DNA of 64,000 nt, from positions 62,001 through 126,000 of the forward strand of contig RYFE02000004.1 in the NCBI GenBank assembly GCA_004138175.2, read 5' to 3'. A model generated the notes under the pieces. It was not told the DNA's origin. It made no database searches and was given only the letters and a program-made list of their open reading frames with translations. This DNA comes from Chloroflexales bacterium ZM16-3 (GTDB lineage Bacteria > Chloroflexota > Chloroflexia > Chloroflexales > Chloroflexaceae). Position 1 is the first letter of the stretch. Each line of letters starts with the position of its first letter. Below are positions 1 to 64,000 of this stretch, piece after piece. Both the position numbers and the translations under genes were made by a program.

Positions 1-18
1 ACAAGGATGTGATGAGCT

Positions 19-858
19 ATGATAATGACCGCAACTATCCTGATCGTTGATGACCAACCTGAGCTGCTGATCGGTATCCAGATGACCTTAGAGGCTGCTG
101 GGTACACCGTGTTTACCGCACCGGATGGCCATATCGCGCTTGAGGTGCTGCAACGCGAGGCGATTGACCTTATCCTTGCCGATATCGCCATGCCCGAGCT
201 GAATGGCTACCAGCTCTTTGAGCGGGTGCGCGCTGATCCGGGGCTGCTGCGCATCCCGTTTATCTTTCTGACCGCGCGGGCGATGGCGAGCGACATTCGC
301 TATGGCAAGGCATTGGGTGTCGATGACTATCTGGCAAAGCCGGTCAATCCCGAGGATCTGCTGGCCGCCATTGAGGGGCGGCTGCGCCGGGTGCGCGAGC
401 TGCGGAGCCTCGCGCCCCTACAGCCGGAGTTGGTGGAAGCTCAGGAGTATCTGCCGACCGCAGACAGGGCAGGGCAGGACGGTGATGGGCACACCAGCGT
501 GTTGGCACCGGCGACTGCCGTCGGCCTGCCTGATCCGGCGGGGGAGCTGATCGAGGTGGGTCTCCTCTTGATTGCGCCGAGCCAGCACCGGGTTTGGCTC
601 AACGGTGTCGAGATCGCCCTCCCGGCCCGCGAGTTTCGGGTGCTGGAATACCTGGCCCGTCGGGCCGGACAGGTGGTGTCTCCCCACGAGATGGTGCAGG
701 TGAGCCACGCGATCGGCATCAGTGATGCCGATGCGAGCAGCCTGCTGCGCCCGCTTGTCCGGCTGCTGCGGCGGCGGTTGGGCTACGCCGTCGGCGAGAT
801 GGGCTGCATCGAGAATGTGCGCGGGGTTGGGTACCGGCTTGTCGCGCCCAAGGAGTGA
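19..858 (+). CDS. Response regulator with winged-helix output domain
   Basis: 279-residue response regulator. The N-terminal receiver domain (about residues 5-125) has the acidic pair DD at 11-12, the phospho-acceptor D55 in LILADIAMP and the conserved K of LAKPVN. After a variable linker (130-180) the C-terminus resembles an OmpR-type winged helix, with an ALPAREFRVLEYLARR-like core and the ending GVGYRLV. The usual recognition helix is divergent, so DNA binding is inferred. The ATG at 19 follows AAGGA at 3-7; an in-frame ATG at 25 is an alternative. The stop lies 20 bp before the next start, so it is probably co-transcribed with the receiver-kinase downstream, which may phosphorylate it. 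Confidence 0.88.
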   Translation: MIMTATILIVDDQPELLIGIQMTLEAAGYTVFTAPDGHIALEVLQREAIDLILADIAMPELNGYQLFERVRADPGLLRIPFIFLTARAMASDIRYGKALGVDDYLAKPVNPEDLLAAIEGRLRRVRELRSLAPLQPELVEAQEYLPTADRAGQDGDGHTSVLAPATAVGLPDPAGELIEVGLLLIAPSQHRVWLNGVEIALPAREFRVLEYLARRAGQVVSPHEMVQVSHAIGISDADASSLLRPLVRLLRRRLGYAVGEMGCIENVRGVGYRLVAPKE

Positions 859-878
859 TCAGGTTAGGAGCAACGGCG

Positions 879-3017
879 ATGACTCAGCGCGGACATGTCT
901 TGGTTGTAGACGACGACCTCGTGATACTTCAGCTCATCCGGCAGTCGCTCTATGCCCAGGGCTGCGCGGTGACGGTTGCCACCACTGGGGCTGATGCACT
1001 GCGGTCGGCGCTGGCGCAGCCGCCGGATATCATTCTGCTGGATGTGATGCTGCCCGACGCTGATGGCATCGAGATCTGCCAGCGTGTGCGGGCCGAGCCG
1101 CTGCTGGCCGAGGTTCCGGTGATCCTGATCACATCATTGAACGACCCCACCGCACGCCTGCGCAGCCTAGAGGTCGGTGCCGACGACTTTATTATGAAGC
1201 CGATCGACTTCATCGAGCTGCGCGCCCGGGTCGGCTCGATCCTGCGGCTGAACCGCTACCGGCTGCTGCTGGAGGAGCGCACCCAGCGGCTGCGCGCCGA
1301 AGAGAAGATGATGCAGCGCAATCGCGAGCTGTTGCTGCTGAATAGCTTTATTATCTCGACCGCCGCAAAGCTTCAGAACGCGCACCATGTTGAGGAGTCG
1401 TTGTACTATGCCTGCACGGTGCTGGTTCAGGCGCTTAGCCTGAACGCCGCCGAGGCATGGCTGCTCCCCGATGATGGCGCTGATCTCATGGTGGCATATG
1501 CGCTGGCGAACCCAGACGACGAGGTATTGCGTCCATCGGTGCCGGAGATCATGTCGTATGAGCGCGCACGCCAGCTTACGACCGCGAGCGTGGCGGCACT
1601 GTGGACCCGCGATGACACCGCGCGGGAACCCATATCTCCTGATGCTGCAGCGTGGCTGCAAATCTATGGCGACCAATCGCTGCTCATTGCGCCGATTGCG
1701 ATCAAAAGCCGAATCACCGGCGCAATCGTCCTGCTGTCGCCATATGACCGGGTGTTCGGTGAGCATGAGCGCGCCTTTGCCCAGAGTCTGGTGAGCGCTA
1801 TGAGCCAGGCGATTGAGGCTACCCTGCTGCACCAGCAGCTCCAGCGCCATGCCGAACATCTGGAGGAGATGGTTGCGCTACGGACGAACGAGCTGCAGGC
1901 CGAGCGTGATCGCACGCAGGCGATCCTTGAGGCGCTTGGCGAGGCGGTGCTCGTCACCGACGCTGATTGCATCATCATCTATGCCAACCCGGCCACAAGC
2001 ATCCTGACCGGCTATCGCAACAGCGAGCTGATCGGCTGCTCGTGGTGTGCGATGCCCCACGACGAGAGCACCACGCTGCTCTACAAGGCCATCCGCGACC
2101 AGGTGGGCCGGGGGCAGATGTGGCGCGGCGAGGTGATGAGCCGCCGCCATGATGGCACCGCCTATGATACAGCGCTGACGGTCGCGCCGATCTATGATCC
2201 GCAGCGCGCCAACGTGCCGATTGGGATGGTGAGCATCCAGCGCGATATTACGCCGCTCAAGGCGGCCGAGCGGATGAAGGATCAGTTCATCTCGAATGTC
2301 TCGCACGAGCTGCGCACCCCGCTCTCGATCATCACGCTCCACTCCGGCAACCTCGACACGCTCTATGATCGCCTTACCGCCGAGCAGCAGCGCCGTCTCA
2401 TCCGCGAGGTGCGGGCTCAGGCGCAGCTGCTCGATGATCTGATCGGCGATATCCTTGAGCTGAGCCGGATCGATAGCGGCCATCTGAGTGTCAATGACTG
2501 GCCGATCGACCTGGCCGAGATTATGCGTCACGAGGTCGAGCAGCTGCGGCCGCTGGCGGATCGTAAGGGTCTGCGCCTCGATCTTCAGTCCGATTCGGGT
2601 CTGCTCATGCAGGGCGACCCGGCCCATCTGGGCCAGTGTATTCGCAACCTGCTCAGCAATGCGATCAAGTTTACCCCTAGCGGAGGCAGCATCTTCTGCG
2701 AGTGCCGCAGGATGGATCTGGGCGCGGAGCAGCTGGACTCGCCTGAATGGCCCGGCTTCGGCCCCAATGATATTGGTGCCTGGGCCGGGCTGCGCATCGT
2801 TGATACCGGGATCGGCATCGACGCCGAGCATATCGGGCACCTGTTCGAGCGCTTCTATCGCGTTGAGAGCCAGACGCATGTGCCGGGCACCGGCCTGGGC
2901 CTGGCGATCACCCGCGAGCTGATTACCCGCCAGGGCGGCTGGACTGGCGTCGCATCGCGCCCTGGAGCCGGCAGCACCTTTGCCTTGTACCTGCCCCTCT
3001 CGGATGATGAGTGGTGA
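879..3017 (+). CDS. Receiver-GAF-PAS hybrid sensor histidine kinase
   Basis: About 712 residues. Order: receiver (about 5-125, phospho-acceptor D55 in ILLDVMLP), short coiled coil, GAF-like domain (about 165-315), coiled coil, PAS domain (about 345-465), HisKA with H476 in NVSHELRTPL, and HATPase with N box (NLLSNAIKFTP), G1 (DTGIGI) and G2 (GTGLGLAI). It has no membrane segment, so it is a soluble sensor. The receiver-first order suggests an integrator kinase, itself a target of an upstream kinase. I chose ATG 879 because AGGAG at 866-870 sits 8 bp before it; the frame also opens at GTG 855, which overlaps the previous stop. It ends 1 bp from the convergent hydrolase gene. Confidence 0.9.
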   Translation: MTQRGHVLVVDDDLVILQLIRQSLYAQGCAVTVATTGADALRSALAQPPDIILLDVMLPDADGIEICQRVRAEPLLAEVPVILITSLNDPTARLRSLEVGADDFIMKPIDFIELRARVGSILRLNRYRLLLEERTQRLRAEEKMMQRNRELLLLNSFIISTAAKLQNAHHVEESLYYACTVLVQALSLNAAEAWLLPDDGADLMVAYALANPDDEVLRPSVPEIMSYERARQLTTASVAALWTRDDTAREPISPDAAAWLQIYGDQSLLIAPIAIKSRITGAIVLLSPYDRVFGEHERAFAQSLVSAMSQAIEATLLHQQLQRHAEHLEEMVALRTNELQAERDRTQAILEALGEAVLVTDADCIIIYANPATSILTGYRNSELIGCSWCAMPHDESTTLLYKAIRDQVGRGQMWRGEVMSRRHDGTAYDTALTVAPIYDPQRANVPIGMVSIQRDITPLKAAERMKDQFISNVSHELRTPLSIITLHSGNLDTLYDRLTAEQQRRLIREVRAQAQLLDDLIGDILELSRIDSGHLSVNDWPIDLAEIMRHEVEQLRPLADRKGLRLDLQSDSGLLMQGDPAHLGQCIRNLLSNAIKFTPSGGSIFCECRRMDLGAEQLDSPEWPGFGPNDIGAWAGLRIVDTGIGIDAEHIGHLFERFYRVESQTHVPGTGLGLAITRELITRQGGWTGVASRPGAGSTFALYLPLSDDEW

Positions 3018-3018
3018 T

Positions 3019-3873
3019 CTACAACCCACAATCCATGAGCCACCTGTCAATCTCCTGATCGACCTGCTCGGCCGCCTCCCAGTGCGGCAGGTGGCCGGAT
3101 CTCGGTAGCTCCAGCAGGGTGGCGCATGGCAGATTCTGCGCCAGCCAGCGGGACTGCACGACGGGCACCACCGGGTCGCGCGTGCCGACGATGACCAGGG
3201 ACGGGCAGGCGATCTGCGCGGCCAGCGGGCGGATGTCGTATTTGCCCAGGGCACCCAGCAGGATGGCGAGGTTGCGGATCTGTGAGCGGCGGTAGTCTGG
3301 GTACCAGGCCGCCATCGCAGCGGCGGCGACGGGGTTGCGCGCGTAGGCCGCCGGGTCCCCGCTGTAGAAGCTGCCGATGCCCCACTGTAGGTAGCCCGGC
3401 AGCAGCTGGGTGAGCCGGTAGTTCAGCCAGTAGAGCGGGTATCCGCCGGGCAGCCGCATCTGGCGCTGGTAGAGCCCGAGGAATCCGGCCAGCGGCCCCC
3501 AGACGACCGGGGAGATCGCCACCACGCGCGACACGACCTCGGGGAGCATGGCGGCCGCCGCCAGGGCCACCATTCCTCCGGTGGAGTGGCCGACCATCGT
3601 CACCCGCCCGCCATCGGCGATCTCGCGGATCGCGCGCAGCTCCAGGTCGAGCAGCTCGTCCTGGCAGAGCGCGCGGTAGCCCGGCGGGGCGCTGGCCGGG
3701 TAGTGGCCGGGCAGGTCGAGGCTGACGCAGCGACCATAGCGAGCCATGCGCGCAACTTCGCGGGCCCAGATCGTGCGGTTGGCCGAGTAGCCGTGGATGA
3801 AGATCAGCGTGTGCTCGCCCTGGCTATATTCCTTCCAGGTGAGCGTGTGCCCGCGGTAGGTGATGCTGCGCAT
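3019..3873 (-). CDS. Alpha/beta hydrolase
   Basis: 284-residue alpha/beta-hydrolase fold protein of usual family length. The oxyanion-hole HG motif is in FIHGYSAN, the nucleophile elbow is GHSTGG, the acid is probably the D of GTRDPVVP, and the histidine is in RSGHLPHW. A lid region lies about residues 130-200. It has no signal peptide, so it is cytoplasmic. The substrate cannot be told from sequence; esterase, lactonase or C-C hydrolase are all possible. It is a single gene convergent with the kinase. A MITE-like element sits about 20 bp upstream of its start. Confidence 0.85.
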   Translation of the reverse strand: MRSITYRGHTLTWKEYSQGEHTLIFIHGYSANRTIWAREVARMARYGRCVSLDLPGHYPASAPPGYRALCQDELLDLELRAIREIADGGRVTMVGHSTGGMVALAAAAMLPEVVSRVVAISPVVWGPLAGFLGLYQRQMRLPGGYPLYWLNYRLTQLLPGYLQWGIGSFYSGDPAAYARNPVAAAAMAAWYPDYRRSQIRNLAILLGALGKYDIRPLAAQIACPSLVIVGTRDPVVPVVQSRWLAQNLPCATLLELPRSGHLPHWEAAEQVDQEIDRWLMDCGL

Positions 3874-3894
3874 CGGTCAGACCAATCTATTTTA

Positions 3895-4008
3895 GCAATA
3901 CCGCAGAAGTAACGCTGTGAGGCGTCCTGTCATTCTGAGCGAAGCGAAGAATCCCGGCCGGGACCCTTCGCTTCGCTCAGGGTGACAGTGTTACTTATGC
4001 TCTATTGC
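3895..4008. mobile_element. MITE-like element, GAGCGAAGCGAAG hairpin type (copy 1)
   Basis: 114-bp palindromic element with ends GCAATACCGCAGAAGTAAC and an imperfect inverse (TTACTTATGCTCTATTGC). The 8-bp target duplication CTATTTTA is perfect (3887-3894 and 4009-4016). The interior is an inverted repeat around CCCGGCCGGG. The copy at 44691-44804 is close to its reverse complement and has the same length. It encodes no protein, so mobility would depend on a transposase supplied in trans. It lies between two minus-strand genes. Confidence 0.82.
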
Positions 4009-4043
4009 CTATTTTATATAATCGTCGCCCTAAGCACCGCTCG

Positions 4044-6293
4044 TCAGAGCCCGTACAGCCCCGTTATAATAACCGGCGTGATCATCCCCTCGATCAGCGA
4101 GCCGAGGGCCACCAGGGGCAGCAGGACGAGCAGCCAGGTTTTGGCGAAGGCGGCGAGCGCCCAGAGCAGGTTCTGGCCTGCCGAGAAGCCGGGCGGCGGG
4201 GCGAGCAGCGCCGCGCCGATGCGCAGGCCGAGGGCCGCGCTGAGGATGAAGGTCGGCAGCTCGATGATGCCGTGGGGCAGCACGTAGGCCAGCACGAACT
4301 GGAGCGGGCTGTCGGCACCCAGGGCTAGCCAGCTGCCGCCGCGCGTGGCCAGCGTGCTGGCGATAAAGCCGATCTGGCCGAAGGCCACCGCAGGCACCAG
4401 GAAGGCGAAGATCCCGAAGCTGACCGCCGAGAAGACATTCGAGAGGAGCGATACGCGGATGTTGTTGGCGAAGATAAACAGGGCCAGCCCCGGCGAGGCG
4501 TGGGGCGTCTGGCCCAGCCCGGCCAGCGCCTGCTCGAAGGCCGCGATCCGGTAGCGCTCGCCGAGGGCGCCGCCGAGCAGCAGTCCGCCGAGGGCCGCCA
4601 GCGCGGCGAAGGCCAGGGGCAGGCGCAGCTCGCGCAGCAGTGCCGGCAGCTCGCGGCTGTAGAAGCGCCGCGCCGAGAAGGGCAGCCCGGCGTACTCGCT
4701 TGGCTGCGTGCCGGCGGGGCGGTGCTCGCGGTAGAAGCTCAGGTAGGTGGCGAGCACATGGCGCAGGCTCAGCTCCTCGTGCTCGCGTGAGAGGATCTCC
4801 TCGCGGTTGAAGCTGGCCATGCCGCTGCGGATGAGCGCCACGGCGATCACCGCTAGGGCCGCCATCACATACCAGAGCACGTCGAAGCGCTGGGCGATGA
4901 ACAGCAGCGCCTGGAGCTGGATCGCCACCGCCGTGGGCACCAGCACCGCCGAGGCCAGCAGCGTCGCCGCGCGGATGCTGCCGGTGTGGCTGGAGATCAC
5001 CACCGCGCCCGACACCAGCAGCAGTGTGATCACGCAGATCATCAGCGCGATCTGGAGCAGCAGGGCCGGGGTCATCGCGTAGAAGTACAGGTTGGGGTAG
5101 ATAAACCGGATCAGGTTGAGGAAGACCAGCATCGCCAGCAGGCTGCCGCCCAGGGGCACCAGCAGCGCCGAGATCAGCTTGCCCGCGTAGAGGCTGCGGT
5201 CGGAGATCGGCATCGCGAGCAGCGACTCCAGGCTGTTGCGCTCGCGCTCGCCCACAAAGGACTCGATGGCGGTGATCAGGGCGAAGCTGGCCGGGACGAA
5301 GCCCACCAGCAGCGCGGCGAAGGGCACCAGCCGCCCCAGCAGCGTCAGATCCTGGAGAAAGCCGAGCGCGAAGGATGTTCCGGCCATGAGCCCGGCTGGC
5401 AGGCCGACTGTCAGCACCGTTAGCGGGATGAGTACGCGCCAGTCGCTCAGCACCTCGCGCAGCTCGCGCTGCGCAATGCTGAATGCTGCATGTTGCATGT
5501 TGAATGGGAGGCGTAGCGCCCTCCATTCAACATGCAACATGCTCAATTCAATATTAATCTTCCCCTGGGTGTGCTCGCGTGAGAGGATCTCCTCGCGGTT
5601 GAAGGTGTCCATGCCGATGCGGGTGAGCGTGATGGCCAGGGCCAGCAGGGCGGCCGCCACGAGCCATAGCTCGCCCCAGCGCTCGTTGATGATCAGCACA
5701 GCGGCCAGCTGCACCACCAGCGCCGCAGGCAGCAGGATGAAGCTCGACATCAGGTTGGCCGCCCGCACCGTGGTGATGTGGGCCGAGACTATCACCGCGC
5801 CCGATACCATCACCAGGGCCATGCTGCTCACGATCAGGAAGAGCAGGGCCAGCCTTGGCAGCGTGATCGCCGCGAAGTAGAGATCCGGCTGGAAGCCCAG
5901 CAGCATGGCGATGAATACCAGCATGGCCAGCATGCTGGAGCCCAGGGGCGTGATCAGCGACGAGGCCAGCTTGCCGATGTAGAGGTCGCGATCCGAGATC
6001 GGCATCGAGAGCAGCGCCTCTAGGCTGTTGCGCTCGCGCTCGCCCACGAAGGACTCTAGGGCGGTGATCAGCGAGAAGCTGGCCGGGATGAAGCCCACCA
6101 GCAGCGCGGCGAAGGGCATCAGCCGCCCGGCCAGGTTGTCGTCCTCCACAAAGCGGACCATCTGGCTGGAAGCTGCCACGAGCAGCTGCGGGAAGATGAA
6201 GGTCAGCAGCAGGATCGGCGCGACGATCCGCCAGTCGCTTAGGGTGTCGCGCACCTCGCGGCGGGTGATTGTGGAGATGGTGGCTATGTTCAT
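4044..6293 (-). CDS. ABC-2 permease, duplicated and fused to a SpoIIM-like domain
   Basis: 749-residue membrane protein made of three parts. Residues 1-250 and about 270-510 are two copies of the same ABC-2/NatB-like permease: both begin with REVRDTLSDWR or RELREVLSDWR, both carry ESFVGERERNSLE and MPISDR, and both end with FNREEILSREH. Residues about 560-749 form a SpoIIM/DUF95-like membrane domain with FANNIRVSLLSN. The two copies are joined by about 20 residues encoded by a palindromic repeat (see 5486-5543). The start overlaps the ATPase gene upstream by 4 bp, so the two form one transporter. The substrate is unknown. A single NatB-type permease would be about half this size. Confidence 0.85.
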   Translation of the reverse strand: MNIATISTITRREVRDTLSDWRIVAPILLLTFIFPQLLVAASSQMVRFVEDDNLAGRLMPFAALLVGFIPASFSLITALESFVGERERNSLEALLSMPISDRDLYIGKLASSLITPLGSSMLAMLVFIAMLLGFQPDLYFAAITLPRLALLFLIVSSMALVMVSGAVIVSAHITTVRAANLMSSFILLPAALVVQLAAVLIINERWGELWLVAAALLALAITLTRIGMDTFNREEILSREHTQGKINIELSMLHVEWRALRLPFNMQHAAFSIAQRELREVLSDWRVLIPLTVLTVGLPAGLMAGTSFALGFLQDLTLLGRLVPFAALLVGFVPASFALITAIESFVGERERNSLESLLAMPISDRSLYAGKLISALLVPLGGSLLAMLVFLNLIRFIYPNLYFYAMTPALLLQIALMICVITLLLVSGAVVISSHTGSIRAATLLASAVLVPTAVAIQLQALLFIAQRFDVLWYVMAALAVIAVALIRSGMASFNREEILSREHEELSLRHVLATYLSFYREHRPAGTQPSEYAGLPFSARRFYSRELPALLRELRLPLAFAALAALGGLLLGGALGERYRIAAFEQALAGLGQTPHASPGLALFIFANNIRVSLLSNVFSAVSFGIFAFLVPAVAFGQIGFIASTLATRGGSWLALGADSPLQFVLAYVLPHGIIELPTFILSAALGLRIGAALLAPPPGFSAGQNLLWALAAFAKTWLLVLLPLVALGSLIEGMITPVIITGLYGL
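5486..5543. repeat. In-frame palindrome joining the two permease copies
   Basis: A near-perfect inverted repeat (left arm about 5488-5514, right arm about 5516-5542) built from TGAATG/TGCATG-like 7-bp units. It lies inside the permease gene and encodes the linker between its two permease copies. Similar TGAATGY units are intergenic elsewhere in the window (7421-7454, 15405-15515, 49031-49066). This suggests that a former intergenic spacer became coding. Confidence 0.7.
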
Positions 6294-7405
6294 AGGTTGG
6301 GGGTTGGGAGTCGGGAGTCGGGAGTCGGGAGTCGGGAGTCAGTGGACACGAGCGGGGAGTCAGGAGTCGGGAGTCGGGAGTCAGTGGGCACAAGCGGGGA
6401 GTCAGGATCGCTGTGGCTCACCGACTCCTGACTCCTGACTCCCGACTCCTGATTCCTGACTCCCGACTCCTGACTCCTGATTCCCGACTCCTCGCTCACG
6501 ATGCGCAGGTAGACTTCCTCAAGGCGCTGGGGAATCTCGGCGAGGGTGACAACGGGCAGGCCGGTGGCGGCTAGGCGCGACAGCACCTGCGGGTTGATCT
6601 GCTGCGGGTCGGGGCAGCGGTAGCGCAGGATGTCATCGCTCTGCTCCTCGATCACCACCAGGCCGTCGAGCAGGGGCGCGGCGGCGCTGGCCGGGAAGGG
6701 CGCTGCCAGGCGCAGCTCGTAGATCGGCGCGCCGAGGAGCTGGCGGGTCAGCTCTGCGATGGTGCCCTGGGCGATGATCTGGCCGCTGCGGATGATCGCG
6801 ATCCGGTCGGCCAGCACCTCGGCCTCGCTGAGGTTGTGGGTGGTGAGCAGGATGGAGCGGTCGGCGGCGCGCAGCTCGCCGATGGCGTCGCGCACCGTGC
6901 GGGCGCTCTGCGGGTCCATCGCGGTGGTCGGCTCGTCGAGAAAGAGCACGGGCGGGTCGTGGATGAGCGCACGGACGAGGGCGATCTTCTGCTTCATGCC
7001 CTTGGAGTAGCCGTCGAGCTTGCGCTCGCGGGCGTCCCAGAGGCCGAACTGGCGCAGGAGCAGCTCGGCGCGGGCGTGGCGATCCTGCGCGCTCAGGCCG
7101 AGCAGCGACCCGAAGAAGTCGAGGTACTCCATGGCGGCCATGCGCCCGTAGAGGCCGGGGTACTCGGTGAGCAGGCCGACCTTGCCGCGCACGGCCTGGG
7201 CCTCGGTCACCACGTCGTGCCCGCAGATGCGGGCGTGGCCGCTGCTGGGCTTGAGGATCGCGCCGAGCATGCGCACGGTGGTGGTCTTTCCCGCCCCGTT
7301 CGGCCCGAGCAGGGCCAGCAGCTCGCCGGGCTGGATGTTCAGGTCGATGGCGCGGACGGCCTGAAAGGCGCCGAACTGTTTGCTGAGCTGGAAGGCTTCA
7401 ATCAT
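6290..7405 (-). CDS. ABC transporter ATP-binding protein (NatA/DrrA-like) with repeat-encoded tail
   Basis: 371 residues. The N-terminal 230 form a normal ABC ATPase: Walker A GPNGAGKTT, Q-loop LTEYPG, signature YSKGMKQK, Walker B VLFLDEPT and H-loop TTHN. Residues about 231-305 are the C-terminal domain usual in NatA/DrrA-type ATPases, ending near RLEEVYLRIV. The last 65 or so residues (S, P, D, G and E rich, with repeated ESGVRSQ and DSRLPTP) are encoded by the heptamer array at 6299-6492 and are not a family feature. It pairs with the overlapping permease gene, probably for drug, lipid or Na+ export. Function of the tail is unknown. Confidence 0.88.
   Translation of the reverse strand: MIEAFQLSKQFGAFQAVRAIDLNIQPGELLALLGPNGAGKTTTVRMLGAILKPSSGHARICGHDVVTEAQAVRGKVGLLTEYPGLYGRMAAMEYLDFFGSLLGLSAQDRHARAELLLRQFGLWDARERKLDGYSKGMKQKIALVRALIHDPPVLFLDEPTTAMDPQSARTVRDAIGELRAADRSILLTTHNLSEAEVLADRIAIIRSGQIIAQGTIAELTRQLLGAPIYELRLAAPFPASAAAPLLDGLVVIEEQSDDILRYRCPDPQQINPQVLSRLAATGLPVVTLAEIPQRLEEVYLRIVSEESGIRSQESGVRNQESGVRSQESVSHSDPDSPLVPTDSRLPTPDSPLVSTDSRLPTPDSRLPTPNL
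6299..6492. repeat. Inverted heptamer array (GAGTCGG / CGACTCC), mostly coding
   Basis: Tandem 7-bp units GAGTCGG from about 6305 to 6395, interrupted by GTGGACACGAGC-like spacers, then the inverse units CGACTCC from 6421 to 6492. The two halves can pair. Seven is coprime to three, so every three units give seven codons, and the array is read in frame as a 7-residue periodic tail of the ATPase. The same heptamer recurs at 63808-63858. Confidence 0.85.
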
Positions 7406-7420
7406 CGGCGGCTCCTGCTA

Positions 7421-7454
7421 TGAATGCTGAATGTTGAATGTTGAATGCTGAATG
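7421..7454. repeat. Heptamer array TGAATGY
   Basis: Five tandem 7-bp units (TGAATGC, TGAATGT, TGAATGT, TGAATGC, TGAATGG), directly upstream of the minus-strand ATPase gene. Confidence 0.85.
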
Positions 7455-7683
7455 GTGTGAGGGCAGCGCGGCAATTCACGATGTACCATTCACCTTAGCA
7501 TTGTAGCGATTCGCTGCGACCTGCGCCAGCCCGCAGGTGCGGGCGGCGGCGCACCTGAGTGCGCGGCCAGAACTGTGGACAAACTCGATAGTGATGCGGG
7601 AAACAATGTGTTACAATTTATAGAAGACGCACCTTTCTTAATGGATCGGGCCGTTCTCATAACGACCGCACAGGAGGCGGACA

Positions 7684-8265
7684 ATGGTTATTAAGGTTGA
7701 GATCAACGACGAAGTTATGGATGCGCAGCTCGGCGAGCGGGTGCTGGCCGTCGCCCGCCGTAACGCGTCCCACATTGGGTTCTACTGCGATGGGAACGGG
7801 CTCTGCACCATGTGTGAGTGTAAGGTTCTTAGCGGGGCGGATCAGCTGAATGAGCCCACCGAGACGGAGCACACATGGCTGACCGAGGAGCGGATGGCGG
7901 AGGGCTACCGCCTCGGCTGCCAGATGTCGCTGCGCGGCGCCGGGTCGGTGCGCGTGCTGACCCGCGCCGAGGAGATGCGCCGCCAGCTCGATGCGGTGCT
8001 GTCCCCGCCCCCAGGCACGACGGTTAGCGAGAACATGCGCCCGCTGCTGGCCAATATCGCCGCTGTTAACTGGCAGCATATTGGCCGGTGGCCCGCTAAC
8101 TTGCTGACGAGCATGAGTCGCCTCGGCCTCTTCACGGTGCTCTGGCCGGTCACTGACCTGAACCATCTCCTCGATGATACGGTGCGGATCACGCGGCGGC
8201 TGCTCGCCGTCAGCGATGGCTCCGGCGCGCCAGAGGAGCGCCCCGCCGCGTCTGACCCGGCCTAG
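7684..8265 (+). CDS. 2Fe-2S ferredoxin-like protein with extra helical C-domain
   Basis: 193 residues. The N-terminal 95 are a plant/adrenodoxin-type beta-grasp [2Fe-2S] domain with ligands C35-x5-C41-x2-C44-x34-C79. C46 is an extra cysteine. The C-terminal 100 residues are not ferredoxin: they contain an amphipathic, tryptophan-bearing helical stretch (about 125-180, with NWQHIGRWPANLL and LFTVLWPV) and a disordered P/A/S tail. AGGAGG at 7673-7678 fixes the start. It stands alone. Chlorosome envelope proteins such as CsmI/J/X combine a ferredoxin domain with a hydrophobic domain; a related role is possible here but unproven. A general electron carrier is the safe call. Confidence 0.8.
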   Translation: MVIKVEINDEVMDAQLGERVLAVARRNASHIGFYCDGNGLCTMCECKVLSGADQLNEPTETEHTWLTEERMAEGYRLGCQMSLRGAGSVRVLTRAEEMRRQLDAVLSPPPGTTVSENMRPLLANIAAVNWQHIGRWPANLLTSMSRLGLFTVLWPVTDLNHLLDDTVRITRRLLAVSDGSGAPEERPAASDPA

Positions 8266-8276
8266 CAGCGCGGCCA

Positions 8277-8326
8277 TCCGGTGGAGGTGTGGGGGCGGCA
8301 GAGCCGCCCTCGTATTTTTTTGTCGA
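8277..8326. repeat. GC-rich terminator-like hairpin
   Basis: Palindrome GGGGGCGGCAGAGCCGCCCTC followed by TATTTTTTTG, downstream of the 2Fe-2S gene. It fits an intrinsic terminator on the plus strand. The surrounding CCGGTGGAGGTGTGG matches the reverse complement of the right side of the element at 13338-13455, so it belongs to the same dispersed family. Confidence 0.65.
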
Positions 8327-8371
8327 AATTCTCATGCGCAGATAAGTGAATTCCCCCGAGGGTAGTATAAT

Positions 8372-8442
8372 AAACCTGTCAGGTGCGGCCCCGGACGCAT
8401 CAGGATGCAGTATTTCTATTGCTGGCCGCACCTGACAGGTTT
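8372..8442. repeat. Long hairpin, 19-bp perfect stem
   Basis: Arms 8372-8390 (AAACCTGTCAGGTGCGGCC) and 8424-8442 are perfectly complementary with a 33-nt loop. There is no T-run on either side, so it is not a typical terminator. I see only one copy in this window. Confidence 0.75.
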
Positions 8443-8478
8443 CACTTCCCCGCGCCGCGCACATTGAATGCGTGAAAG

Positions 8479-8601
8479 GCAATACCGCAGAAGTAACCCT
8501 GTGAAGTGTTCTGTCATTCTGAGCGCAGCGAAGAATCCCGGCCGGGATTCTTCGCTGCGCTCAGCGTGACATGGGTGACAGGGTTACTTCTGCGGTATTG
8601 C
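8479..8601. mobile_element. MITE-like element, GAGCGCAGCGAAG hairpin type (copy 2)
   Basis: 123-bp element with perfect terminal inverted repeats GCAATACCGCAGAAGTAAC. Flanking direct repeats CGTGAAAG (8471-8478 and 8602-8609) are identical, extended by a further GC by coincidence. It differs from the 38551-38673 copy by two bases in 123, which implies recent activity. The duplicated target contains the GAAAGG that serves as ribosome binding site for the CheB-CheR gene at 8617. Confidence 0.88.
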
Positions 8602-8616
8602 CGTGAAAGGCTTTTG

Positions 8617-11600
8617 ATGCCTGCTCCTCTCGATGTAGACTCATCTCCCGATGATGCGCCCGTGCCTCCTCCTGTGGATGGGCCGCCCGCCGCCGATCAG
8701 CCTCCGCCGCCTGTGGGTGGGCACTTTCCGATTGTGGGGATCGGCGCGTCGGCCGGCGGGCTGGCGGCCTTTGAGGCGTTCTTCTCCGCGATGCCCGTCG
8801 CCCCCCTGCCCAATATGGCCTTTGTCCTTGTCCAGCACCTCGCCCCCGACCACAAGAGCATCCTGAGCGACCTGGTCAGCCGCTACACCTCTATGCAGGT
8901 CTTCGAGGTTGCTGATGGCATGCTGGTGCAGCCCAACTGCGCCTATATCATCCCGCCTAACCACGATATGGCGCTGCTGAACGGCACCCTCCATCTGCTT
9001 GAGCCGGCCGCGCCGCGTGGCCTGCGTCTGCCGATCGACTTCTTCTTCCGCTCGCTGGCCCAGGATCTGCGCGAGCGGGCGATCTGCGTGGTGCTCTCGG
9101 GGACCGGCAGCGATGGCACCCTGGGGCTGCGCGCGGTGAAGGGCGAGGGCGGCATGGTTATGGTTCAGGAGCCTGAGAGCACCGAGTATGACGGCATGCC
9201 CCGCAGCGCTATCGCTACGGGCCTGGTAGACTATGTGCTGGAGCCGGCCGCGATGCCGGCCCAGATCGCCGCCTACGCCGCGCATATCTTCGACTCCCGG
9301 TTGCGCCCGCCCGCTGCCCCTCCGCTCAGGGCTGATGAGACCCTGAAGAAGATCTGTGTCCTGCTGCGCGCCCAGACCGGCCACGACTTCTCGCAGTACA
9401 AGGAGAGTACGCTCATTCGCCGGATCGAGCGCCGCATGGCCCTCCAGCAGATCGACCGCTCCGACGACTACCTGCGCTACGCGCAGCAGCAGCCGGCTGA
9501 GGTTGAGTCGCTGTTCCGCGACCTGCTGATCGGCGTGACCCGCTTCTTTCGCGACCCCGAGGCATTCGCGATCCTGGGGGATACGGTGATCCCGCGTCTC
9601 TTCGCTGATCGTGAGCCGGGGCGGGCGCTGCGGGTGTGGACCTGCGGCTGCTCCACTGGCGAGGAGGCATATTCGCTCGCTATTCTGATCCAGGAGCATA
9701 TAGAGACCCTGCGCCAGCCGGTGAAGGTGCAGATCTTTGCCACCGATATCGACTCGCGGGCGATTGACCAGGCCCGCAGCGGGATCTTTCCGGCGAGCAT
9801 CGCCGCCGATGTCTCGTCCGAGCGGCTGGCCCGCTTCTTCGTGCTTTCTCCCAATGGCGAGAGCTACCGCATCCACAAGTCTATCCGCGACCTGCTGATC
9901 TTCTCGGTGCAGGATGTGATCAAGGACCCGCCCTTCTCGAAGCTCGACCTGATCAGCTGCCGCAATCTGCTGATCTACCTGAATGCCAACCTTCAGCGCA
10001 AGCTTATCCCGCTCTTTCACTATGCCCTGAACCCGTCTGGCGTGCTGTTCCTGGGCACCTCCGAGACGATCGGCGATTTTGGCGTGCTCTTCGCTCTGCT
10101 GAATCGCAAGTGGAAGCTCTATCTCTGCCAGGAGGATGCCCCCGGCACTGTGCGACCGTCGCTGAGCGACCTTGTCCCGCTGTCGGCCTCGACCGTGCCG
10201 CTGCGGCGGTACGGGGCCAGCGCGGGCGCGGGCAAGATCGATCTGCGCGTGCTGGCCGAGCAATCGTTGCTGGCACACTACGACCCGGTCGGCATCCTGG
10301 TCTCTGGGCGCGGCGAGATCCTGCATATTGTCGGGCGCACCGGCAGCTACCTTGAGCCGACCCCCGGCGATGCGGTGATGAATATTTTGGCCATGGCCCG
10401 CGAGGGGCTGCGGCGCGAGCTGACCACCGCCCTGCACCGTGCGGCATCCGAGCGCGAGGTGGTGCGCTACCCAGGGCTGCGCGTGCGCACCAATGGCTCG
10501 TTCGTCATGGCCAACCTGACGGTGCAGCCCGTGGCGGGTTCATCCGACGAGGGGGGCACGCGTGACATGTTTCTGGTGGTGCTAGAGGCGGCCCCGCCCG
10601 GTGATACCGCCCCGCCGCTGGAGACCGAGGGCGCCGCGCCTATGGCGGGGGACGATGATCGCGTCGCTGCGCTTGAGCACGAGCTGCGGGCCAAAGAGGA
10701 GTACATCCAGGCCACCCTTGAGGAGATGGAGACGGCCAACGAGGAGCTGATGTCGGCCAACGAGGAGCTGCAGTCGCTGAATGAGGAGATGCAGTCGACC
10801 AACGAGGAGCTGGAGACATCCAAGGAGGAGCTGCAGTCGGTCAACGAGGAGCTGGCCACGGTGAACGCCGAGCTGCAGAATAAAGTCTTCGACCTCTCGC
10901 GGGCCAATAACGACATGAACAACCTGCTGGCTGGCACCGGGGTTGGCACGCTTTTTGTTGATATGAACCTGCGCATCGCGCGTTTCACGCCGACGATCAC
11001 CCAGGTGATCAACCTGATCGCGCCCGATGTTGGCCGTCCGGTGGGCGATATCGTCTCTAACCTCGTGGGCTACCGCCACCTGGTTGGGGATGTCCAGGAG
11101 GTGCTGGAAAGCCTGGTGCCTCGCGAGGCCGAGGTTCAGACAAAGGCCGGCCTGTGGTACCTGATGCGCATCCGGCCCTACCGGACCCTCGATCAGGTGA
11201 TCGAGGGCGCGGTGCTGACATTTGTGGATATCACACAGCGTAAGCAGATCGAGGCGGCGCTGCGCAGCAGCGAGGCGAAGTTTGCCAAGGTCTTCCGGGC
11301 AAGCCCCGATGGGCTGGTGGTCTGCCGGCAGGCCGACGGGCTCATCCTTGATGTGAACGAGAGCTGGGAGGGCATGTGGGGGTTCGACCGGCAGCTGGCG
11401 ATCGGGCGCAGCCTGCGCGATCTGGGGCTGTTTGTTGACCCGGCTGCATGGCCGCAGGTGATTGACGCCTTGCAGGAGCACGGCACCGTGCGGAACCTGG
11501 AGCTGGAGATGCGACCGGTGTCTGGCGCGCAGCGCTGGGTGCTGCTGGCGGTCGAGCAGTTTGAGATCGAGGGGGAGCTGTCGCTGCTCGTGATCTTCCA

Positions 11601-11634
11601 CGATATCACCGAGCGCCGAAACGCGCATGGCTGA
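8617..11634 (+). CDS. CheB-CheR-PAS chemotaxis-type fusion protein
   Basis: About 1005 residues. A proline-rich start is followed by a CheB methylesterase domain (about 40-230, S45 in GIGASAGG, D in SGTGSDG). Next is a CheR methyltransferase (about 245-510, SAM motif [15 protein letters not shown], catalytic-region SCRNLLIYL). A PAS-like region precedes a long coiled coil with repeated NEEL units (about 690-770), and two PAS domains follow (about 780-900 and 905-1000). It has no receiver and no kinase domain. Such fusions are common in environmental bacteria and usually work with PAS-rich kinases; the kinase at 11884 is the obvious partner. The frame opens inside the upstream element, but GAAAGG at 8605-8610 supports ATG 8617. 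Confidence 0.9.
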
Positions 11635-11708
11635 TCCCCTGTCGCTCAGGGCTGGTGCATTATCGGTATGACATGGTTCAATTCTGCTTAACAGTCTGCC
11701 GCCGAACG

Positions 11709-11821
11709 GCCCTCACCCCCCAGCCCCCTCTCCCGCTGCGGCGGGAGAGGGGGAGTCGGATGCATCCTGGTGCGAAATCTCCCCTCTCCCCTTGAGGGAG
11801 AGGGGCTGGGGGTGAGGGGTG
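11709..11821. repeat. CCCTCACCCCC...GGGGGTGAGGG nested palindrome
   Basis: Outer arms CCCTCACCCCCCAGCCCC (about 11709) and GGGGCTGGGGGTGAGGGG (about 11804-11821) enclose two smaller GC hairpins (CTCTCCCGCTGCGGCGGGAGAG and CCCTCTCCCCTTGAGGGAGAGG). A dispersed intergenic type. It lies between the CheB-CheR fusion and the kinase gene, and may limit read-through. Confidence 0.75.
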
Positions 11822-11883
11822 TCCGGCTGACAAATATAAAGCATCTGCGAACCATGTCTCTGACGAAATAAGGTGTTGTTGAT

Positions 11884-13317
11884 ATGACGAACCCCCACGA
11901 CGAAGAATTCCCCCCCGACAAAAGTCCACCCCCCATATCATGGCTGGATGCAGAGGTTGCCCTGCGCAGACGAGCGGAGATACTCCTGGCAGAGGCGAAC
12001 ACCGAGGCGATGATGGCAGCCTCGCCCGAGGCCGCCGCGCGCCTGCTGCACGAGCTACAGGTGCATCAGATCGAGCTGGAGCTTCAGAATGAGGAGCTGC
12101 GCCGCACCCAGCAGGAGCTAGAGTCTGCGCGCGCCCGCTACTTCGACCTCTACAACATGGCCCCGGTCGGCTATGTCACCCTGAGCGCGCAGGGGCTGAT
12201 CCAGGAGGCCAACCTCACCGCCGCGACCGTGCTAGAGGTGCCGCGCGGCGCAATGCTCCGCCGCCCGCTCTCGCAGTTTGTCGCCCCGGAGGATCAGGAT
12301 ATCTACTACCAGCACCATAGAAGGCTGGTGAATGGCGGCGGGTCGCAGGTGTGTGAGCTGCGCATGCTGCGGACGGATCACCCCCCGTTCTGGGCGCGGC
12401 TGGAGGCGACCGTCATTCTGGGGGCGACGGGCAAGGCGGCCATGTACCGCGTGGTGATGACCAACATCTCCCTGCGCATTGCGGCAGAGGAGTCCGTGCG
12501 CGAGCTGAACGCCACGCTGGAGCGCCGCGTGGAGGAGCGGACGGCGGCGCTTCAGGCGAGCGAGGCCAACCTGCGCCGCACGAACAGTGACCTGGAGCGG
12601 GCGCTGCGCCTGAAGGATGAGTTTCTGGCCATGATGAGCCACGAGCTGCGCACCCCGCTGAGCATTGTCCTGAGCATCACCGAGGCGCTGACCGAGGAGA
12701 TCTACGGCCCGCTTGCGCCAGCGCAGCGCAAGGCGCTGTCCAGTCTCAGGGAGAGCGGGCGGCACCTGCTCGCGGTGCTCTCCGATATCCTAGACCTGAG
12801 CTCGATTACCGTGGGGCGCGAGAAACTGGATGTCCAGCCCGTCAATGTTGATCTGCTCTGCCGGATGGCCTTGCAGATGGTCGAGCCAGCCGCCCAGGCG
12901 AAGGGCATCCCGATCAGCTACACGATGGAGATGGACATCACCGACATGCGGGCCGACGAGCACCGCCTGACCCAGATCCTGGTCAACCTGCTCAGCAACG
13001 CGGTGAAGTTCACCCCGGAGGGCGGCGCGGTCGGCCTAGAGGTGGTGCGCGACGCCACGCGGCAGCAGATCCTGTTCAGCGTGTGGGACAACGGTGCTGG
13101 CATCGCGCCAGCGGATCAGGAGCGGATCTTCGAGCCCTTTGTCCAGGTGGATGCGCGCCTGGCCCGGCAGTACGGCGGGGTCGGGCTGGGGCTCGCGCTC
13201 GTCCAGCGCCTGGCCGTGCTGCATAACGGCAGCGTCAGCCTGAGCAGCGCCCTCGGCAAGGGGAGCCGCTTTACGGTGCGCATTCCCTGGGCGAATGTCT
13301 TGCAAGCGGCGCGCTGA
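11884..13317 (+). CDS. PAS-domain sensor histidine kinase
   Basis: 477 residues, soluble. An N-terminal helical stretch (about 15-85, with HELQVHQIELELQNEEL) is the kind seen next to CheB-CheR fusions. A PAS domain (about 90-205), a coiled coil, HisKA with H253 in MMSHELRTPL, and HATPase with NLLSNAVKFTP, DNGAGI and GVGLGLAL follow. It probably takes its signal from, or acts with, the CheB-CheR-PAS protein encoded just upstream, separated by a palindromic repeat. No cognate response regulator follows. Confidence 0.9.
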   Translation: MTNPHDEEFPPDKSPPPISWLDAEVALRRRAEILLAEANTEAMMAASPEAAARLLHELQVHQIELELQNEELRRTQQELESARARYFDLYNMAPVGYVTLSAQGLIQEANLTAATVLEVPRGAMLRRPLSQFVAPEDQDIYYQHHRRLVNGGGSQVCELRMLRTDHPPFWARLEATVILGATGKAAMYRVVMTNISLRIAAEESVRELNATLERRVEERTAALQASEANLRRTNSDLERALRLKDEFLAMMSHELRTPLSIVLSITEALTEEIYGPLAPAQRKALSSLRESGRHLLAVLSDILDLSSITVGREKLDVQPVNVDLLCRMALQMVEPAAQAKGIPISYTMEMDITDMRADEHRLTQILVNLLSNAVKFTPEGGAVGLEVVRDATRQQILFSVWDNGAGIAPADQERIFEPFVQVDARLARQYGGVGLGLALVQRLAVLHNGSVSLSSALGKGSRFTVRIPWANVLQAAR

Positions 13318-13337
13318 CGGGCGGCGGGGCTGGTGCA

Positions 13338-13455
13338 ATGTCCTGGGGCTTCGCCCCAGACCCGGTTTTTTATTGGGTTTGGGCGGCGAAGCCGCCCAAA
13401 CCCAATAAAAAATTCTACGGGGGCGGCGAAGCCGCCCCCGCACCCCCACCGGGAG
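13338..13455. repeat. Multi-hairpin terminator-like repeat
   Basis: Three hairpins in a row: CTGGGGCTTCGCCCCAG, then an A/T-ended long stem with arms at about 13368-13387 and 13392-13411 (GGTTTGGGCGGC/GCCGCCCAAACC), then GGGGGCGGCGAAGCCGCCCCC, ending CACCCCCACCGG. Related copies are at 19940-20055 and 37151-37252, with a half copy at 8277-8326. It follows the kinase gene and can act as a terminator in both directions. Confidence 0.75.
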
Positions 13456-13493
13456 GTGACGTTGCATCAGCCCTGCGATGGGCGGCGGCCCGC

Positions 13494-13538
13494 GCCGTAC
13501 AAGCGCCGCAGTGTGATACAATGTGGCGCTTGTACGGC
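13494..13538. repeat. Hairpin with 14-bp stem
   Basis: Arms GCCGTACAAGCGCC (13494-13507) and its complement (13525-13538) around a 17-nt loop that contains TACAAT. It lies 60 bp upstream of the deacetylase start and may be a regulatory element or another small repeat. Confidence 0.55.
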
Positions 13539-13598
13539 AGAATAATCTCGTCGCCGCTGGGCGCCCCGTAGCGCCGCCGGTGATCTGTATAGCGACTG

Positions 13599-15416
13599 AT
13601 GCTCCCACGACGACTGCTCCTCGGCGCCGCGATCCTCTCGGTTCTCGTCGGCGCCCTGGGCGTGCTGATCTACATACGGCAGCGGGTTGATCGCTGCGCC
13701 TACGTGCCGCTGCTCGCCGATGAGCTCCTTCCAAACGCCAACCTCTCCGCCCCCGGCGATGTTCCCGGCCTGCCCGCTGGCTGGTCGCGGGCGGCGGGCG
13801 GCGTGCAGCTGCGCGGCCCCGCCGTCGATGGCGAGGGCTTCGACCTCGATGGCGACGGGCGCGCGCTCCAGCTGATCGGCATCGCCAACTTCGCCCAGAC
13901 GCCGCCGATCGCGGTGTCGCCCGGCCAGCGCTACTGCTTCAGCGGCTTCGCCCTGACCGACTCGCCGCTCGGCTCGACCACCCGCGCCCGCCTGACCTTC
14001 CGCTGGGCCGACGCCGCAGGGCAGTCGATCACCGACCAGACAACAACCTGGCAGCCGGTGCAGCTCTGGACTCCCGCCACCCGCGACTGGTCGCCGCTCC
14101 AGGCCAGCTTCGTCGCCCCGCCCGCAGCCGCATCCCTGACCGTGCGCGTCGAGCCCGCCTCCGACGACCGGATCTACCTCGACGCCATGCACGTGCGGGC
14201 GGGCGGCGCGGATTTTGTCGCCGATCTCCCCGACGCCTACGCGCCGCCCGATCTCCCGCAGGTTCTTCCCTGGCCCGGCGGGCGACGCGCCGCCGTGGCC
14301 TTCACCTTCGACTGGGAGACCGCCATGGGCGGGCTTGTCCACTCGCGCTCGGTGGGCGACCCGAACTTTGATCAGGACTACCTGGAGCGCGGGCTGCGTA
14401 TGCGCGAGGGGATCACCACCACGCTGGCGATCTTTCAGCAGTACGATGTGCGGGCCACCTACTTCGCCACCGGCTATAACTTCCTGCTGGGGAACCCCGA
14501 GCGGCGCATGTTCTTGAATAACCCGACCTTCGACTGGGCCACGAAGGCTAACGGCTGGACCTCCGAGCGCTGGGCGACGACGCCCTGGTTTGCCGATGAC
14601 CCCTACGGCACGGTGGCATCCGACCCGGCCTGGTACTTCGGCGACCTGGTGCCGCAGCTGCTGGCCGCCGGGCACGAGATCCAGAGCCACACCTTTAGCC
14701 ACTTCTTCGGCGGCTATGTGGACGCGGCCACCTGGCAGGCCGACCTGGAGACATGGGACGCGGTGGCCGCCGAGCGCGGGGTGCCGCCCGCCCGCGCGAT
14801 CGCCTTCCCCTGGAGCAGCAGCTCGGGCATCAGCGACAGCGACTGGGATACCATGGAGCGGGCCGGGATCGTGGCGGTGACTCGCCTGAGCGACCAGGCC
14901 CAGTACAACCTCTTCCCGGTGGACGAGTCCGGCCTGGTGGCCGAATCGCGCTGCCGCTGGCTGCCCGGCCGCGAGGGCCGCATCCTAGCCTGCCCAGACT
15001 TCTACCTCAAGCCCGAGCGGGCCGACCTGGCCATGCGCCAGATCGAGCGGGCTATCGCGCAGGGCGGCATGATCGACATCTGGGCGCACACCGAGGAGGT
15101 GACATCGCCCGCGCAGATCGCCGCCTGGACGCAGGTGGTGCGCCGCGCCGCCGATGACCCGGCGGTCTGGGTGGCGCCCTTCAGCCAGATCGCCGACTGG
15201 CAGCGCGGCGTGGAGCAGGTGCAGATCGATCAGCTGACTGACGGGAGCTACGAGGTGCGCAACCTCAGCGCGCTGGATCTGGTCGGCCTGAGCATCGAGC
15301 TGCCCCTCGGCGCGAGCAGGGCGCAGATGAACGGCGACGACCTGGCGATCCGCGACGGGCGGGTGATGATCGACCTGGGGGCTGGGCAGACGGTAGAATT
15401 AAGAATGTTGAATTGA
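13599..15416 (+). CDS. Membrane-anchored polysaccharide deacetylase-like protein
   Basis: 605 residues. An N-terminal membrane anchor (about 5-27) precedes a beta-rich, jelly-roll-like domain (about 40-205, resembling a carbohydrate-binding module). A NodB-type deacetylase domain (about 225-520) follows: motif 1 is AFTFDWE, motif 2 is SHTFSH. A short beta-rich C-terminus ends the protein. Motif 1 has D-W-E, where classical CE4 enzymes have D-D, so metal binding may differ. It sits at the head of the glycan export region and probably acts outside the cell on a surface polysaccharide. The active-site change makes the exact reaction uncertain. Confidence 0.82.
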   Translation: MLPRRLLLGAAILSVLVGALGVLIYIRQRVDRCAYVPLLADELLPNANLSAPGDVPGLPAGWSRAAGGVQLRGPAVDGEGFDLDGDGRALQLIGIANFAQTPPIAVSPGQRYCFSGFALTDSPLGSTTRARLTFRWADAAGQSITDQTTTWQPVQLWTPATRDWSPLQASFVAPPAAASLTVRVEPASDDRIYLDAMHVRAGGADFVADLPDAYAPPDLPQVLPWPGGRRAAVAFTFDWETAMGGLVHSRSVGDPNFDQDYLERGLRMREGITTTLAIFQQYDVRATYFATGYNFLLGNPERRMFLNNPTFDWATKANGWTSERWATTPWFADDPYGTVASDPAWYFGDLVPQLLAAGHEIQSHTFSHFFGGYVDAATWQADLETWDAVAAERGVPPARAIAFPWSSSSGISDSDWDTMERAGIVAVTRLSDQAQYNLFPVDESGLVAESRCRWLPGREGRILACPDFYLKPERADLAMRQIERAIAQGGMIDIWAHTEEVTSPAQIAAWTQVVRRAADDPAVWVAPFSQIADWQRGVEQVQIDQLTDGSYEVRNLSALDLVGLSIELPLGASRAQMNGDDLAIRDGRVMIDLGAGQTVELRMLN

Positions 15417-15434
15417 GCAAGGGTGAGAATATCT

Positions 15435-17324
15435 ATGTCTAGCGCCGCAGATAAGCGCGATGCCCGATTGGCGTCGCTGCATTCAACATTCAATAGTCTT
15501 AATGCAACATTGCTTGGCATGCGGATCTGGCACTGGCTGTGGGTGCTGCTCTGTGTGGCGGGCGCGCTGGCGGTGGCCGCGCCGCGGGTGCTCTCGCAGC
15601 CGGTGATCTACTACGCCGCCGCCCAGACGCAGTTCGATGTGGCGCGCTATGGCGGGCTCTACAGCCCGGTGGCCCCCGGTCGAACCGGCATGGACGTGGC
15701 CATGGGCGACGCCCTGGAGGTGCTGCGCCAGGACGCGCTGGCCCGCCGCGAGCTGCGCTTTGGCCTGCCGACCTTTCAGGTGCAGTACATCCCCGGCGAG
15801 CAGGGCACGGTGCTGGCGCGCGGGGTGGCCCCCACCGCCGCCGAGGCGCAGGATCTGGCGAACGCCGGCGCCGCCGAGCTGGCCCGCCAGGTGCGCGCCG
15901 CCGGCGGGCGCGAGATCCTGCGCAACATGCTTGGCTGGGAGCTCTGGCTCTCGCTTGACCAGAGCGATGCCGTGCCTGGCCCCTTCGACCTGCTGCTGCG
16001 CGAGATCATCCGCACCCAAGCATTCCCTATGTCGCGCGAGCTGGAGCCCTTCTCGACCCCGCGCGACGTGGCGGCCCTGCCCCGTGAGGAGCAGCTCGAC
16101 CTGGCCCGCGCCCTTGAGGCCCGCTACGACCTCTGGCGCTTCGCGATCAACACGCGCAACGCCACGCTGGACGCGCTCTGCGCCAGCACTGGTCTGCCGG
16201 GCCGCGAGGGTGTGCTTGTTAGCTGCGCCGAGACGAGCCCACAGGCCAGCGCTGAGCTTGATGAGCGCAACCGCGAGATCGCCCGCATGCGCGCGGTCAA
16301 CGCCGCGCTCCAGTATATGATCACGGCCCAGGGCGCGTCCTTCGATGTGGACGCGCCCGGCGCGGCCCACCGTGTGGCGGCGGCGCTGCCCATCGCCCCC
16401 GAGCCACGCTACGCCCCCCAGCTGATCGCCCTTGCCTCCCTCCTCGGCCTGGCCTTCGGCGTCGCCGGCGTGGTGGTGGATCGCAGCGCCCACCTGATGG
16501 ACAAGATTCAGGAGCTCTGGCGCTACCGCGAGCTGATCCGCAACCTGGTGCTGCGCGACCTGCGCGCCCGCTATAAGGGCAGCGCGCTCGGCTACCTGTG
16601 GACGCAGCTGGCACCCCTGGGCATGATGCTGGTCTACGTGCTGGTCTTCAGCGTGCTGATGCCAGTCGGCCTCGCCCAGTTCCCCGTCTTCATCATCGTT
16701 GGCCTGCTGCCCTGGAACTACACCGCCGAGGCGGTGATGAACGGCACCCGCAGTGTGATCGACAGCGCCGCCCTGATCAAGAAGGTCTACTTCCCGCGTG
16801 AGGTGCTGCCCCTGGTGAGCGTCTTCTCCAGCCTGACGAACTTTGTGCTCTCGCTGCCGATGATGTTTGCGGTGATGGCGCTGATCCAGATGACGACCAT
16901 GGGCCGCCTGAACCTGGCATGGAGCATCGCCTACCTGCCGGTGCTGATCATCATCCAGACGGTGCTGCTGGCCGGGATCTCGATGCTGCTGGGCGCGGTG
17001 GCGGTCTTCTTCCGCGATATCGTCCACCTTGTGGGCATCGTGGTGAACATCTGGTTCTTCCTCACCCCGGTGATCTACCCGCTGAGCAACTTCGGCGACG
17101 GCGTCGCCGTGCGCCTGCTGCGCTGGCTCAACCCGATGGCCTCGCTGGTGGAGTTCTACCGCGAGTCGCTCTACGGGGCGGCGGTGGCGGTGGGCCAGAT
17201 CCCGACCCCCGGCGTGCCGGCGCTCTCGAGCCTGCTGCGCGTCGGCGTGACGGCCCTGGTCATCCTGGTGGCCGGCTACTGGGTCTTCGAGCGCACCAGC
17301 GGGCGGTTTGGGGAGGAGATCTGA
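15435..17324 (+). CDS. Wzz-like domain fused to ABC-2 polysaccharide export permease (Wzm/TagG type)
   Basis: About 629 residues. A first membrane helix (WHWLWVLLCVAGALAV, about 33-52) is followed by a large alpha/beta extracytoplasmic domain like that of Wzz/GumC chain-length proteins. A second helix comes at about 335-355. A six-helix ABC-2 permease (about 370-629) starts at ELIRNLVLRDLRARYKGSAL and carries PWNY and FLTPVIYPL. Wzm/TagG permeases are normally about 260 residues, so the N-terminal half is an unusual fusion. ATG 15435 is used here; the first 28 residues come from repeat-like DNA and ATG 15519 is a credible alternative. It partners the ATPase at 17858. Confidence 0.85.
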   Translation: MSSAADKRDARLASLHSTFNSLNATLLGMRIWHWLWVLLCVAGALAVAAPRVLSQPVIYYAAAQTQFDVARYGGLYSPVAPGRTGMDVAMGDALEVLRQDALARRELRFGLPTFQVQYIPGEQGTVLARGVAPTAAEAQDLANAGAAELARQVRAAGGREILRNMLGWELWLSLDQSDAVPGPFDLLLREIIRTQAFPMSRELEPFSTPRDVAALPREEQLDLARALEARYDLWRFAINTRNATLDALCASTGLPGREGVLVSCAETSPQASAELDERNREIARMRAVNAALQYMITAQGASFDVDAPGAAHRVAAALPIAPEPRYAPQLIALASLLGLAFGVAGVVVDRSAHLMDKIQELWRYRELIRNLVLRDLRARYKGSALGYLWTQLAPLGMMLVYVLVFSVLMPVGLAQFPVFIIVGLLPWNYTAEAVMNGTRSVIDSAALIKKVYFPREVLPLVSVFSSLTNFVLSLPMMFAVMALIQMTTMGRLNLAWSIAYLPVLIIIQTVLLAGISMLLGAVAVFFRDIVHLVGIVVNIWFFLTPVIYPLSNFGDGVAVRLLRWLNPMASLVEFYRESLYGAAVAVGQIPTPGVPALSSLLRVGVTALVILVAGYWVFERTSGRFGEEI

Positions 17325-17325
17325 G

Positions 17326-17359
17326 GGGACAGGGGACAGGGGACAGGGGACAGCGACAG
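17326..17359. repeat. Heptamer array GGGACAG
   Basis: Four tandem 7-bp units GGGACAG plus a degenerate fifth, directly after the permease stop codon. The inverse unit CCCCTGT recurs at 51635-51653. Confidence 0.85.
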
Positions 17360-17361
17360 GC

Positions 17362-17724
17362 TTAGGATGGCAGGTTTTTTCGAAGGGATGTGAGCATCTT
17401 GCTGATCTCAGTGATCAAGGCGAACGCTGGCGCTGCGGTAGCATCATCAACATAACGAAATCGGTTTGCAAGCGACAGAAGCGTTTCAAGCTCCATCAGT
17501 GATCCTTGGGCAATAGCCAGGAACCGGCTGTATTCACGAGGCGTGGTGCGGTAATAGCCTTCGGCGATATTTGCCGGCACAGATACTGTGGCCCGCGACA
17601 TCTGCGATATTAGAGCATACTGCTCGTGACGAGGAAAGCGGGCGACCAGCCCGTAGATGTGTTCGGCGAGGTTCATGCTCTTCTGCCAGACAAATAGTTC
17701 ACGGTGCGATGAAATAGGCGTCAT
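17362..17724 (-). CDS. Four-helix bundle protein (S23 / rRNA intervening-sequence type)
   Basis: About 120 residues. It matches the four-helix bundle family first seen in 23S rRNA intervening sequences: LFVWQKSMNLAEHIY, then a FP-x5-Y-x-LISQMSRA segment, SVPANIAEGYYR, and FLAIAQGSLMELETLL. ATG 17724 has GGAG five bases upstream. Function is not established for the family; members are small oligomeric RNA/DNA-associated proteins, and the bAvd accessory proteins of diversity-generating retroelements belong here. There is no reverse transcriptase nearby. It lies on the opposite strand between the permease and its ATPase, bounded by two heptamer arrays, and so looks inserted. Confidence 0.88.
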   Translation of the reverse strand: MTPISSHRELFVWQKSMNLAEHIYGLVARFPRHEQYALISQMSRATVSVPANIAEGYYRTTPREYSRFLAIAQGSLMELETLLSLANRFRYVDDATAAPAFALITEISKMLTSLRKNLPS

Positions 17725-17822
17725 CATAGCTCCAATGGCTTGCAACTTACGGTACGATCTCGATTGATCACTTCTTGAACCGTATTAATCATCAGAATGT
17801 TACGGAGGCTGTTTATATGCTC

Positions 17823-17857
17823 TACCCTGTACCCTGTACCCTGTACCCTGTACCCTT
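17823..17857. repeat. Heptamer array ACCCTGT
   Basis: About five tandem 7-bp units (ACCCTGT repeated, last one ACCCTTA), ending exactly at the start codon of the Wzt-like gene, where a ribosome binding site would be expected. No Shine-Dalgarno is visible. Confidence 0.85.
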
Positions 17858-19084
17858 ATGACAGTTATTGAGTTCGAATCCGTATCCAAGCGCTTCATCC
17901 TGCATAAGGAGCGCCGCGACACCATCCAGGAGCGGGTGACTGGGATGTTCAGCCGCCGCCCCGCCGGCGAGGAGTTCTGGGCCGTGCGCGATGTGAGCTT
18001 CGCCGTCGAGCCGGGCCAGAGCCTTGGCCTGGTGGGCCATAACGGCGCAGGCAAGAGCACCGTCCTCAAGCTGATGACCCGCATCCTGGAGCCGACCAGC
18101 GGCCGCGTGCGTGCCAGCGGGCGGATCGCCGCCCTGCTGGAGCTGGGCAGCGGCTTCCACCCCGAGCTCTCCGGCCGCGAGAACGTCTTCCTCTACGGCT
18201 CGCTGATGGGCCTCGGCCGCGCCGAGATGGCCGCCAAGCTGCCCGAGATCGCCACCTTCGCCGATATCGGCGACTTCATCGACACCGAGATCAAGCACTA
18301 CTCCTCGGGCATGTACACCCGCCTGGCCTTCGCCGTGGCCACCGCCGTCGACCCCGACATCCTGATCACCGACGAGGTGCTGGCCGTTGGCGACGAGGCG
18401 TTCCAGCGCAAGTGCATGGAGCGCATCTACGGCTTCCGCCGGGCCGGTAAGACGATCATCTTCGTCTCGCACGCCCTGGAGGTGGTGCGCTCGCTCTGTG
18501 ATGTGGCCGTCTGGCTCGACCACGGCCAGATGAAGGCCAGCGGGAAGGCCGGCGAGGTGATCGACGCCTACCTGGCCGATGTGAACCGCCAGGAGCAGCG
18601 GCGGCTTGAGTCCGAGCGGGGCAGCGAGTCCGATGACGACATCAACCCCTTTCGCCGGGGCACGCGCGAGCTGGAGATCACCAGCGTCCAGCTGCTCAAT
18701 GAGTCCGGCGAGGAGTGCCCGGTCTTCCAGTCACACGCGCCGCTCACGGTGCGCATGCACTACTGCGCCCACGCCCTGATCGAGTCGCCCGTGTTTGGCG
18801 TCGGCATCCACCACGAGAGCGGGGCCTGGCTGATCGGGCCGAACACGGGCTTCGATGAGTTCCGCATCCCGCAGGTCGCGGGCGAGGGCTATGTGGACTA
18901 TCGCATCCCCGCGCTGCCCCTGCTTGGCGGCAGCTACCGGGTGAGCGTGGCCGCCGTGGATACGAGCCAGACCCACACCTATGATTCGCACGACCGGCTC
19001 TACCCGCTGGTGGTGCAGAGCAGCAGCATGCGCGAGCGCTACGGAATGCTCTCCGTACCCGGCTCGTGGGATTGGCGAGGGTGA
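17858..19084 (+). CDS. Polysaccharide ABC exporter ATPase (Wzt/TagH type) with C-terminal glycan-binding domain
   Basis: 408 residues. The ATPase domain (1-245) has Walker A GHNGAGKST, signature YSSGMYTRL, Walker B ILITDEVLAVGD and H-loop VSHALE, all typical of O-antigen/teichoic acid exporters. Residues about 270-405 form a beta-sandwich like the Wzt C-terminal domain, which recognises the terminal group of the polymer. The start abuts a heptamer array. The stop overlaps the methyltransferase start (TGATG). In Wzt systems a methyltransferase often caps the chain, which fits the next gene. Confidence 0.9.
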   Translation: MTVIEFESVSKRFILHKERRDTIQERVTGMFSRRPAGEEFWAVRDVSFAVEPGQSLGLVGHNGAGKSTVLKLMTRILEPTSGRVRASGRIAALLELGSGFHPELSGRENVFLYGSLMGLGRAEMAAKLPEIATFADIGDFIDTEIKHYSSGMYTRLAFAVATAVDPDILITDEVLAVGDEAFQRKCMERIYGFRRAGKTIIFVSHALEVVRSLCDVAVWLDHGQMKASGKAGEVIDAYLADVNRQEQRRLESERGSESDDDINPFRRGTRELEITSVQLLNESGEECPVFQSHAPLTVRMHYCAHALIESPVFGVGIHHESGAWLIGPNTGFDEFRIPQVAGEGYVDYRIPALPLLGGSYRVSVAAVDTSQTHTYDSHDRLYPLVVQSSSMRERYGMLSVPGSWDWRG

Positions 19085-19929
19085 TGATGACACTGCCAGG
19101 GGCCGGCGAGCTCTTCGACGCCAACTACTATGCTACCGGCTGCGGCATGCCCTACCGGCGTGACGCAGCCTGGATGGCCTTCTTTGGCGGCGTGGCCGAC
19201 CGTATCGTGGCCGAGATCGCGCCCGCCTCGGCGCTCGACGCCGGCTGCGCCATCGGCCTGCTGGTCGAGCAGTTGCGCGAGCGCGGCGTGGCCGCCGAGG
19301 GCGTGGATATCTCGGAGTATGCGATCGGCAGCGCCCACGAGTCGATCCGCGACCACGTGCGGGTCGGCTCAGTGGCCGAGCCCTTCGGCCATCGCTACGA
19401 CCTGATCGTCTGCATCGAGGTGCTGGAGCACATGCCCCGCGCCGCTGCCGAGGCGGCCGTGGCCAACTTCTGCGCCCACAGCGACGATGTGCTCTTCTCC
19501 TCGTCGCCCCTCGACCACAAGGAGGCGACCCACTTCAACGTCAACCCGCCCGAGTACTGGGCCTACCTCTTCGCCCAGCAGGGCTTCTTCCGCGATGTGG
19601 ACTTCGACGCGGGCTTCCTGACGCCATGGGCGGCCCGCTTCCGCCGCCGCGCCGAGCCTGCGGCGCGGGTGGTGCGCGACTACGAGCGACGCTTCTGGGA
19701 GCTCTGGCGGGCGAACAGCGACCTGCGCCAGTTGGCCCTGGAGCAGCGCGCCCAGATCGCCGCCGCCGACGCCCGCGCCGAGTCCGCCGACGAGTCCGCT
19801 ACCTACGCTCGCCGCCTTGAGGGCGAGCTGGCCGTACGCGACGCCCAGATCGCCCGCCTGACCGACCTGCTGCGCCGCATCGAGAACGGGCGGGTTATGC
19901 GCATCCTGCGGGCGATCACCCGGAGGTGA
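19084..19929 (+). CDS. SAM-dependent methyltransferase with coiled-coil tail
   Basis: About 281 residues. Class I methyltransferase fold with motif I ALDAGCAIG, acidic GVDISEYA and motif IV YDLIVCIEVLEHM, the last typical of methyltransferase 11/23-type enzymes. From about residue 200 the protein becomes a coiled coil with basic C-terminus (ENGRVMRILRAI). ATG 19084 overlaps the previous stop; an adjacent ATG at 19087 also fits GAGG at 19077-19080. Position next to the Wzt-like ATPase suggests methylation of a glycan, possibly as chain cap. Confidence 0.83.
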   Translation: MMTLPGAGELFDANYYATGCGMPYRRDAAWMAFFGGVADRIVAEIAPASALDAGCAIGLLVEQLRERGVAAEGVDISEYAIGSAHESIRDHVRVGSVAEPFGHRYDLIVCIEVLEHMPRAAAEAAVANFCAHSDDVLFSSSPLDHKEATHFNVNPPEYWAYLFAQQGFFRDVDFDAGFLTPWAARFRRRAEPAARVVRDYERRFWELWRANSDLRQLALEQRAQIAAADARAESADESATYARRLEGELAVRDAQIARLTDLLRRIENGRVMRILRAITRR

Positions 19930-19939
19930 TCGCCCGCAG

Positions 19940-20055
19940 GATGTCGGGCTTCGCCCCGAATCTTATTTTTATCGTGTGGTGTTGCGGCTTCGCCGCAACA
20001 CCACACGATAAAAGAATTCAGGGGCGGCCTCGCCGCCCCGCACCCCACCGGGTAG
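19940..20055. repeat. Multi-hairpin terminator-like repeat
   Basis: Same family as 13338-13455: GGGCTTCGCCCC, then a long stem with arms about 19970-19991 and 19992-20011 (GTGTGGTGTTGCGGC/GCCGCAACACCACAC), AAAAGAATTC, then GGGGCGGCCTCGCCGCCCC and CACCCCACCGGG. The last base lies a few bases before the next ATG at 20060. Confidence 0.75.
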
Positions 20056-20059
20056 GTGT

Positions 20060-21829
20060 ATGACAAACCTTCTGATCATCAGCCACGATGTGGTGGGGTC
20101 CCTCATGGCCGGGCCGGGGATCCGCTACTGGGAGCTGGCCCGTGCCCTGGCCGCCCACGCCCGCGTCACCCTGGTCGCCCCCCGGCCAATCGATATCGCC
20201 GCGCCCGGCGTGACGACAGGCAGCTACGCCTGGGGCGACGCCGCATCGCTGGCGGCCCACATCGCCCGTGCCGATGTGGCCCTGGTGAACGGCTATGTGT
20301 TCGAGGCCCACCCCGAGCTGGCCCATGCCGCCCCGGCCCTGATCATCGACCTCTACGACCCGACCCTGCTGGAGAACCTGGAGCTGCTCAAAACCGCCGA
20401 CAGCGCCGCGCGTGAGGCCCGCACCCGCCGCGATGTCGAGCTGCTGAACATGCAGATGGCCGCCGGCGACTTCTTCCTCTGCGCCACCGAGCGCCAGCGC
20501 GACCTCTATATCGGCGCGCTGATGGCGGCGGGCCGGATCACCCCCGCCCACACCGACGCTGACCCGCTGCTGCGCGGCTTGATCGAGGTGCTGCCGTTCG
20601 GATTACCCGCCGAGCCGCCCGCCCGCACTGGCCCCGCCATGCGCGGCGTGATCGCAGGCATCGGCCCCGACGACCCGATCATCCTCTGGAGCGGCGGCCT
20701 CTGGGACTGGATGGACCCCCAGACCCTGATCCGGGCCATGCCGGAGGTTGTGGCGCAGACCCCCAACGCCCGGCTGGTCTTCCTGGCCGGCAGGCACCCC
20801 GGCCAAGCCGGGGCGATGCGCACCCCCGATGCGGCTCGCGCCCTCGCCAAAGAGATTGGCCTGCTTGGTAGCCATATCTCCTTCTATGACTCGTGGGTAC
20901 ACTACGAGCGGCGCGCCGACTTCCTGCTTGAAGCGACGGTTGTGGTATCATTGCACCGCCAACACCTGGAGACAGCCTACGCCGCCCTGCGCTCGCGGGT
21001 GCTCGACCACCTGTGGGTCGGGCTGCCCAGCCTGCTCAGCGATGGCGATCAGGCAGCCGCCATGGCCCATGATCACGATATCGGCCTGGTGGTGCCACCC
21101 GAGGATGCCACCGCCGTGGCCGAGTCCCTGAAGGCGCTGCTGACCGATAAGACGCTGCGCGAGCGGATGGCCGCAAGCGCCCGCGCCATCGCGCCGCGCT
21201 TTGCGTGGCAGAGCCTTGTTCAGCCGATTGCTGCGTTTTTGGCCGCTGCGCCAACAGTCGCCCATCGAGATAGGATCAGCCGACCGATGGATGCACCACA
21301 GCCTGAGATCACGCCGATCACCGAGGATGTCGCCAAGGTCGAGCGTGAGCGCCTGCTGAGCGCCACGCGCAATGCCGCCATTCAATCCCTTGAGCATGGC
21401 TGGCGTCTCGATGGCCTGCGCGCCGCCGGCGGCGGGCGGCTGGCCAGGCTGCGCCGCGTGATCCAGGAGCGCCTGCTCTGGCCGCTGCTCCAGCCGCTGC
21501 TCGATCGCCAGCAGGAGCAGAACGCGGCCGTCCTGCGCGCGCTCTACGCCATGGCTGAGCAGGGCGACCACCGGCAGACCAACCTCGCCGCCAGCGGCCA
21601 GCGGGCCACCGCGCTTGGCGAGCATGCCCACCTACGCATCGACCACACGCTCCAGGGCCTTGCAGAGCTGAATGAGCGCAGCCTGCGCGAGCGCCACCTG
21701 CTCGCCCAGCAGCTGCGCGACCTCGCCGAGCAGATCGCTGGCCTTGAGGAGGCCGATATACAGACCCGCGCCCTGCTGCGCGGCGATCCGGTGCCGCCCC
21801 CCGCCACCCTGCCCACGGAGGCCGACTGA
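20060..21829 (+). CDS. GT-B glycosyltransferase with coiled-coil tail
   Basis: 589 residues. Residues 1-400 form a GT4-like glycosyltransferase: N-terminal LLIISHDVVGSLMAGPGIRY with the glycine-rich loop, central ILWSGGLWDWMDP, and a C-terminal nucleotide-sugar site region (DHLWVGLPSLLSDG, GLVVPPED). Residues about 460-589 are a separate tail starting LARLRRVIQERLLWP and continuing as coiled coil; the same start occurs in the proteins at 22836 and 31931. Overlaps the next gene by 1 bp. Probably adds a sugar to the exported glycan. Donor and acceptor unknown. Confidence 0.85.
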   Translation: MTNLLIISHDVVGSLMAGPGIRYWELARALAAHARVTLVAPRPIDIAAPGVTTGSYAWGDAASLAAHIARADVALVNGYVFEAHPELAHAAPALIIDLYDPTLLENLELLKTADSAAREARTRRDVELLNMQMAAGDFFLCATERQRDLYIGALMAAGRITPAHTDADPLLRGLIEVLPFGLPAEPPARTGPAMRGVIAGIGPDDPIILWSGGLWDWMDPQTLIRAMPEVVAQTPNARLVFLAGRHPGQAGAMRTPDAARALAKEIGLLGSHISFYDSWVHYERRADFLLEATVVVSLHRQHLETAYAALRSRVLDHLWVGLPSLLSDGDQAAAMAHDHDIGLVVPPEDATAVAESLKALLTDKTLRERMAASARAIAPRFAWQSLVQPIAAFLAAAPTVAHRDRISRPMDAPQPEITPITEDVAKVERERLLSATRNAAIQSLEHGWRLDGLRAAGGGRLARLRRVIQERLLWPLLQPLLDRQQEQNAAVLRALYAMAEQGDHRQTNLAASGQRATALGEHAHLRIDHTLQGLAELNERSLRERHLLAQQLRDLAEQIAGLEEADIQTRALLRGDPVPPPATLPTEAD

Positions 21830-22839
21830 TGCGCAGCGCGGTGATTGTGCTGACCTGGAACGCCGCCGACGCCGCCCTGAACTGTCTGGGCAGCCTCGCC
21901 GCCCTCGATCCCGCCGCCGACCAGATCGTCGTCGTCGATAACGGCTCCGCCGATGGTACTGCCGACCTTGTGGCCGGGCGTTTTCCATCTATCACCCTCA
22001 TTCGCAATGACCGAAATCTTGGCTTCTCCGGCGGCATGAATGTCGGCATCAGGGCGCTGCTGGCCCAGGATCAGCCCCCCGAGGCGATCATCCTGCTTAA
22101 CCAGGACACGCTGGTGGACGCGGGCTGGCTCGCGGCGCTCACCGCGCCCCTGGAGGCCGACCCGGCCATCGGCGCCGTCGGCTGCAAGATCCGCTACCCC
22201 GACGGCAGTCTCCAGCACGCTGGGGTGACGCTCGACTGGCCACGGGCCGTGGCCCACCATATCGGCTGGCACGAGGCCGACGTTGGCCAGCACGATGTGC
22301 CCCGCGACCTTGCGTTCATCACCGGGGCAGCTCTGGCTCTGCGAGTCGATGCCGTGGCCCGAGTCGGTCTGCTCGATGAGGGCTACGCGCCGGCCTACTT
22401 CGAGGATGTAGACCTCTGCTGGCGCATCCGGCGAGCTGGCTACCGTCTGCACTACGAGCCGCGCGCCACCCTGATCCATCAGGAGTCGCTGTCGCTGCGC
22501 GATGAGCTGACCCGCAGCGCCCACTACAACCGTGGCCGCATGCGCTTTGTGCTCAAGACCTATGCCCTCGCCGATCTGCTCGGGGCCTTCGCCGAGGCCG
22601 AGCGGGCCTTCATCCGCCAGCACGCCCACACCGCCGAGGGCCGCGCCCTGCGCTGGGCCTACGCTGGCTCCCTGGATGCTCTGCCGGACATCCTGGCCGC
22701 CCGCCGCGACCTCGGCGTCGACACGCCCGTTGATGCGCCAGATTCCATCCGTGACCTGCTTGTGGGCCTGCGCCGCGAACTGGCGCATACCCTGCGTCGC
22801 CGCGCCGCTTCCTGCGCTGACACCATCGCCTCCCTATGA
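21829..22839 (+). CDS. Family 2 glycosyltransferase (rhamnosyltransferase-like)
   Basis: 336 residues. GT-A fold, GT2 type: start SAVIVLTWNAADAALNCL, then IVVVDNGSADGT, NLGFSGGMNVGI, the DxD-like site in ILLNQDTLVD, and YFEDVDLCWRIRRAGY. This pattern is typical of rhamnosyl- and other deoxyhexosyltransferases acting on cell-surface chains. The start and stop overlap both neighbours (TGATG and ATGA), so translation is probably coupled in one operon. Confidence 0.9.
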   Translation: MRSAVIVLTWNAADAALNCLGSLAALDPAADQIVVVDNGSADGTADLVAGRFPSITLIRNDRNLGFSGGMNVGIRALLAQDQPPEAIILLNQDTLVDAGWLAALTAPLEADPAIGAVGCKIRYPDGSLQHAGVTLDWPRAVAHHIGWHEADVGQHDVPRDLAFITGAALALRVDAVARVGLLDEGYAPAYFEDVDLCWRIRRAGYRLHYEPRATLIHQESLSLRDELTRSAHYNRGRMRFVLKTYALADLLGAFAEAERAFIRQHAHTAEGRALRWAYAGSLDALPDILAARRDLGVDTPVDAPDSIRDLLVGLRRELAHTLRRRAASCADTIASL

Positions 22840-25800
22840 CACAGCCCTTCGCCGCGACGTACCGCCTGCATACAGCGCTTCCCGACCGGCTCTTCTGTGG
22901 TGAGCCGCTGCTGCTTGATGTCGAACTGCTGAATACCGGCCACGCCCCCTGGCTCACCGTCGGGGCCTTCCCGGTGCGCCTCGGCTACCGCTGGGTCGGC
23001 CCAGGCGGCGGCGTCACCGACGGCGGCCGCGCTCCGCTGCCCGCCCCCGTGCCCCCCGGTATGGGTGCCCGAATCGAGCTGCGCGTCGAGTCGCCGCCCG
23101 CCCCCGGCGGTTATCGTCTTCAGGTCGAGCTGGTTGAGGAGGGCCGGGCCTGGTTCAGCCAGCGCGGCCTGGCCCCCCTGACCATAGAGGTGGCGTATGC
23201 CCCTGCCGAAGCGCCCCGTGTCGCGATCATCAATGGCAATGTCGTCGCCAACGACGCCGTCGGCGGCCACATCGTGTCGCAGCTCTACGCCCTGCGGGCG
23301 GCCGGCTACCATACGATGGTGATCACCGAGTTCGTCGACTCGCGCCTGTCCGCCGACGCCCGCCGCTCGATGATGGTCGCTAACGCCGATGAGTTGCGCG
23401 ACCTGCATTCCGGCAACCTGGCCTCACACCACCTGCGCCAGGCCGACATCGTGATCGTCAACTACTCGACCTACTACGCTCTGGCTGAGATGATCCGCGA
23501 GGTGCGTCGCGGCGTCGTGATCTTCGACTACCACGGTGTCACCCCGCCCGAGCTGTGGGGTAAGGAGTGGCCCGGCTACGAGGATCTGGTGCGTGGCCGC
23601 GATAACCTGGGCCTGGTGCGCTATGCCGACTATGGCATCGGCCATAGCCGCTTCACCTGCGATGAGCTGGTGTCCACCGGCCAGATCGCCCCCGGCCGGG
23701 TCTCGCTGATGCCCTACGCTGTCGTCGAGCGCTCGGGCTACGCTGGCCCGCCCGACCCGGCGGTCGTCGAGCGCTTCGGGCTGGCCGGAAGACATGTGCT
23801 GCTCTACGTCGGCCGCATGGCCCGCAACAAGCGTGTGATCGATCTGGTTGAGGCGATGCCAGCCATCCTCGCCCAGCACCCGGCCGCCTGCCTGCTGCTC
23901 GTGGGCGAGGACCGCACGCCAGCCTACCGCGAGTACGCCGACGAGGTGCGCGCCCGCGCCGACGAGCTGGGTGTCACCGAGCGGGTAATCTTCACCGGCC
24001 AGGTCGACGACGCCACCCTGGAGAGTTGCTACCGCGCCTGCGCTGCCTTCGTCACCGCTAGCATCCACGAGGGATTCTGCATGCCCGTGGTCGAGGCGAT
24101 GTCGCGCGGGCGCCCGGTGGTCTCTGCCGATGCCACCGCTACCCCCGGCACCCTCGGCGGCGCCGGACTGCTCTTCCGCCCGCAAGACCCGGCCGGCCTA
24201 GCCGATCAGGTCTGCGCACTGCTCGACGGCCTTCCCGCGCCGGGCGACCACAGCGACCCGCTGGCGATCCACCAGACGCCCCCGGCTGATGCGGATGAGA
24301 TCGCTGCCATGCGTGTGCGGCCGATCGCGATTGTGACGCCGCGCTACGGCCCGCAGATCCTGGGCGGTGCCGAGACCGGCATGCGCAGCTGGGCCGAGCA
24401 GCTCGCCGCGCGTGGCTACCGGGTCGATGTCCTCACCACGGGCACCGTCGATATGGCCGACTGGAGCGACCACATCCCGCCCGGCGTAGAAGAGCTAAAC
24501 GGGGTGACGGTGCGCCGCTTCCACACCAGCAAGGTGGATGTTGGCATTTTCCACGGGCTGATGCAGCGGGCGAACCGGGGCGAGCGGCTGCGCTACCACG
24601 AGGAGCGGCGCTTTATGGCCAACAACCTGCGCAGCGCCGATCTGGAGCGCTACGTGGCCGAGCGCGCCGACGACTACGCCTGCCTGATCTACGCGCCCTA
24701 CCTCTTCGGCACCACCTACTGGCCCGCCAGTGCGGCCCCCGAGCGCTCGATCATCGTGCCCTGCCTCCACGACGAGCCCTCGGCGCACCTGGCCATGTTC
24801 CGCGAGCTGCTGGAGCGCAGCGCGGCGCTCTTCTTTAACGCCGATGCTGAGGGCACCCTGGCCTCGGTCGGCATGGGGGTGGCGAACCCCTACCGGGCCA
24901 GCCTTGGCTTCGGCTTCGCCGACCACGCGCCCTCTGGCGATGCGGCGCGCTTTCGGGAGCGCACGGGCATCGCCGGGCCGATGCTGCTCTACAGCGGGCG
25001 GCTAGAGGCGGCCAAGAATGTGCCCTTGCTGATTGAGTGGTTCACCCGCTACAAGTCCGAGCGTCCCGGCCCTCTGGCTCTGGCCCTCACCGGCGGCGGC
25101 AGCGCGGCCCTGCCCGAGCGGCCCGATGTGCTTGCCCTGGGCATGCTCAGCCGTGAGGAGCTGACCGACGCCTACGCCGTATGCACCGCGATCTGCCAGC
25201 CCTCGCTCAACGAGAGCTTCTCGATCGTAATCATGGAGGCATGGCTCCAGGGCCGCCCGGCGATTGTCCACGCGGGCTGCGCCGTCACGAGCGAGCACGT
25301 GGGGCAGAGCGGCGGCGGCTACGCGCCCGGCAGCTACGAGCAGTTCCGCGACGCCCTCGACGCGCTGCTGGCCGACCCGGCCCACGCCGACGATCTGGGG
25401 GCGCGCGGGCGGGCCTATGTCCAGGAGCGCTACAGCTGGGGCCGCCTGCTGCCCCGGATCGAGGCCGCCATCGCCGCCTTCAGCCGGCCGCGTCCGCTCT
25501 ACGCCCGCCTGGCCCAGCGCGGGGTGGCCCGCGCGCTCGACTTCACCCGCAGCCGCTTCGACGACGCCCTGCTGGAGCTGGTGTCCCGCGCCGAGGCTGA
25601 CCTGCCCGCCAGCCTGGCCGTCGCCCGGCGAGGCAACCTGCACCGCGCTGCCGAGATCGCCCGCCCTGGCTACGCCGTGCGCTCTGACATCCCTCTGATC
25701 GGCCCGGCCGTTGCCTGGCTGCGCCGCCAGCTCACCTCTCATATCAAGGAGCCCTACCTCGACCCGATGATCGCCGAGCAGGATCGCTTTAACCGCGACC

Positions 25801-25919
25801 TCCTCGATACCCTGCTGCCCGCCCTGGATGAGAGCCTGCGCGAGCAGCGCCGCCTGCGCGCCGAGATCGACCTGCTGCGCGAGCGGATACCTCGTCACGA
25901 TGCGGAGAATGGATCCTGA
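22836..25919 (+). CDS. Double GT4 glycosyltransferase with N-terminal beta-sandwich
   Basis: 1027 residues. Residues 1-118 form an Ig-like beta-sandwich (DVELLNTGHAPW, GYRLQVELVEEG) that recalls Wzt-type glycan-binding domains. Two complete GT-B enzymes follow. The first (about 125-480) has LLYVGRMARNKRVIDL and the E-x7-E site HEGFCMPVVEAMSRG. The second (about 490-870) has GGAETGMRSWAEQLAARGY, LLYSGRLEAAKNVPLL and NESFSIVIMEAWLQG. The tail (about 875-1027) contains VAWLRRQLTSHIKEPYLDPM and a coiled coil. Two active sites in one chain suggest consecutive sugar additions. Confidence 0.87.
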   Translation: MTQPFAATYRLHTALPDRLFCGEPLLLDVELLNTGHAPWLTVGAFPVRLGYRWVGPGGGVTDGGRAPLPAPVPPGMGARIELRVESPPAPGGYRLQVELVEEGRAWFSQRGLAPLTIEVAYAPAEAPRVAIINGNVVANDAVGGHIVSQLYALRAAGYHTMVITEFVDSRLSADARRSMMVANADELRDLHSGNLASHHLRQADIVIVNYSTYYALAEMIREVRRGVVIFDYHGVTPPELWGKEWPGYEDLVRGRDNLGLVRYADYGIGHSRFTCDELVSTGQIAPGRVSLMPYAVVERSGYAGPPDPAVVERFGLAGRHVLLYVGRMARNKRVIDLVEAMPAILAQHPAACLLLVGEDRTPAYREYADEVRARADELGVTERVIFTGQVDDATLESCYRACAAFVTASIHEGFCMPVVEAMSRGRPVVSADATATPGTLGGAGLLFRPQDPAGLADQVCALLDGLPAPGDHSDPLAIHQTPPADADEIAAMRVRPIAIVTPRYGPQILGGAETGMRSWAEQLAARGYRVDVLTTGTVDMADWSDHIPPGVEELNGVTVRRFHTSKVDVGIFHGLMQRANRGERLRYHEERRFMANNLRSADLERYVAERADDYACLIYAPYLFGTTYWPASAAPERSIIVPCLHDEPSAHLAMFRELLERSAALFFNADAEGTLASVGMGVANPYRASLGFGFADHAPSGDAARFRERTGIAGPMLLYSGRLEAAKNVPLLIEWFTRYKSERPGPLALALTGGGSAALPERPDVLALGMLSREELTDAYAVCTAICQPSLNESFSIVIMEAWLQGRPAIVHAGCAVTSEHVGQSGGGYAPGSYEQFRDALDALLADPAHADDLGARGRAYVQERYSWGRLLPRIEAAIAAFSRPRPLYARLAQRGVARALDFTRSRFDDALLELVSRAEADLPASLAVARRGNLHRAAEIARPGYAVRSDIPLIGPAVAWLRRQLTSHIKEPYLDPMIAEQDRFNRDLLDTLLPALDESLREQRRLRAEIDLLRERIPRHDAENGS

Positions 25920-28228
25920 TGATACGCAACGCCCGAATGCATCCTCAAATCTACGTTGCACTGACAAATCTGGTGCGCAGCGGCCTTCTGTGGCCAGCAC
26001 TCCTCGCGATTGTCATGCTCTCGGCATATGCGATGCAGGCTCCACGCACGATCACGTTTCGTATCGATGACCCAGGTTTCTACTGGGACTTCAATGATAT
26101 TGAGCATGACTCTGCTGGCCAGATGTTTCGCTGGATGGGGCAGACTGGGCACCTAAATGTGCCGCGCATCACCACGGCCCCCCAGATCGTTACGGTTGTC
26201 CTAGAGAATGTCCGCCCTGACCATGCGCCGGTGGCACTACAGATCAGCCAGGATATCAGCACCACACTGACGATCCCCCCCGGAAGACGAGTCTATACGC
26301 TCCTCCAGCCCGCATCGCCTGCCCCGACCTCAGATGGGCTCACCCTCACCGCCTCAACCTTTCACCCTTCTGGTGATAGACGCGAGCTAAGCCTGGTCAT
26401 CCGCTCTGCCATGCTGAATCCGCTTGGCGATGCACTGCCCTGGTGGTCGATCACGGCGGTCGGACTGCTAACCCAGGTTCTGCTGCTGGCTCTAATATTC
26501 CGCATGTATCGTGCGCCGACGCCACTTCTTGTTTTGGCCGTCATAGCGATCCCGCTCCAAGTTGGACTGCACCTCAACGCTGGCTATGATGGGGGCACAG
26601 CTCGCTTCGTCTGGATCTGGGTTGCCCTGATCTTTACTGGGTATATCATCCAGGCTCTTGGGTTCCGTGAACCTCGACTCGTGATCACGCTGCGCCGCTG
26701 GCAGCGTTCCGATTATATGTTGGCAGCCGGGCTCGCGCTAAGCGGCGCAGTCCTGCGTATAGCCCTAATACCATACCAGATCCCGCTGCTGAATGGCGAC
26801 GACTACCTCACTGCCAGCTATGCGGTTGGCATCCTTAAGGGGCAGCAGTCGCTCTACTACGGCCATCATACTGGCACGATAGCCTCCTATCTCCTCGCAC
26901 CGATCTTCGCGGTGGGTGGCATCTCGACGGTCACCATGCTGCTGCTACCGATCCTGCTCACCGCAATGCTTACGGTTGCCCTCTACGGGATCGGCTGTGA
27001 TTTTGCGGGGAGGTGGGGCGGCGTGGCGTCCGCACTATGGATCGCTCTGCCCCCGGCAACACCCCTTTGGTGGACGATGAAGCCGCAGCCGGGCTACCTT
27101 GAGGCGATCACCTTTGCCGCTCTAGCGCTGTGGCTAACCCTGCGTCTCTTCTATGGCAGCTACAGCCCGCGCCATATGCTCTGGCTTATGGTGGCAAGCG
27201 TGCTATGCGCCGTGCTGGCGCTTTGGGCTGGTATCGTGACGATCTCGGCGCTGCTCGTCTGCGGCATGATCGCGCTGATCCGCTGGCGTCGACTCGTACA
27301 ACTCCCCGCTATCGGCTATGCGTTGTCTCTAATGATCGGGCTGCTCCTGGCGATCCCCACGGGAATCTATATTGTCACGCGCCCAGGCGATAATCCCCTC
27401 TGGTGGACATTCGGTAGGCATATCCGTGGCTTGCCCCCTACCGAGGGATTTGTGGGCCTGATCACGCAGTTGCTTCCGCTCGTTCTCGGTGTGCGGCCCC
27501 CGTCAATGCTTGTGCATGGGAGCAGCGCCATAGGCTATGCACTCTGGTGGGTTGCGGGAGTGACCTTCTTCTACGTGCTCGTGCGCGCCATCTGGATCTC
27601 GATGCCTGCGCTGATATCCCTCGTCTTCGTCCTGAACATCACGGCTATGTTTTGCTTCAGCTCGTTCAACACACTCCTCTATGACGCTCGCTATGTCTTG
27701 CCCCTCTATGTTGCCTACCCACTGCTGATCGCACTGTTCGTCGGCGCTATCTCACGTATGCACGCCATATGGGCCACGCTATTTCTCACGCTCCTCACAA
27801 TGGTCAATATCTTGGGCGGGGTCGCTGTGTTCTACAATAGCATCAACCCATCCCTCCAGCGTGAGGAGACGCTTGTTTCGCGCGCTCTGCTCGACAATGG
27901 CATAACGTATGTCTACACATCCTACTGGATCGGCCAGCCGCTGATGATCGAGAGCGGCGGATTGGTCACGGCTTCAGCCATGATCGGCCCCACACGAACA
28001 TTCTACGACGAGCGTGTCGAGCATGCGGTGCTTGCCGCAGACCAGTCGCAGGTCGCCTTTGTGATTCGCCGCAATAGTGTAATCGACGTGCCCTTTTCCC
28101 GCTACCTCGTTGAACATGGCACTACATGCCAACGCGATCAGGTTGGCAGTATGCTGATCTACTCGCGGTGCTTGCCCTTCCCGAACCTCAATGATATGCA
28201 GCAGTCGTTGCCCGATGGCTCCGGCTAA
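25919..28228 (+). CDS. Multispanning membrane protein, GT-C glycosyltransferase-like
   Basis: 769 residues. One membrane helix near 20-40 is followed by an extracytoplasmic beta-rich stretch (about 45-165) and then some 11-12 membrane helices. The first loop of the main membrane part has LLNGDDYLTASYAVG, resembling the acidic motif of GT-C (ArnT/PMT-like) enzymes that use lipid-linked sugars. The C-terminal 90 residues are soluble. Codon use is visibly more mixed (more A/T third positions) than in the upstream glycosyltransferases, a hint of separate origin, though its start overlaps the previous stop. Sugar transfer on the outer face is inferred. Confidence 0.72.
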   Translation: MIRNARMHPQIYVALTNLVRSGLLWPALLAIVMLSAYAMQAPRTITFRIDDPGFYWDFNDIEHDSAGQMFRWMGQTGHLNVPRITTAPQIVTVVLENVRPDHAPVALQISQDISTTLTIPPGRRVYTLLQPASPAPTSDGLTLTASTFHPSGDRRELSLVIRSAMLNPLGDALPWWSITAVGLLTQVLLLALIFRMYRAPTPLLVLAVIAIPLQVGLHLNAGYDGGTARFVWIWVALIFTGYIIQALGFREPRLVITLRRWQRSDYMLAAGLALSGAVLRIALIPYQIPLLNGDDYLTASYAVGILKGQQSLYYGHHTGTIASYLLAPIFAVGGISTVTMLLLPILLTAMLTVALYGIGCDFAGRWGGVASALWIALPPATPLWWTMKPQPGYLEAITFAALALWLTLRLFYGSYSPRHMLWLMVASVLCAVLALWAGIVTISALLVCGMIALIRWRRLVQLPAIGYALSLMIGLLLAIPTGIYIVTRPGDNPLWWTFGRHIRGLPPTEGFVGLITQLLPLVLGVRPPSMLVHGSSAIGYALWWVAGVTFFYVLVRAIWISMPALISLVFVLNITAMFCFSSFNTLLYDARYVLPLYVAYPLLIALFVGAISRMHAIWATLFLTLLTMVNILGGVAVFYNSINPSLQREETLVSRALLDNGITYVYTSYWIGQPLMIESGGLVTASAMIGPTRTFYDERVEHAVLAADQSQVAFVIRRNSVIDVPFSRYLVEHGTTCQRDQVGSMLIYSRCLPFPNLNDMQQSLPDGSG

Positions 28229-28543
28229 ACATGTCCTGCCACTCCCGCGTGAGGGTTTAGGGGCGAGCTCGCGAGCCGCCTCAGCGCGCCCAGGCATTTG
28301 CCCCCGCACCGAGAAACCTCGTTCGCTACGTTCATCATTGCGCTGTTTTGGCAGTGCCCCTTTATGACCGACATGGTAATCTCCCCGTAACGAGAGAGGC
28401 ATATTCTCATTACAGTTAGGCTTCTTTGCCCTCACCGAGACGCCCAAAACTGCCTGAACTGTATAGCAGAGGTATCCGCAGACGTAGCGCCGCTCTAAGA
28501 GCGTCACTACCTTATGATGATGTCCGCATCACCACACCCTCCT
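28229..28543. other. Gene-free spacer, nothing recognised
   Basis: About 315 bp between the GT-C-like gene and the secreted FG-GAP protein. I find no convincing open frame, no tandem repeat and no strong hairpin. Composition is mixed. Any promoter for the downstream gene should lie here, but I cannot place one. Confidence 0.5.
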
Positions 28544-30535
28544 ATGATGTATGCTTACCGACGCAGCACCACGGCCCTGATCGCCCTCGCCATCATCGCT
28601 ACAACCCTGGCGTTTATCACACCCACGCATGCCGGCGCTCGCGATCAGCCTGACCCATTGCCGGGCTGGACTCACTCGCCTAGATACCCCGACGACACCT
28701 CGGATCGCCATGGCCTCGTGCTCTCGGGCGGTCGCATTGAGGCGGGCTCGCCGGTGATCGCCGAGGTAGATGGCAACACCGCCAATGGTCAAGAGGTGGT
28801 GATCGGTGGTAGCGATGGTCGGCTCTACGCCTACCACGCTAACGGCACACTGCTCTGGCAGAAGGATGTGCCCAATGTCGGCTGTGCGTCCGGGGTTTCG
28901 CTGATCAACAGCAAGCCATCGGTTGGCGCGATCTTTGGCGGATCTACACCCTATGTCCTGATAGGCTACGGCGCTATGGTGGGTACCAACCGCGCATGCG
29001 ATGGTGGTGTGGTGGCATACAGAGGTACCGACGGCCAGATGGCCTGGAACTTCAGCCAGCGCACCTACGACGACACCGTTACCCCCGAGGGACCTGAGGC
29101 ACTTTACGGTGTGATCACCACGCCGGCCCTTGGCGACGCCGACGGCGACGGCACCCTAGAGGTGGCCTTCGGCGGCCTCGACCGAAACCTCTACATGCTC
29201 AACAGCGACGGCTCGGTGCGCTGGTACTACCACGCCGCAGACACGATCTGGGCGACGCCGCTGTTTATGAACATCGACAGCGATGCTGCACTTGAGCTGA
29301 TTGCCCCCACCGATATCTCGGCCAACCCAAATATCATCCCGCCTACCTCAGACGGTGGATTCATCCACGCCTTCAACACACAGCAGCGCTCGCCAGCCCG
29401 CATTCCCTTTCAGACAGGCTACATCTGGCGCACCGTATTCGACCAGGTAATCTTCTCATCGCCTCTGGCCGCTGACGTGCTCTCCAGCAACCCTGGCGAG
29501 GAGATCGCCGTTGGCTCCGGCTGCTACTTCCCGACCTCTAGCACCGACAAGCGCGGCAAGTGGATCAAGATCCTGCGCCCCTCTGACGGAACTGTGCTCC
29601 AGACCCTCAATGCCCCGACCTGCGTCCAGTCTTCGCCGGCAGTGGGCGATATCGACGACGATGGCGAGTTGGAGATTGTGGCTACTGTTAGTGGCGATGC
29701 CTCGATTGGCGGCGACGGGAAGAGTGACATTGTTGCCTGGGACCCGACCAACCCTACCCCGAAGTGGTCGACCTCGACCGGCGACCCGAACTCGGGATCG
29801 AACGACACGTTCGGCGGCGACCGCCAGTCGGCGGTGATCGCTGACCTGGACGGTAACGGATCGCTTGAGGTGATCGCGGCAAACTTCTGGTCGGTCCACG
29901 TGCTGCGCGGCAAAGACGGTGTGCCGCTGACCTGCCAGAGCCCGAGCTGTGGCGACCAGATCTCGCTCTTCGCCTGGGGGACGCTGAAGTCGACCCCGGC
30001 GGTGGGCGACATCAATGGCGACGGCAAGCTCGACCTGGTGATCGGTGGTATGAATATCTCGAACTCGTCCCATGGGCACCTCTACGCCTGGACTGACTTC
30101 GCCGGTGTTCTGGGCAGCTCGGCAGGCAAGCAGCCGGCCTATAGCGCGCCCTGGCCACAGCTCCGCCGCGATGCAAAGGCCACAGGCACCTTCAGCGAGC
30201 CGGGGATCTCTGTCTCCACCAAGAGCCTGGGTACGTTGATCGAAACGAACGACACCCGCGCCATCTCCCTCCCCATTAACTCGGCGGACGGCACCCAGAT
30301 TAGCTGGACGGCCTCCGTCTCCAGCGATGCCAATGGTATTGTCACGCTTACCAAGGCCAGCGGATCGTCTGGCGATGCTGTACAGTTCACGCTTGACAGC
30401 AGCAACCTGGCGAATGGCACCTATACCGCTAGCCTGACGGTTGCATCACCTCAGCTATCTAGCATAGATATTAGTTTGAGTCTGATCGTCGTCGACACCG
30501 TGTACTATGTGTACACGCCGCTCATCGTTCGCTAG
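28544..30535 (+). CDS. Secreted FG-GAP/VCBS beta-propeller protein
   Basis: About 663 residues. Signal peptide (RRSTTALIALAIIATTLAF, cleavage probably near THAGA). The body (about 50-540) has repeated DxDxDG-type calcium loops within beta-propeller blades: DADGDGTLEVAFGG, DIDDDGELEIV, DLDGNGSLEVIAANF, DINGDGKLDLVIGG. The last 110 residues form an Ig/BACON-like beta domain, ending in YYVYTPLIVR. No SD is visible at any of the clustered ATGs, so the start is chosen for the signal peptide. Probably a surface-bound adhesion or glycan-interacting protein. Confidence 0.82.
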   Translation: MMYAYRRSTTALIALAIIATTLAFITPTHAGARDQPDPLPGWTHSPRYPDDTSDRHGLVLSGGRIEAGSPVIAEVDGNTANGQEVVIGGSDGRLYAYHANGTLLWQKDVPNVGCASGVSLINSKPSVGAIFGGSTPYVLIGYGAMVGTNRACDGGVVAYRGTDGQMAWNFSQRTYDDTVTPEGPEALYGVITTPALGDADGDGTLEVAFGGLDRNLYMLNSDGSVRWYYHAADTIWATPLFMNIDSDAALELIAPTDISANPNIIPPTSDGGFIHAFNTQQRSPARIPFQTGYIWRTVFDQVIFSSPLAADVLSSNPGEEIAVGSGCYFPTSSTDKRGKWIKILRPSDGTVLQTLNAPTCVQSSPAVGDIDDDGELEIVATVSGDASIGGDGKSDIVAWDPTNPTPKWSTSTGDPNSGSNDTFGGDRQSAVIADLDGNGSLEVIAANFWSVHVLRGKDGVPLTCQSPSCGDQISLFAWGTLKSTPAVGDINGDGKLDLVIGGMNISNSSHGHLYAWTDFAGVLGSSAGKQPAYSAPWPQLRRDAKATGTFSEPGISVSTKSLGTLIETNDTRAISLPINSADGTQISWTASVSSDANGIVTLTKASGSSGDAVQFTLDSSNLANGTYTASLTVASPQLSSIDISLSLIVVDTVYYVYTPLIVR

Positions 30536-30564
30536 GGCGCGCAGCGCCTTCTGGCAGGTAGTAC

Positions 30565-30611
30565 AGCAGAAAAGCCTCGTCGGCCACAGTGGTCGGCGAG
30601 GCTTTTCTGCT
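30565..30611 (+). terminator. Intrinsic terminator-like hairpin
   Basis: Arms AGCAGAAAAGCCTCG (30565-30579) and CGAGGCTTTTCTGCT (30597-30611) with inner CGGCC/GGTCGG pairs. It follows the secreted-protein gene. The A-run in the left arm and T-run in the right arm fit a bidirectional terminator. Confidence 0.75.
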
Positions 30612-30616
30612 ATAAT
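30608..30616 (+). promoter_or_regulatory. Extended -10 promoter for the epimerase gene
   Basis: TGCTATAAT, a perfect extended -10 (TGn then TATAAT), overlaps the end of the terminator hairpin. No good -35 is visible, as expected for extended -10 promoters. Transcription would start near 30623, about 30 nt before the ATG at 30653. Confidence 0.6.
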
Positions 30617-30652
30617 GCCGCCCGATGCCATTGCCCCATAGGAAACCTGAGC

Positions 30653-31675
30653 ATGAATCATCTCATCACCGGCGGTGCCGGTTTTATTGGCTGTAACCTC
30701 GCGGACGCCCTGCTCTCACGCGGCGAGCAGGTGACGATCTTCGATAACCTGAGCCGCCCACGCACCGACCTCAACCTGAAGTGGCTCCAACAGCGCCATA
30801 GCGCACGCCTGCGTTTTATACAGGCCGATATCCGCGATGCCGAGGCGGTCGCCGCCGCTGTCCCTGGCCACGAGACGATCTTTCACCTGGCCAGCCAGGT
30901 CGCCGTCACCACCTCGGTGAAGAACCCGCGCACGGACTTTGAGATCAATGCCCTCGGAAGCCTGAACGTCCTTGAGGCCGCTCGCTTGGCCGCCCGCCCG
31001 CCGGCTGTCTTCTACGCATCGACCAACAAGGTCTATGGCGGCATGGAGGACGTGACGGTGGTGGAGCAGGCCACCCGCTACGCCTACCGCGACATGCCCG
31101 AGGGCGTACATGAGAGTCACCTGCTCGACTTCCACTCGCCATACGGCTGTTCAAAGGGGTCTGCTGATCAATATGTGCGCGACTACGCCCGCATCTATGG
31201 CCTGCAGACGGTGGTGTTCCGCCAGGGGTGCATCTACGGCCCGCGCCAGATGGGCGTCGAGGACCAGGGCTGGGCCGCGCACTTTGTGATCGCCGCCGTG
31301 ATGGGCCGCCCGGTCACGATCTATGGCGACGGCAAGCAGGTGCGCGATATGCTCTTTATCGATGACCTTGTGGCGGCCTACCTGTCCGCCCTAGAGCGCA
31401 TCAACACGGTCTCTGGGCGGATCTACAACATCGGCGGAGGCCCGACCAACGCGCTCTCGATCTGGGCCGAGTTTGGCCCGCTGCTGGAGCGGCTCACCGG
31501 CAACCGGATCGATGTGCTCCGTGGCGACTGGCGCCCCGGCGACCAGTCGGTCTATATCAGTGCGATCACGAAGGCCGAGCGGGATCTGGGCTGGCGCCCT
31601 CAGGTGTCGGTTGAGGAGGGAATCGCCCGGCTGGTGGCCTGGGTTCAGCAGAACCGTGATCTGTTCGAGAAATAG
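30653..31675 (+). CDS. NAD-dependent epimerase, CDP-paratose 2-epimerase-like SDR
   Basis: 340 residues, usual length for the family. Rossmann motif TGGAGFIG at the N-terminus; NAD-binding HLASQVAV; active-site Y-x3-K in SPYGCSKGSADQYV with the upstream STNKVYG; CIYGPRQMGVEDQGW and NIGGGPTNALS near the C-terminus. This set is characteristic of CDP-tyvelose/CDP-paratose 2-epimerases, which make a 3,6-dideoxyhexose; related UDP-sugar 4-epimerases are the alternative. It probably supplies a nucleotide sugar for the glycosyltransferases nearby. It has its own promoter (30608) and is followed by a hairpin. Confidence 0.85.
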   Translation: MNHLITGGAGFIGCNLADALLSRGEQVTIFDNLSRPRTDLNLKWLQQRHSARLRFIQADIRDAEAVAAAVPGHETIFHLASQVAVTTSVKNPRTDFEINALGSLNVLEAARLAARPPAVFYASTNKVYGGMEDVTVVEQATRYAYRDMPEGVHESHLLDFHSPYGCSKGSADQYVRDYARIYGLQTVVFRQGCIYGPRQMGVEDQGWAAHFVIAAVMGRPVTIYGDGKQVRDMLFIDDLVAAYLSALERINTVSGRIYNIGGGPTNALSIWAEFGPLLERLTGNRIDVLRGDWRPGDQSVYISAITKAERDLGWRPQVSVEEGIARLVAWVQQNRDLFEK

Positions 31676-31696
31676 GGCTGCGGCCTAGACCTATGT

Positions 31697-31739
31697 ATTT
31701 GTCGGGTGGTGATGGCTTCGCCATCACCACCCGACAAAT
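31697..31739. repeat. Hairpin with 19-bp perfect stem
   Basis: Arms 31697-31715 and 31721-31739 (ATTTGTCGGGTGGTGATGG and complement) with loop CTTCG, 20 bp after the epimerase stop. A likely transcription barrier. It abuts the left end of the MITE-like element that follows. Confidence 0.75.
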
Positions 31740-31881
31740 TACCGCAGAAGGAACCCTGTGCGACGCCGCCCGCCGGGGGCTGAAGCCCCCGGCTCAGGCT
31801 ACGAAGGCCGCTGAAGCGGCCTGTCTGAGCCCGTTTACGGGCCGGGCGCTTAGGGTGACAGGGTTCCTTCTGCGCTACTGC
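31737..31881. mobile_element. MITE-like element, GCTGAAGCGGCC hairpin type (copy 3)
   Basis: About 145 bp. Left end ACCGCAGAAGGAACCCTGT, right end ACAGGGTTCCTTCTGCGC. The extreme left 5-6 bases differ from consensus, where the preceding hairpin adjoins, and no target duplication is visible. The interior carries GGGGGCTGAAGCCCCC, GAAGGCCGCTGAAGCGGCC and GCCCGTTTACGGGC palindromes. Confidence 0.7.
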
Positions 31882-31893
31882 AATTAAAGATAT

Positions 31894-31918
31894 GTGGGGA
31901 GAGCGCTGCTCTCCCCAC
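31894..31918. repeat. GTGGGGAGAGC hairpin
   Basis: Perfect 11-bp stem with 3-nt loop, just upstream of the small gene at 31931. It resembles the left half-element type of the terminator-like repeat family (CCCCACACCCCGCAC follows). Confidence 0.55.
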
Positions 31919-31930
31919 ACCCCGCACGCT

Positions 31931-32320
31931 ATGACAGGCAACAGCCCGATCTTCCTGGTGCCCGAGGCCGAGGGCGAGCCGCTGCTGGCCGCCGTCGAGC
32001 GCGGGCTGCGCGATGGTGGCGCCGACCTCTCTACGCTGCCCACGCTTGGTGGCTTGGCTCAGGACGACCCCTTTTTCGCCGAGCAGATGGCTGGCCTGCA
32101 CCAGGGCTGGGAGATCCGCCCGGGGCCGGCGCACGGCCCGCTGGCTCGCCTGCGCACGCGGCTGGCATGGTGGCTACTCGGCCCCGAGCTGGCCCAGGCC
32201 AGCGCCACCCACGCCGCCCTGGTGCGGGTGATCGACAGCCTCACCTCTCACCTCGACAGCGAGCGCGCCGCCCGCGCCCGCCTGGAGGCCCGCCTCGCCG
32301 CCCTGGAGCGCCCGCGATGA
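31931..32320 (+). CDS. Small protein with LR-x9-P tail and coiled coil
   Basis: About 129 residues, no known enzyme domain. Residues 1-65 are unrecognised. Residues about 69-129 begin LARLRTRLAWWLLGPELAQA and continue as coiled coil ending LEARLAALERPR. That start matches, without gaps, the tails of the glycosyltransferases at 20060 and 22836. It overlaps the next glycosyltransferase by 4 bp (ATGA), so it is translationally coupled. I infer an accessory or docking subunit of a glycosyltransferase complex. The frame is open from 31892, but ATG 31931 follows the hairpin and fits better. Confidence 0.65.
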   Translation: MTGNSPIFLVPEAEGEPLLAAVERGLRDGGADLSTLPTLGGLAQDDPFFAEQMAGLHQGWEIRPGPAHGPLARLRTRLAWWLLGPELAQASATHAALVRVIDSLTSHLDSERAARARLEARLAALERPR

Positions 32321-33396
32321 CCGACCTGGTCTGGCACTCGTCCTTCGCATCGCTCACGGGCTACAGCGGCTCCTCGCGCGCCCTGGTGCTGGCCCTAGAG
32401 GATCGCGGCCTGGCCGTGCGCCCGCTCTATCTCTTCGACTCGGATGACCGTGAGGCGGCCCTCTTCGGCCCCGTGCATCCGCGCATCGCCGCGCTTCAGC
32501 GCGAGCGGCCCCTGCGCCTAGATCTACCCCAGGTCGTCTATGGCCGGGGCGACCTGTTCGCCAAGAACAGCGGCGGCTACAAGGTTGGCTTCACCATGCT
32601 GGAGGTGGACCGGCTGCCCGCTGAGTGGGTGCGCCAGGCCAACCTGATGGACGAGGTCTGGGCACCGACGGCCTGGGGCGCGGCGATGTTCCGCGAGAGC
32701 GGGGTGACGCGGCCCGCCTACAGTGTGCCGCTCGGCGTGGATCTGGAGATCTTCCGGCCCGGCCCGCCGCGCGCTCAGCTGGCCGGGCGCACCGTCTTTC
32801 TCTCGGTCTTCGAGTGGGGCGTGCGCAAGGGCTGGGATCTGCTGCTGCGGGCCTACCGGGCGGCCTTCCGGCCGGGCGACGATGTGCTGCTGCTGCTGAA
32901 GGTGGACTGTCGCGAGCCGGCGGTGAACCCGCTGCGGGCGATGGCCGAGGCTCTGCCGAGCCCGGCGCCGCCGGTGGGGCTGATCTACAACCGGCCCCTA
33001 GCACCCGCGCAGCTGGCCGAGCTCTACCGGGGCGCCGACTGCTTCGTGCTGCCGAGCCGGGGCGAGGGCTGGTGTATGCCTGCCCTGGAGGCGATGGCCT
33101 GCGGCACGCCGGCCCTGGTGACGGATTGGAGCGGGCCGACGGAGTTTGTGCGCGAGACGAGCGGCTACCCCCTGGCCATTCGTGGCCTGGTACCTGCCCC
33201 CGCCGACCAGCCGCTCTACGCCGGGGCACGCTGGGCCGATCCCGATATGGAGCATCTGGTGGCGCTGCTGCGGCGCGTCCACGCTAACCGGGACGAGGCG
33301 AGGGCGAAGGGGACGCTGACCGCCGAGGATGCCCGCCGCTGGGGCTGGGATGCCGCCGCCGAGGTGATCGCCGAGCGGCTGGGCGCTGCGCGCTAG
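32317..33396 (+). CDS. GT4-type glycosyltransferase
   Basis: About 359 residues. GT-B fold: N-terminal LVWHSSFASLTGYSGSSRAL, a linker with LMDEVWAPTAWGAAMFRESG, and a C-terminal nucleotide-sugar half with FEWGVRKGWDLLLRAY and the E-x7-E site PSRGEGWCMPALEAMACGTP. The open frame runs far upstream (to 31894) but that extension is the shadow of the small gene; ATG 32317 overlaps its stop. Probably the last member of the surface-glycan region. Confidence 0.87.
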   Translation: MTDLVWHSSFASLTGYSGSSRALVLALEDRGLAVRPLYLFDSDDREAALFGPVHPRIAALQRERPLRLDLPQVVYGRGDLFAKNSGGYKVGFTMLEVDRLPAEWVRQANLMDEVWAPTAWGAAMFRESGVTRPAYSVPLGVDLEIFRPGPPRAQLAGRTVFLSVFEWGVRKGWDLLLRAYRAAFRPGDDVLLLLKVDCREPAVNPLRAMAEALPSPAPPVGLIYNRPLAPAQLAELYRGADCFVLPSRGEGWCMPALEAMACGTPALVTDWSGPTEFVRETSGYPLAIRGLVPAPADQPLYAGARWADPDMEHLVALLRRVHANRDEARAKGTLTAEDARRWGWDAAAEVIAERLGAAR

Positions 33397-33444
33397 GCCC
33401 ACCGCCAGTGAGGTGAGGAGAGGCTTCGCCGCTCCACATATTTT

Positions 33445-33570
33445 TATTCGCGCGAATAAGTCCTGGGTCAAGTTGCGTAGCGCTGGGAGCGCAAGCGGCC
33501 CGCCCGCCGGTATCTCAGCGGGCGGGCCGCCCGCGCTCCCAGGTTAACCCAGCGCTTATTCGTGCGAATA
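33445..33570. repeat. Nested palindrome, possible second MITE family
   Basis: Outer arms of 27 bp (33445-33471 and 33544-33570) start TATTCGCGCGAATAAG / TATTCGCACGAATAAG and match at 23 positions. They enclose an inner hairpin with CTGGGAGCG and CGGCCCGCCCG arms. AT-rich flanks on both sides (ATATTTT, TATTTTT) could be a target duplication but are low-complexity. Confidence 0.6.
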
Positions 33571-33580
33571 TATTTTTTTG

Positions 33581-33728
33581 GCAGTACCGCAAAAGTCACG
33601 CTGTGCGTCGACGCTCGCCGGGGGCTGAAGCCCCCGGCTGAGTCTACGAAGGCCGCTGAAGCGGCCTGTCCGAGGCCGCTTCAGCGGCCTTCGTAGACTC
33701 AGCCCGGCCGTAAACGGCCGGGTGATTC
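33581..33728. mobile_element. MITE-like element, right end lost (copy 4)
   Basis: Left end GCAGTACCGCAAAAGTCACG, interior nearly identical to the reverse complement of copy 34804-34982 (GGGGGCTGAAGCCCCC, GAAGGCCGCTGAAGCGGCC, CCGGCCGTAAACGGCCGG). It stops at GGGTGATTC without a normal right end. TTTTTTTG lies on both sides (33573-33580, 33729-33736), possibly a target duplication but low-complexity. Confidence 0.65.
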
Positions 33729-33734
33729 TTTTTT

Positions 33735-33775
33735 TGTATTGCTGGCGCGCGGCTCCGCCGCGCGCCAGCAATACA
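33735..33775. repeat. Hairpin with 19-bp stem, loop TCC
   Basis: Arms 33735-33753 (TGTATTGCTGGCGCGCGGC) and 33757-33775 are perfect complements. It lies just beyond the stop of the minus-strand hydrolase and may block transcription, although the adjacent T-run is on the wrong side for a classical terminator of that gene. Confidence 0.65.
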
Positions 33776-33781
33776 ATCTGA

Positions 33782-34615
33782 TCAGCCGAGGAACTCGGCG
33801 AGCAGGCGGTGGTAGAGATCTGGCCGCTCGATCATCGGCAGGTGGCCGCAGTGCTCGATCCAGGTCAGCCGGCTGCCCGCGATGAGATGGGCGACTGTGG
33901 GCGTGCCCGCAGGCGGCATGATGCTGTCCTGGCGCGCCCCGATGATCAGGGTTGGCGCGCGGATCTGGGCCATGGCCGGGTTGATCGCCGGGTCGGCCGA
34001 GCTGCCGGCGCTCTCCACAGCGGTGCGCTTATCCATCTTCAGAAAGTCCGCGAAGCTCTCGCGCAAGATGGCGTCGTCGCTGGGCGTGCGGTAGAAGAAG
34101 CGGCTCGATACGGTGCGGTAGAACAGGCGGCGCTCGGCCATCCAGGGCTTGCGCAGGGCCATCCACACGGACATCACGCGGTGAATCTGGTCGACCATGC
34201 GCCGCTCAAACTCGTTGCGGAAGGTGCTAAAGCTGGTGAGCACCAGACGCCGCACCCGCTTGGGGTAGCGCGCGGCTACGAAGGCCGCCACCCCGGCCGA
34301 GAAGGAGTGGCCGTTTAGGTCGAACTGCTCAAGGCCGAGCTGGTCGGCGAAGGCGATCACCAGCTCGGCTAGGCGCTGCCCGCTCATGTGCCCATCTATG
34401 GGCGGCGAGTCGCCGAATCCCGGCAGGTCGGGGGCGATCATGTCGTGGGCGTGGCCGAGGGCGGACAGGGTGCCGCGCCAGTAGCGCGATGAGCCGCCCC
34501 ACCCGTGGAGCAGCAGCAGCGGCGGCCCCTCGCCGTGTCGCCGGTAGTACAGCGTGCTCCCGGCGAGCGTCATCTGTTGGAGCGGCTCGTGCTCCAAGGG
34601 GGTGAGGGTGCTCAT
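33782..34615 (-). CDS. Alpha/beta hydrolase
   Basis: 277 residues. Fold and triad typical of the family: LLLHGWGGSSRYWRG (HG oxyanion region), nucleophile elbow NGHSFSAG, acid in GARQDSIMPP, and histidine in EHCGHLPMIERP. No signal peptide. Homologues include esterases, haloperoxidase-like and C-C hydrolases; the substrate cannot be deduced. It is not closely similar to the hydrolase at 3019. A monocistronic minus-strand gene flanked by repeats. Confidence 0.85.
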   Translation of the reverse strand: MSTLTPLEHEPLQQMTLAGSTLYYRRHGEGPPLLLLHGWGGSSRYWRGTLSALGHAHDMIAPDLPGFGDSPPIDGHMSGQRLAELVIAFADQLGLEQFDLNGHSFSAGVAAFVAARYPKRVRRLVLTSFSTFRNEFERRMVDQIHRVMSVWMALRKPWMAERRLFYRTVSSRFFYRTPSDDAILRESFADFLKMDKRTAVESAGSSADPAINPAMAQIRAPTLIIGARQDSIMPPAGTPTVAHLIAGSRLTWIEHCGHLPMIERPDLYHRLLAEFLG

Positions 34616-34803
34616 GGGTTCCTCCGCATCGGCGCTTCTTCATGCGTGCGCCGCCGGGCTCTATTGTAGCACCGAGGGATGGATGCCTCGCAGTGTAGCG
34701 CCGCCGGGTTAAAGACAAAGTCTCAGGCGGCAGGTGTCAGATGGTGTATAGTTAGCGGGCTGAGGCAAGGCTACCCCGCGCCAGATCGTGTCGATTGTAT
34801 GGA

Positions 34804-34982
34804 GGCAATACCGCAGAAGTAACGCTGTCACCCTGAGTCGCCCGGCCGTAAACGGCCGGGCTGAGTCTACGAAGGCCGCTGAAGCGGCCTGTCCGAGGCC
34901 GCTTCAGCGGCCTTCGTAGACTCAGCCGGGGGCTTCAGCCCCCGGCGAGCGTTGACGCACAGCGTGACTTCTGCTCCATTGC
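34804..34982. mobile_element. MITE-like element, GCTGAAGCGGCC hairpin type (copy 5)
   Basis: 179 bp, ends GCAATACCGCAGAAGTAAC and GTGACTTCTGCTCCATTGC. Direct repeat GTATGGA(G) at 34797-34804 and 34983-34990. The interior has CCGGCCGTAAACGGCCGG, a long stem around GAAGGCCGCTGAAGCGGCC, and GGGGGCTTCAGCCCCC. The right copy of the duplication contains the GGAG that serves the gene at 34997. Confidence 0.85.
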
Positions 34983-34996
34983 GTATGGAGAATTTC

Positions 34997-35929
34997 GTGA
35001 ACCGATCCGCCGTCCCTTACGCTATCCTGTTTGTCGGTGTCCTTATCGCATCCACCGCGTCGATCATGATCACCGGCGCGATCAACCTGGGCATCTCGCC
35101 GATCGCCATCGCCGCCGGCCGGATCAGTCTGGCGGCCCTGATCCTTACTCCCCTCGCATGGGCCAAGGCCGGGCCAGAGCTGCGCCGGGTGAGCCGGCGC
35201 GACCTGGGGCTGGCCATGATCGCCGGGATCTGCCTGGCCGCCCACTTCGCTAGCTGGATCAGCTCGCTGGCCTACACCTCGGTGGCCTCCTCTACGGCGC
35301 TGGTGACAACGAACCCGGTGTTTGTGGCCCTGGCCACCTGGCTAATCTTTCGCGAGCGCCTGACTGTCGGCACCTGGGTCGGGGTGCTGCTAACGGTTGT
35401 CGGCTCGGCGCTGATCGGACTCAGCGACCGCTCGGGCGCTGGGGCGGCCCCGCTCCTCGGCGATGGGCTGGCCCTGCTGGGCGCTGTGACCGTCTCGGGC
35501 TACTTCCTGCTGGGGCGGCTGCTGCGCGCGCGCATGTCTCTGCTGCCATACATCTGGCTGGTCTACACCACGGCGGCGGTGGTGTTGCTGGTGGCCAACG
35601 TGTTCATCGGCCAGTCGCTGCTCGGCCTGCCGCCGGTCGGCTACCTGCTCATCCTCGGGCTCGCCCTCGGGCCGCAGCTGCTGGGCCACACGGCATTCAA
35701 CTGGGCGATCAAGTACCTCTCGCCGACGCTGGTCACGGTGGCCATCCTGGGCGAGCCGATCGGCTCGGCGGCGATGGCGCTGCTGATGTTCCAACAGCCG
35801 CTGCTGCCGCTCCAGCTGGCCGGCGGGGCCGTGCTGCTGCTCGGCATCGCCGTGGCGATCCTGGCGGAGCACCGCCGGTCGCCCCGCCCCGCCCCTGCGC
35901 TTGACCGCACCGCCCCTGTGGGCGGATAA
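34997..35929 (+). CDS. EamA-family (DMT superfamily) transporter
   Basis: About 310 residues with ten predicted membrane helices in two homologous five-helix EamA halves (break near residue 150). The repeated ending of each half, such as PVFVALATWLIFRERLTVGTW and VTVAILGEPIGSAAMALLMF, is typical. It probably exports a metabolite or amino acid; the substrate is unknown. GTG 34997 has GGAG six bases upstream and is preferred over ATG 34985, which overlaps that GGAG. The upstream reading frame into the MITE-like element is not coding. Confidence 0.85.
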   Translation: MNRSAVPYAILFVGVLIASTASIMITGAINLGISPIAIAAGRISLAALILTPLAWAKAGPELRRVSRRDLGLAMIAGICLAAHFASWISSLAYTSVASSTALVTTNPVFVALATWLIFRERLTVGTWVGVLLTVVGSALIGLSDRSGAGAAPLLGDGLALLGAVTVSGYFLLGRLLRARMSLLPYIWLVYTTAAVVLLVANVFIGQSLLGLPPVGYLLILGLALGPQLLGHTAFNWAIKYLSPTLVTVAILGEPIGSAAMALLMFQQPLLPLQLAGGAVLLLGIAVAILAEHRRSPRPAPALDRTAPVGG

Positions 35930-35931
35930 CA

Positions 35932-35957
35932 TGCAATCCGCAATCTGCAATCTGTAA
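35932..35957. repeat. Heptamer array GCAATCT
   Basis: Units GCAATCC, GCAATCT, GCAATCT, GTAATCA between the transporter and the aminotransferase genes. The same heptamer is found at 55841, 56120, 57374 and 57629. Confidence 0.8.
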
Positions 35958-35976
35958 TCATTAAGAGGGTCACGCT

Positions 35977-37149
35977 ATGTCCTTTGACTTCGACCAGATC
36001 ATCCCCCGCCGGGGCAGCGGCAGCGCCAAGTGGGAGGTTTACCCCGAGGATGTCCTGCCCATGTGGGTGGCCGATATGGACTTCGCCTCGCCCGAGCCGG
36101 TGATCCGCGCTCTGCGCGAGCGCGCCGATCACGGGCTCTTCGGCTACGCCATGCCGCCCGCCGACCTTGCGCCGCTGATCTGTCGGCGCATGGCCGACCT
36201 GTATGGCTGGGAGGTGACGCCTGAGCAGGTGATGTTCCCGCCCGGCCTGGTCTCGGCGCTGAATGTGCTCTGCCGCGCCATCGGCGAGCCGGGGGATCAC
36301 GTCGTCACGCTGACCCCGGCCTATATGCCCTTCCTCAGCGCCCCGGCTAACCAGGGCCGGGTCTGCGACACCTTCGACATGACCTACGAGCGGCGCGAGG
36401 ACGGCACGCTGAGCTATAGCCTGGATCTGGACGGCTTCGCCGCCAGCCTGCACCCGCAGACAAAGCTGATCCTGCTCAGCCAGCCGCACAACCCGCTCGG
36501 CATCGAGTATGACCGCGAGACCCTGACGCGCCTGGCTGAGATCTGCACCGAGCGCGGGATCGTGATCGCCTCGGACGAGATTCACTGCGACCTGATGCTC
36601 GGCGGCACCCGCCACACCCCGACGGCCACGCTCTCGCCGGAGATCGCTGCCAATACGGTGACGCTGCTTGCCCCCAGCAAGACCTTCAACCTGCCCGGGC
36701 TGGGCTGTAGCGTGGCGATCGTGCAGAACCCGGAGCTGCGCAAGAAGATTGCCCAGGCCGAGGCCGGGATCGTGCCCCACGTGAACGCCTTCGGCTATAT
36801 CGGTGCCTACGCCGCCTACACCGAGGGCGGCCCCTGGCTGGAGGCGGCGCTGGCCTACCTGACCGAGAACCGCGACACGCTGGTGCGCTCTATCGCCGAG
36901 CACATGCCCCAGCTGCACGTCACCGTGCCCGACGCCACCTACCTGGCCTGGATCGACTGCCGCGAGGCCGGGATTACGGGCAGCCCGGCGACGTTCTTCC
37001 TGGAGCATGCGAAGCTGGCCCTCTCCGACGGGGCGGCCTTCGGCGCGAACGGACAGGGCTTTGTGCGGCTGAACTTCGGCTGCCCGCGCAGCGTGCTCCT
37101 CGACGGCCTCGGGCGCATGCGGGCCGCCCTGGAGGGGCTGGCGGGCTAG
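35977..37149 (+). CDS. MalY/PatB-type PLP aminotransferase (cystathionine beta-lyase)
   Basis: 390 residues, full family length. Start region SAKWEVYPEDVLPMWVADMDF followed by HGLFGYAMPP is diagnostic of MalY/PatB. PLP site: N in LSQPHNPLG, D/E in IASDEIHCDL, and the Schiff-base lysine in APSKTFNLPGL. Family members cleave cystathionine or cysteine S-conjugates, and MalY of E. coli also represses mal genes. Here it is probably a C-S lyase in sulfur amino-acid metabolism. It stands alone between repeats. Confidence 0.9.
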   Translation: MSFDFDQIIPRRGSGSAKWEVYPEDVLPMWVADMDFASPEPVIRALRERADHGLFGYAMPPADLAPLICRRMADLYGWEVTPEQVMFPPGLVSALNVLCRAIGEPGDHVVTLTPAYMPFLSAPANQGRVCDTFDMTYERREDGTLSYSLDLDGFAASLHPQTKLILLSQPHNPLGIEYDRETLTRLAEICTERGIVIASDEIHCDLMLGGTRHTPTATLSPEIAANTVTLLAPSKTFNLPGLGCSVAIVQNPELRKKIAQAEAGIVPHVNAFGYIGAYAAYTEGGPWLEAALAYLTENRDTLVRSIAEHMPQLHVTVPDATYLAWIDCREAGITGSPATFFLEHAKLALSDGAAFGANGQGFVRLNFGCPRSVLLDGLGRMRAALEGLAG

Positions 37150-37150
37150 C

Positions 37151-37252
37151 CTTGGCGCGGCTTCGCCGCACCCACAGTTTATTTTTTTGCTGGGTTGGTC
37201 GGCCAAGCCGACCAACCCAGCAAAAAAACCGGGTCTGGGGCGTAGCTCCAGA
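37151..37252. repeat. Multi-hairpin terminator-like repeat
   Basis: Same family as 13338-13455: GCGCGGCTTCGCCGC, TTTATTTTTTTG, long stem with arms about 37188-37205 and 37206-37228 (GCTGGGTTGGTCGGC / GCCGACCAACCCAGC), AAAAAAACCGGG, then CTGGGGCGTAGCTCCAG. It follows the aminotransferase stop and ends 24 bp before the next gene. Confidence 0.75.
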
Positions 37253-37275
37253 GAATCTATGAAGGAGTATCCCCA

Positions 37276-38517
37276 ATGAGTAACCCTACAGACTCAGCTC
37301 TAACCGCCTATGCCGACATCGCCGTGCAGGTTGGCGTGAATCTACAGCCCGGCCAGCACCTGATTCTGCGCGCCGATGTGCGGGTCGCCCCGCTGGTGCG
37401 TGAGATCACGCGCAGCGCCTACCGGGCTGGAGCGCGCTACGTCCACGTCTTCTACGATGATGAGTCGCTGACGCTGGCGCGCTTCCAGCACGCCCCGCGC
37501 GACTCGTTCGGCGAGTTCCCCGACTGGCGGGTGCGCGCCCAGGTCGAGCTGATCGACGCGGGCGCGGCCCTGATCAGCATCGCCTCGGGTGCCCCCGACC
37601 TGCTGAGCGGGCAGGATCAGGAGCTGATCAGCCTGGTTCAGCAGACGGCGGCCCACCGCAGCCAGCCTATCGGCCAGCGCGTGACCCGCCCGGCGGTGAA
37701 CTGGCTGGTGATCGCCGCGCCCTCGCCCGGCTGGGCCGTCAAGGTCTTCCCCGGCGTGTCGCCCGATGAGGCCGAGGCGAAGCTCTGGGAGGCCATCCTC
37801 AGCTTCTGCCGCACCGACGCGGCCGACCCGGTGGCCGCATGGCGTCAGCACATCGACGACCTGGTCGCCCGCAGCGACTACCTCAACGCGAAGCGCTACG
37901 CCGCCCTGCGCTACAGTGGCCCCGGCACAAACCTCACCCTCGGACTAGCCGATGTCCACCACTGGGTGAGCGGCAAGATGCGGGCCGAGAACGGGGTGTG
38001 GTTTGTGGCCAACCTGCCCACCGAGGAGGTCTTCACCGCGCCGCACCGCGACCGGGTCGATGGGGTTGTGCGGGCCTCGAAGCCGCTGAACCTGGGCGGC
38101 AGCCTGATCGATAACTTTAGCCTGACCTTCCGCGAGGGCCGGGTGGTGGATGTGCAGGCTGAACAGGGCGAGGATGTGCTGCGCCGCCTGATCGCTACGG
38201 ATGAGAGCGCGGCCCGCCTGGGCGAGGTGGCCCTGGTGCCTGAGAGCTCGCCGATCGCCAGGGCTAACCGGATCTTCTACAACACCCTGTTCGACGAGAA
38301 CGCGGCCAGCCACGTCGCCCTCGGCCGGGCCTACCGCTTCACCGTCGATGGAGGGGCAGACATGTTGAGCGAGCAGTTCGCGGCGGTCGGCGGCAACGAG
38401 AGCGCCATCCATGTGGACTTTATGATCGGCTCGGCCGCGCTCGACATCGACGGCCTGGATGCCGACGGCAACGCCGAGCCGCTGATGCGGGCAGGCGAGT
38501 GGGCATTTGAGGCATAG
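37276..38517 (+). CDS. M29-family aminopeptidase
   Basis: 413 residues, matching the M29 thermophilic aminopeptidases (AmpS/AmpT), which use a two-metal site. Recognisable regions are HLILRADVRVAPLVREI, YVHVFYDDESL, NLPTEEVFTAPHRDRVDG (metal-site Glu) and the C-terminal ASHVALGRAYRF and IHVDFMIGS (His, His and Asp ligands). Cytoplasmic, broad-specificity removal of N-terminal residues. A MITE-like element follows 33 bp after the stop. Confidence 0.92.
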   Translation: MSNPTDSALTAYADIAVQVGVNLQPGQHLILRADVRVAPLVREITRSAYRAGARYVHVFYDDESLTLARFQHAPRDSFGEFPDWRVRAQVELIDAGAALISIASGAPDLLSGQDQELISLVQQTAAHRSQPIGQRVTRPAVNWLVIAAPSPGWAVKVFPGVSPDEAEAKLWEAILSFCRTDAADPVAAWRQHIDDLVARSDYLNAKRYAALRYSGPGTNLTLGLADVHHWVSGKMRAENGVWFVANLPTEEVFTAPHRDRVDGVVRASKPLNLGGSLIDNFSLTFREGRVVDVQAEQGEDVLRRLIATDESAARLGEVALVPESSPIARANRIFYNTLFDENAASHVALGRAYRFTVDGGADMLSEQFAAVGGNESAIHVDFMIGSAALDIDGLDADGNAEPLMRAGEWAFEA

Positions 38518-38550
38518 CGGCGCACTTGCGCGTGCTAAGAGCGTTGTTAG

Positions 38551-38673
38551 GCAATACCGCAGAAGTAACCCTGTGAAGTGTTCTGTCATTCTGAGCGCAG
38601 CGAAGAATCCCGGCCGGGACGCTTCGCTGCGCTCAGCGTGACATGGGTGACAGGGTTACTTCTGCGGTATTGC
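38551..38673. mobile_element. MITE-like element, GAGCGCAGCGAAG hairpin type (copy 6)
   Basis: 123 bp, perfect terminal inverted repeats, identical to copy 8479-8601 at all but two central positions. Perfect 8-bp target duplication GTTGTTAG (38543-38550 and 38674-38681). The rest of this gene-free gap (to 38888) holds no recognisable feature. Confidence 0.88.
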
Positions 38674-38888
38674 GTTGTTAGCCTCTACGTTGAAACACAC
38701 GCTTCTATGTGTTCGCTCATCAATGCAGTTTTCTTCACCTACCGTGACAGATTCATCGCCTACAATATCATCGCTAAGTGATAGGCTGGAAATCAGCGCA
38801 CGACTACTGAGGGGAGCAGATCTTCTTCATCATCCCTCGTGATATCTGAAAACTGATCTGCTTCCCTTCATAAGGAGCATGGTTCTCT

Positions 38889-40511
38889 ATGTCGTTCACG
38901 CACCCACAACTCATAGCCTTACGCCTGAGCCTGATCTTAAGTGTCATCGTTATCATCCTTCTTCACACCCCAACCATGCCCACCTCAACTGCGATGCCCC
39001 TGGCGGCAAGCAGTGACTGTTTCAACGAAAACTTTACTGATTCAAACCTGAATACAGCCTGGGCCTGGATTGATCCGCTTGGAGGCTCTCTCTATAACCT
39101 ATCCGCTAATCCGGGCAGCTTACGCATCCATGCGCTGTCCGGCAATCGCGACTTAGCGACATTTAATAAAAATGCGCCACGCATTATGCGCTCCATAACG
39201 GGCGACTTTGATATTCAGACCAAGTTGACGATTGACCCAACCGAGATCTATCAATCTGCTGGCTTGCTTGTGTGGGTAGATGACTCGAATTTTGTCTGGA
39301 TCGGGCGGAGTGTAAGTAATGTAATCGCACATAACTATGTAAGAGGAAACTCAAACACTGGCCTAAACCCGTCAGAACGCTCCTATAATAATACTACCGT
39401 ATATTTTCGTATAGTCAGGCAGGCTGCTACATTTTGGACTTACTACAGCGAAGACGGCATGTCCTGGACAATGACTGGCTCTATCGGTTACTCATCAGTG
39501 CCCAATACCATCAGTGCCGGTCTATTTTTGATCAACAATTGGCAGGACAATCCCCTTCAGGCTGACTTTGACTACATTCGAAGCAACTGCGCAGCAAGGA
39601 CGGTATACCTTCCTGTCATCAATAAGCCAGCACCAGTGGCACTTATGGGGAAAGTGGTCTTTGCAATCGCCTATATCGATGCGACACCACTAAATGATAT
39701 AAATGCCCATCAGGAGGAGTTCATCGCCGGTTTGCGAAGCGCTTCTACATGGCATGGCTATGCCGATCCAGATCGGCGACCTTCGCTTGGGTACGCCACC
39801 TATGGAGGCTCTGTCATTCAACTGAATGAAGGCCCGCCGCATCGCTCTGACACAGGTCAGTTTGACTATGCCGCTGTTTACAGACGTTTCGACTTATGTA
39901 CGAAAATTCAACAGGGTGTCGTGGATGAGGTCTGGATTTGGGAGAGCGGGACCGGTAACGCCTGGGAATGGGTCACCAATGGCCCAAACTGGTCGTGGAC
40001 ATGGGGGGCAAATGTTCCTATGTGCAGCCGAACCGTAACCACCATGAACCTGAACTACCAGCGCGAGATTGATGTGGCGTATGAGAGCTACTCACATCGG
40101 CTCGAAGGCGCTTTTATGACGCACTATCCTTGCGACTTCTACACGAATACGTGGCCTTGGATCAATTGGCCAAGCCAGTGTAGCGGGCGCGTCAGTGACC
40201 AGTTCGGATATGTGGCGCGCCCCTTTGTCGGCAACAACTTTGTAGCCGTCTGTGGTGATGCTCATCATCCACCCAACATCCTCGATGATCGAGAGTATAT
40301 TTATGATGACACTCGTTCCGTGCAGTCTATCTGTAAAGACTGGCAATGGGATGGATCTGGGCAAGTCAGCACCTTCAACTGTACAGAGTGGGGCTGTACC
40401 CATCGGGGCTTCCATATATGGTGGATGCAAAACCTGCCAGGGTACGGCAATAACAATCGTGATCGAAACGGCAACTTGATGCCTAACTGGTGGGAGGTTC
40501 TATTCCAGTGA
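38889..40511 (+). CDS. Secreted protein with laminin-G/DUF1349-like domain and unknown tryptophan-rich C-domain
   Basis: 540 residues. N-terminal signal/anchor (LIALRLSLILSVIVIILL). Residues about 45-235 are a concanavalin-like jelly roll (FNENFTDSNLNTAWAWIDP, FDIQTKLTIDP, WTYYSEDGMSW). The segment RTVYLPVINKP at about 240 resembles the YLPL ends of other surface proteins. Residues about 255-540 are an unrecognised domain rich in Trp, Tyr and Cys (VDEVWIWE, WINWPSQCSGR). AAGGAG at 38872 precedes the start by 11 bp. The DNA is clearly AT-richer than its neighbours, suggesting horizontal transfer. Confidence 0.75.
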   Translation: MSFTHPQLIALRLSLILSVIVIILLHTPTMPTSTAMPLAASSDCFNENFTDSNLNTAWAWIDPLGGSLYNLSANPGSLRIHALSGNRDLATFNKNAPRIMRSITGDFDIQTKLTIDPTEIYQSAGLLVWVDDSNFVWIGRSVSNVIAHNYVRGNSNTGLNPSERSYNNTTVYFRIVRQAATFWTYYSEDGMSWTMTGSIGYSSVPNTISAGLFLINNWQDNPLQADFDYIRSNCAARTVYLPVINKPAPVALMGKVVFAIAYIDATPLNDINAHQEEFIAGLRSASTWHGYADPDRRPSLGYATYGGSVIQLNEGPPHRSDTGQFDYAAVYRRFDLCTKIQQGVVDEVWIWESGTGNAWEWVTNGPNWSWTWGANVPMCSRTVTTMNLNYQREIDVAYESYSHRLEGAFMTHYPCDFYTNTWPWINWPSQCSGRVSDQFGYVARPFVGNNFVAVCGDAHHPPNILDDREYIYDDTRSVQSICKDWQWDGSGQVSTFNCTEWGCTHRGFHIWWMQNLPGYGNNNRDRNGNLMPNWWEVLFQ

Positions 40512-40534
40512 TGCCTTGGCGCACAGCATGGAGC

Positions 40535-40564
40535 GGTAGGGACGCAGCGTGCTGCGTCCTTACC
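40535..40564. repeat. GGTAGGGACGCAGC palindrome
   Basis: Near-perfect inverted repeat around GACGCAGCGTGCTGCGTC. It overlaps the stop codon of the minus-strand ABC gene. A second copy of the same type is at 50452-50480. Confidence 0.7.
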
Positions 40565-42449
40565 ACGGCCTATACCCCGCATCCTGGTGGCGAAAGTAAG
40601 CCGAGTACAGCTCGGCGTAGTGGCCGCCGACCTCCAGCAGCCCGGCGTGGTCGCCCTGCTCGATCACCTGGCCATGGCGCATCACGATGATCCGATCGGC
40701 GGCGCGCACCGTGCTCAGCCGGTGCGCGATCACGACGCTCGTCCGCCCGCGCATGGCCGTCTCCAGGCCGGCCTGCACCTGCACCTCGGTGAAGGGATCG
40801 ATGCTAGCCGTGGCCTCGTCCAGCAGGATGATCGCCGGGTCCTGGAGCAGCACGCGGGCCATGGCCACCAGCTGGCGCTGGCCCAGCGAGATGCGCGCCC
40901 CGCGCTCGCCCACGTCGGTGCCCAGCCCCTCGGGCAGGTCGGCCACCCAGCCGCCCGCGCCGATCTGCCCGGCCGCCGCCGCCACCTCCTCGTCGGACGC
41001 GCCAGGCCGCCCGTAGCGGATGTTGTCGGCCACCGTGCCCGAGAAGAGGAAGGGTGCCTGCGGCACCAGCCCGATCTGTCGGCGGTAGGCGGCCAGGTCA
41101 AGCCGCCGGATGTCGCGCCCGTCCACCAGCAGCCGCCCGCCCTGGAACTCGTAGAAGCGCATGATCAGCTTCACCAAGCTCGACTTGCCCGCCCCGGTAT
41201 GCCCCACGATCGCCAGCCGCTCGCCGGCCCGGATGTGCAGGCTGAAGTCGTGTAGAACCTGGGGGTTGGGGGTTGGGGGTTGGGGGCTGGGAGTTTGCGT
41301 ATGGGGGTTGGGGGTTGTGCTCTCGCTGCCCTGACCGGCCCAACCCCTAGCTCCCAACCCCCAACCCCCATACGCAAATTCCATCCCCTCAAACGCGATC
41401 TCCCCGCGCAGGCGGCCGGGGTTCTCATCCGCCTCCTGTACCACCCGAGGCTCGGCGTCGATCAGGGCGAAGACCCGCTCGCTGGCGGCCAGACCCTGCT
41501 GGAACTGGCTCCAGAACGAGGCGATGCTGGTGATCGGGTAGAAGAAGATCGTCAGTCCCTGCACAAACAGGTACCAGTCGCCCACGCTGACGCTGCCGCC
41601 GATCACCAGCAGGCCGCCCACATAGATCACCGCCGAGGTGCCCAGCCCCGAGATCGTGTTCAGCAGCGGGAAGATGCTGCCGAAGACGGCCACGCGGGTC
41701 AGCTGCACGCGGTAGGCCAGGGCGTTGGTGGCCTGGAAGTCGGCGTAGAGCGCGGCCTCCTGGCGGAAGCCCTTGGCCACCGCCATGCCGCTGATCGTCT
41801 CCTGGATGCTGGCGTTCACCGTGGCCTGGGCGCGCTGGTACTGCTGCATGGCCCGCCGGGCCAGCCGCCGGAAGACCGTGGCCACCACCACCACCACCGG
41901 CCCCAGGGACAGCGTCACCAGGGCCAGCCGCCAGTTCACCGCCAGCATCACCGCCGAGATCACGCCCACCAGCACCAGCTGGCTCAGCAGGTCAACCGTC
42001 AGCGTCACCACCGTCGCGAAGTCCTGGGTGTCCGAGGTAACCCGGCTGACCACCCGGCCCGAGGCGTTCTGGTCGTAGAAGGACATGTCGCGGCGCATCA
42101 CGGCGCGGAAGGCGTCTTGGCGCAGGGCCAGCACCACACCGCCCACGGCGCGGGCCGCGTAGCGCTGGCGCACAAAGTTAAAGACCCAGCCCACCCCGCC
42201 CAGCACTGTCACCAGGCCAGAGAGGCCGAGCAGCAGCTGGGCGCTCGGGCTGCCGGAGAGGGCGTCGATGCCACGCGAGATCACCAGCGGCACCACGGTG
42301 GCCGCCAGCGAGGCCAGCGCCACCATCAGCGAGACGAGTATCACCCGCCGGGCCTGGGGCCGGAAGTAGGCGGCGATGCGGCGGATGAGCTGTGTGTCGC
42401 TGTAGCTGCGGTCGTACTCTTCGGCGCTGAGGCCGCCTGTTATTCCCAT
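40560..42449 (-). CDS. ABC exporter subunit, catalytically canonical Walker B
   Basis: About 629 residues: six membrane helices (about 35-330), then an ATPase domain with Walker A GHTGAGKSS, signature ISLGQRQL (not LSGGQ), Walker B IILLDEATAS with the catalytic Glu, and H-loop IAHRLSTV. About 40 residues rich in G, P, T and Q, encoded by a heptamer array (41259-41380), interrupt the ATPase domain between EGMEFAYGG and VLHDFSLHI. AGAGGA precedes ATG 42449; the longer open frame upstream is repeat DNA. With the gene at 42879 it forms a heterodimeric exporter of drugs, lipids or peptides. Confidence 0.9.
   Translation of the reverse strand: MGITGGLSAEEYDRSYSDTQLIRRIAAYFRPQARRVILVSLMVALASLAATVVPLVISRGIDALSGSPSAQLLLGLSGLVTVLGGVGWVFNFVRQRYAARAVGGVVLALRQDAFRAVMRRDMSFYDQNASGRVVSRVTSDTQDFATVVTLTVDLLSQLVLVGVISAVMLAVNWRLALVTLSLGPVVVVVATVFRRLARRAMQQYQRAQATVNASIQETISGMAVAKGFRQEAALYADFQATNALAYRVQLTRVAVFGSIFPLLNTISGLGTSAVIYVGGLLVIGGSVSVGDWYLFVQGLTIFFYPITSIASFWSQFQQGLAASERVFALIDAEPRVVQEADENPGRLRGEIAFEGMEFAYGGWGLGARGWAGQGSESTTPNPHTQTPSPQPPTPNPQVLHDFSLHIRAGERLAIVGHTGAGKSSLVKLIMRFYEFQGGRLLVDGRDIRRLDLAAYRRQIGLVPQAPFLFSGTVADNIRYGRPGASDEEVAAAAGQIGAGGWVADLPEGLGTDVGERGARISLGQRQLVAMARVLLQDPAIILLDEATASIDPFTEVQVQAGLETAMRGRTSVVIAHRLSTVRAADRIIVMRHGQVIEQGDHAGLLEVGGHYAELYSAYFRHQDAGYRPW
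41259..41380. repeat. Heptamer array GGGGGTT with inverse copy, in frame inside an ABC gene
   Basis: About five tandem GGGGGTT-type units (41261-41300), TGCGTAT, two more units, then a 25-bp spacer and the inverse sequence (41341-41380, CCCAACCCCCAACCCCCATA). The arms can form a long hairpin. Read on the minus strand it encodes a low-complexity insert in the ATP-binding domain. Confidence 0.85.
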
Positions 42450-42529
42450 AAGAGTCCTCTGTTCTTGTTTGCGGGTGCCCCGCCCTTTTTGCGGGCGCTG
42501 CGCCCTGTACCCACGTGTCTCCGGATGCG

Positions 42530-42850
42530 GGCGCTGCGCCCCGCGCCCCGCCCCGGGGGCCAGCCCCCGGGACCCCCGCTGGGGGCGCGTCGCCCCCCAG
42601 ACCCCCCGAATCTGATGCTGCGGTGTGCGGAATGCTCGTTGTTTGGCCTCCTCGTGTGTCCGGCATGGGCATTGCCGCTGAGGTGCGACCACCCGCACCT
42701 GCGCAGCTGTCATGACAACGGGCATTGCAAGAGCTGCCGGCCTAAGATTCCAGGGTTCGAAGGGGCGGAGCCCCTCGCGGGGGTCCAGGGGGCAAGCGCC
42801 CCCTGGCGCGGGTCTGGGGCGCGCAGCCCCAGCGGAGATACCGGGAAGGT
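42530..42850. repeat. Long structured repeat, copy A
   Basis: About 320 bp between the two ABC genes. It shares ordered conserved blocks with 60778-61120: GGATGCGGGCGCTGCGCCCC, TGATGCTGC, CGTTGTTTGGCCT, CATGACAACGGGCA, CGGCCTAAGATTCCAGGG and GAAGGGGCG-AGCCCCTCGCG. Outer parts are GC hairpins; CGTTGT and ACAACG form a long-range pair. No conserved open frame spans it. Confidence 0.75.
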
Positions 42851-42878
42851 GGGGCGCGTAGCCCCAGCGGAGATCAGG

Positions 42879-44678
42879 TCATGCCATGGCCGAGGGCGCG
42901 GCCTCATCGCGCACAAACAGCTGGCGGTAGGCCGCGCTGCGCGCCAGCAGATCCTCGTGGCCGCCCTGGTCGATCAGGCGACCGTTCTTGATCAGCAGGA
43001 TGCGGTCGGCGCTGCGGATCTGCGAGAGCCGGTGGGTGATCAGCAGGGTCGTCCGCCCGCTGAGGATGCGCCGCATCGCCCGCTGGATCTGGTCCTCGGT
43101 GGCGCTGTCGATCGCGCTGGTGCTGTCGTCCAGGATGAGGATGCGCGGGTCGCTCAGGAAGGCCCGCGCGATGGCGATGCGCTGGCGCTGCCCGCCCGAG
43201 AGCGTCACCCCGCGCTCGCCCACCACCGTGTCGTAGCCATCGGGCATGGCCAGGATGAACTCGTGGGCCTGGGCCTCGCGCGCCGCCTGCTCGATCTGCC
43301 CCCGGCTCACCGGCCCGCGCGCCCCGAAGGCGATGTTGTCGGCGATGCTCCGCGAGAACAGGAAGATGTCCTGCTCGATCGTCGCGATCTGCGAGCGCAG
43401 ACTATCCATGCTCCAGTCGTGCACGTCTACCCCGTCCACCAGCACCCGCCCGGCCACGGCGTCGAAGGTGCGGTTCACCAGCCGGGTCAGGGTCGTCTTC
43501 CCGCTGCCGGTCTGCCCCACAATCGCCACCGTCTCGCCGGCGCGTGCCGCGAAGGAGATGCTATGAAGCACAGCCGACGAACGAACGTTCGTCGGCTGTG
43601 CTTCGCTATAGCCAAATGACACCCCCTCGAACACAACCTCGCCGCGCAGCGGGGCCGCGTAGCCCGCGCTGTTCTCATCCAGGTCCGACTCGGCCCGGAT
43701 CAGGCTGAGGATGCGCTCGGCGCTGGCCACGCCCTGCTGGATGATTGGGAAGAGCTGGAGCAGGAACTGGGTCGGGAAGCGCAGGGTGCCGATCAGCGCC
43801 ATGAAAGTGATCACCTCGCCCACCGTCACCCGTCCCGCCAGGAAGAGGGTCAGGGCGTGGCCGAGGGCCAGGCCGATCGCCAGCCCGTAGACCAGCAGCG
43901 GCAGGTAGCGCGCCGAGACCTCGCCCTCGCGGACGAAGCTGTCGCGGTAGGCTGCGGCGGTGCCGTCGAAGCGGCGCTCCTCGGCGGGCTCCTGGGCGAA
44001 GCCCTTCACCACCTCGATCCCCGAGATCGCCTCGGCCAGCCCGGCGTTCATCTTGCCGAAGCGCTCGCGCAGGGCGCCGGCCACCGGGCGCAGGTTGTGG
44101 TTGAAGCGGCGCAGGGCCACGCTGAAGGCCGCCAGGAAGATCAGCGGCACCAGCAGCAGCTCGGCCCGCAGCAGGGCGATCGTCACCAGCGGCACCACCA
44201 GCGTCAGGGTCGACTCGGTCAGCCCGCCGAGGGCCGGGCTAACCAGCAGGTTCACCTGCTGCACGTCGTTCGTCACGCGGGCCATCAGGTCGCCCGCGCG
44301 CTGTCGCCCGTGGAAGCTCTGGCTTTTGCCGAGCAGGCTCAGGTAGATCTCGTCGCGGGCGTCGCGCTCGACGCGCTGGGCCAACACGCGGATGGCCAGG
44401 CTGTTGACGATGTCGCTGGCCCCGTAGCCAAGCTCGGCCGCCACCACCCACAGGGCGGCCAGCCCGATCGCGCGGGCGTCGCCGCCGCCTATGATCACGT
44501 CGAAGGCCCGGCCCACCATCACGGCGGCCAGGCTCTGCGTGGCCGCCATGGCCACGGTGGTCAGCAGAAAGACGGTCGGCAGCACCGGGTAGCGCATGAT
44601 GTGGGCGGCCACCCAGCGGGTCGGCGAGCGATGGTCGTAGCTGCGGGCGTCGGCCACCGTAAACTCAGCTCGGGTCAT
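42879..44678 (-). CDS. ABC exporter subunit, degenerate Walker B
   Basis: About 599 residues. Six membrane helices (about 30-320) and an ATPase domain: Walker A GQTGSGKTT, canonical signature LSGGQRQR, Walker B ILILDDST with Asp where the catalytic Glu is expected, H-loop THRLSQI. The combination with the other subunit (canonical Walker B, odd signature) gives one canonical and one degenerate ATP site, as in known heterodimeric exporters. A 40-bp palindrome encodes SEAQPTNVRSSA in the loop before VLHSISF. ATG 44678 has GGAG upstream, supplied by the target site of the adjoining MITE-like element. Confidence 0.9.
   Translation of the reverse strand: MTRAEFTVADARSYDHRSPTRWVAAHIMRYPVLPTVFLLTTVAMAATQSLAAVMVGRAFDVIIGGGDARAIGLAALWVVAAELGYGASDIVNSLAIRVLAQRVERDARDEIYLSLLGKSQSFHGRQRAGDLMARVTNDVQQVNLLVSPALGGLTESTLTLVVPLVTIALLRAELLLVPLIFLAAFSVALRRFNHNLRPVAGALRERFGKMNAGLAEAISGIEVVKGFAQEPAEERRFDGTAAAYRDSFVREGEVSARYLPLLVYGLAIGLALGHALTLFLAGRVTVGEVITFMALIGTLRFPTQFLLQLFPIIQQGVASAERILSLIRAESDLDENSAGYAAPLRGEVVFEGVSFGYSEAQPTNVRSSAVLHSISFAARAGETVAIVGQTGSGKTTLTRLVNRTFDAVAGRVLVDGVDVHDWSMDSLRSQIATIEQDIFLFSRSIADNIAFGARGPVSRGQIEQAAREAQAHEFILAMPDGYDTVVGERGVTLSGGQRQRIAIARAFLSDPRILILDDSTSAIDSATEDQIQRAMRRILSGRTTLLITHRLSQIRSADRILLIKNGRLIDQGGHEDLLARSAAYRQLFVRDEAAPSAMA
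43565..43604. repeat. In-frame palindrome inside ABC gene
   Basis: Perfect inverted repeat with 19-bp arms (GAAGCACAGCCGACGAACG and complement) around AA. It lies in the same ATP-binding-domain loop in which the partner gene carries its heptamer array. Confidence 0.85.
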
Positions 44679-44690
44679 GAATGCTCCATC

Positions 44691-44804
44691 GCAGTAGAGC
44701 AGAAGTAATGCTGTCACCCTGAGCGAAGCGAAGGGTCCCGACCGGGATTCTTCGCTTCGCTCAGAATGACAGGACGCTTCATAGCGTTACTTCTGCGATA
44801 TTGC
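44691..44804. mobile_element. MITE-like element, GAGCGAAGCGAAG hairpin type (copy 7)
   Basis: 114 bp, close to the reverse complement of copy 3895-4008. Left end GCAGTAGAGCAGAAGTAATG, right end CGTTACTTCTGCGATATTGC. Flanks GCTCCATC (44683-44690) and GCTCCCTC (44805-44812) match at 7 of 8 positions. Confidence 0.82.
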
Positions 44805-44814
44805 GCTCCCTCTG

Positions 44815-46098
44815 TCACCCCATCACCCCATCGCGCCAGTCGGCCGCGATCGCCGCCAGGGCGGCCTGCGGGTCGCGCCAGTAGCGCTCGGGGTCGATTG
44901 GCATTGCGGGCGGGCCTGCGGGCGTTGGGAGATCCTTGGCGCGCAGGCGGGCGGCGAAGGCGCTCAGGGCGGCGGCGGCCGGCTTCTCGCGCCCGTCGGC
45001 GGCCACCAGCCCCCAGCTGCGCGCTGGCCATGCCCGGTCGACCGGCGGCACCGCCCACAGGCCCGGCGCCACATCCCCGTACCCTGCCAGCATAACCCCG
45101 CCGGCCCCGGCGCGCCACAGCCCATCCAGGGCCGCCTCGACGAAGCGGCCCTGGCGCTCCTCATCGGCCAGGAACGCGTGGCTGGCGACGCCGTAGGACT
45201 CGCTCTCCACCCAGCCGGCCCGCCCCTCGGTCGCCGTGGGCAGGCCCAGATCGGTCACAGTCACCGGCGCGGCCCGCCCCTCGGCGCGCAGCAGCCCGGC
45301 GGCCACCGCGTGGATCAGCGCGGCGTAGTCCGTCTCCCAGGGGCGCGAGACGCGCGGCGGCGAGAATGTCGCCGCCGACACGGCCAGGCTGGCCCCGGCG
45401 GCCACGATCTGCGCCGGGCGCAGCGAGTCAGATCGAGTCAGGCTATCGCCGTCCACCACACCCACCAGAGCGGGTGCCCCGTTGGCGCGGGCCAGCTCGG
45501 CCAGGGCCTCCCACCAGGCGGCGGCGGCGCGCTGCGAGGGCGCGCGGCGGGCGCGCCCGAGGCCGGCGGCCAGCTCCCAGGCGTGGGCGGCAGGGTGCGC
45601 CGCGAAGTTGCCCACCGTCTCGCGCAGCAGGTAGCGGGCCGCCGCACGCATATCCGGGTCGGCGTAGAGGTCGCGGGCTGGCTCGGCGCGGTACGCGCCA
45701 TCGGCGAGGATGGCGGGCACGGGCGGGGCGTCGGGCTGCCGCGCGCGCAGCGCCTCCTCCACATCGCGGAAGCCCACCGCCCAGGCCGGCAGGTGCGCAG
45801 CGCCGCCGAGCGCCCCCGCCATAATCGCCACCGTCGCCCGCAGGCCAACCGCGTGGGCCGCGTCGAGCCCGCGCTCCAGGCCGCCCAGGGCCGCCGTGCT
45901 GATGCGAGACGGCCCCGGCTGCGCCTCCGCCCAGCGCAGCTCCAGGCGCACCGCGTCGAACCCGAGGGCGGCCACGTGGGCCAGATCATCGCGGACCGCG
46001 CCGTGGTCGCACACCCCCCAGCTAGACAGCACCGGCGCGCCCGCTCGCTGTGGGCGCGGCCAGTACGTCACCCCGAGGGAGAACGATGTCTCGCTCAT
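44815..46098 (-). CDS. TIM-barrel glycoside hydrolase-like protein, possibly inactive
   Basis: 427 residues resembling GH5/GH42-type barrels: start SLGVTYWPRPQRAG, then RDDLAHVAALGFDAVRLELRW (strand 2 region with the usual W and P-G turn), HAWELAAGLG at the place of the general acid (usually ending NE), and VTVTDLGLPTATEG at the place of the nucleophile (usually TEFGLPT). Both catalytic Glu positions therefore appear changed (to A/G and D). No signal peptide. Either a pseudo-enzyme or a divergent family. It lies behind a MITE-like element, downstream of nothing obvious. Confidence 0.68.
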   Translation of the reverse strand: MSETSFSLGVTYWPRPQRAGAPVLSSWGVCDHGAVRDDLAHVAALGFDAVRLELRWAEAQPGPSRISTAALGGLERGLDAAHAVGLRATVAIMAGALGGAAHLPAWAVGFRDVEEALRARQPDAPPVPAILADGAYRAEPARDLYADPDMRAAARYLLRETVGNFAAHPAAHAWELAAGLGRARRAPSQRAAAAWWEALAELARANGAPALVGVVDGDSLTRSDSLRPAQIVAAGASLAVSAATFSPPRVSRPWETDYAALIHAVAAGLLRAEGRAAPVTVTDLGLPTATEGRAGWVESESYGVASHAFLADEERQGRFVEAALDGLWRAGAGGVMLAGYGDVAPGLWAVPPVDRAWPARSWGLVAADGREKPAAAALSAFAARLRAKDLPTPAGPPAMPIDPERYWRDPQAALAAIAADWRDGVMG

Positions 46099-46129
46099 AG
46101 TTCACCTTGTCAATGCAAAATCAGCAGTG

Positions 46130-46164
46130 CCGCATTTCGCATCTCGCATCTCGCATTTTGCATT
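46130..46164. repeat. Heptamer array GCATCTC/GCATTTY
   Basis: Units GCATTTC, GCATCTC, GCATCTC, GCATTTT, GCATTAT between the divergent barrel protein and methyltransferase genes. It probably overlaps both promoters. Confidence 0.8.
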
Positions 46165-46175
46165 ATTATAGCCTC

Positions 46176-47237
46176 ATGGCAAAGACACCCCCGCGCCCCA
46201 CCGGGCGACCCAGCCGCATCGAAGTTATCGTCGCCGATGGCCTGGAGCAGATCGCCCGCGACGAGATCCGCCGCCTTGGATCGGCCGCCCGCCCCGAGCG
46301 TAGCGGCCCCCCCGGGGTCATCCCGATGGACTACCTCGGCGAGCTGCGCCCCCTGCTCGGCCTGCGCACCGCCCAGTCAATCTACACCGTGATCGCCTTC
46401 CCGGTGCCCCGCCCCAAGGCCCTGCTGGGCGACGAGCACTTCCGGGCCATCCTGTCCACCATCGACCGGGTGCGCCGCCTGCACCCGCCGGGCACCTTCT
46501 CCACCCTCTTCCTCAGCGCCGCCGGGGCCGACTCCGCCGTCCTCACCCGGCTCAAGGCCGAGCTGGCCTCTTCCACCGGCCTCAGCGTCGGTGCCGATGA
46601 CGGCGACCTGCTGCTGCGCCTGCGCCGCGCCGCCTCCGGCGAGGGCTGGGAGCTGCTCGTGCGGCTCTCGCCCCGCCCCCTGGCCACCCGGCCCTGGCGC
46701 GTCTGCAACCGCGAGGGCGCCCTCAACGGCGCTGTGGCCCACGCCGTGGCCCTGCTCACCGCGCCCGGCCCCGACGACCGCTTCCTCAACATCGCCTGTG
46801 GCTCAGGCTCCCTGCTCATCGAGCGGCTGCTGATCGGCCCGGCCCGCCGCGCCTTTGGCTGTGACACTGACCCGGCCGCCCTCGCGTGCGCCCGCGCCAA
46901 TGTCGCCGCCGCCGACCTCACAGCGCGCTGCGAGCTACAGCCATGGGACGCCACCCGCCTGCCGCTGCACGACTCCAGCATCGACGCCATCTGCGCGGAT
47001 CTGCCCTTCGGCCACCTGGTCGGCTCCCACGCCAACAACCTCACGCTCTACCCGGCCATCCTCGCCGAGGCAGCCCGCGTGGCCAGGCCCGGCTCGCACT
47101 GCGTCCTGCTCTCGCACGAGGTGCGCCTGATGGAGCACCTGATCGCCGAGCGCCCCGAGTGGGGGCTGCACAGCGCCATCCGCATCGACCTCGGCGGCCT
47201 CCACCCGCGCATCTTCGTGCTTGAAAAAAGGCAGTAG
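46176..47237 (+). CDS. Class I RNA methyltransferase-like protein (TrmN/RlmL relatives)
   Basis: About 353 residues. The N-terminal 150 resemble a THUMP-like RNA-binding domain. The C-terminal methyltransferase has motif I LNIACGSGSLLIERLLIG, the acidic GCDTDPAAL, and motif IV ICADLPFGHLVG, which corresponds to the (N/D)PPY/F-type site of N-methyltransferases acting on tRNA or rRNA. ATG 46176 is chosen because the longer frame upstream is a heptamer array. The last codons and the TAG stop (GCAGTAG) come from the left end of a MITE-like element, so the original C-terminus has been altered slightly. Confidence 0.8.
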   Translation: MAKTPPRPTGRPSRIEVIVADGLEQIARDEIRRLGSAARPERSGPPGVIPMDYLGELRPLLGLRTAQSIYTVIAFPVPRPKALLGDEHFRAILSTIDRVRRLHPPGTFSTLFLSAAGADSAVLTRLKAELASSTGLSVGADDGDLLLRLRRAASGEGWELLVRLSPRPLATRPWRVCNREGALNGAVAHAVALLTAPGPDDRFLNIACGSGSLLIERLLIGPARRAFGCDTDPAALACARANVAAADLTARCELQPWDATRLPLHDSSIDAICADLPFGHLVGSHANNLTLYPAILAEAARVARPGSHCVLLSHEVRLMEHLIAERPEWGLHSAIRIDLGGLHPRIFVLEKRQ

Positions 47238-47395
47238 CGTAAAAGCACGTGCCCGGCCCGTAAACGGGCGGGCTACGGGTCTGCGAAGGCCGCCTGCGCG
47301 GGCTGTCCGAGGCCGCGCAGGCGGCCTTTGTAAAACCGTAGCCCGCGGCTTCAGCCGCCGGGCGATACCGTGTAGGGCGAGTCTTGCGGTATGGC
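47231..47395. mobile_element. MITE-like element, GGCGGCC/CTTCAGCCGCCGG hairpin type (copy 8)
   Basis: 165 bp. Left end GCAGTAGCGTAAAAGCACG, right end GTCTTGCGGTATGGC, both degenerate. The interior has CCCGGCCCGTAAACGGGCGGG and long arms around GAAGGCCGCCTGCGCGG. Flanks GAAAAAAG and GAAAGGCC are only partly alike. It provides the stop codon of the methyltransferase gene. Confidence 0.72.
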
Positions 47396-47445
47396 GAAAG
47401 GCCGTAAGTTGTGTATTTTATACATATCGTAGCCCATTCTTATTG

Positions 47446-47474
47446 TTGAAAATATCTAAATGAGGTGTTATGAT
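47446..47474 (+). promoter_or_regulatory. Sigma-70-type promoter
   Basis: TTGAAA (47446-47451), 17-bp spacer, TATGAT (47469-47474), in an AT-rich stretch. One of the best promoter matches in the window. Transcription would start near 47481, about 100 nt upstream of the small membrane-protein frame. Confidence 0.65.
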
Positions 47475-47582
47475 GCAATGCGTTACGATCACTCTTCTGA
47501 GCCCTGCCGATCAACGGCTCACACAAGTTTCGTCTCTTCAGCCAGCCAGCGTTATATGTAGGTCCAAAAAGGAATTGCCTCA

Positions 47583-47798
47583 ATGCACTCGTCCATTCAG
47601 AGCACCAGCCAGCCAACCACCCAGGGCAGCACCATCGGATACCTGTGCATGCTTGTCATGCTCGCGTTCGTGATCGGCCTCCTGGCTCTAGGGACGCCCG
47701 CATCCACGAACCCGCCGTCGCCGATGTTCTTGACGGCCCCGACATCCGCCCCGCTGACCGGCCCCAATATGTTGCTAGACAGGAATCAGGGGCAGTAG
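47583..47798 (+). CDS. Small single-helix membrane protein, unknown
   Basis: 71 residues: a short polar start (HSSIQSTSQPTTQGS), one membrane helix (about 19-40, IGYLCMLVMLAFVIGLLAL), and a P/T/S-rich tail. It follows AAAAAGGA at 47564-47571 by 11 bases, a long but usable spacing. A strong promoter (47446) and a long palindrome (47815-47870) bracket it, which argues for a real, independently transcribed small gene. No family recognised. It could be a small membrane regulator or the toxin of a type I-like system, but no antisense RNA was identified. Confidence 0.5.
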   Translation: MHSSIQSTSQPTTQGSTIGYLCMLVMLAFVIGLLALGTPASTNPPSPMFLTAPTSAPLTGPNMLLDRNQGQ

Positions 47799-47814
47799 AA
47801 CCGCCCCATTGGCG

Positions 47815-47870
47815 CATTCAAGATACACGCCCCCGGTCGTTGCAACGACCGGGGGCGTGTATCTTGAATG
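47815..47870. terminator. Perfect 56-bp palindrome, probable bidirectional terminator
   Basis: Arms 47815-47842 and 47843-47870 are exact inverse copies with no spacer. It lies between the small membrane-protein gene and the convergent coiled-coil gene. It lacks a clear T-run, so it may be a strong hairpin barrier, not a classical terminator. Confidence 0.65.
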
Positions 47871-47922
47871 TTCACCTGGTATGTACGGCGCTTCTCTGTG
47901 GGGTGAAGCGGCGACGCTCTCT

Positions 47923-49020
47923 TCAATTCCCCTCTCCGCCCTTCGCCTCAACCTGGGCCGCCTTGATCCGCTCGAACTGGTTGCGGACGCTGGCCAGCAG
48001 GTTCGTCAGCGTGTCCATCTCGCGGTTCTCGATCTCCACGATCCGGGCTATATGCACCTGCTGGGCCGCTTCAAGGCGCGTCGTCGCCCGGCCGATGCGC
48101 TGCTCAAGCTCGCGCAGCCAGCCGTCGATCCGCTCCAGCCACGAGGTCAGCTGGCGCATATGCTGCTCGTCGGACTCCTGCAGCGTGCTGATCTTCTCGT
48201 CGGCCTGCTGGCGGATGTCCTCAAGCCGCTCCTGGTTCATCAGGAAGCGCTCGGTGGACAATCGCTCGACCCGCTTGATATCAGCGATGATATCGGGGAA
48301 CCGGGTTCCCAGCTCAATAACCTGCTGCGGCAGCGTCTCGGCGAAAAGGTCGATCTGCTGGCGGATCTCATCAAGCCGATGGATGCGCGAGTCGTGATCC
48401 TCTAGCACCGCGTGGACATCGGTTACCAACTGCTGAGACTCCACGGCCTGGCGGCGCAGGCTCTGCTTCTCGATCTGGAGTTCGTCGGAGACCTTGCGGG
48501 CCTCCTGGAAGGCCACCGCATCCGCCTCGCGCAGCCGGTCGAGCTGGAGCGTGTACTGGCGCTGGCGCTCGTCGAGCTCCTTGAGCTGGGCCTGGATGCC
48601 GAGGATCTGCTGCTCTGTCGTCTCGATCCGGCCAAACCAGCCCGCCACAAAGTCGCGGTCCTGCTTGCGCGCATCGGCCACCTGCTGAATCTGGGCCTGC
48701 ATCTCGCGCAGCGGCTTAATGCTCTCGTCGATCTTCACCAGCGCCCCGGCTACCTCGCGGCGCAGGCCGATCACGTCGCGCCGCACCGCGTCGGTAGACT
48801 GGGTCATCTCCTCGGTGTGCTGGTCGAACAGGCTCTGCACCTGCACGACGGTCGCCTCCGTCTTGCGCACCTGCTCCATGGCCCAGTTGTACTTATTGGT
48901 CTGATCCTTGAGCAGCCGGCGCAGCTCGTCGATCTGGCCCTGGAGGTAGACGATCTGCGACTGGCCGTGGGCGCGCAGCCGCTCCTCCTCATATTTTGCT
49001 GTCAGGTCGGGGTTAGTCAT
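47923..49020 (-). CDS. Long coiled-coil protein, unknown
   Basis: About 365 residues, predicted almost entirely alpha-helical coiled coil (heptads through residues 15-355) with no membrane segment or signal peptide. It starts MTNPDLTAKYEEERLRAH and has only a few breaks (for example DFVAGWFGRIE at about 125). GAGGA sits five bases before ATG 49020, and the longer frame upstream is repeat DNA. It is 45 bp downstream of hisA, so it may be the last gene of that unit. Possible structural or cytoskeleton-like role; no family recognised. Confidence 0.75.
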   Translation of the reverse strand: MTNPDLTAKYEEERLRAHGQSQIVYLQGQIDELRRLLKDQTNKYNWAMEQVRKTEATVVQVQSLFDQHTEEMTQSTDAVRRDVIGLRREVAGALVKIDESIKPLREMQAQIQQVADARKQDRDFVAGWFGRIETTEQQILGIQAQLKELDERQRQYTLQLDRLREADAVAFQEARKVSDELQIEKQSLRRQAVESQQLVTDVHAVLEDHDSRIHRLDEIRQQIDLFAETLPQQVIELGTRFPDIIADIKRVERLSTERFLMNQERLEDIRQQADEKISTLQESDEQHMRQLTSWLERIDGWLRELEQRIGRATTRLEAAQQVHIARIVEIENREMDTLTNLLASVRNQFERIKAAQVEAKGGEGN

Positions 49021-49030
49021 TGTTTCCTCT

Positions 49031-49066
49031 TGGAATGCTGAATGCGGAAGTTCGGGCATTCAACAT
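49031..49066. repeat. TGAATGC-type short inverted repeat
   Basis: TGCTGAATGC and GCATTCAACATT flank GGAAGTTCG, between hisA and the coiled-coil gene. A small member of the TGAATGY heptamer group. Confidence 0.55.
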
Positions 49067-49785
49067 TATGAGTTGGCGAGCGCAGCGAGTGCCTCTGCAA
49101 GGTCAATCGCCCCGGTGTAGATCGCCTTGCCGACAATCGCCCCCTCGGCACCGAGCTCGGCCAGCCGCAGCAGGTGTGGCGTGGCGGCGATCCCGCCGCT
49201 GGCGATGATCGCCGGGCCGCCCGGTCGGATCAGCTCGCCCAGGGCCGCAAAGTTCGGCTCAGTCAGGGTGCCGTCACGGCTGATGTCGGTGTAGATGATC
49301 CGGCGCACCCCCAGATCCGCCATACGGTCGATCAGCTCGGTGGCCCGCACATCGGCCGTGCTCGTCCATCCGTCGGTGGCCACCATGCCGTTGCGGGCGT
49401 CCACCCCGACAATGATCTGCTCGCCGAAGCGGGCGGCCATGCGGGCCACCATGTCGGCCTGCTCGACGGCGGCGGTGCCAAGGATCACCCGCTCGACCCC
49501 GATCTCCAGGGCGGCGTGAATATCCTCCTCGCGGCGCATGCCGCCGCCGAGCTGCACCGGGATCTTCAGGGCGCGCACGATCCCGCGCACCGCATCGGTG
49601 TTCACCGGGCGCCCGCCCTTCGCCCCGTCCAGATCTACCACATGGAGCCGGGTGGCCCCCATATCGGCCCAGCGCCGCGCCATGGCCACCGGGTCATCGC
49701 CGTACACCGTGGCCTGGGCGAAGTCCCCCTGGTAGAGCCGGACGCAGCGGCCATCTTTCAGGTCGATCGCGGGGATCAGTTCCAT
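49066..49785 (-). CDS. hisA: Phosphoribosylformimino-5-aminoimidazole carboxamide ribotide isomerase
   Basis: 239 residues, full length. TIM barrel with catalytic D8 in [18 protein letters not shown], phosphate-binding QLGGGMR and IASGGIAA, and second catalytic Asp in [10 protein letters not shown]. HisA catalyses the Amadori isomerisation that makes PRFAR in histidine synthesis. The following enzyme is HisF/HisH, and hisH is encoded 12 bp upstream in the same unit. No hisF is in this window. Confidence 0.96.
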
Positions 49786-49797
49786 AGTTTCATGACC

Positions 49798-50442
49798 TCA
49801 CCTTATAGCGCGCGCGCCGGCGAGGGCGCAGATCTGTACAAAGTTCTGGAGCAGCTGGAGCCCCCAGCGCCCGCTCTTCTCGGGGTGAAACTGCACGGCG
49901 GTGAGGTTGTCGCGCATGATCACGGCGGGGAAGTCGATGCCGTAGTCGGTGCGCCCGGCCACAATCGCCGGGTCGGCCACATCGCAGTAGTACGAGTGGA
50001 CAAAGTAGAAGTCGCTGCCGTCGGGGATGTCGGCGAAGAGCGGGTGGCCGACGTGCCCCGGGGCGTAGCGCACCTGGTTCCATCCGATCTGCGGGATCTT
50101 GCCCGCCGCCTCGGGTAGGCGCCGCACCGTGCCCTCCACGATCCCCAGGCAGGGGTGGGCACCAAACTCCTCGCTCGTGGACAGCAGCACCTGCATCCCG
50201 ACGCAAATCCCGAGGAAGGGCCGCCCCGATGCGGCCACCTCGGGTAGCACCTGGGCGATGCCAAGATCGGTGAGGCTGCGCATCGTGTCAGCCGTCGCCC
50301 CGACGCCGGGCAGCACCACGGCGTCGGCGGCCAGCACCACCGCCGGGTCGTCCGTCACCTCAAGGTCGGCGCCCACGTGGCGCAGGGCGCGCACCGCGCT
50401 CGGCAGGTTCCCCGCGCCGTAGTTAATTACTGCGATGGTCAT
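49798..50442 (-). CDS. hisH: Imidazole glycerol phosphate synthase, glutaminase subunit
   Basis: About 214 residues. Class I glutamine amidotransferase: nucleophile C80 in [11 protein letters not shown], oxyanion strand in LPGVGA, and His/Glu in VQFHPEKSG. HisH supplies ammonia to HisF for the formation of IGP and AICAR in histidine synthesis. ATG 50442 is chosen to match the usual N-terminus ([12 protein letters not shown]); the longer frame is a repeat. It is directly upstream of hisA. Confidence 0.96.
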
Positions 50443-50451
50443 GCATCCCCC

Positions 50452-50480
50452 GTAGGGACGCAGCGCGCTGCGTCCGTACA
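50452..50480. repeat. GTAGGGACGCAGC palindrome
   Basis: Inverted repeat around GACGCAGCGCGCTGCGTC, ending TAC, upstream of hisH. Same type as 40535-40564. Confidence 0.7.
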
Positions 50481-50499
50481 ATCCGCATAAAGCACTATC

Positions 50500-51537
50500 T
50501 CATCCCGTAAAGATCGGGTGGCGCTGGCGGATCGTCGCGATCTGCTGGCCGGGGTCGATCCCATCGGTCTGCGGCCTGCCGAGCAGGTCGAGCCCGGGGT
50601 CGCGCCCGAGCATTAGTCGTAGCGATGCGACGGCGCACGCACCCAGGGCCTCCAGGCTATAGCCGCCCTCCAGGATCAGGGCCACCCTGCCCTCGCAGAG
50701 CTCATCGGCCAGCGCCAGCAGCGTGGCGGTGAGGTGGGAGAAGCCCGTCGTCGAGAGCGCCATCGGCCCGAGCGGGTCCTTCCAGTGGCTGTCGTAGCCA
50801 GCGGAGACGAGCAGCAGATCGGGCCGGAAGCGCCGCAGAGCCGGGGCCACGAGCTCGGCGAAGACCCTGGCGTAGCCCGAGTCGCCGACGCCAAAGGGCA
50901 GCGGGATGTTCAGCGTCGTCCCGGCGGCCGGGCCGGCCGCTCCTACATCTGCCATCGCCCCGGTGCCGGGGTAGAAGGGCGCGGCGTGGGTGGAGATGAA
51001 CAGCACCTGCGGGTCGTCGTAGAAGACGTCCTGGGTTCCGTTCCCGTGATGGACATCGTAGTCCACAATTGCCACGCGCTCCAGCCCGTAGTGCCTGGTC
51101 GCGTAGCGGGCGGCCACAGCGATATTGTTGATCAGGCAGAAGCCCATTGCCCGGCCAGGTGTGGCGTGGTGGCCAGGCGGGCGTACCAGGGCGAAGGCGT
51201 TGCTGCGCCCGCCGCCCATGGTCACATCAACGGCACCCATCGCCGCGCCGGCCGCGAACACCGCAGCGTCCCAGCTATCGGCCGTCACATAGGTGTCGCC
51301 GTCGATCTGGCCCCCGCCGTAGCTGCTTAGGGTACGTATGCGCCGCAGCAGCTCGGGCGTGTGGACGGCCAGCAGCGCCGCCTCGGGCGCCTCAGCCGGA
51401 GCCCTTCTGCGTAGGTCGTCGGCTAGGCCAGACACTGCGATCGCCTCCATAATTGCTTCGAGCCGATCCGCGCACTCGGGGTGTCCATACCATGTGTGTG
51501 CGGAGAATAGCGCATCGCTCAGGATCACGGTACTCAT
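50500..51537 (-). CDS. Histone deacetylase / AcuC-family amidohydrolase
   Basis: About 345 residues. Zn-dependent deacetylase fold: HPECADRLEAIMEAI at the start, RPPGHHA (paired active-site His), DYDVHHGNGTQDVFY (Zn ligands Asp and His), SAGYDSHWKDPLG (third Zn ligand Asp), and the transition-state Tyr in LEGGYSLEAL. Bacterial relatives deacetylate acetyl-CoA synthetase (AcuC), acetylpolyamines or other small amides. ATG 51537 follows GGAG on the minus strand. Lies upstream of hisH, but a repeat separates them. Confidence 0.92.
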   Translation of the reverse strand: MSTVILSDALFSAHTWYGHPECADRLEAIMEAIAVSGLADDLRRRAPAEAPEAALLAVHTPELLRRIRTLSSYGGGQIDGDTYVTADSWDAAVFAAGAAMGAVDVTMGGGRSNAFALVRPPGHHATPGRAMGFCLINNIAVAARYATRHYGLERVAIVDYDVHHGNGTQDVFYDDPQVLFISTHAAPFYPGTGAMADVGAAGPAAGTTLNIPLPFGVGDSGYARVFAELVAPALRRFRPDLLLVSAGYDSHWKDPLGPMALSTTGFSHLTATLLALADELCEGRVALILEGGYSLEALGACAVASLRLMLGRDPGLDLLGRPQTDGIDPGQQIATIRQRHPIFTG

Positions 51538-51634
51538 CGGAGGCTCCATTTAGGCGTGCGATTTCTCTATTGTACCCTATCTGCGAGCGGCGGCGCTGAA
51601 CCGCTGATTATAGCACCAGACTTGGCAAGGTTAG

Positions 51635-51653
51635 AGTCCCCTGTCCCCTGTCC
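51635..51653. repeat. Heptamer pair CCCCTGT
   Basis: Short CCCCTGT tandem (about 2.5 units) upstream of the gene at 51679; inverse of the GGGACAG array at 17326. Confidence 0.55.
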
Positions 51654-51678
51654 GCTCTTGTTCGAGTACAATAAGGCT

Positions 51679-52191
51679 ATGAACGACGAGGATATCCAGA
51701 GCTGGCTCGCCCAGCGTCTGCCGCCCGCCCTGTCCGCTAGTCCGCCCCAGGTGCGCCGCTACGCCGACGAGCTGGTGATCATGCTTCAGATCGCCCCGCC
51801 GTCCGACCCCGGCGAAACCGCCGCCCTGATCAGCCGGCTCCGCGAGGAGAGCCGCGTCGTACGCATCCAGATCGCCGCCGAGATCGAGCGCGCCCAGAAT
51901 ATCTCTGTCGCCTGGGGCATGCGTGTGGGCGACGCAGAGACCCTCTTCACCTCACGCACCGCCCCGGTGATGACCCGCCTCGCCCGCGCCGAGCGCGATG
52001 TCCTCGACACGCTGGTGGCCGCCGGAGTCGCGGAGACCCGCAGCAGCGCCCTGGCCTACACGGTGCGCACCTTCGCCGCCGAGCACGGCGACTGGCTCGC
52101 CGAGGTTCGCCAGGCCATCGCCGAGGTTGATCGTGTGCGCGCCCGTCTGCGCACCCGCCCGCGCAAAGGGATACCGAATGTTAACGAATAA
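51679..52191 (+). CDS. Unknown protein, possible ribbon-helix-helix end
   Basis: About 170 residues, helical and charged, no signal peptide. It starts MNDEDIQSWLAQRLPPAL. The region around 110-150 (RDVLDTLVAAGVAETRSSALAYTV) reads like a ribbon-helix-helix segment (short strand, then S-x-A-x3 helix), suggesting a DNA-binding or assembly role. The last residues (GIPNVNE) run into a GCGAATA-type repeat, so the natural C-terminus may have been a little different. TACAAT at 51667-51672 lies just before the start and could be a -10 of a leaderless transcript. A single gene next to tRNA-Pro. Confidence 0.6.
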   Translation: MNDEDIQSWLAQRLPPALSASPPQVRRYADELVIMLQIAPPSDPGETAALISRLREESRVVRIQIAAEIERAQNISVAWGMRVGDAETLFTSRTAPVMTRLARAERDVLDTLVAAGVAETRSSALAYTVRTFAAEHGDWLAEVRQAIAEVDRVRARLRTRPRKGIPNVNE

Positions 52192-52258
52192 GCGAATGCG
52201 CGAATGAGCGGCCCATTCGCGCATTCGTTAACATTCGTTGAACCGTTTGACATTCGCT
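52184..52258. repeat. GCGAATR repeat with inverse copies
   Basis: CGAATAAGCGAATGCGCGAATG, then CATTCGCGCATTCG and further CATTCG units. The halves can pair. It overlaps the stop of the upstream gene and precedes tRNA-Pro. Confidence 0.7.
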
Positions 52259-52284
52259 GCTCTTCCTGCTACCCTTACAGTAAT

Positions 52285-52361
52285 CGGGGCGTGGCTCAGC
52301 CTGGTAGAGCACCGCGTTTGGGACGCGGGGGTCGTGGGTTCAAATCCCTCCGCCCCGACCA
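52285..52361 (+). tRNA. tRNA-Pro (anticodon TGG)
   Basis: 77 nt. Acceptor CGGGGCG pairs with CGCCCCG; D-arm GCTCAGCCTGGTAGAGC; anticodon stem CCGCG/CGCGG with loop TTTGGGA (anticodon TGG); T-loop TTCAAAT; discriminator A and encoded CCA. The T-stem has one mismatch. It reads the CCN proline codons with wobble. An intrinsic terminator follows. Confidence 0.93.
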
Positions 52362-52406
52362 TTCTTCGCAACATATGTGTCCGAGCGGGCGATAGACGTC
52401 GGCCAT

Positions 52407-52438
52407 CAGCGCACTAGCGCCGGTGCGCTGGCGTTTTT
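52407..52438 (+). terminator. Intrinsic terminator
   Basis: CAGCGCAC (52407-52414), loop TAGCGCCG, GTGCGCTG (52423-52430), then GCGTTTTT. It ends the tRNA transcript. Confidence 0.8.
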
Positions 52439-52500
52439 GCCGTCGCAGCACGTGAAGAGAAGGAGCGCGCCGGCCTGAGAAACCTGCGCACAACACCCAT

Positions 52501-53193
52501 ATGTCCACTATCCTGCTGGTTGAGGACGAGACGACTCTGGCTGAGACCCTGCGCTACAACCTGGAGCGCGAGGGCTACAGCGTCATGATCGCATCAGACG
52601 GTGTGCAGGGCCTTGAGCAGGCCCGCCGCGAGCAGCCCGATCTGATCGTTCTCGATATTATGCTCCCCCGGCTCGACGGCTTCTCCGTCTGCCGCATCCT
52701 CCGCCAGGAGAGCGATGTCCCGATCATCATGCTCACCGCCCGCCAGGATGAGGTTGACCGCATCGCCGGCCTTGAGCTTGGCGCCGACGACTATATCAGC
52801 AAGCCCTTCAGCCTCGGCGAGTTCCTGGCCCGCATCCGCGCGATCATGCGCCGCTCTGATCGACATCCCCGCGTCGGCAGCCGTGAGGTGCTAGAGGCCG
52901 GCGCCCTCCGCGTCGATACCAGCAGCCGCCGCGCCTGGTGCGAGAGCCAGGAGCTCACCCTCCCCCAGAAGGAGTTCGATCTCCTCACCTGCCTCGTCCG
53001 AAACCGCGGTATCGCCCTCTCGCGCGACCTGCTCCTCGAACGGGTCTGGGGCCTCGACTTTATCGGCGACAGCCGCACCGTCGATGTCCATATCCGCTGG
53101 CTCCGCGAGAAGATCGAGTCAGAACCGGCTCGCCCGCGCTATATCCAGACGGTTCGCGGCGTCGGCTATCGCTTCGAGGCACCTGAGAGTTAA
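52501..53193 (+). CDS. OmpR/PhoB-type response regulator
   Basis: 230 residues. Receiver (1-120; acidic E8/D9, D52 in [14 protein letters not shown] in [10 protein letters not shown]) and a full winged-helix DNA-binding domain (135-228; [40 protein letters not shown]). No Shine-Dalgarno is visible at ATG 52501, so the mRNA may be leaderless. A 17-bp hairpin lies between it and its kinase gene. The pair resembles PhoB/PhoR, though phosphate control is only inferred. Confidence 0.93.
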
Positions 53194-53231
53194 ATATGCG
53201 AGGTGCGGGCGTCGCCGCACCTCGCATATTT
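53192..53231. repeat. Hairpin between response regulator and kinase genes
   Basis: Arms 53192-53208 and 53215-53231 (AATATGCGAGGTGCGG core and complement), loop GCGTCG. It begins at the stop codon of the regulator and ends 11 bp before the kinase start. A likely attenuator or mRNA-processing site that sets the ratio of the two proteins. Confidence 0.65.
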
Positions 53232-53242
53232 GGATATAGATT

Positions 53243-54406
53243 ATGAGCTTGCTTGATATCGCTCTTGCACTAGGCTTGCTCGTCAGCCTGGGCGTGATCT
53301 TCTGGCTGCTCGCCCGCCGCCCGGCCCCCCCCGTGCCTGCGCCCGCGCCCGCACCCCCGTGGCACGATGACCTCGACGCCGCAGGCCAGCCACTCTTCCA
53401 GGCCGCCGCCGCCGCGCTCGATGCCGGGCTGGTCGCCGTCGACCTGGCCCGCCGGGTGCGCTTCGTCAGCGACCACGCCGCCCAGATGCTGGCCATCGCC
53501 GAGGATTCTGTCGGCCTGGGGCTGATCACCCTTCTGCGTGACCACCAGGCCGACGCGCTTGTCGCCGAGGTGCTGCGCGACGGCGAGCCCCGCGAGATGA
53601 CGATGCACCCGATATCGAGCGGGCGCACCCTGCGCCTGCGCTGCTCGGCACTCCCCGGGCCCGGCGCGCTCCTGATCATCCGCGATGTCACCCAGATCAG
53701 TATGCTTGAGCGGTCCCGCCGCGACCTGGTGGCCAATGTCAGCCATGAGCTGCGCACGCCCCTCGCCTCGCTCAAGCTGCTCGTTGAGACGGTGCAGTCT
53801 GAGCCGCCCCCCGATGTGACCCGCCGCATGCTCGGCCAGATGGCCCAGGAGATCGATGCCGTCACCCAGCTTGTCGATGAGCTTCACGACCTCGCTCAGA
53901 TCGAGTCGGGCCGAGTGACGCTCAAGCTCGCGCCGCTGCTGATCGGCCCGGTTGTTGATCGCGCCCTGGAGCGCATCCGCCCCCAGGCCGAGCGCAAGGG
54001 CTTGCGCACCTGCGCCGAGATCAGCGGCGGCGAGGCCGCCGTGCTTATGGACCCCGACCGGGTCGGCCAGGTGTTGCTGAACCTGCTGCACAACGCGGTG
54101 AAGTTTACCTCCGAGGGCGGTGAGGTGCGCGTTCAGGCCAAGCTCATCGCCGAGGACGCTGGCCAGTCCGGGCCGTGGCTCCAGGTCAGCGTCTGTGACA
54201 CGGGCGTGGGCATCCCCTCCCAGGATCTGCCCAGGATCTTCGAGCGCTTCTACAAGGTAGACCGGGCGCGCACCCGCCTCGCCGGGGGCACCGGCCTCGG
54301 CCTGGCCATCGCCAAGCACCTTGTTGAGGGCCACGGCGGACGCCTCTGGGCCGACAGCGTCGAGGGCCACGGCAGCACCTTCTCCTTCACCCTCCCCGTC
54401 GCGTAG
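53243..54406 (+). CDS. PhoR-type sensor histidine kinase
   Basis: 387 residues. One N-terminal membrane helix (about 2-24, LALGLLVSLGVIFWLL), a proline-rich linker, a PAS domain (about 50-150), HisKA with H168 in NVSHELRTPLAS, and HATPase with NLLHNAVKFTS, DTGVGI and GGTGLGLAIAKH. With a single helix and no large extracellular domain it resembles PhoR, which senses through partner proteins. It should phosphorylate the regulator at 52501. Confidence 0.92.
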   Translation: MSLLDIALALGLLVSLGVIFWLLARRPAPPVPAPAPAPPWHDDLDAAGQPLFQAAAAALDAGLVAVDLARRVRFVSDHAAQMLAIAEDSVGLGLITLLRDHQADALVAEVLRDGEPREMTMHPISSGRTLRLRCSALPGPGALLIIRDVTQISMLERSRRDLVANVSHELRTPLASLKLLVETVQSEPPPDVTRRMLGQMAQEIDAVTQLVDELHDLAQIESGRVTLKLAPLLIGPVVDRALERIRPQAERKGLRTCAEISGGEAAVLMDPDRVGQVLLNLLHNAVKFTSEGGEVRVQAKLIAEDAGQSGPWLQVSVCDTGVGIPSQDLPRIFERFYKVDRARTRLAGGTGLGLAIAKHLVEGHGGRLWADSVEGHGSTFSFTLPVA

Positions 54407-54422
54407 GGTCGTCGTAGGGGTG

Positions 54423-54454
54423 GCGTAGGGGCGGCTCGCGAGCCGCCCCTACGC
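54423..54454. repeat. GTAGGGGCGGCTCG palindrome
   Basis: Perfect 32-bp inverted repeat, 16 bp after the kinase stop. It can serve as a terminator-like hairpin. Confidence 0.7.
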
Positions 54455-54538
54455 GCAACCCGCACACTCCCTCCACAAGTTCTCCATCCTGGCCTGCTAC
54501 CCTAGTGGCAGATAACGCAGACGCCCAGGAGGAGAGAT

Positions 54539-55420
54539 ATGAGCACGAAGCTTCCCGCAGACAAACCCCGCAGCCGACTCGCCGCCCTCTGGGGCACCCA
54601 GAGCCTGCGGCGGATCACCCAGTTCGGCTTTCTGGCCATGATTGTGGCCGGGGTCGTCCAGCACACCCTCAGCGAAGATAGCACCTCGCCCGAGGCCGTC
54701 TGCCCCTTCGGCGGCCTGGAGACGCTCTATAGCTACTTCACCACCGGCGGCACGATCAACCACACCCATCTGTCGAACCTGGTGCTGCTAGGGGCCGTGG
54801 TGCTGCTCACGCTGCTCGCCCGTGGCGCATTCTGCGGCTGGATCTGCCCCTTCGGCACCATCCAGGAGTGGATTAATAGCTTCAGCCGCTGGCTCCAGGC
54901 GCGCATCAAGCCCCTCGGCCGCGCCGGCCGCGCCCTGCGCCGCGCCGCCCGCCGCCCGATCTTCGCCACGCTTGACCGCGTCCTCAGCTACGGCCGCTAC
55001 GTTGTGCTGGCCACGATCATCGGCGGCACCATCGCCTACGGCACCATGGTCTTCCGCGACTACGATCCCTGGTCGGCCCTGATCAGCGTGACCGAGTTCG
55101 AGCTGACTGCCGGCGCGGTGATCCTCGGCGTCGTTCTGCTGACCTCCCTGGTTGTCGAGCGGCCCTGGTGTCGCTACGCCTGCCCGCTGGGCGCAACCAT
55201 CGGCCTCGTCGGCCGCTTCAGCCCCATGCGCATCCAGCGCGAGGACTCCGCCTGCACCGGCTGCACCCTCTGCACCCACCGCTGCCCGATGGGCATCGAT
55301 GTGGCTACCGCCAGCGATATTACCGATATGCGCTGCATCAGCTGCCTCCAGTGCGTGGACTCCTGCGTGCAGCCCGAGGCCCTCGACCTGCGGCTGAGCA
55401 TCCCTCTGACGACGAAGTAA
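54539..55420 (+). CDS. Membrane 4Fe-4S protein (NapH/CcoG/NosR-like)
   Basis: 293 residues with about five membrane helices. Cys motifs: CPFGGLE (about 59), CGWICPFGT (about 99) and CRYACPLGA (about 212), then two ferredoxin-type clusters CTGCTLCTHRCP and CISCLQCVDSC near the C-terminus. This arrangement is typical of NapH/CcoG-type proteins that pass electrons from quinol to other redox partners or help metal-centre assembly. GGAGAG precedes the start. The next gene, 12 bp downstream, is probably its partner. Confidence 0.88.
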   Translation: MSTKLPADKPRSRLAALWGTQSLRRITQFGFLAMIVAGVVQHTLSEDSTSPEAVCPFGGLETLYSYFTTGGTINHTHLSNLVLLGAVVLLTLLARGAFCGWICPFGTIQEWINSFSRWLQARIKPLGRAGRALRRAARRPIFATLDRVLSYGRYVVLATIIGGTIAYGTMVFRDYDPWSALISVTEFELTAGAVILGVVLLTSLVVERPWCRYACPLGATIGLVGRFSPMRIQREDSACTGCTLCTHRCPMGIDVATASDITDMRCISCLQCVDSCVQPEALDLRLSIPLTTK

Positions 55421-55432
55421 GGAGCAACGACG

Positions 55433-55837
55433 ATGACGAATCAGCAGAACCGCCGCCAGGTCACGCCCACAGCGCAGCGGCACTGGCGCAGTCTCCACAT
55501 CTCCGCCCCGATCTACGCCGCCCTGGTGCTGGCCGCCTTCATTGGAACCATCCAGCTCGCCCAGATCGCCGGCTTCTGGTCCACCTCTGGCAAGGTCACG
55601 ACCGACGGCGCGCCGGTGGAAGTGACCGGCGCCGACCCGGCCGAGGTCAAGGGCTGGATGACGATCTCTGACGTGATGAGCGCCTACAGCCTGACCCAGG
55701 ACGAGCTCTACACGCACTACGAGATCCCGGCCGACCTACCGGTCAGCGCGGCCCTCAAGGACATCGAGGCGGTCGCCCCCGCCTTCTCCGTCACCGATCT
55801 GCGGGTCTGGCTGGCCGAGCGCGCCGCCCAGCCGTAG
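55433..55837 (+). CDS. Small membrane-anchored protein partner of the 4Fe-4S protein
   Basis: 134 residues. One membrane helix (about 27-45, APIYAALVLAAFIGTIQLA), then a small extracytoplasmic domain: a G-K-V-T/V-E-V-T stretch, VKGWMTISDVMSAYSLTQDELY, and LPVSAALKDIEA. No cysteines or haem motifs. I recognise the pattern MT-x-D/E-V-x2-x-Y as recurring near membrane FeS proteins but know no function. AAGGAGCAACG fits as ribosome binding site, and the two genes are surely one operon. Confidence 0.72.
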   Translation: MTNQQNRRQVTPTAQRHWRSLHISAPIYAALVLAAFIGTIQLAQIAGFWSTSGKVTTDGAPVEVTGADPAEVKGWMTISDVMSAYSLTQDELYTHYEIPADLPVSAALKDIEAVAPAFSVTDLRVWLAERAAQP

Positions 55838-55840
55838 GGC

Positions 55841-55895
55841 GATTGCAGATTGTAGATTGCAGATGAGGTGTCAGCTTTGCTGGCACCTCATCTGC
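55841..55895. repeat. ATTGCAG heptamers plus terminator-like hairpin
   Basis: Three 7-bp units (ATTGCAG, ATTGTAG, ATTGCAG) lead into a hairpin with arms GCAGATGAGGTG (55859-55870) and its complement (55884-55895). It follows the small membrane-protein gene and should end its transcript. Confidence 0.7.
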
Positions 55896-55921
55896 GCATG
55901 CACGCACGTTTTTAGGGGCCA

Positions 55922-55977
55922 ACCTGCAAAGAGAAGATCTCTCAACTTGACCTGCAAAGAGAAGATCTTTCAACTTG
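55922..55977. repeat. 28-bp tandem direct repeat
   Basis: Two adjacent 28-bp copies (55922-55949, 55950-55977), differing at one base. Each has AGAGAAGATCT and CAACTTGA. AT-richer than surroundings; it may be a double operator or the relic of a duplication. The rest of the gap to 56119 holds a possible -10 (TATACT, 56091-56096) without a good -35. Confidence 0.7.
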
Positions 55978-56119
55978 ACCCGCCTTACTTTTGATCAATA
56001 CTAAGGGCATCGGATCTGATTCGTTATGATGCGGTTGAGTGATGCCATGCGCGCATCCCGGCAGATGTAGGTATGCCTCTGCAAATCGGCTATACTATAG
56101 GTCATGTTTGGTCGCGCCC

Positions 56120-56151
56120 AATTTACAATCTACAATCTGCAATCTGCAATT
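56120..56151. repeat. Heptamer array ACAATCT/GCAATCT
   Basis: Units ACAATCT, ACAATCT, GCAATCT, GCAATTC just before the ribosome binding site of the peptidase gene. Confidence 0.8.
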
Positions 56152-56166
56152 CCTGAGGAGGCCGTT

Positions 56167-57369
56167 ATGGTTGACGCCCGCGTCAATGCTGTGTCTGAGA
56201 TCGACTCGCTCGACGGCGAGTCGCTGCTGAATCATGTCTCTGCCCTGGCCTACAACATCGGCCCGCGCCCTGCGGGCCATCCGGCCGAGACCCGCGCCCG
56301 CACCTACATCCGCAAGGCTCTTGAGGAGATGGGCTTTGACGAGGTGAAGGTTCAGCCATTTACGACGCCCGACACCTGGGCCTACGCCCTCGGCACGCCC
56401 TTCGCGCTCTCGCTTGGCGGGCTCCTGCTGGGCCGCCTCGGCCGACTCGGTCGGGCCGTCGGCGCAGTGCTCGGTGCCGGTGCCGCCTACCTCACATGGC
56501 GCGCGGCCAGCGGCCTGAGCCAGCCGCTCGACCGGGTTGCCACCCATCGCCCCTCGGCGAACCTGATCGCCCGTGTCCCCTGCACGGGCCGCCCCCGCCG
56601 CACCGTGGTGCTGATCGCCCACACTGACACCAACCGCCACCGCGATAGCTTCAGCGATGCTCGCAAGGCGGCCCTGCCTGCGACTACGACGGCCCTGATC
56701 GGCCTCCAGGCCGCCGGGGCTGTCGCCGAGGCCGTCGGCGCGCGCTGGATGGGTCGGGCTATTGGCGCCGCTCAGGTCGCCAGCATCGGCGCCCTCCTGT
56801 CCGATGAGAGCGGGCCGTATGTGGATGGTGCCAACGATAACGCTAGCGCGGTCGCCTGTCTGCTTGGCCTCGGTGCCGCCCTGAACGCTCAGCCGCTTGA
56901 GCACACCGATGTCTGGCTGGTCTTCACCGGCGCCGAGGAGGTCGGCCTGCTGGGCACCCACGCCCTGCTCGATGAGTACGGCGACCTGCTGCGCAGCGCC
57001 TACTTCATCAACTTCGAGATGGTTGGCCGGGGCGACCTGGCCTACGTCTCGCGGCACAGCGGATTCTCCTACCTGAGCGGCTACGCCCCCGACACCGATT
57101 CGGTCGCGCTGATCGAGCGCACCGCCAGCGCAAACCGGCACTTCGGCATCTACGGCAAGGATCTCATGATGCTTGACGAGGTCGCCGCTCTGCGCCGACG
57201 CGGCCACCGTGGCATCTGCCTGGTCGGCATCGACCGGGACGGCTGGCCTGCCAACTGGCACCGCGACACCGACGCCATCGGCAACATCCAGCCCGAGGCC
57301 CTGGAGCGCGCCGCCCGCTTCACGATGGCCACACTCCAGACGCTGGACGGCGAGGACTCGTACCGCTAA
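56167..57369 (+). CDS. M28-family metallopeptidase with inserted hydrophobic segment
   Basis: 400 residues. Zn-peptidase features: VVLIAHTDTN (first His/Asp), GANDNASAVA (bridging Asp), FTGAEEVGLLG (catalytic and metal Glu), NFEMVGRG (Glu where many members have Asp), and WHRDTD (last His). Residues about 70-115 are hydrophobic and probably cross the membrane (FALSLGGLLLG, AVGAVLGAGAAYL), replacing part of the usual fold, so the enzyme is probably membrane-bound. GAGGAG at 56155-56160 fixes the ATG. An aminopeptidase role is inferred. Confidence 0.82.
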   Translation: MVDARVNAVSEIDSLDGESLLNHVSALAYNIGPRPAGHPAETRARTYIRKALEEMGFDEVKVQPFTTPDTWAYALGTPFALSLGGLLLGRLGRLGRAVGAVLGAGAAYLTWRAASGLSQPLDRVATHRPSANLIARVPCTGRPRRTVVLIAHTDTNRHRDSFSDARKAALPATTTALIGLQAAGAVAEAVGARWMGRAIGAAQVASIGALLSDESGPYVDGANDNASAVACLLGLGAALNAQPLEHTDVWLVFTGAEEVGLLGTHALLDEYGDLLRSAYFINFEMVGRGDLAYVSRHSGFSYLSGYAPDTDSVALIERTASANRHFGIYGKDLMMLDEVAALRRRGHRGICLVGIDRDGWPANWHRDTDAIGNIQPEALERAARFTMATLQTLDGEDSYR

Positions 57370-57373
57370 CGTC

Positions 57374-57428
57374 ATTGCAGATTGCAGATTGCAGATTGCG
57401 ACCCAATCTGCAATTTGCAATTTGCAAT
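57374..57428. repeat. Heptamer array ATTGCAG with inverse
   Basis: Units ATTGCAG x3 and ATTGCGA, then the inverse AATCTGCAATTTGCAATTTGC. It follows the peptidase stop and can fold back on itself. Confidence 0.85.
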
Positions 57429-57450
57429 CAGGGGGGCGGGGTGGTATCAT
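57422..57450 (+). promoter_or_regulatory. Possible promoter
   Basis: TTGCAA (57422-57427), 17 bp, TATCAT (57445-57450). Transcription would start about 57457, just before the structured region 57471-57610. The -35 is supplied by the end of the heptamer array. Confidence 0.45.
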
Positions 57451-57470
57451 CCGCCTCACCCTGACTGTAC

Positions 57471-57610
57471 GTGGGTGGGTGCGTGTTTTGAGCCAACACG
57501 GTTTCCATGGGAGCTTCGCTCTAACGAGTTGAGCTATGCGGCGGGCCGCAGATGCTCACAGGCGGGCACCCACCTGCTATCGCAGGTTCGAAACTGGCCC
57601 ATCCACGGCA
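57471..57610 (+). ncRNA. Candidate structured RNA, tRNA-like traits
   Basis: A cluster of consistent helices on the plus strand. Closing stem GGTGGGTGC (57474-57482) pairs with GCACCCACC (57566-57574). Inside are GTGTT/AACAC (57483-57499), GAGC/GCTC (57511-57521) and TGAGC plus TGCGGC with GCCGCA plus GCTCA (57529-57558). Outside is ACCTGC/GCAGGT (57573-57588). An alternative fold has GTGGGTG pairing CATCCAC (57600-57606) next to a T-arm-like GCAGGTTCGAAACTGGC. On the minus strand GCTCAACTCGTTAGAGC looks like a tRNA D-arm. It matches no tRNA, tmRNA or SRP RNA I know. It could be a leader of holA or a decayed tRNA. Confidence 0.35.
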
Positions 57611-57628
57611 GAACAGGGCACCACTCTG

Positions 57629-57692
57629 AATTGCAGATTGTAGATTGCAGATTGTAGCTGATGGTGCAATCTACAATCTGCAATCTGCAATA
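57629..57692. repeat. Heptamer array ATTGCAG/ATTGTAG with inverse
   Basis: Four units (ATTGCAG, ATTGTAG, ATTGCAG, ATTGTAG), a 10-bp spacer, then the inverse (GCAATCT, ACAATCT, GCAATCT, GCAATAA). It ends six bases before the holA start codon, where the ribosome binding site should be. Confidence 0.85.
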
Positions 57693-57697
57693 AATGT

Positions 57698-58645
57698 ATG
57701 ATCCACCTCCTCCACGGCCCCGACGAGTACCAGCGCAGCCAGACCCTCGCCCGCATGCGCGCCGACTTCCCCCCCGACCTGGCCGACCTGAATGTCGCAT
57801 CCCTCGACGGGCGCAAGCTCAAGATCGACGCGCTGGCCGCCGCCTGCGAGGCCATGCCCTTCCTGGCCGACCGGCGTCTGGTGATCGTCTCCGACGCCCT
57901 CAAGCACACCAAGGCCGGCAAGGACCGCGAGGATCTGCGGGCCTACCTTGAGCACGTCCCCGCCTTCTGCGACCTGGTCTTCGTCGAGAGCGATGATATC
58001 GACCGGCGCAGCATCCTCTTCACCTACCTCAAGAAGGCCGCCAGCGTCCAGGAGTTTACCCCGCTCCAGGGCTCCGAGCTGACCCGCTGGGTGGCCGAGC
58101 GGGCCAAGGCGCTCCAGGTGCGCCTGGAGCCGGCCGCAGCCCAGCGCCTGATCGAGTTCGTCGGCGGCGACAGCCGGGCCATCGTGAACGAGATGGAGAA
58201 GCTGGCGAGCTATGTGGGCCGGGGCGGCAGGATCACGCCGACCGAGGTGGACCTGCTGGTGCAGGACGGGCAGGAGCAGAACCTGTTTGCCTTTATCGAC
58301 GACCTGAGCGCCCGGCGGCTGGGCTCGGCCCTGCGCGGCGCCCGCCAGCTCCTAGAGGACGGCCAGGCCCCCACCTACATCATGTTTATGGTCGCCCGCC
58401 AGGTGCGCATCCTGCTCGGCGTGCGCGAGCTGAGCGCGCAGCGCCGCCGCCCCGACGATATCGCCGCCGAGCTGGGCCAGCGCCCCTTCGTGGTGAAGAA
58501 GGCCATGGAGCAGGTGCGCGGCTTCGAGGCCGGTGTGCTGGAGCGCCTGCACGACAGGCTGCTGGAGCTAGACCTCGCCACCAAGACCGGGCGCATCCAG
58601 CCCGAGGTGGCCCTTGAGCTGTTTGTGGCCGAGGCCTGCCGGTGA
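57698..58645 (+). CDS. holA: DNA polymerase III delta subunit
   Basis: 315 residues, within the family range. AAA+-like clamp-loader subunit without Walker A: start IHLLHGPDEYQRSQTLARM, MPFLADRRLVIV, DLVFVESDDIDRR, the second domain FVGGDSRAIVNEMEKLA, and the collar domain ending ELDLATKTGRIQPEVALELFV. It opens the beta clamp during loading. The start abuts a heptamer array and no Shine-Dalgarno is visible. Convergent with rpsT, as is common for this pair of genes in many bacteria. Confidence 0.93.
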   Translation: MIHLLHGPDEYQRSQTLARMRADFPPDLADLNVASLDGRKLKIDALAAACEAMPFLADRRLVIVSDALKHTKAGKDREDLRAYLEHVPAFCDLVFVESDDIDRRSILFTYLKKAASVQEFTPLQGSELTRWVAERAKALQVRLEPAAAQRLIEFVGGDSRAIVNEMEKLASYVGRGGRITPTEVDLLVQDGQEQNLFAFIDDLSARRLGSALRGARQLLEDGQAPTYIMFMVARQVRILLGVRELSAQRRRPDDIAAELGQRPFVVKKAMEQVRGFEAGVLERLHDRLLELDLATKTGRIQPEVALELFVAEACR

Positions 58646-58647
58646 AT

Positions 58648-58692
58648 AAAGAAGAGATGCAAGAGAGGTTTCCTCTCTTGCATCTCTTCTTT
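58648..58692. terminator. Bidirectional terminator between holA and rpsT
   Basis: Perfect 21-bp stem (58648-58668 and 58672-58692) with loop TTT, starting AAAGAAGAGATGC. Its ends supply a short T-run in the holA direction. Confidence 0.85.
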
Positions 58693-58706
58693 GTCCGAGG
58701 GAGGGC

Positions 58707-58728
58707 CAGGGAGGGTTTACCCTCCCTG
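58707..58728. terminator. Second hairpin downstream of rpsT
   Basis: CAGGGAGGG, loop TTTA, CCCTCCCTG. The first hairpin met by transcription leaving rpsT on the minus strand. Confidence 0.55.
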
Positions 58729-58750
58729 AAGCAATATCTCTTGCCCCTCG

Positions 58751-59020
58751 TTAGACCGCGACGGCGGCGTCGGCACCCAGCTTCTTGACGAGGCGCGACT
58801 TGCGGCGGGCCGCGTTGTTCTTGTGGATGATGCCCTTGACGGCGGCCTTATCCAGGATGCTGATCGCCGCGCGGATGGTGGCCTCGTCGGGCGTGCCGGC
58901 GAAGATGGTCTGCTCGGCCTTCTTCACGGCCGTCTTCACCTGCGAGCGGTACATCTGGTTGCGGGCGTGCTTGCGGGCGTTCGTGCTAATGCGCTTCTTC
59001 GCCGACTTCGTGTTTGCCAA
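58751..59020 (-). CDS. rpsT: 30S ribosomal protein S20
   Basis: 89 residues, standard size. Begins (M)[20 protein letters not shown] and continues with [12 protein letters not shown] and [24 protein letters not shown], the classic S20 pattern that binds 16S rRNA. The start codon is TTG, with GGAGG nine bases upstream on the minus strand. TTG or UUG starts are known for rpsT in other bacteria and may allow autoregulation. Confidence 0.97.
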
Positions 59021-59163
59021 GGCTCGGATCCTCCGATATCATCAGCTGTCAGTATGTGTACAAGGTTGGGAGGGGTGTCAGGTGGCCGGTGCCGCCCTCG
59101 CCCCTCCCGCTCGCTCGCTCACGCGAGCCACTAGCGCAAAAGTATAGCATAAGGACGCCCCGC

Positions 59164-60774
59164 GTGCAACTTGTCTCGCTGATGCGCCGCGCCCGCACGG
59201 GTGCCCTGGGGAACAGCCTGATCGTCATGGGCGGCTTCGTGCTCAGCCGGGCCACCGGCGTTCTGCGCGACATCATCGCCTCCTACTTCTTCGGCACCTC
59301 GCCCCAGATGACGGCCTACCGCTCGGCCTTCCAGATCGTCGATCTGCTCTACCTGGTGATCATCGGCGGGGCGCTGGGTAGCAGCTTCATCCCGGTATTT
59401 ATCCAGGTCTGGGAGCGCGACGGCGAGGAGCGGGCCTGGGATCTCGCTGGCGCGGTGCTGACATGGGCGCTGCTGGCCTTGTCGCTGGCCAGCGCGGCGA
59501 TCTTCGCCGCCGCGCCCTGGCTGGTGCGCGCCGTCTACGGCGGCCAGGGCGTCGATTCTGCCACGCTCGACCTGATCGTCCAGATGGCTCGGCTCTTCCT
59601 GCTCTCGCCGCTGCTGCTGGGCCTGGGCGGGCTGGCCATGGCCGCGCTTAACGCTCGCGACCGCTTCGCCATGCCGGCCCTGGCCCCCTCGATCTACAAC
59701 CTGGGCATCATCGCCGGGGCGCTCTGCGCGCCCTGGCTGGGCATCTGGGGCATGGCATGGGGCGTGGTGATCGGTGCCCTGCTCTACGCCCTCGTCCAGC
59801 TGCCCGCCCTGATTGGCATCGGCGCCCGCCTGCGCCTCAGCCTCGGCCGACAGATGGCCGAGCTAGGCGCCGTGGGCCGCCAGATGGGGCCGCGCGTGCT
59901 CGGCCAGGCCGCCGCCTACATCAGCGTGGTCGTCACCTCGGCCCTAACCGCTCGCCTGATCGACGGCGACTCGAAGATGTCCGGGCTGATCTACGCCTAC
60001 CAGCTCATGCTGCTGCCCTACGGCATCTTCTCGCTCAGCCTGAGCCAGGTGGCCTTCCCCCGCCTGTCCCGCCTGGTGGCCGAGGGTCGCTACGATGAGC
60101 TGGCCGCCGACGTGCGCCGCACCCTCGGCGCCATCCTCTGGCTGACCCTGCCTGCCACGGCGGGGCTGCTGGCGCTGGGCTTCCCGGCGACGCGGGCGCT
60201 CTTCGAGCGCGGCGAGTTCGATGCCCTCTCGCTGCGCTACACCACCGGCGCGCTGGCAGGCTACGCCGCCGCCCTGCCGGCCTTCGCCGCCTCCGAGATC
60301 CTCATCCGCAGCTTCTACGCCCTCCAGCGCACCTGGACACCGGTGCTAGTCGGGATGCTCCAGGTCGGCCTGAACCTGGGCCTGGGGGCGTGGCTGCTCG
60401 GCCACGGCGGCGATATCGGCGCGCTGGCGCTCTCCTTCAGCCTAGCCAACAACCTAGAGGCGCTGCTGCTGTTTCTGCTGCTCGGCGCGGCCCTGCCCGG
60501 CCTCTGGCGCGACGTCGGCCTCTGGCGGACAGTGATCATCGCGGCGCTAGCCTCGGCGGGCCTGTGGGCACTGCTAGAGGCGGCCCGCACGCTGAGCGCG
60601 CCGCTGCTCCCGGCCCTCGGTGCCGACCATGCCTACATCTGGCGGGCCGAGCTGCCGACCCTGCTGCTCTGGCTGGCGGCGGCGGCGGCCCTCGGCGTCG
60701 GGCTCTACCTGGGCCTCACGGCGGCCCTGGGTGCCGCCCCGGCCCGCGCGGCCCTCGCCCGCCTGCGGCGCTGA
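59164..60774 (+). CDS. murJ: Lipid II flippase MurJ (MviN family)
   Basis: About 536 residues, about 14 membrane helices. Typical MurJ features: GFVLSRATGVLRDIIASYFFG near the start, QIVDLLYLVIIGGALGSSFIPVF, QMARLFLLSPLLLGLGG, a central basic motif region and SQVAFPRLSRL. Moves lipid-linked peptidoglycan precursors across the membrane. GTG 59164 has AAGGA eight bases upstream; ATG 59182 is an alternative. The longer open frame from 59014 runs through the rpsT promoter region and is not coding. Confidence 0.88.
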   Translation: MQLVSLMRRARTGALGNSLIVMGGFVLSRATGVLRDIIASYFFGTSPQMTAYRSAFQIVDLLYLVIIGGALGSSFIPVFIQVWERDGEERAWDLAGAVLTWALLALSLASAAIFAAAPWLVRAVYGGQGVDSATLDLIVQMARLFLLSPLLLGLGGLAMAALNARDRFAMPALAPSIYNLGIIAGALCAPWLGIWGMAWGVVIGALLYALVQLPALIGIGARLRLSLGRQMAELGAVGRQMGPRVLGQAAAYISVVVTSALTARLIDGDSKMSGLIYAYQLMLLPYGIFSLSLSQVAFPRLSRLVAEGRYDELAADVRRTLGAILWLTLPATAGLLALGFPATRALFERGEFDALSLRYTTGALAGYAAALPAFAASEILIRSFYALQRTWTPVLVGMLQVGLNLGLGAWLLGHGGDIGALALSFSLANNLEALLLFLLLGAALPGLWRDVGLWRTVIIAALASAGLWALLEAARTLSAPLLPALGADHAYIWRAELPTLLLWLAAAAALGVGLYLGLTAALGAAPARAALARLRR

Positions 60775-60777
60775 TCG

Positions 60778-61120
60778 GATGCGGGCGCTGCGCCCCGCCC
60801 CCGCCCAGGGGCTGCCGCCCCTGGACCCCGCTCAGGGGGCAGCGCCCCCTGAAACCCCCAATTTGATGCTGCCTTGGACGGATCGCCCGTTGTTTGGCCT
60901 ACGCGCGGTGCGGGTGAAGCGGTGCCAGCCTCATTTCCTGTGTCGGGCAGCGGCATTGACGCTGCCGCCCACACCTCCCGCACCTGCGTACGGGCATGAC
61001 AACGGGCAGTCCAAAAGCCGTCGGCCTAAGATTCCAGGGATCGAAGGGGCGAAGCCCCTCGCGGGAGTCCAGAGGGCTGGCCCTCTGGCGCGGGGTCTGG
61101 GGGCGCGTAGCCCCCAGCAG
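60778..61120. repeat. Long structured repeat, copy B
   Basis: About 343 bp after murJ. Shares with 42530-42850 the ordered blocks listed there (GGATGCGGGCGCTGCGCCCC; TGATGCTGC; CGTTGTTTGGCCT; CATGACAACGGGCA; CGGCCTAAGATTCCAGGG; GAAGGGGCGAAGCCCCTCGCG). GCCCGTTGT (about 60887) and ACAACGGGC (about 60999) form a long-range pair. The middle part differs in sequence and length between the copies. Confidence 0.75.
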
Positions 61121-61122
61121 GA

Positions 61123-62163
61123 TTACCTCCCCAGCAGCCGCGCGTACAGCGCGGCGAACCCATTCCCCAGCTGGTCATAGCCGAAGCTAGACGCCACCTT
61201 CTCGCGGCCAAACTCACCGAATCGCCGGCGCAGGCCCGCATCCTCGCCCAGCGCCCGCACCCGCTCCGCGTAGCCCGCCACATCGTTGCGCGCCACTAGG
61301 AAGCCGCTCTGCCCTTCGTCCACCACCTCGGGCAGCGCGCTCGCATTCGTCGTCACCACCGGGCGCCCGCAGGCCAGCGCCTCGGCCGGGGCGATACCGA
61401 AGCCCTCCAGCCGCGAGGGGAACAGCAGGATGTCGCAGCTCTGGTATGCCGCCACCAGGCCCGCCCGGTCCGGCGAGCCGATCGGCACCATGCGCGGGTG
61501 CGGCGGCGCCGTCTCGCCGCCCTGGAAGCCGCCGGTGTAGAACAGCGTGTAGTCGTCCGGCAGCAGGCCCATGATCTGCGGCAGCAGCTCGAAGCCCTTG
61601 CGCCGCGTGCGGTTGCCGACAAACAGCAGCCGGATGCGCGCGTCCGAGGCGGGCAGCCCGTGGTCGGCCCTGGCCATGTCCGGCGTCGGCACAAACACCT
61701 CGGTATCGATCCCGTCGAAGATAATCACGCTGTCGCGTCGGCCGTAGGTCTGCTCCACCTGGCGCTGCGTGAAGCGGCTCACACAGACCACCGCGTCCGC
61801 GCGGGCCACCGAGAGCCCGTCGTAGCGCGACTCGACCAGCCGGTAGAAGATTCGCTGGGCCAGCGAGCTGTAGGGCTGTAGGTCGGGGTCAGTCGTCAGG
61901 TGGTGAACCGTCGTCACTACAGGCAGGCCAGTCTCGCGGAAGGCGAAGGCCACCCGCGAGCGGCCCTGCACCACATCGAATCCGCGCCACCAGCCGGCGG
62001 GCAGGCCGCGCGGGATGAGGAAGGGCGCGAAGTTGTAGATCTCGGGCAGGCGCAGCAGCTCTGGACGCAGGCCCGTCGCCCGCACCGAGCGGGTGATGTT
62101 CTGGATGCCGAAGTCCACCCCGCCGCGGCCGACCGGAGAAACGTAGAGTGGGCGGATGGTCAT
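61123..62163 (-). CDS. GT4-family glycosyltransferase
   Basis: About 346 residues. GT-B fold: RPLYVSPVGRGGVDFGIQN, VVTTVHHLTTD, ADAVVCVSRFTQRQ, LLFVGNRTRRKGFELL, and the E-x7-E site PSRLEGFGIAPAEALACGRP. Resembles mannosyl-/glucosyltransferases of surface glycan or glycolipid synthesis. ATG 62163 has AAGGTG five bases upstream. A lone minus-strand gene; convergent with murJ across the long repeat. Confidence 0.88.
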   Translation of the reverse strand: MTIRPLYVSPVGRGGVDFGIQNITRSVRATGLRPELLRLPEIYNFAPFLIPRGLPAGWWRGFDVVQGRSRVAFAFRETGLPVVTTVHHLTTDPDLQPYSSLAQRIFYRLVESRYDGLSVARADAVVCVSRFTQRQVEQTYGRRDSVIIFDGIDTEVFVPTPDMARADHGLPASDARIRLLFVGNRTRRKGFELLPQIMGLLPDDYTLFYTGGFQGGETAPPHPRMVPIGSPDRAGLVAAYQSCDILLFPSRLEGFGIAPAEALACGRPVVTTNASALPEVVDEGQSGFLVARNDVAGYAERVRALGEDAGLRRRFGEFGREKVASSFGYDQLGNGFAALYARLLGR

Positions 62164-62255
62164 AAAGCACCTTGTCACCTCATCACCCGGTCAGCATCTG
62201 TGACAAGGCGACAAGGTGATCCAGATAAAGAGATCAAGCCTGTATAGATTAAGAG

Positions 62256-62427
62256 GCAGTTAGCGCAGAAGTTACCCTGTCACCCTGCGCGTGCCCGGCC
62301 CGTAAACGGGTGGGCTCTTGTCCAACGAAGGCCGCCTGTGCGGCCTGATTGAGGCCGCGCAGGCGGCCTTCGCAGAACCATAGCCCGCGGCTTCAGCCGC
62401 CGGGCGACGCCGCTTCTGCGGTATTGC
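62256..62427. mobile_element. MITE-like element, GGCGGCC/CTTCAGCCGCCGG hairpin type (copy 9)
   Basis: 172 bp. Left end GCAGTTAGCGCAGAAGTTAC, right end CTTCTGCGGTATTGC. Flanks ATTAAGAG (62248-62255) and ATTAAAAG (62428-62435) match at 7 of 8 positions. The right flank contains the stop codon of the acetyltransferase gene. Same interior type as copy 8. Confidence 0.82.
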
Positions 62428-62428
62428 A

Positions 62429-63604
62429 TTAAAAGAAATCTGCGCTAAATGGTGCCAGGCCGGCGAAGGCGCGTTCGGCGAGATCAAGGGACTCGCGGCT
62501 CGCGGCGGCGAGCATCCCGAAGGCGGCGGCGGTGCGCGGGCGCAGGTAGCGGCTATAGATCTGGGCCAGCACGCGCACATCGCAGCTGATATCGGCCGCG
62601 CTGTCGGCGGGCAGGCGGCGCACCTCGGCCCGCCCCCCGGCCAGATCCAGCTCGAACACCGCGTTATGCTCCGTGATCCAGTCGTCGCCGACGCCGATGC
62701 GCAGGCGGCCCGCGATATCTTTGGGGAAGCCGTAGCCAGCCAGGGCGGCGGCCACATCCACCAGGCGCAGCATAAAGTGCGGTTCGACCGTACAGTCCAG
62801 TGGGTCAGGCATCAGCAGGTTCACCGGCGCGTCGGCGGGTGTCTTAAACTGCACCTGGGCCACCTGGTCCGCGTGGCCGGCGAAGAAGGCGAAGAGCTGT
62901 GCGCGCGCAGTCGGGTCACGGGCCACAATATCCTGGCACTCCAGGCGCCTGCCGCCGGGCGCGTCCTTGATCCGGTAGATTATATAGGAGCGCGGGTTGC
63001 CGCCCTCGTCGCGCCAGATATAGGCGCTGTAGGGCTTGCCTCCCCAGTCCGTCAGCACCTGATCGCGCCACCAGCCCTCGTCGCGCACCGTCGGCCCAAA
63101 GCGCCCGCGCAGGGCGCTCCGGTAGATCGCATCAAAGTCAGCGATCTGCGCGGGGCCTGCCGCGTGGAACCCGCCGGCCGCAGGGCGAAAGCTGGCGAAG
63201 CTCGCGGGCGGCCCCGCGTAGACCCGCCGCTCCATAAAGGTGGCCCAGCCGTAGCGCCCGTAGAAGGCCCGCTTGAAGGGGTGCAGCACCGCCAGCGGCA
63301 CCCCCCGCTCGCGCAGCTCGTCGCAGCTGTGGCGCATCAGCGCGGCCACGTGGCCGCGCCGACGCGACTCGGGCGCGCTGGCCACCGACCCGATTCCGGC
63401 TGCGGCGATCTGGCCGCGCCCCGTCTCAAGCAGCAGCGGGATCAGCTCCAGCTGAGCCGCCTGCGTGCCGTCCACAAACAGGCCGCGCAGGCGGCCCAGC
63501 TTTTCCGGGCTCAGCGCCTCGCGGCTCGGGTTCGTCGAGAAGGCGTAGCCCTCAAGCTCGCGCCAGCGGTCGAGGTCGGACTCTTCGAGGGCTCGGTATT
63601 CCAT
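62429..63604 (-). CDS. Eis-family GNAT acetyltransferase
   Basis: 391 residues, the length of Eis. N-terminal GNAT domain (1-145) with acetyl-CoA loop VASAPESRRRGHVAALM, second GNAT-like domain (150-280), and a C-terminal SCP2-like domain (285-391) that ends in Phe, whose carboxylate is catalytic in Eis. Eis of mycobacteria acetylates aminoglycosides and Lys side chains; the natural substrate here is unknown. The stop codon lies in the target duplication of a MITE-like element. Confidence 0.88.
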   Translation of the reverse strand: MEYRALEESDLDRWRELEGYAFSTNPSREALSPEKLGRLRGLFVDGTQAAQLELIPLLLETGRGQIAAAGIGSVASAPESRRRGHVAALMRHSCDELRERGVPLAVLHPFKRAFYGRYGWATFMERRVYAGPPASFASFRPAAGGFHAAGPAQIADFDAIYRSALRGRFGPTVRDEGWWRDQVLTDWGGKPYSAYIWRDEGGNPRSYIIYRIKDAPGGRRLECQDIVARDPTARAQLFAFFAGHADQVAQVQFKTPADAPVNLLMPDPLDCTVEPHFMLRLVDVAAALAGYGFPKDIAGRLRIGVGDDWITEHNAVFELDLAGGRAEVRRLPADSAADISCDVRVLAQIYSRYLRPRTAAAFGMLAAASRESLDLAERAFAGLAPFSADFF

Positions 63605-63606
63605 CG

Positions 63607-64000
63607 CTATCTCGGCTTCTCAACCAGAATGAAGTAGCTCCCGCAGCGCATCCAGCCGAAGAGCCACAGATCCAGCTCCATCAGCAGCGTCACCGCCATC
63701 AGGGCGTAGTAGACCGGGCTACCCGGCCGGAGCTGCGAGCGTATGCGTCGCCTAGCCCGGATCTCGCGGGCGATCCCGTCGGCGGCCGGGGTCGTCCCCT
63801 CTGCCTCCCGACTCCCGACTCCCGACTCCCGACCCCCGACCCCCGACCCCCGACCCCTGCCCATCACCGCCTCGCCCAGCTTCATCAGCACATGCTCGAC
63901 AAAGGTGGTGAAGAGGCTGTTCCAGAAGATCACCCGCACCGGGCGCAGGCCGGCCCGCTCGAAGGCCGCCAGCACATCCTCCCAAGTCTCCAGCGCCTTC
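63607..64000 (-). CDS. 3' part of a SAM methyltransferase-like gene, cut by the window
   Basis: The open frame continues past 64000 (read KALETWEDVLAAFERAGL). 130 visible residues: RVIFWNSLFTTFVEHVLMKL, then a G/R/S/E-rich low-complexity stretch encoded by the heptamer array at 63808-63858, then LLMELDLWLFGWMRCGSYFILVEKPR. The closing SYFILVEKP resembles the ends of methyltransferases acting next to glycan or lipid pathways. Too partial for a firm call. Confidence 0.5.
   Translation of the reverse strand, partial: KALETWEDVLAAFERAGLRPVRVIFWNSLFTTFVEHVLMKLGEAVMGRGRGSGVGGRESGVGSREAEGTTPAADGIAREIRARRRIRSQLRPGSPVYYALMAVTLLMELDLWLFGWMRCGSYFILVEKPR
63808..63858. repeat. Heptamer array CCCGACT/CCCGACC, in frame
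   Basis: About seven tandem 7-bp units, inside the partial gene above. Read on the minus strand as RGSGV and RESGVGS-like residues. Same heptamer group as 6299-6492, here without an inverse half. Confidence 0.82.

Follow-up and report, generated by a model that had tools for sequence, protein, structure and literature searches.

To our knowledge, the routes by which the soluble glycosyltransferases of surface-glycan synthesis reach the membrane, and each other, have been worked out in no more than a handful of model systems. Small homologous helices carried by different enzymes of one pathway are familiar as the docking domains of modular synthases, which pair the ends of consecutive subunits; the module considered here is likewise carried by different enzymes, any specificity of its pairing being hypothetical. 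Among surface-glycan enzymes, WbdD of E. coli O9a and relatives has a coiled coil whose non-catalytic end, away from the methyltransferase, contains an amphipathic membrane helix; the polymerase, WbdA, is recruited by this end (PMC11231755, PMC3482155). In Alg14/Alg13 and EpsE/EpsF, a non-catalytic partner is either separate from or fused to the glycosyltransferase (PMC4973528).

Module-bearing genes and the known systems

Here, a module of approximately 66 residues was examined that occurs three times in a gene cluster of Chloroflexales bacterium ZM16-3, within a stretch of 64,000 nucleotides (contig RYFE02000004.1, positions 62,001 to 126,000) referred to as the window; all features given below are on its forward strand. 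The first copy (21401–21604, about residues 448–515) lies towards the C-terminus of P0006 (20060–21829), a GT4 glycosyltransferase (Pfam PF13692/PF00534) in which the module is joined to a longer helical tail, while the second (25671–25868, about residues 946–1011) is C-terminal in P0008 (22836–25919), which has two GT4 domains (two stretches matching PF13692). The gene between both carriers encodes a GT2 glycosyltransferase (21829–22839; PF00535) without a match to the iterated module profile. The third copy (32108–32299, about residues 60–123), which is 4 residues shorter, makes up most of a small protein of 129 residues, P0012 (31931–32320). The preliminary description had surmised that this protein may be the module alone; some 59 N-terminal residues precede the module and its coil. 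All three copies were located by profile match. The stop codon of the small gene overlaps, as ATGA, with the start of P0013 (32317–33396; PF00534), the GT4 glycosyltransferase GT4b and presumed partner of the small protein. P0006, P0008 and P0013 were confirmed as GT4 enzymes above cut-off (Pfam Glycos_transf_1 / Glyco_trans_1_4). No catalytic domain was found in the small protein with Pfam or NCBIfam, and it had no match in NCBIfam or PHROGs; its only Pfam match was to the coiled-coil family DUF7310, below cut-off (17.4 bits versus 40).

Upstream of these genes the cluster encodes what is likely its ABC glycan exporter (15423–19084), consisting of a Wzm-like permease (15423–17324; PF01061) and a Wzt-like ATPase (17858–19084). 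The latter is so described on the basis of a match (E<1e-30) to a stretch in locus L149 where the sole gene of such kind encodes ABC_tran and Wzt_C domains. A SAM-methyltransferase (19066–19929; PF13489) with a heptad-biased tail (0.44 versus 0.10) and a basic C-terminus is, from the position of its gene, a candidate chain terminator; the iterated profile, applied to the window, found no module in it.

Comparison with the described systems revealed partial likeness. As in WbdD/WbdA, a Paenibacillus protein joins the module, a spacer and a methyltransferase, and is encoded beside wzm-like, wzt-like and GT4 genes. However, the order is reversed with respect to WbdD, the module being N-terminal of the methyltransferase, the spacer is not clearly a coiled coil, and the module is found also on GT4, GT2 and small proteins. 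A WbdD-type methyltransferase/kinase domain is absent from the three window carriers, as judged with Pfam, but is present in module-methyltransferases elsewhere. As with Alg14/Alg13 and EpsE/EpsF, the small protein and GT4b occur either split or fused; in those systems, however, anchor and catalytic part are each the counterpart of one half of MurG, whereas GT4b alone matches GT4 models and its small-protein partner is predicted to be helical. Judged from its model, P0012 is not one half of a glycosyltransferase fold in the manner of Alg14, the model having no strand and the protein matching no glycosyltransferase family in Pfam or NCBIfam. By analogy, the role of the module is best read as resembling that of the non-catalytic end of WbdD or of the Alg14 anchor.

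Kinship and predicted structure of the tails

The preliminary description had aligned three tails without gaps, with L4, R5 and P15 fixed in a motif LR-x9-P, and these tails were found in the proteins at 20060–21829, 22836–25919 and 31931–32320. The alignment is the highest-scoring 20-column triple among the three tails. Its score is 68, whereas shuffles average 52.0 (sd 7.3) and 7 of 200 attain the same score, so that by itself it is marginal as evidence of kinship. Within the 12 cluster proteins the motif occurs 4 times, once in each tail and a second time in the small protein; it was rejected as a diagnostic motif for want of specificity, since the window translated in all six frames yields 96 matches. 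Profile alignment retained L4 and R5 as homologous in all three tails but not P15, since the small protein carries a 4-residue gap, and its proline aligns instead with P19, the second proline, of both glycosyltransferase tails (LLQP / YLDP / LLGP). This residue, P19 in the glycosyltransferase tails and the LLGP proline in the small protein, corresponds to the conserved core proline of the RWY-P-QQ-FN module family. The small protein departs from the core in having H in place of N and in lacking the double Q.

The homology of the three tails, judged from their sequences, is settled because profiles, as opposed to the motif, connect the classes. Profiles were constructed separately for each class and then matched against the other classes with a threshold of E<1e-3. 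The GT4a-tail profile matched 12 of the 17 small proteins, a class of ORFs that includes the window's own, and 5 of the 15 GT4x2-type tails; hhalign gave 95.4% for GT4x2 with GT4a and 95.1% for GT4a with the small proteins. Direct comparison of the GT4x2 and small-protein classes fails (hhalign 1.5%; 0/17 profile matches and, in reverse, 0/15, at E<1e-3), and the link between them is therefore transitive, running through the classes GT4a and RWYINP. With the iterated profile, 68 matches were obtained across the window together with 40 loci of relatives. As queries for further relatives, the broad alignments A2 and A3 revealed no conserved stretch; the narrower alignment A4 gave 97 relatives, and the best 80 of these, which form the named loci, are biased toward the RWYINP type. 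An earlier count of 61/61 matches at E<=1 included weak coil matches and was set aside as evidence. The finding of many further members answers the proposal that a profile search might yield none, and the original observation as a whole is partly confirmed.

The first half of the module follows, roughly, the pattern [WY]x[LIV]...P..G......[KR]....[RW]WY..P and the second half QQ..[FH]N..[VL].R.[LM]. Searches of Pfam with 36 module sequences yielded no credible match (best 0.0056; 12 families, each matched by at most two members), and in NCBIfam nine proteins showed just weak coil-type overlaps over the module (best 0.0085, far below cut-off). PHROGs, searched with the three window proteins, gave no credible match over the module, nor did the PDB (best 0.39). 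A literature search found no published description naming the module, although absence is thereby unproven; the module is so far unnamed and uncharacterised.

That the tails run on as coiled coil, as originally proposed, is plausible. AlphaFold2 models of single chains contain an unbroken helix of 57 residues in the small protein, within a model of three helices and no strand (mean pLDDT 72), and one helix of 69 residues (956–1024) in residues 890–1027 of P0008 (block pLDDT 78–98). In the P0006 tail, residues 527–561 show a strong heptad bias and residues 499–533 a weak one. For the best 18-residue helix in each of 179 module copies, the median discriminant was 1.79; GT4 segments gave 0.43, the stretch that follows the module 0.72 and modules with shuffled sequence 1.02. 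Two of the window copies have moderate membrane-helix scores (1.02–1.35 for P0008 and 1.22 for the small protein).

Carriers, gene neighbours and natural fusions

The module was found C-terminally on GT4, GT2 and FkbM-methyltransferase proteins, N-terminally of SAM-methyltransferases, and also by itself in stand-alone proteins, of which some have it twice. According to local profiles it is C-terminal in 33 GT4 and 8 GT2 ORFs (three GT2 proteins were checked with Pfam), and overall it is present in 36 of 259 GT4 ORFs. In 13 proteins it lies ahead of a methyltransferase, from which 62–200 spacer residues separate it (four were checked with Pfam), and the same order recurs in five more proteins from the Paenibacillus phylum and one from a deltaproteobacterium, the last being missed by three of five profiles. 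The heptad bias of the Paenibacillus spacer is weak (0.33 versus 0.20). Unrelated catalytic domains had been said to carry the same tail; this does not hold in the window, where both enzyme carriers are GT4 (PF13692/PF00534), but does elsewhere, with GT2, FkbM-methyltransferase and Methyltransf_23 carriers, and the tail is indeed a mobile module common to proteins of differing domain type.

On sequence grounds the module is present in at least two bacterial phyla. Matches were found in at least 37 of 251 and at least 7 of 299 genomes of two samples, both counts being lower bounds in that at most the 20–24 best candidates were scored per genome, the second including the Paenibacillus genome on which the sample was centred, and the sampling having been confined to a minority of bacterial phyla. 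Loci L057 and L073 have four module copies each and the window cluster three; in genome G042, a single contig, the matches are far apart. Alignments of P0008 with its orthologues in L062, L064 and L077 end at residue 922 or less, indicating that these lack the tail.

Stand-alone module ORFs numbered 99, including the 353-residue FkbM methyltransferase of L057 and the near-duplicates L113/L114. A next gene, defined as the longest stop-to-stop ORF of at least 200 codons starting between −450 and +250 bases from the stop, was present for 93, and in 82 of these it encodes a GT4, compared with 114/663 for control genes; these counts are not independent, the loci being related, GT4-rich and selected by the module. 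None of the 82 GT4 proteins carries the module itself. A GT4 also comes next in 13/13 of the listed module-methyltransferases that have a next gene (14 are listed, including L056 6522, a GT4 protein). Moreover, in three genomes (L071, L072 and L073) the small-protein module is fused to GT4b, the GT4 that lies downstream in the window. At the f4 loci L060, L061, L063 and L065 the small gene has no adjoining GT4, and in Herpetosiphon the paired genes for the module protein and the GT4 lie among others that do not form a glycan cluster. The Paenibacillus locus comprises a manC-like gene, two genes of the GDP-mannose-dehydratase family, wzm-like and wzt genes, the latter with Wzt_C, the module-methyltransferase and three GT4 genes. 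Wzt-like genes are present in 20, and Wzm-like genes in 15, of 121 stretches, many of which are short.

Proposed role and alternatives

The reading we favour, to which we would give somewhat less than an even chance, is that the module acts as an assembly helix, probably on the membrane side, serving glycosyltransferases in cis or in trans. Its first half would be a basic helix with aromatic residues, probably lying against the cytoplasmic membrane from the inside, and the second half would continue unbroken into a helix likely to pair with those of partner proteins. Surface-glycan enzymes may bear their own module, as do the proteins at 20060 and 22836, or may depend on a module protein encoded separately, directly upstream, as the GT4 at 32317 might on the small protein at 31931. 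In either arrangement the module would recruit the enzymes to the membrane and to their partners, with a part in the assembly of glycan for ABC export. Class homology, mobility, the cis and trans gene order, the fusions, the loss or lack of the tail in P0008 orthologues, the helix discriminant and the Paenibacillus locus argue for such an assembly helix; against it stand the moderate window scores, weak heptads, the minority of stretches with Wzt or Wzm, the lone f4 genes, the Herpetosiphon context, the interdependence of the neighbour counts and the fact that some P0008 orthologues manage with no tail.

The preliminary description had interpreted the module as gathering the glycosyltransferases, and this interpretation is partly supported. 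In its strict form the modules would bind one another as a hetero-coil, bringing P0006, P0008 and the small protein into one complex with membrane contact unneeded, an arrangement we consider rather unlikely. The several copies per cluster in the window, L057 and L073, the unbroken predicted helices and the heptad-biased portion of the P0006 tail are consistent with it, as is the precedent of WbdD, whose non-catalytic helical region recruits the polymerase (PMC3482155). However, the commonest arrangement is one module protein with one GT4, in Herpetosiphon outside a glycan cluster, the matches in G042 are far apart, and coil pairing leaves the basic, aromatic first half unexplained. The neighbour pattern and the fusions favour a cis or trans partner or anchor of single GT4 enzymes at least as much as they do a common complex. 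Each copy might also simply be an in-plane amphipathic helix that anchors its own enzyme at the membrane and has no specific partner; the small protein would then anchor GT4b only through binding of GT4b to its N-terminal part or coil. The family-wide discriminant, which exceeds controls, and the basic and W/Y residues conserved in the RWY..P core would fit this, but the conserved QQ..FN and its helical continuation exceed the needs of an anchor, two window copies score moderately, and we regard this too as unlikely.

A function as the fixed end of a chain-length spacer, as in coiled-coil terminators, is suggested by the 13 proteins with a spacer between module and methyltransferase and by the adjoining wzm- and wzt-like genes in Paenibacillus. 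Such a molecular ruler is nonetheless improbable, given that the window modules are on GT4 enzymes and a small protein with no catalytic domain after the module, that the cluster methyltransferase at 19066 has no module match, and that heptad bias is weak in the spacer from Paenibacillus. Chance or low-complexity likeness of coiled-coil tails might be argued from the near-chance frequency of the three-residue motif alone and from the absence of a direct match between the GT4x2 and small-protein profiles. The cross-class profile matches and the register alignment oppose this; moreover, when 13,822 ORFs not belonging to the family set were searched (E<1e-3), three class profiles matched none and the GT4a profile only five, all of them GT4a homologues, and chance is consequently a highly improbable explanation.

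The assembly-helix reading could be extended to a common, exchangeable plug for glycan enzymes of several phyla, borne by GT4, GT2 and two kinds of methyltransferase, with a dedicated small plug protein for GT4 enzymes that lack the module. We offer this extension tentatively and with some doubt; if true, plug carriers could reveal from the genome the membrane-bound assembly line of a cluster. The module would mark partners, and the fusions name one pair, the small protein and GT4b, making it directly testable in Chloroflexota and Paenibacillus. A family model could be built for regions in which no model was found, giving a name to many unnamed small proteins.

Shared tails in the window

Tails resembling one another had been described in three proteins of the window, and all are present as quoted, in the proteins encoded at 20060-21829 (P0006), 22836-25919 (P0008) and 31931-32320 (the small protein P0012). 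The end of the small gene is joined by an ATGA overlap to the gene directly after it, at 32317-33396, which encodes a GT4 glycosyltransferase (P0013, here GT4b). As a bare alignment the likeness between the three tails is marginal. The best ungapped 20-column triple is indeed the one in the preliminary description, but its score was reached by 7 of 200 shuffles. Six-frame translation of the window yields 96 instances of the proposed LR-x9-P motif, and the 12 proteins of the cluster contain four, one of them not in a tail; the motif is too weak to serve as proof. The shared module, a helical stretch of ∼66 residues, is nonetheless real, albeit in a different register. The associated claim of unrelated catalytic domains fails within the window, where both tail-bearing glycosyltransferases are GT4 enzymes (BLASTP of full-length P0006 against P0008, 0.006), but holds in the wider family.

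Homology between carrier classes

An iterated profile started from the three tails returned 58, 66, 68 and 68 matches (E<1e-5) across the window plus 40 stretches taken from relatives. In order to avoid circularity, profiles were then built separately for four classes, namely GT4x2-type tails (n=15), GT4a-type tails (those of other GT4 proteins, n=17), small proteins (n=17, window included) and RWYINP-type proteins (n=68). At E<1e-3 the GT4a profile matched 5 of 15 GT4x2 tails, 12 of 17 small proteins and all 68 RWYINP proteins; of the 13,822 ORFs that do not belong to the family set, it matched five, all GT4a homologues, and the other three profiles matched none. The reverse direction was weaker, the small-protein profile matching 5 of 68 RWYINP proteins and none of the 17 GT4a or 15 GT4x2 tails. 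Comparison with hhalign gave probabilities of 95.4% for GT4x2-GT4a, 95.1% for GT4a-small, 97.0% for GT4x2-RWYINP, 98.1% for GT4a-RWYINP and 47.9% for small-RWYINP. Since the GT4x2-small value was 1.5%, P0008 and the small protein are linked via the other classes and not directly.

Profile alignment of GT4a tails with small proteins sets LARLRRVIQERLLWPLLQP of P0006 against LARLRT----RLAWWLLGP, the window's version of the small-protein class. Of the three positions originally described as fixed, only L4 and R5 are homologous in this alignment; the proline that is conserved is not P15 but the second one in the glycosyltransferase tails.

Distribution and partner genes

A broad profile (E<=1e-4) matched 156 ORFs in 121 stretches, comprising the window, those 40 stretches and 80 named loci (the best 80 of 97 relatives, biased towards the RWYINP type). 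With catalytic domains assigned by local profiles and checked in part with Pfam, the module lies at the C-terminus of 33 GT4 and 8 GT2 proteins and before the GT4 domain in three, leaving 112 others. In thirteen of the latter the module precedes a methyltransferase, from which 62 to 200 residues of spacer separate it; an FkbM methyltransferase (L057:5831-6889) carries it at the C-terminal end, and many of the remaining ORFs are stand-alone, some with a double copy. The window's own genome also encodes, on contig C51 (L033:1264-2043), a 260-residue stand-alone protein with two tandem modules, relatives of which (e.g. at L182, L177 and L178) are followed by a GT4.

Profile searches, of the kind advocated in the preliminary description, did find further members: at E<=1e-3 the module turns up in at least 37 of 251 genomes from the same phylum as the window and in at least 7 of 299 from a phylum-level sample centred on Paenibacillus. 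Among the named organisms that carry it are Herpetosiphon aurantiacus, Chloroflexus islandicus and three species of Paenibacillus. In Deltaproteobacteria bacterium Smac51, a hypothetical protein encoded between two glycosyltransferases and near gmd combines a methyltransferase domain with a weaker module match (RWYINP profile, 4.1e-6 at Z=4000; broad profile, 0.048; no match to the other three profiles). No credible match over the module was obtained in Pfam, NCBIfam, PHROGs or PDB, and these searches gave no existing family model for it. Its cis/trans distribution is unusual. Records L113 (labelled Woesearchaeota) and L114 (Thermoflexales) hold the same three module genes, the former probably being misbinned.

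A following ORF (at least 200 codons, same strand, start -450 to +250 bases from the stop) is present for 93 of the 99 stand-alone module ORFs and is a GT4 in 82 cases, compared with 114 of 663 for control genes of the same stretches; these counts are non-independent, the loci being related, GT4-rich and fetched by the module. None of the 82 GT4s carries the module itself, which is found in 36 of 259 GT4 ORFs overall. In the small-protein class a GT4 follows in 12 of 17; the small gene at L058 is followed by pieces of GT4b, those at L060, L063 and L065 have no GT4 as next gene, and that at L061 has no qualifying neighbour. At L072 and L073 the small protein and GT4b are encoded in a single continuous frame, of 506 and 522 codons respectively between stops, with a proline-rich linker joining them. 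At L071 (517 codons, reaching the contig end) the module and following stretch are likewise in frame with GT4b, but the stretch before the module is unlike the N-terminal part of the small protein. The occurrence of the small protein and GT4b in both split and fused form recalls Alg14/Alg13 (PMC4973528). Alignments of P0008 orthologues at L062, L064 and L077 end at residue 922 or less, and these proteins therefore lack the tail. In Herpetosiphon, a module protein and GT4 pair lies among non-glycan-cluster genes. The proteins at L059:1060-4113 and L073:11041-13986 are fusions in which a GT4b-type domain follows GT2 sequence (two GT2 domains, judged by eye), each adjoining a stand-alone module protein.

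Predicted structure and putative role

AlphaFold2 predicts a 69-residue helix in the P0008 tail (residues 890-1027; mean pLDDT 76.5, pTM 0.42; 78-98 by block within the helix), and two shorter helices plus one of 57 residues in the small protein (mean pLDDT 72.0, pTM 0.38). By a helix discriminant, the best 18-residue helix of the module, taken over 179 copies, exceeds controls in basic and amphipathic character, with a median of 1.79 against 0.43 for GT4 segments, 0.72 for the stretch after the module and 1.02 for shuffled modules; of the window's own copies, those of P0008 (1.02-1.35) and the small protein (1.22) are only moderate and that of P0006 reaches 1.97. That the module is purely a membrane anchor seems, all told, rather improbable. 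Heptad bias is strong in residues 527-561 of P0006 (0.70 versus 0.12) and weak in the Paenibacillus methyltransferase spacer (0.33 versus 0.20). A pure docking hub gathering the glycosyltransferases, as first envisaged, is perhaps marginally more credible than a pure anchor but still unlikely.

The reading tentatively favoured here, by analogy, is that the module does work of the same kind as the non-catalytic end of WbdD, where a membrane helix lies in the coiled-coil end that recruits the polymerase (PMC11231755, PMC3482155). The basic half of the module would make membrane contact and its second half would pair with other helices, acting in cis on some enzymes, with others served in trans by a dedicated small protein. 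The module would be a putative component for assembling glycan machines, without catalytic activity of its own.

In the window, the glycan cluster runs from a Wzm-like permease and Wzt-like ATPase through a methyltransferase (19066) to the glycosyltransferases; the Paenibacillus order is GDP-sugar genes, wzm- and wzt-like genes, module-methyltransferase and three GT4s. Exporter genes occur in a minority of stretches (Wzt-like in 20 of 121, Wzm-like in 15 of 121). The window methyltransferase (19066-19929) is without the module and has a heptad-biased tail and basic C-terminal stretch (ENGRVMRILRAITRR), a WbdD-like order of methyltransferase, coil and basic end. Ahead of its ABC2 domain, the permease (15423-17324) has ∼370 residues that match nothing in Pfam and may form a fused periplasmic domain; orthologous ORFs at L043, L049 and L050 are of about equal length (642 codons). 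A repeat protein inside the cluster (28514-30535), secreted-looking by eye, shares >50% identity with sequences in seven fetched loci (L041, L043, L044, L049, L050, L054 and L056). Upstream of the cluster, a 1042-residue protein (8506-11634) unites CheB, CheR and PAS domains, and the reverse-strand gene at 4044-6293 encodes a protein in which ABC2-type permease domains are combined with a SpoIIM domain.
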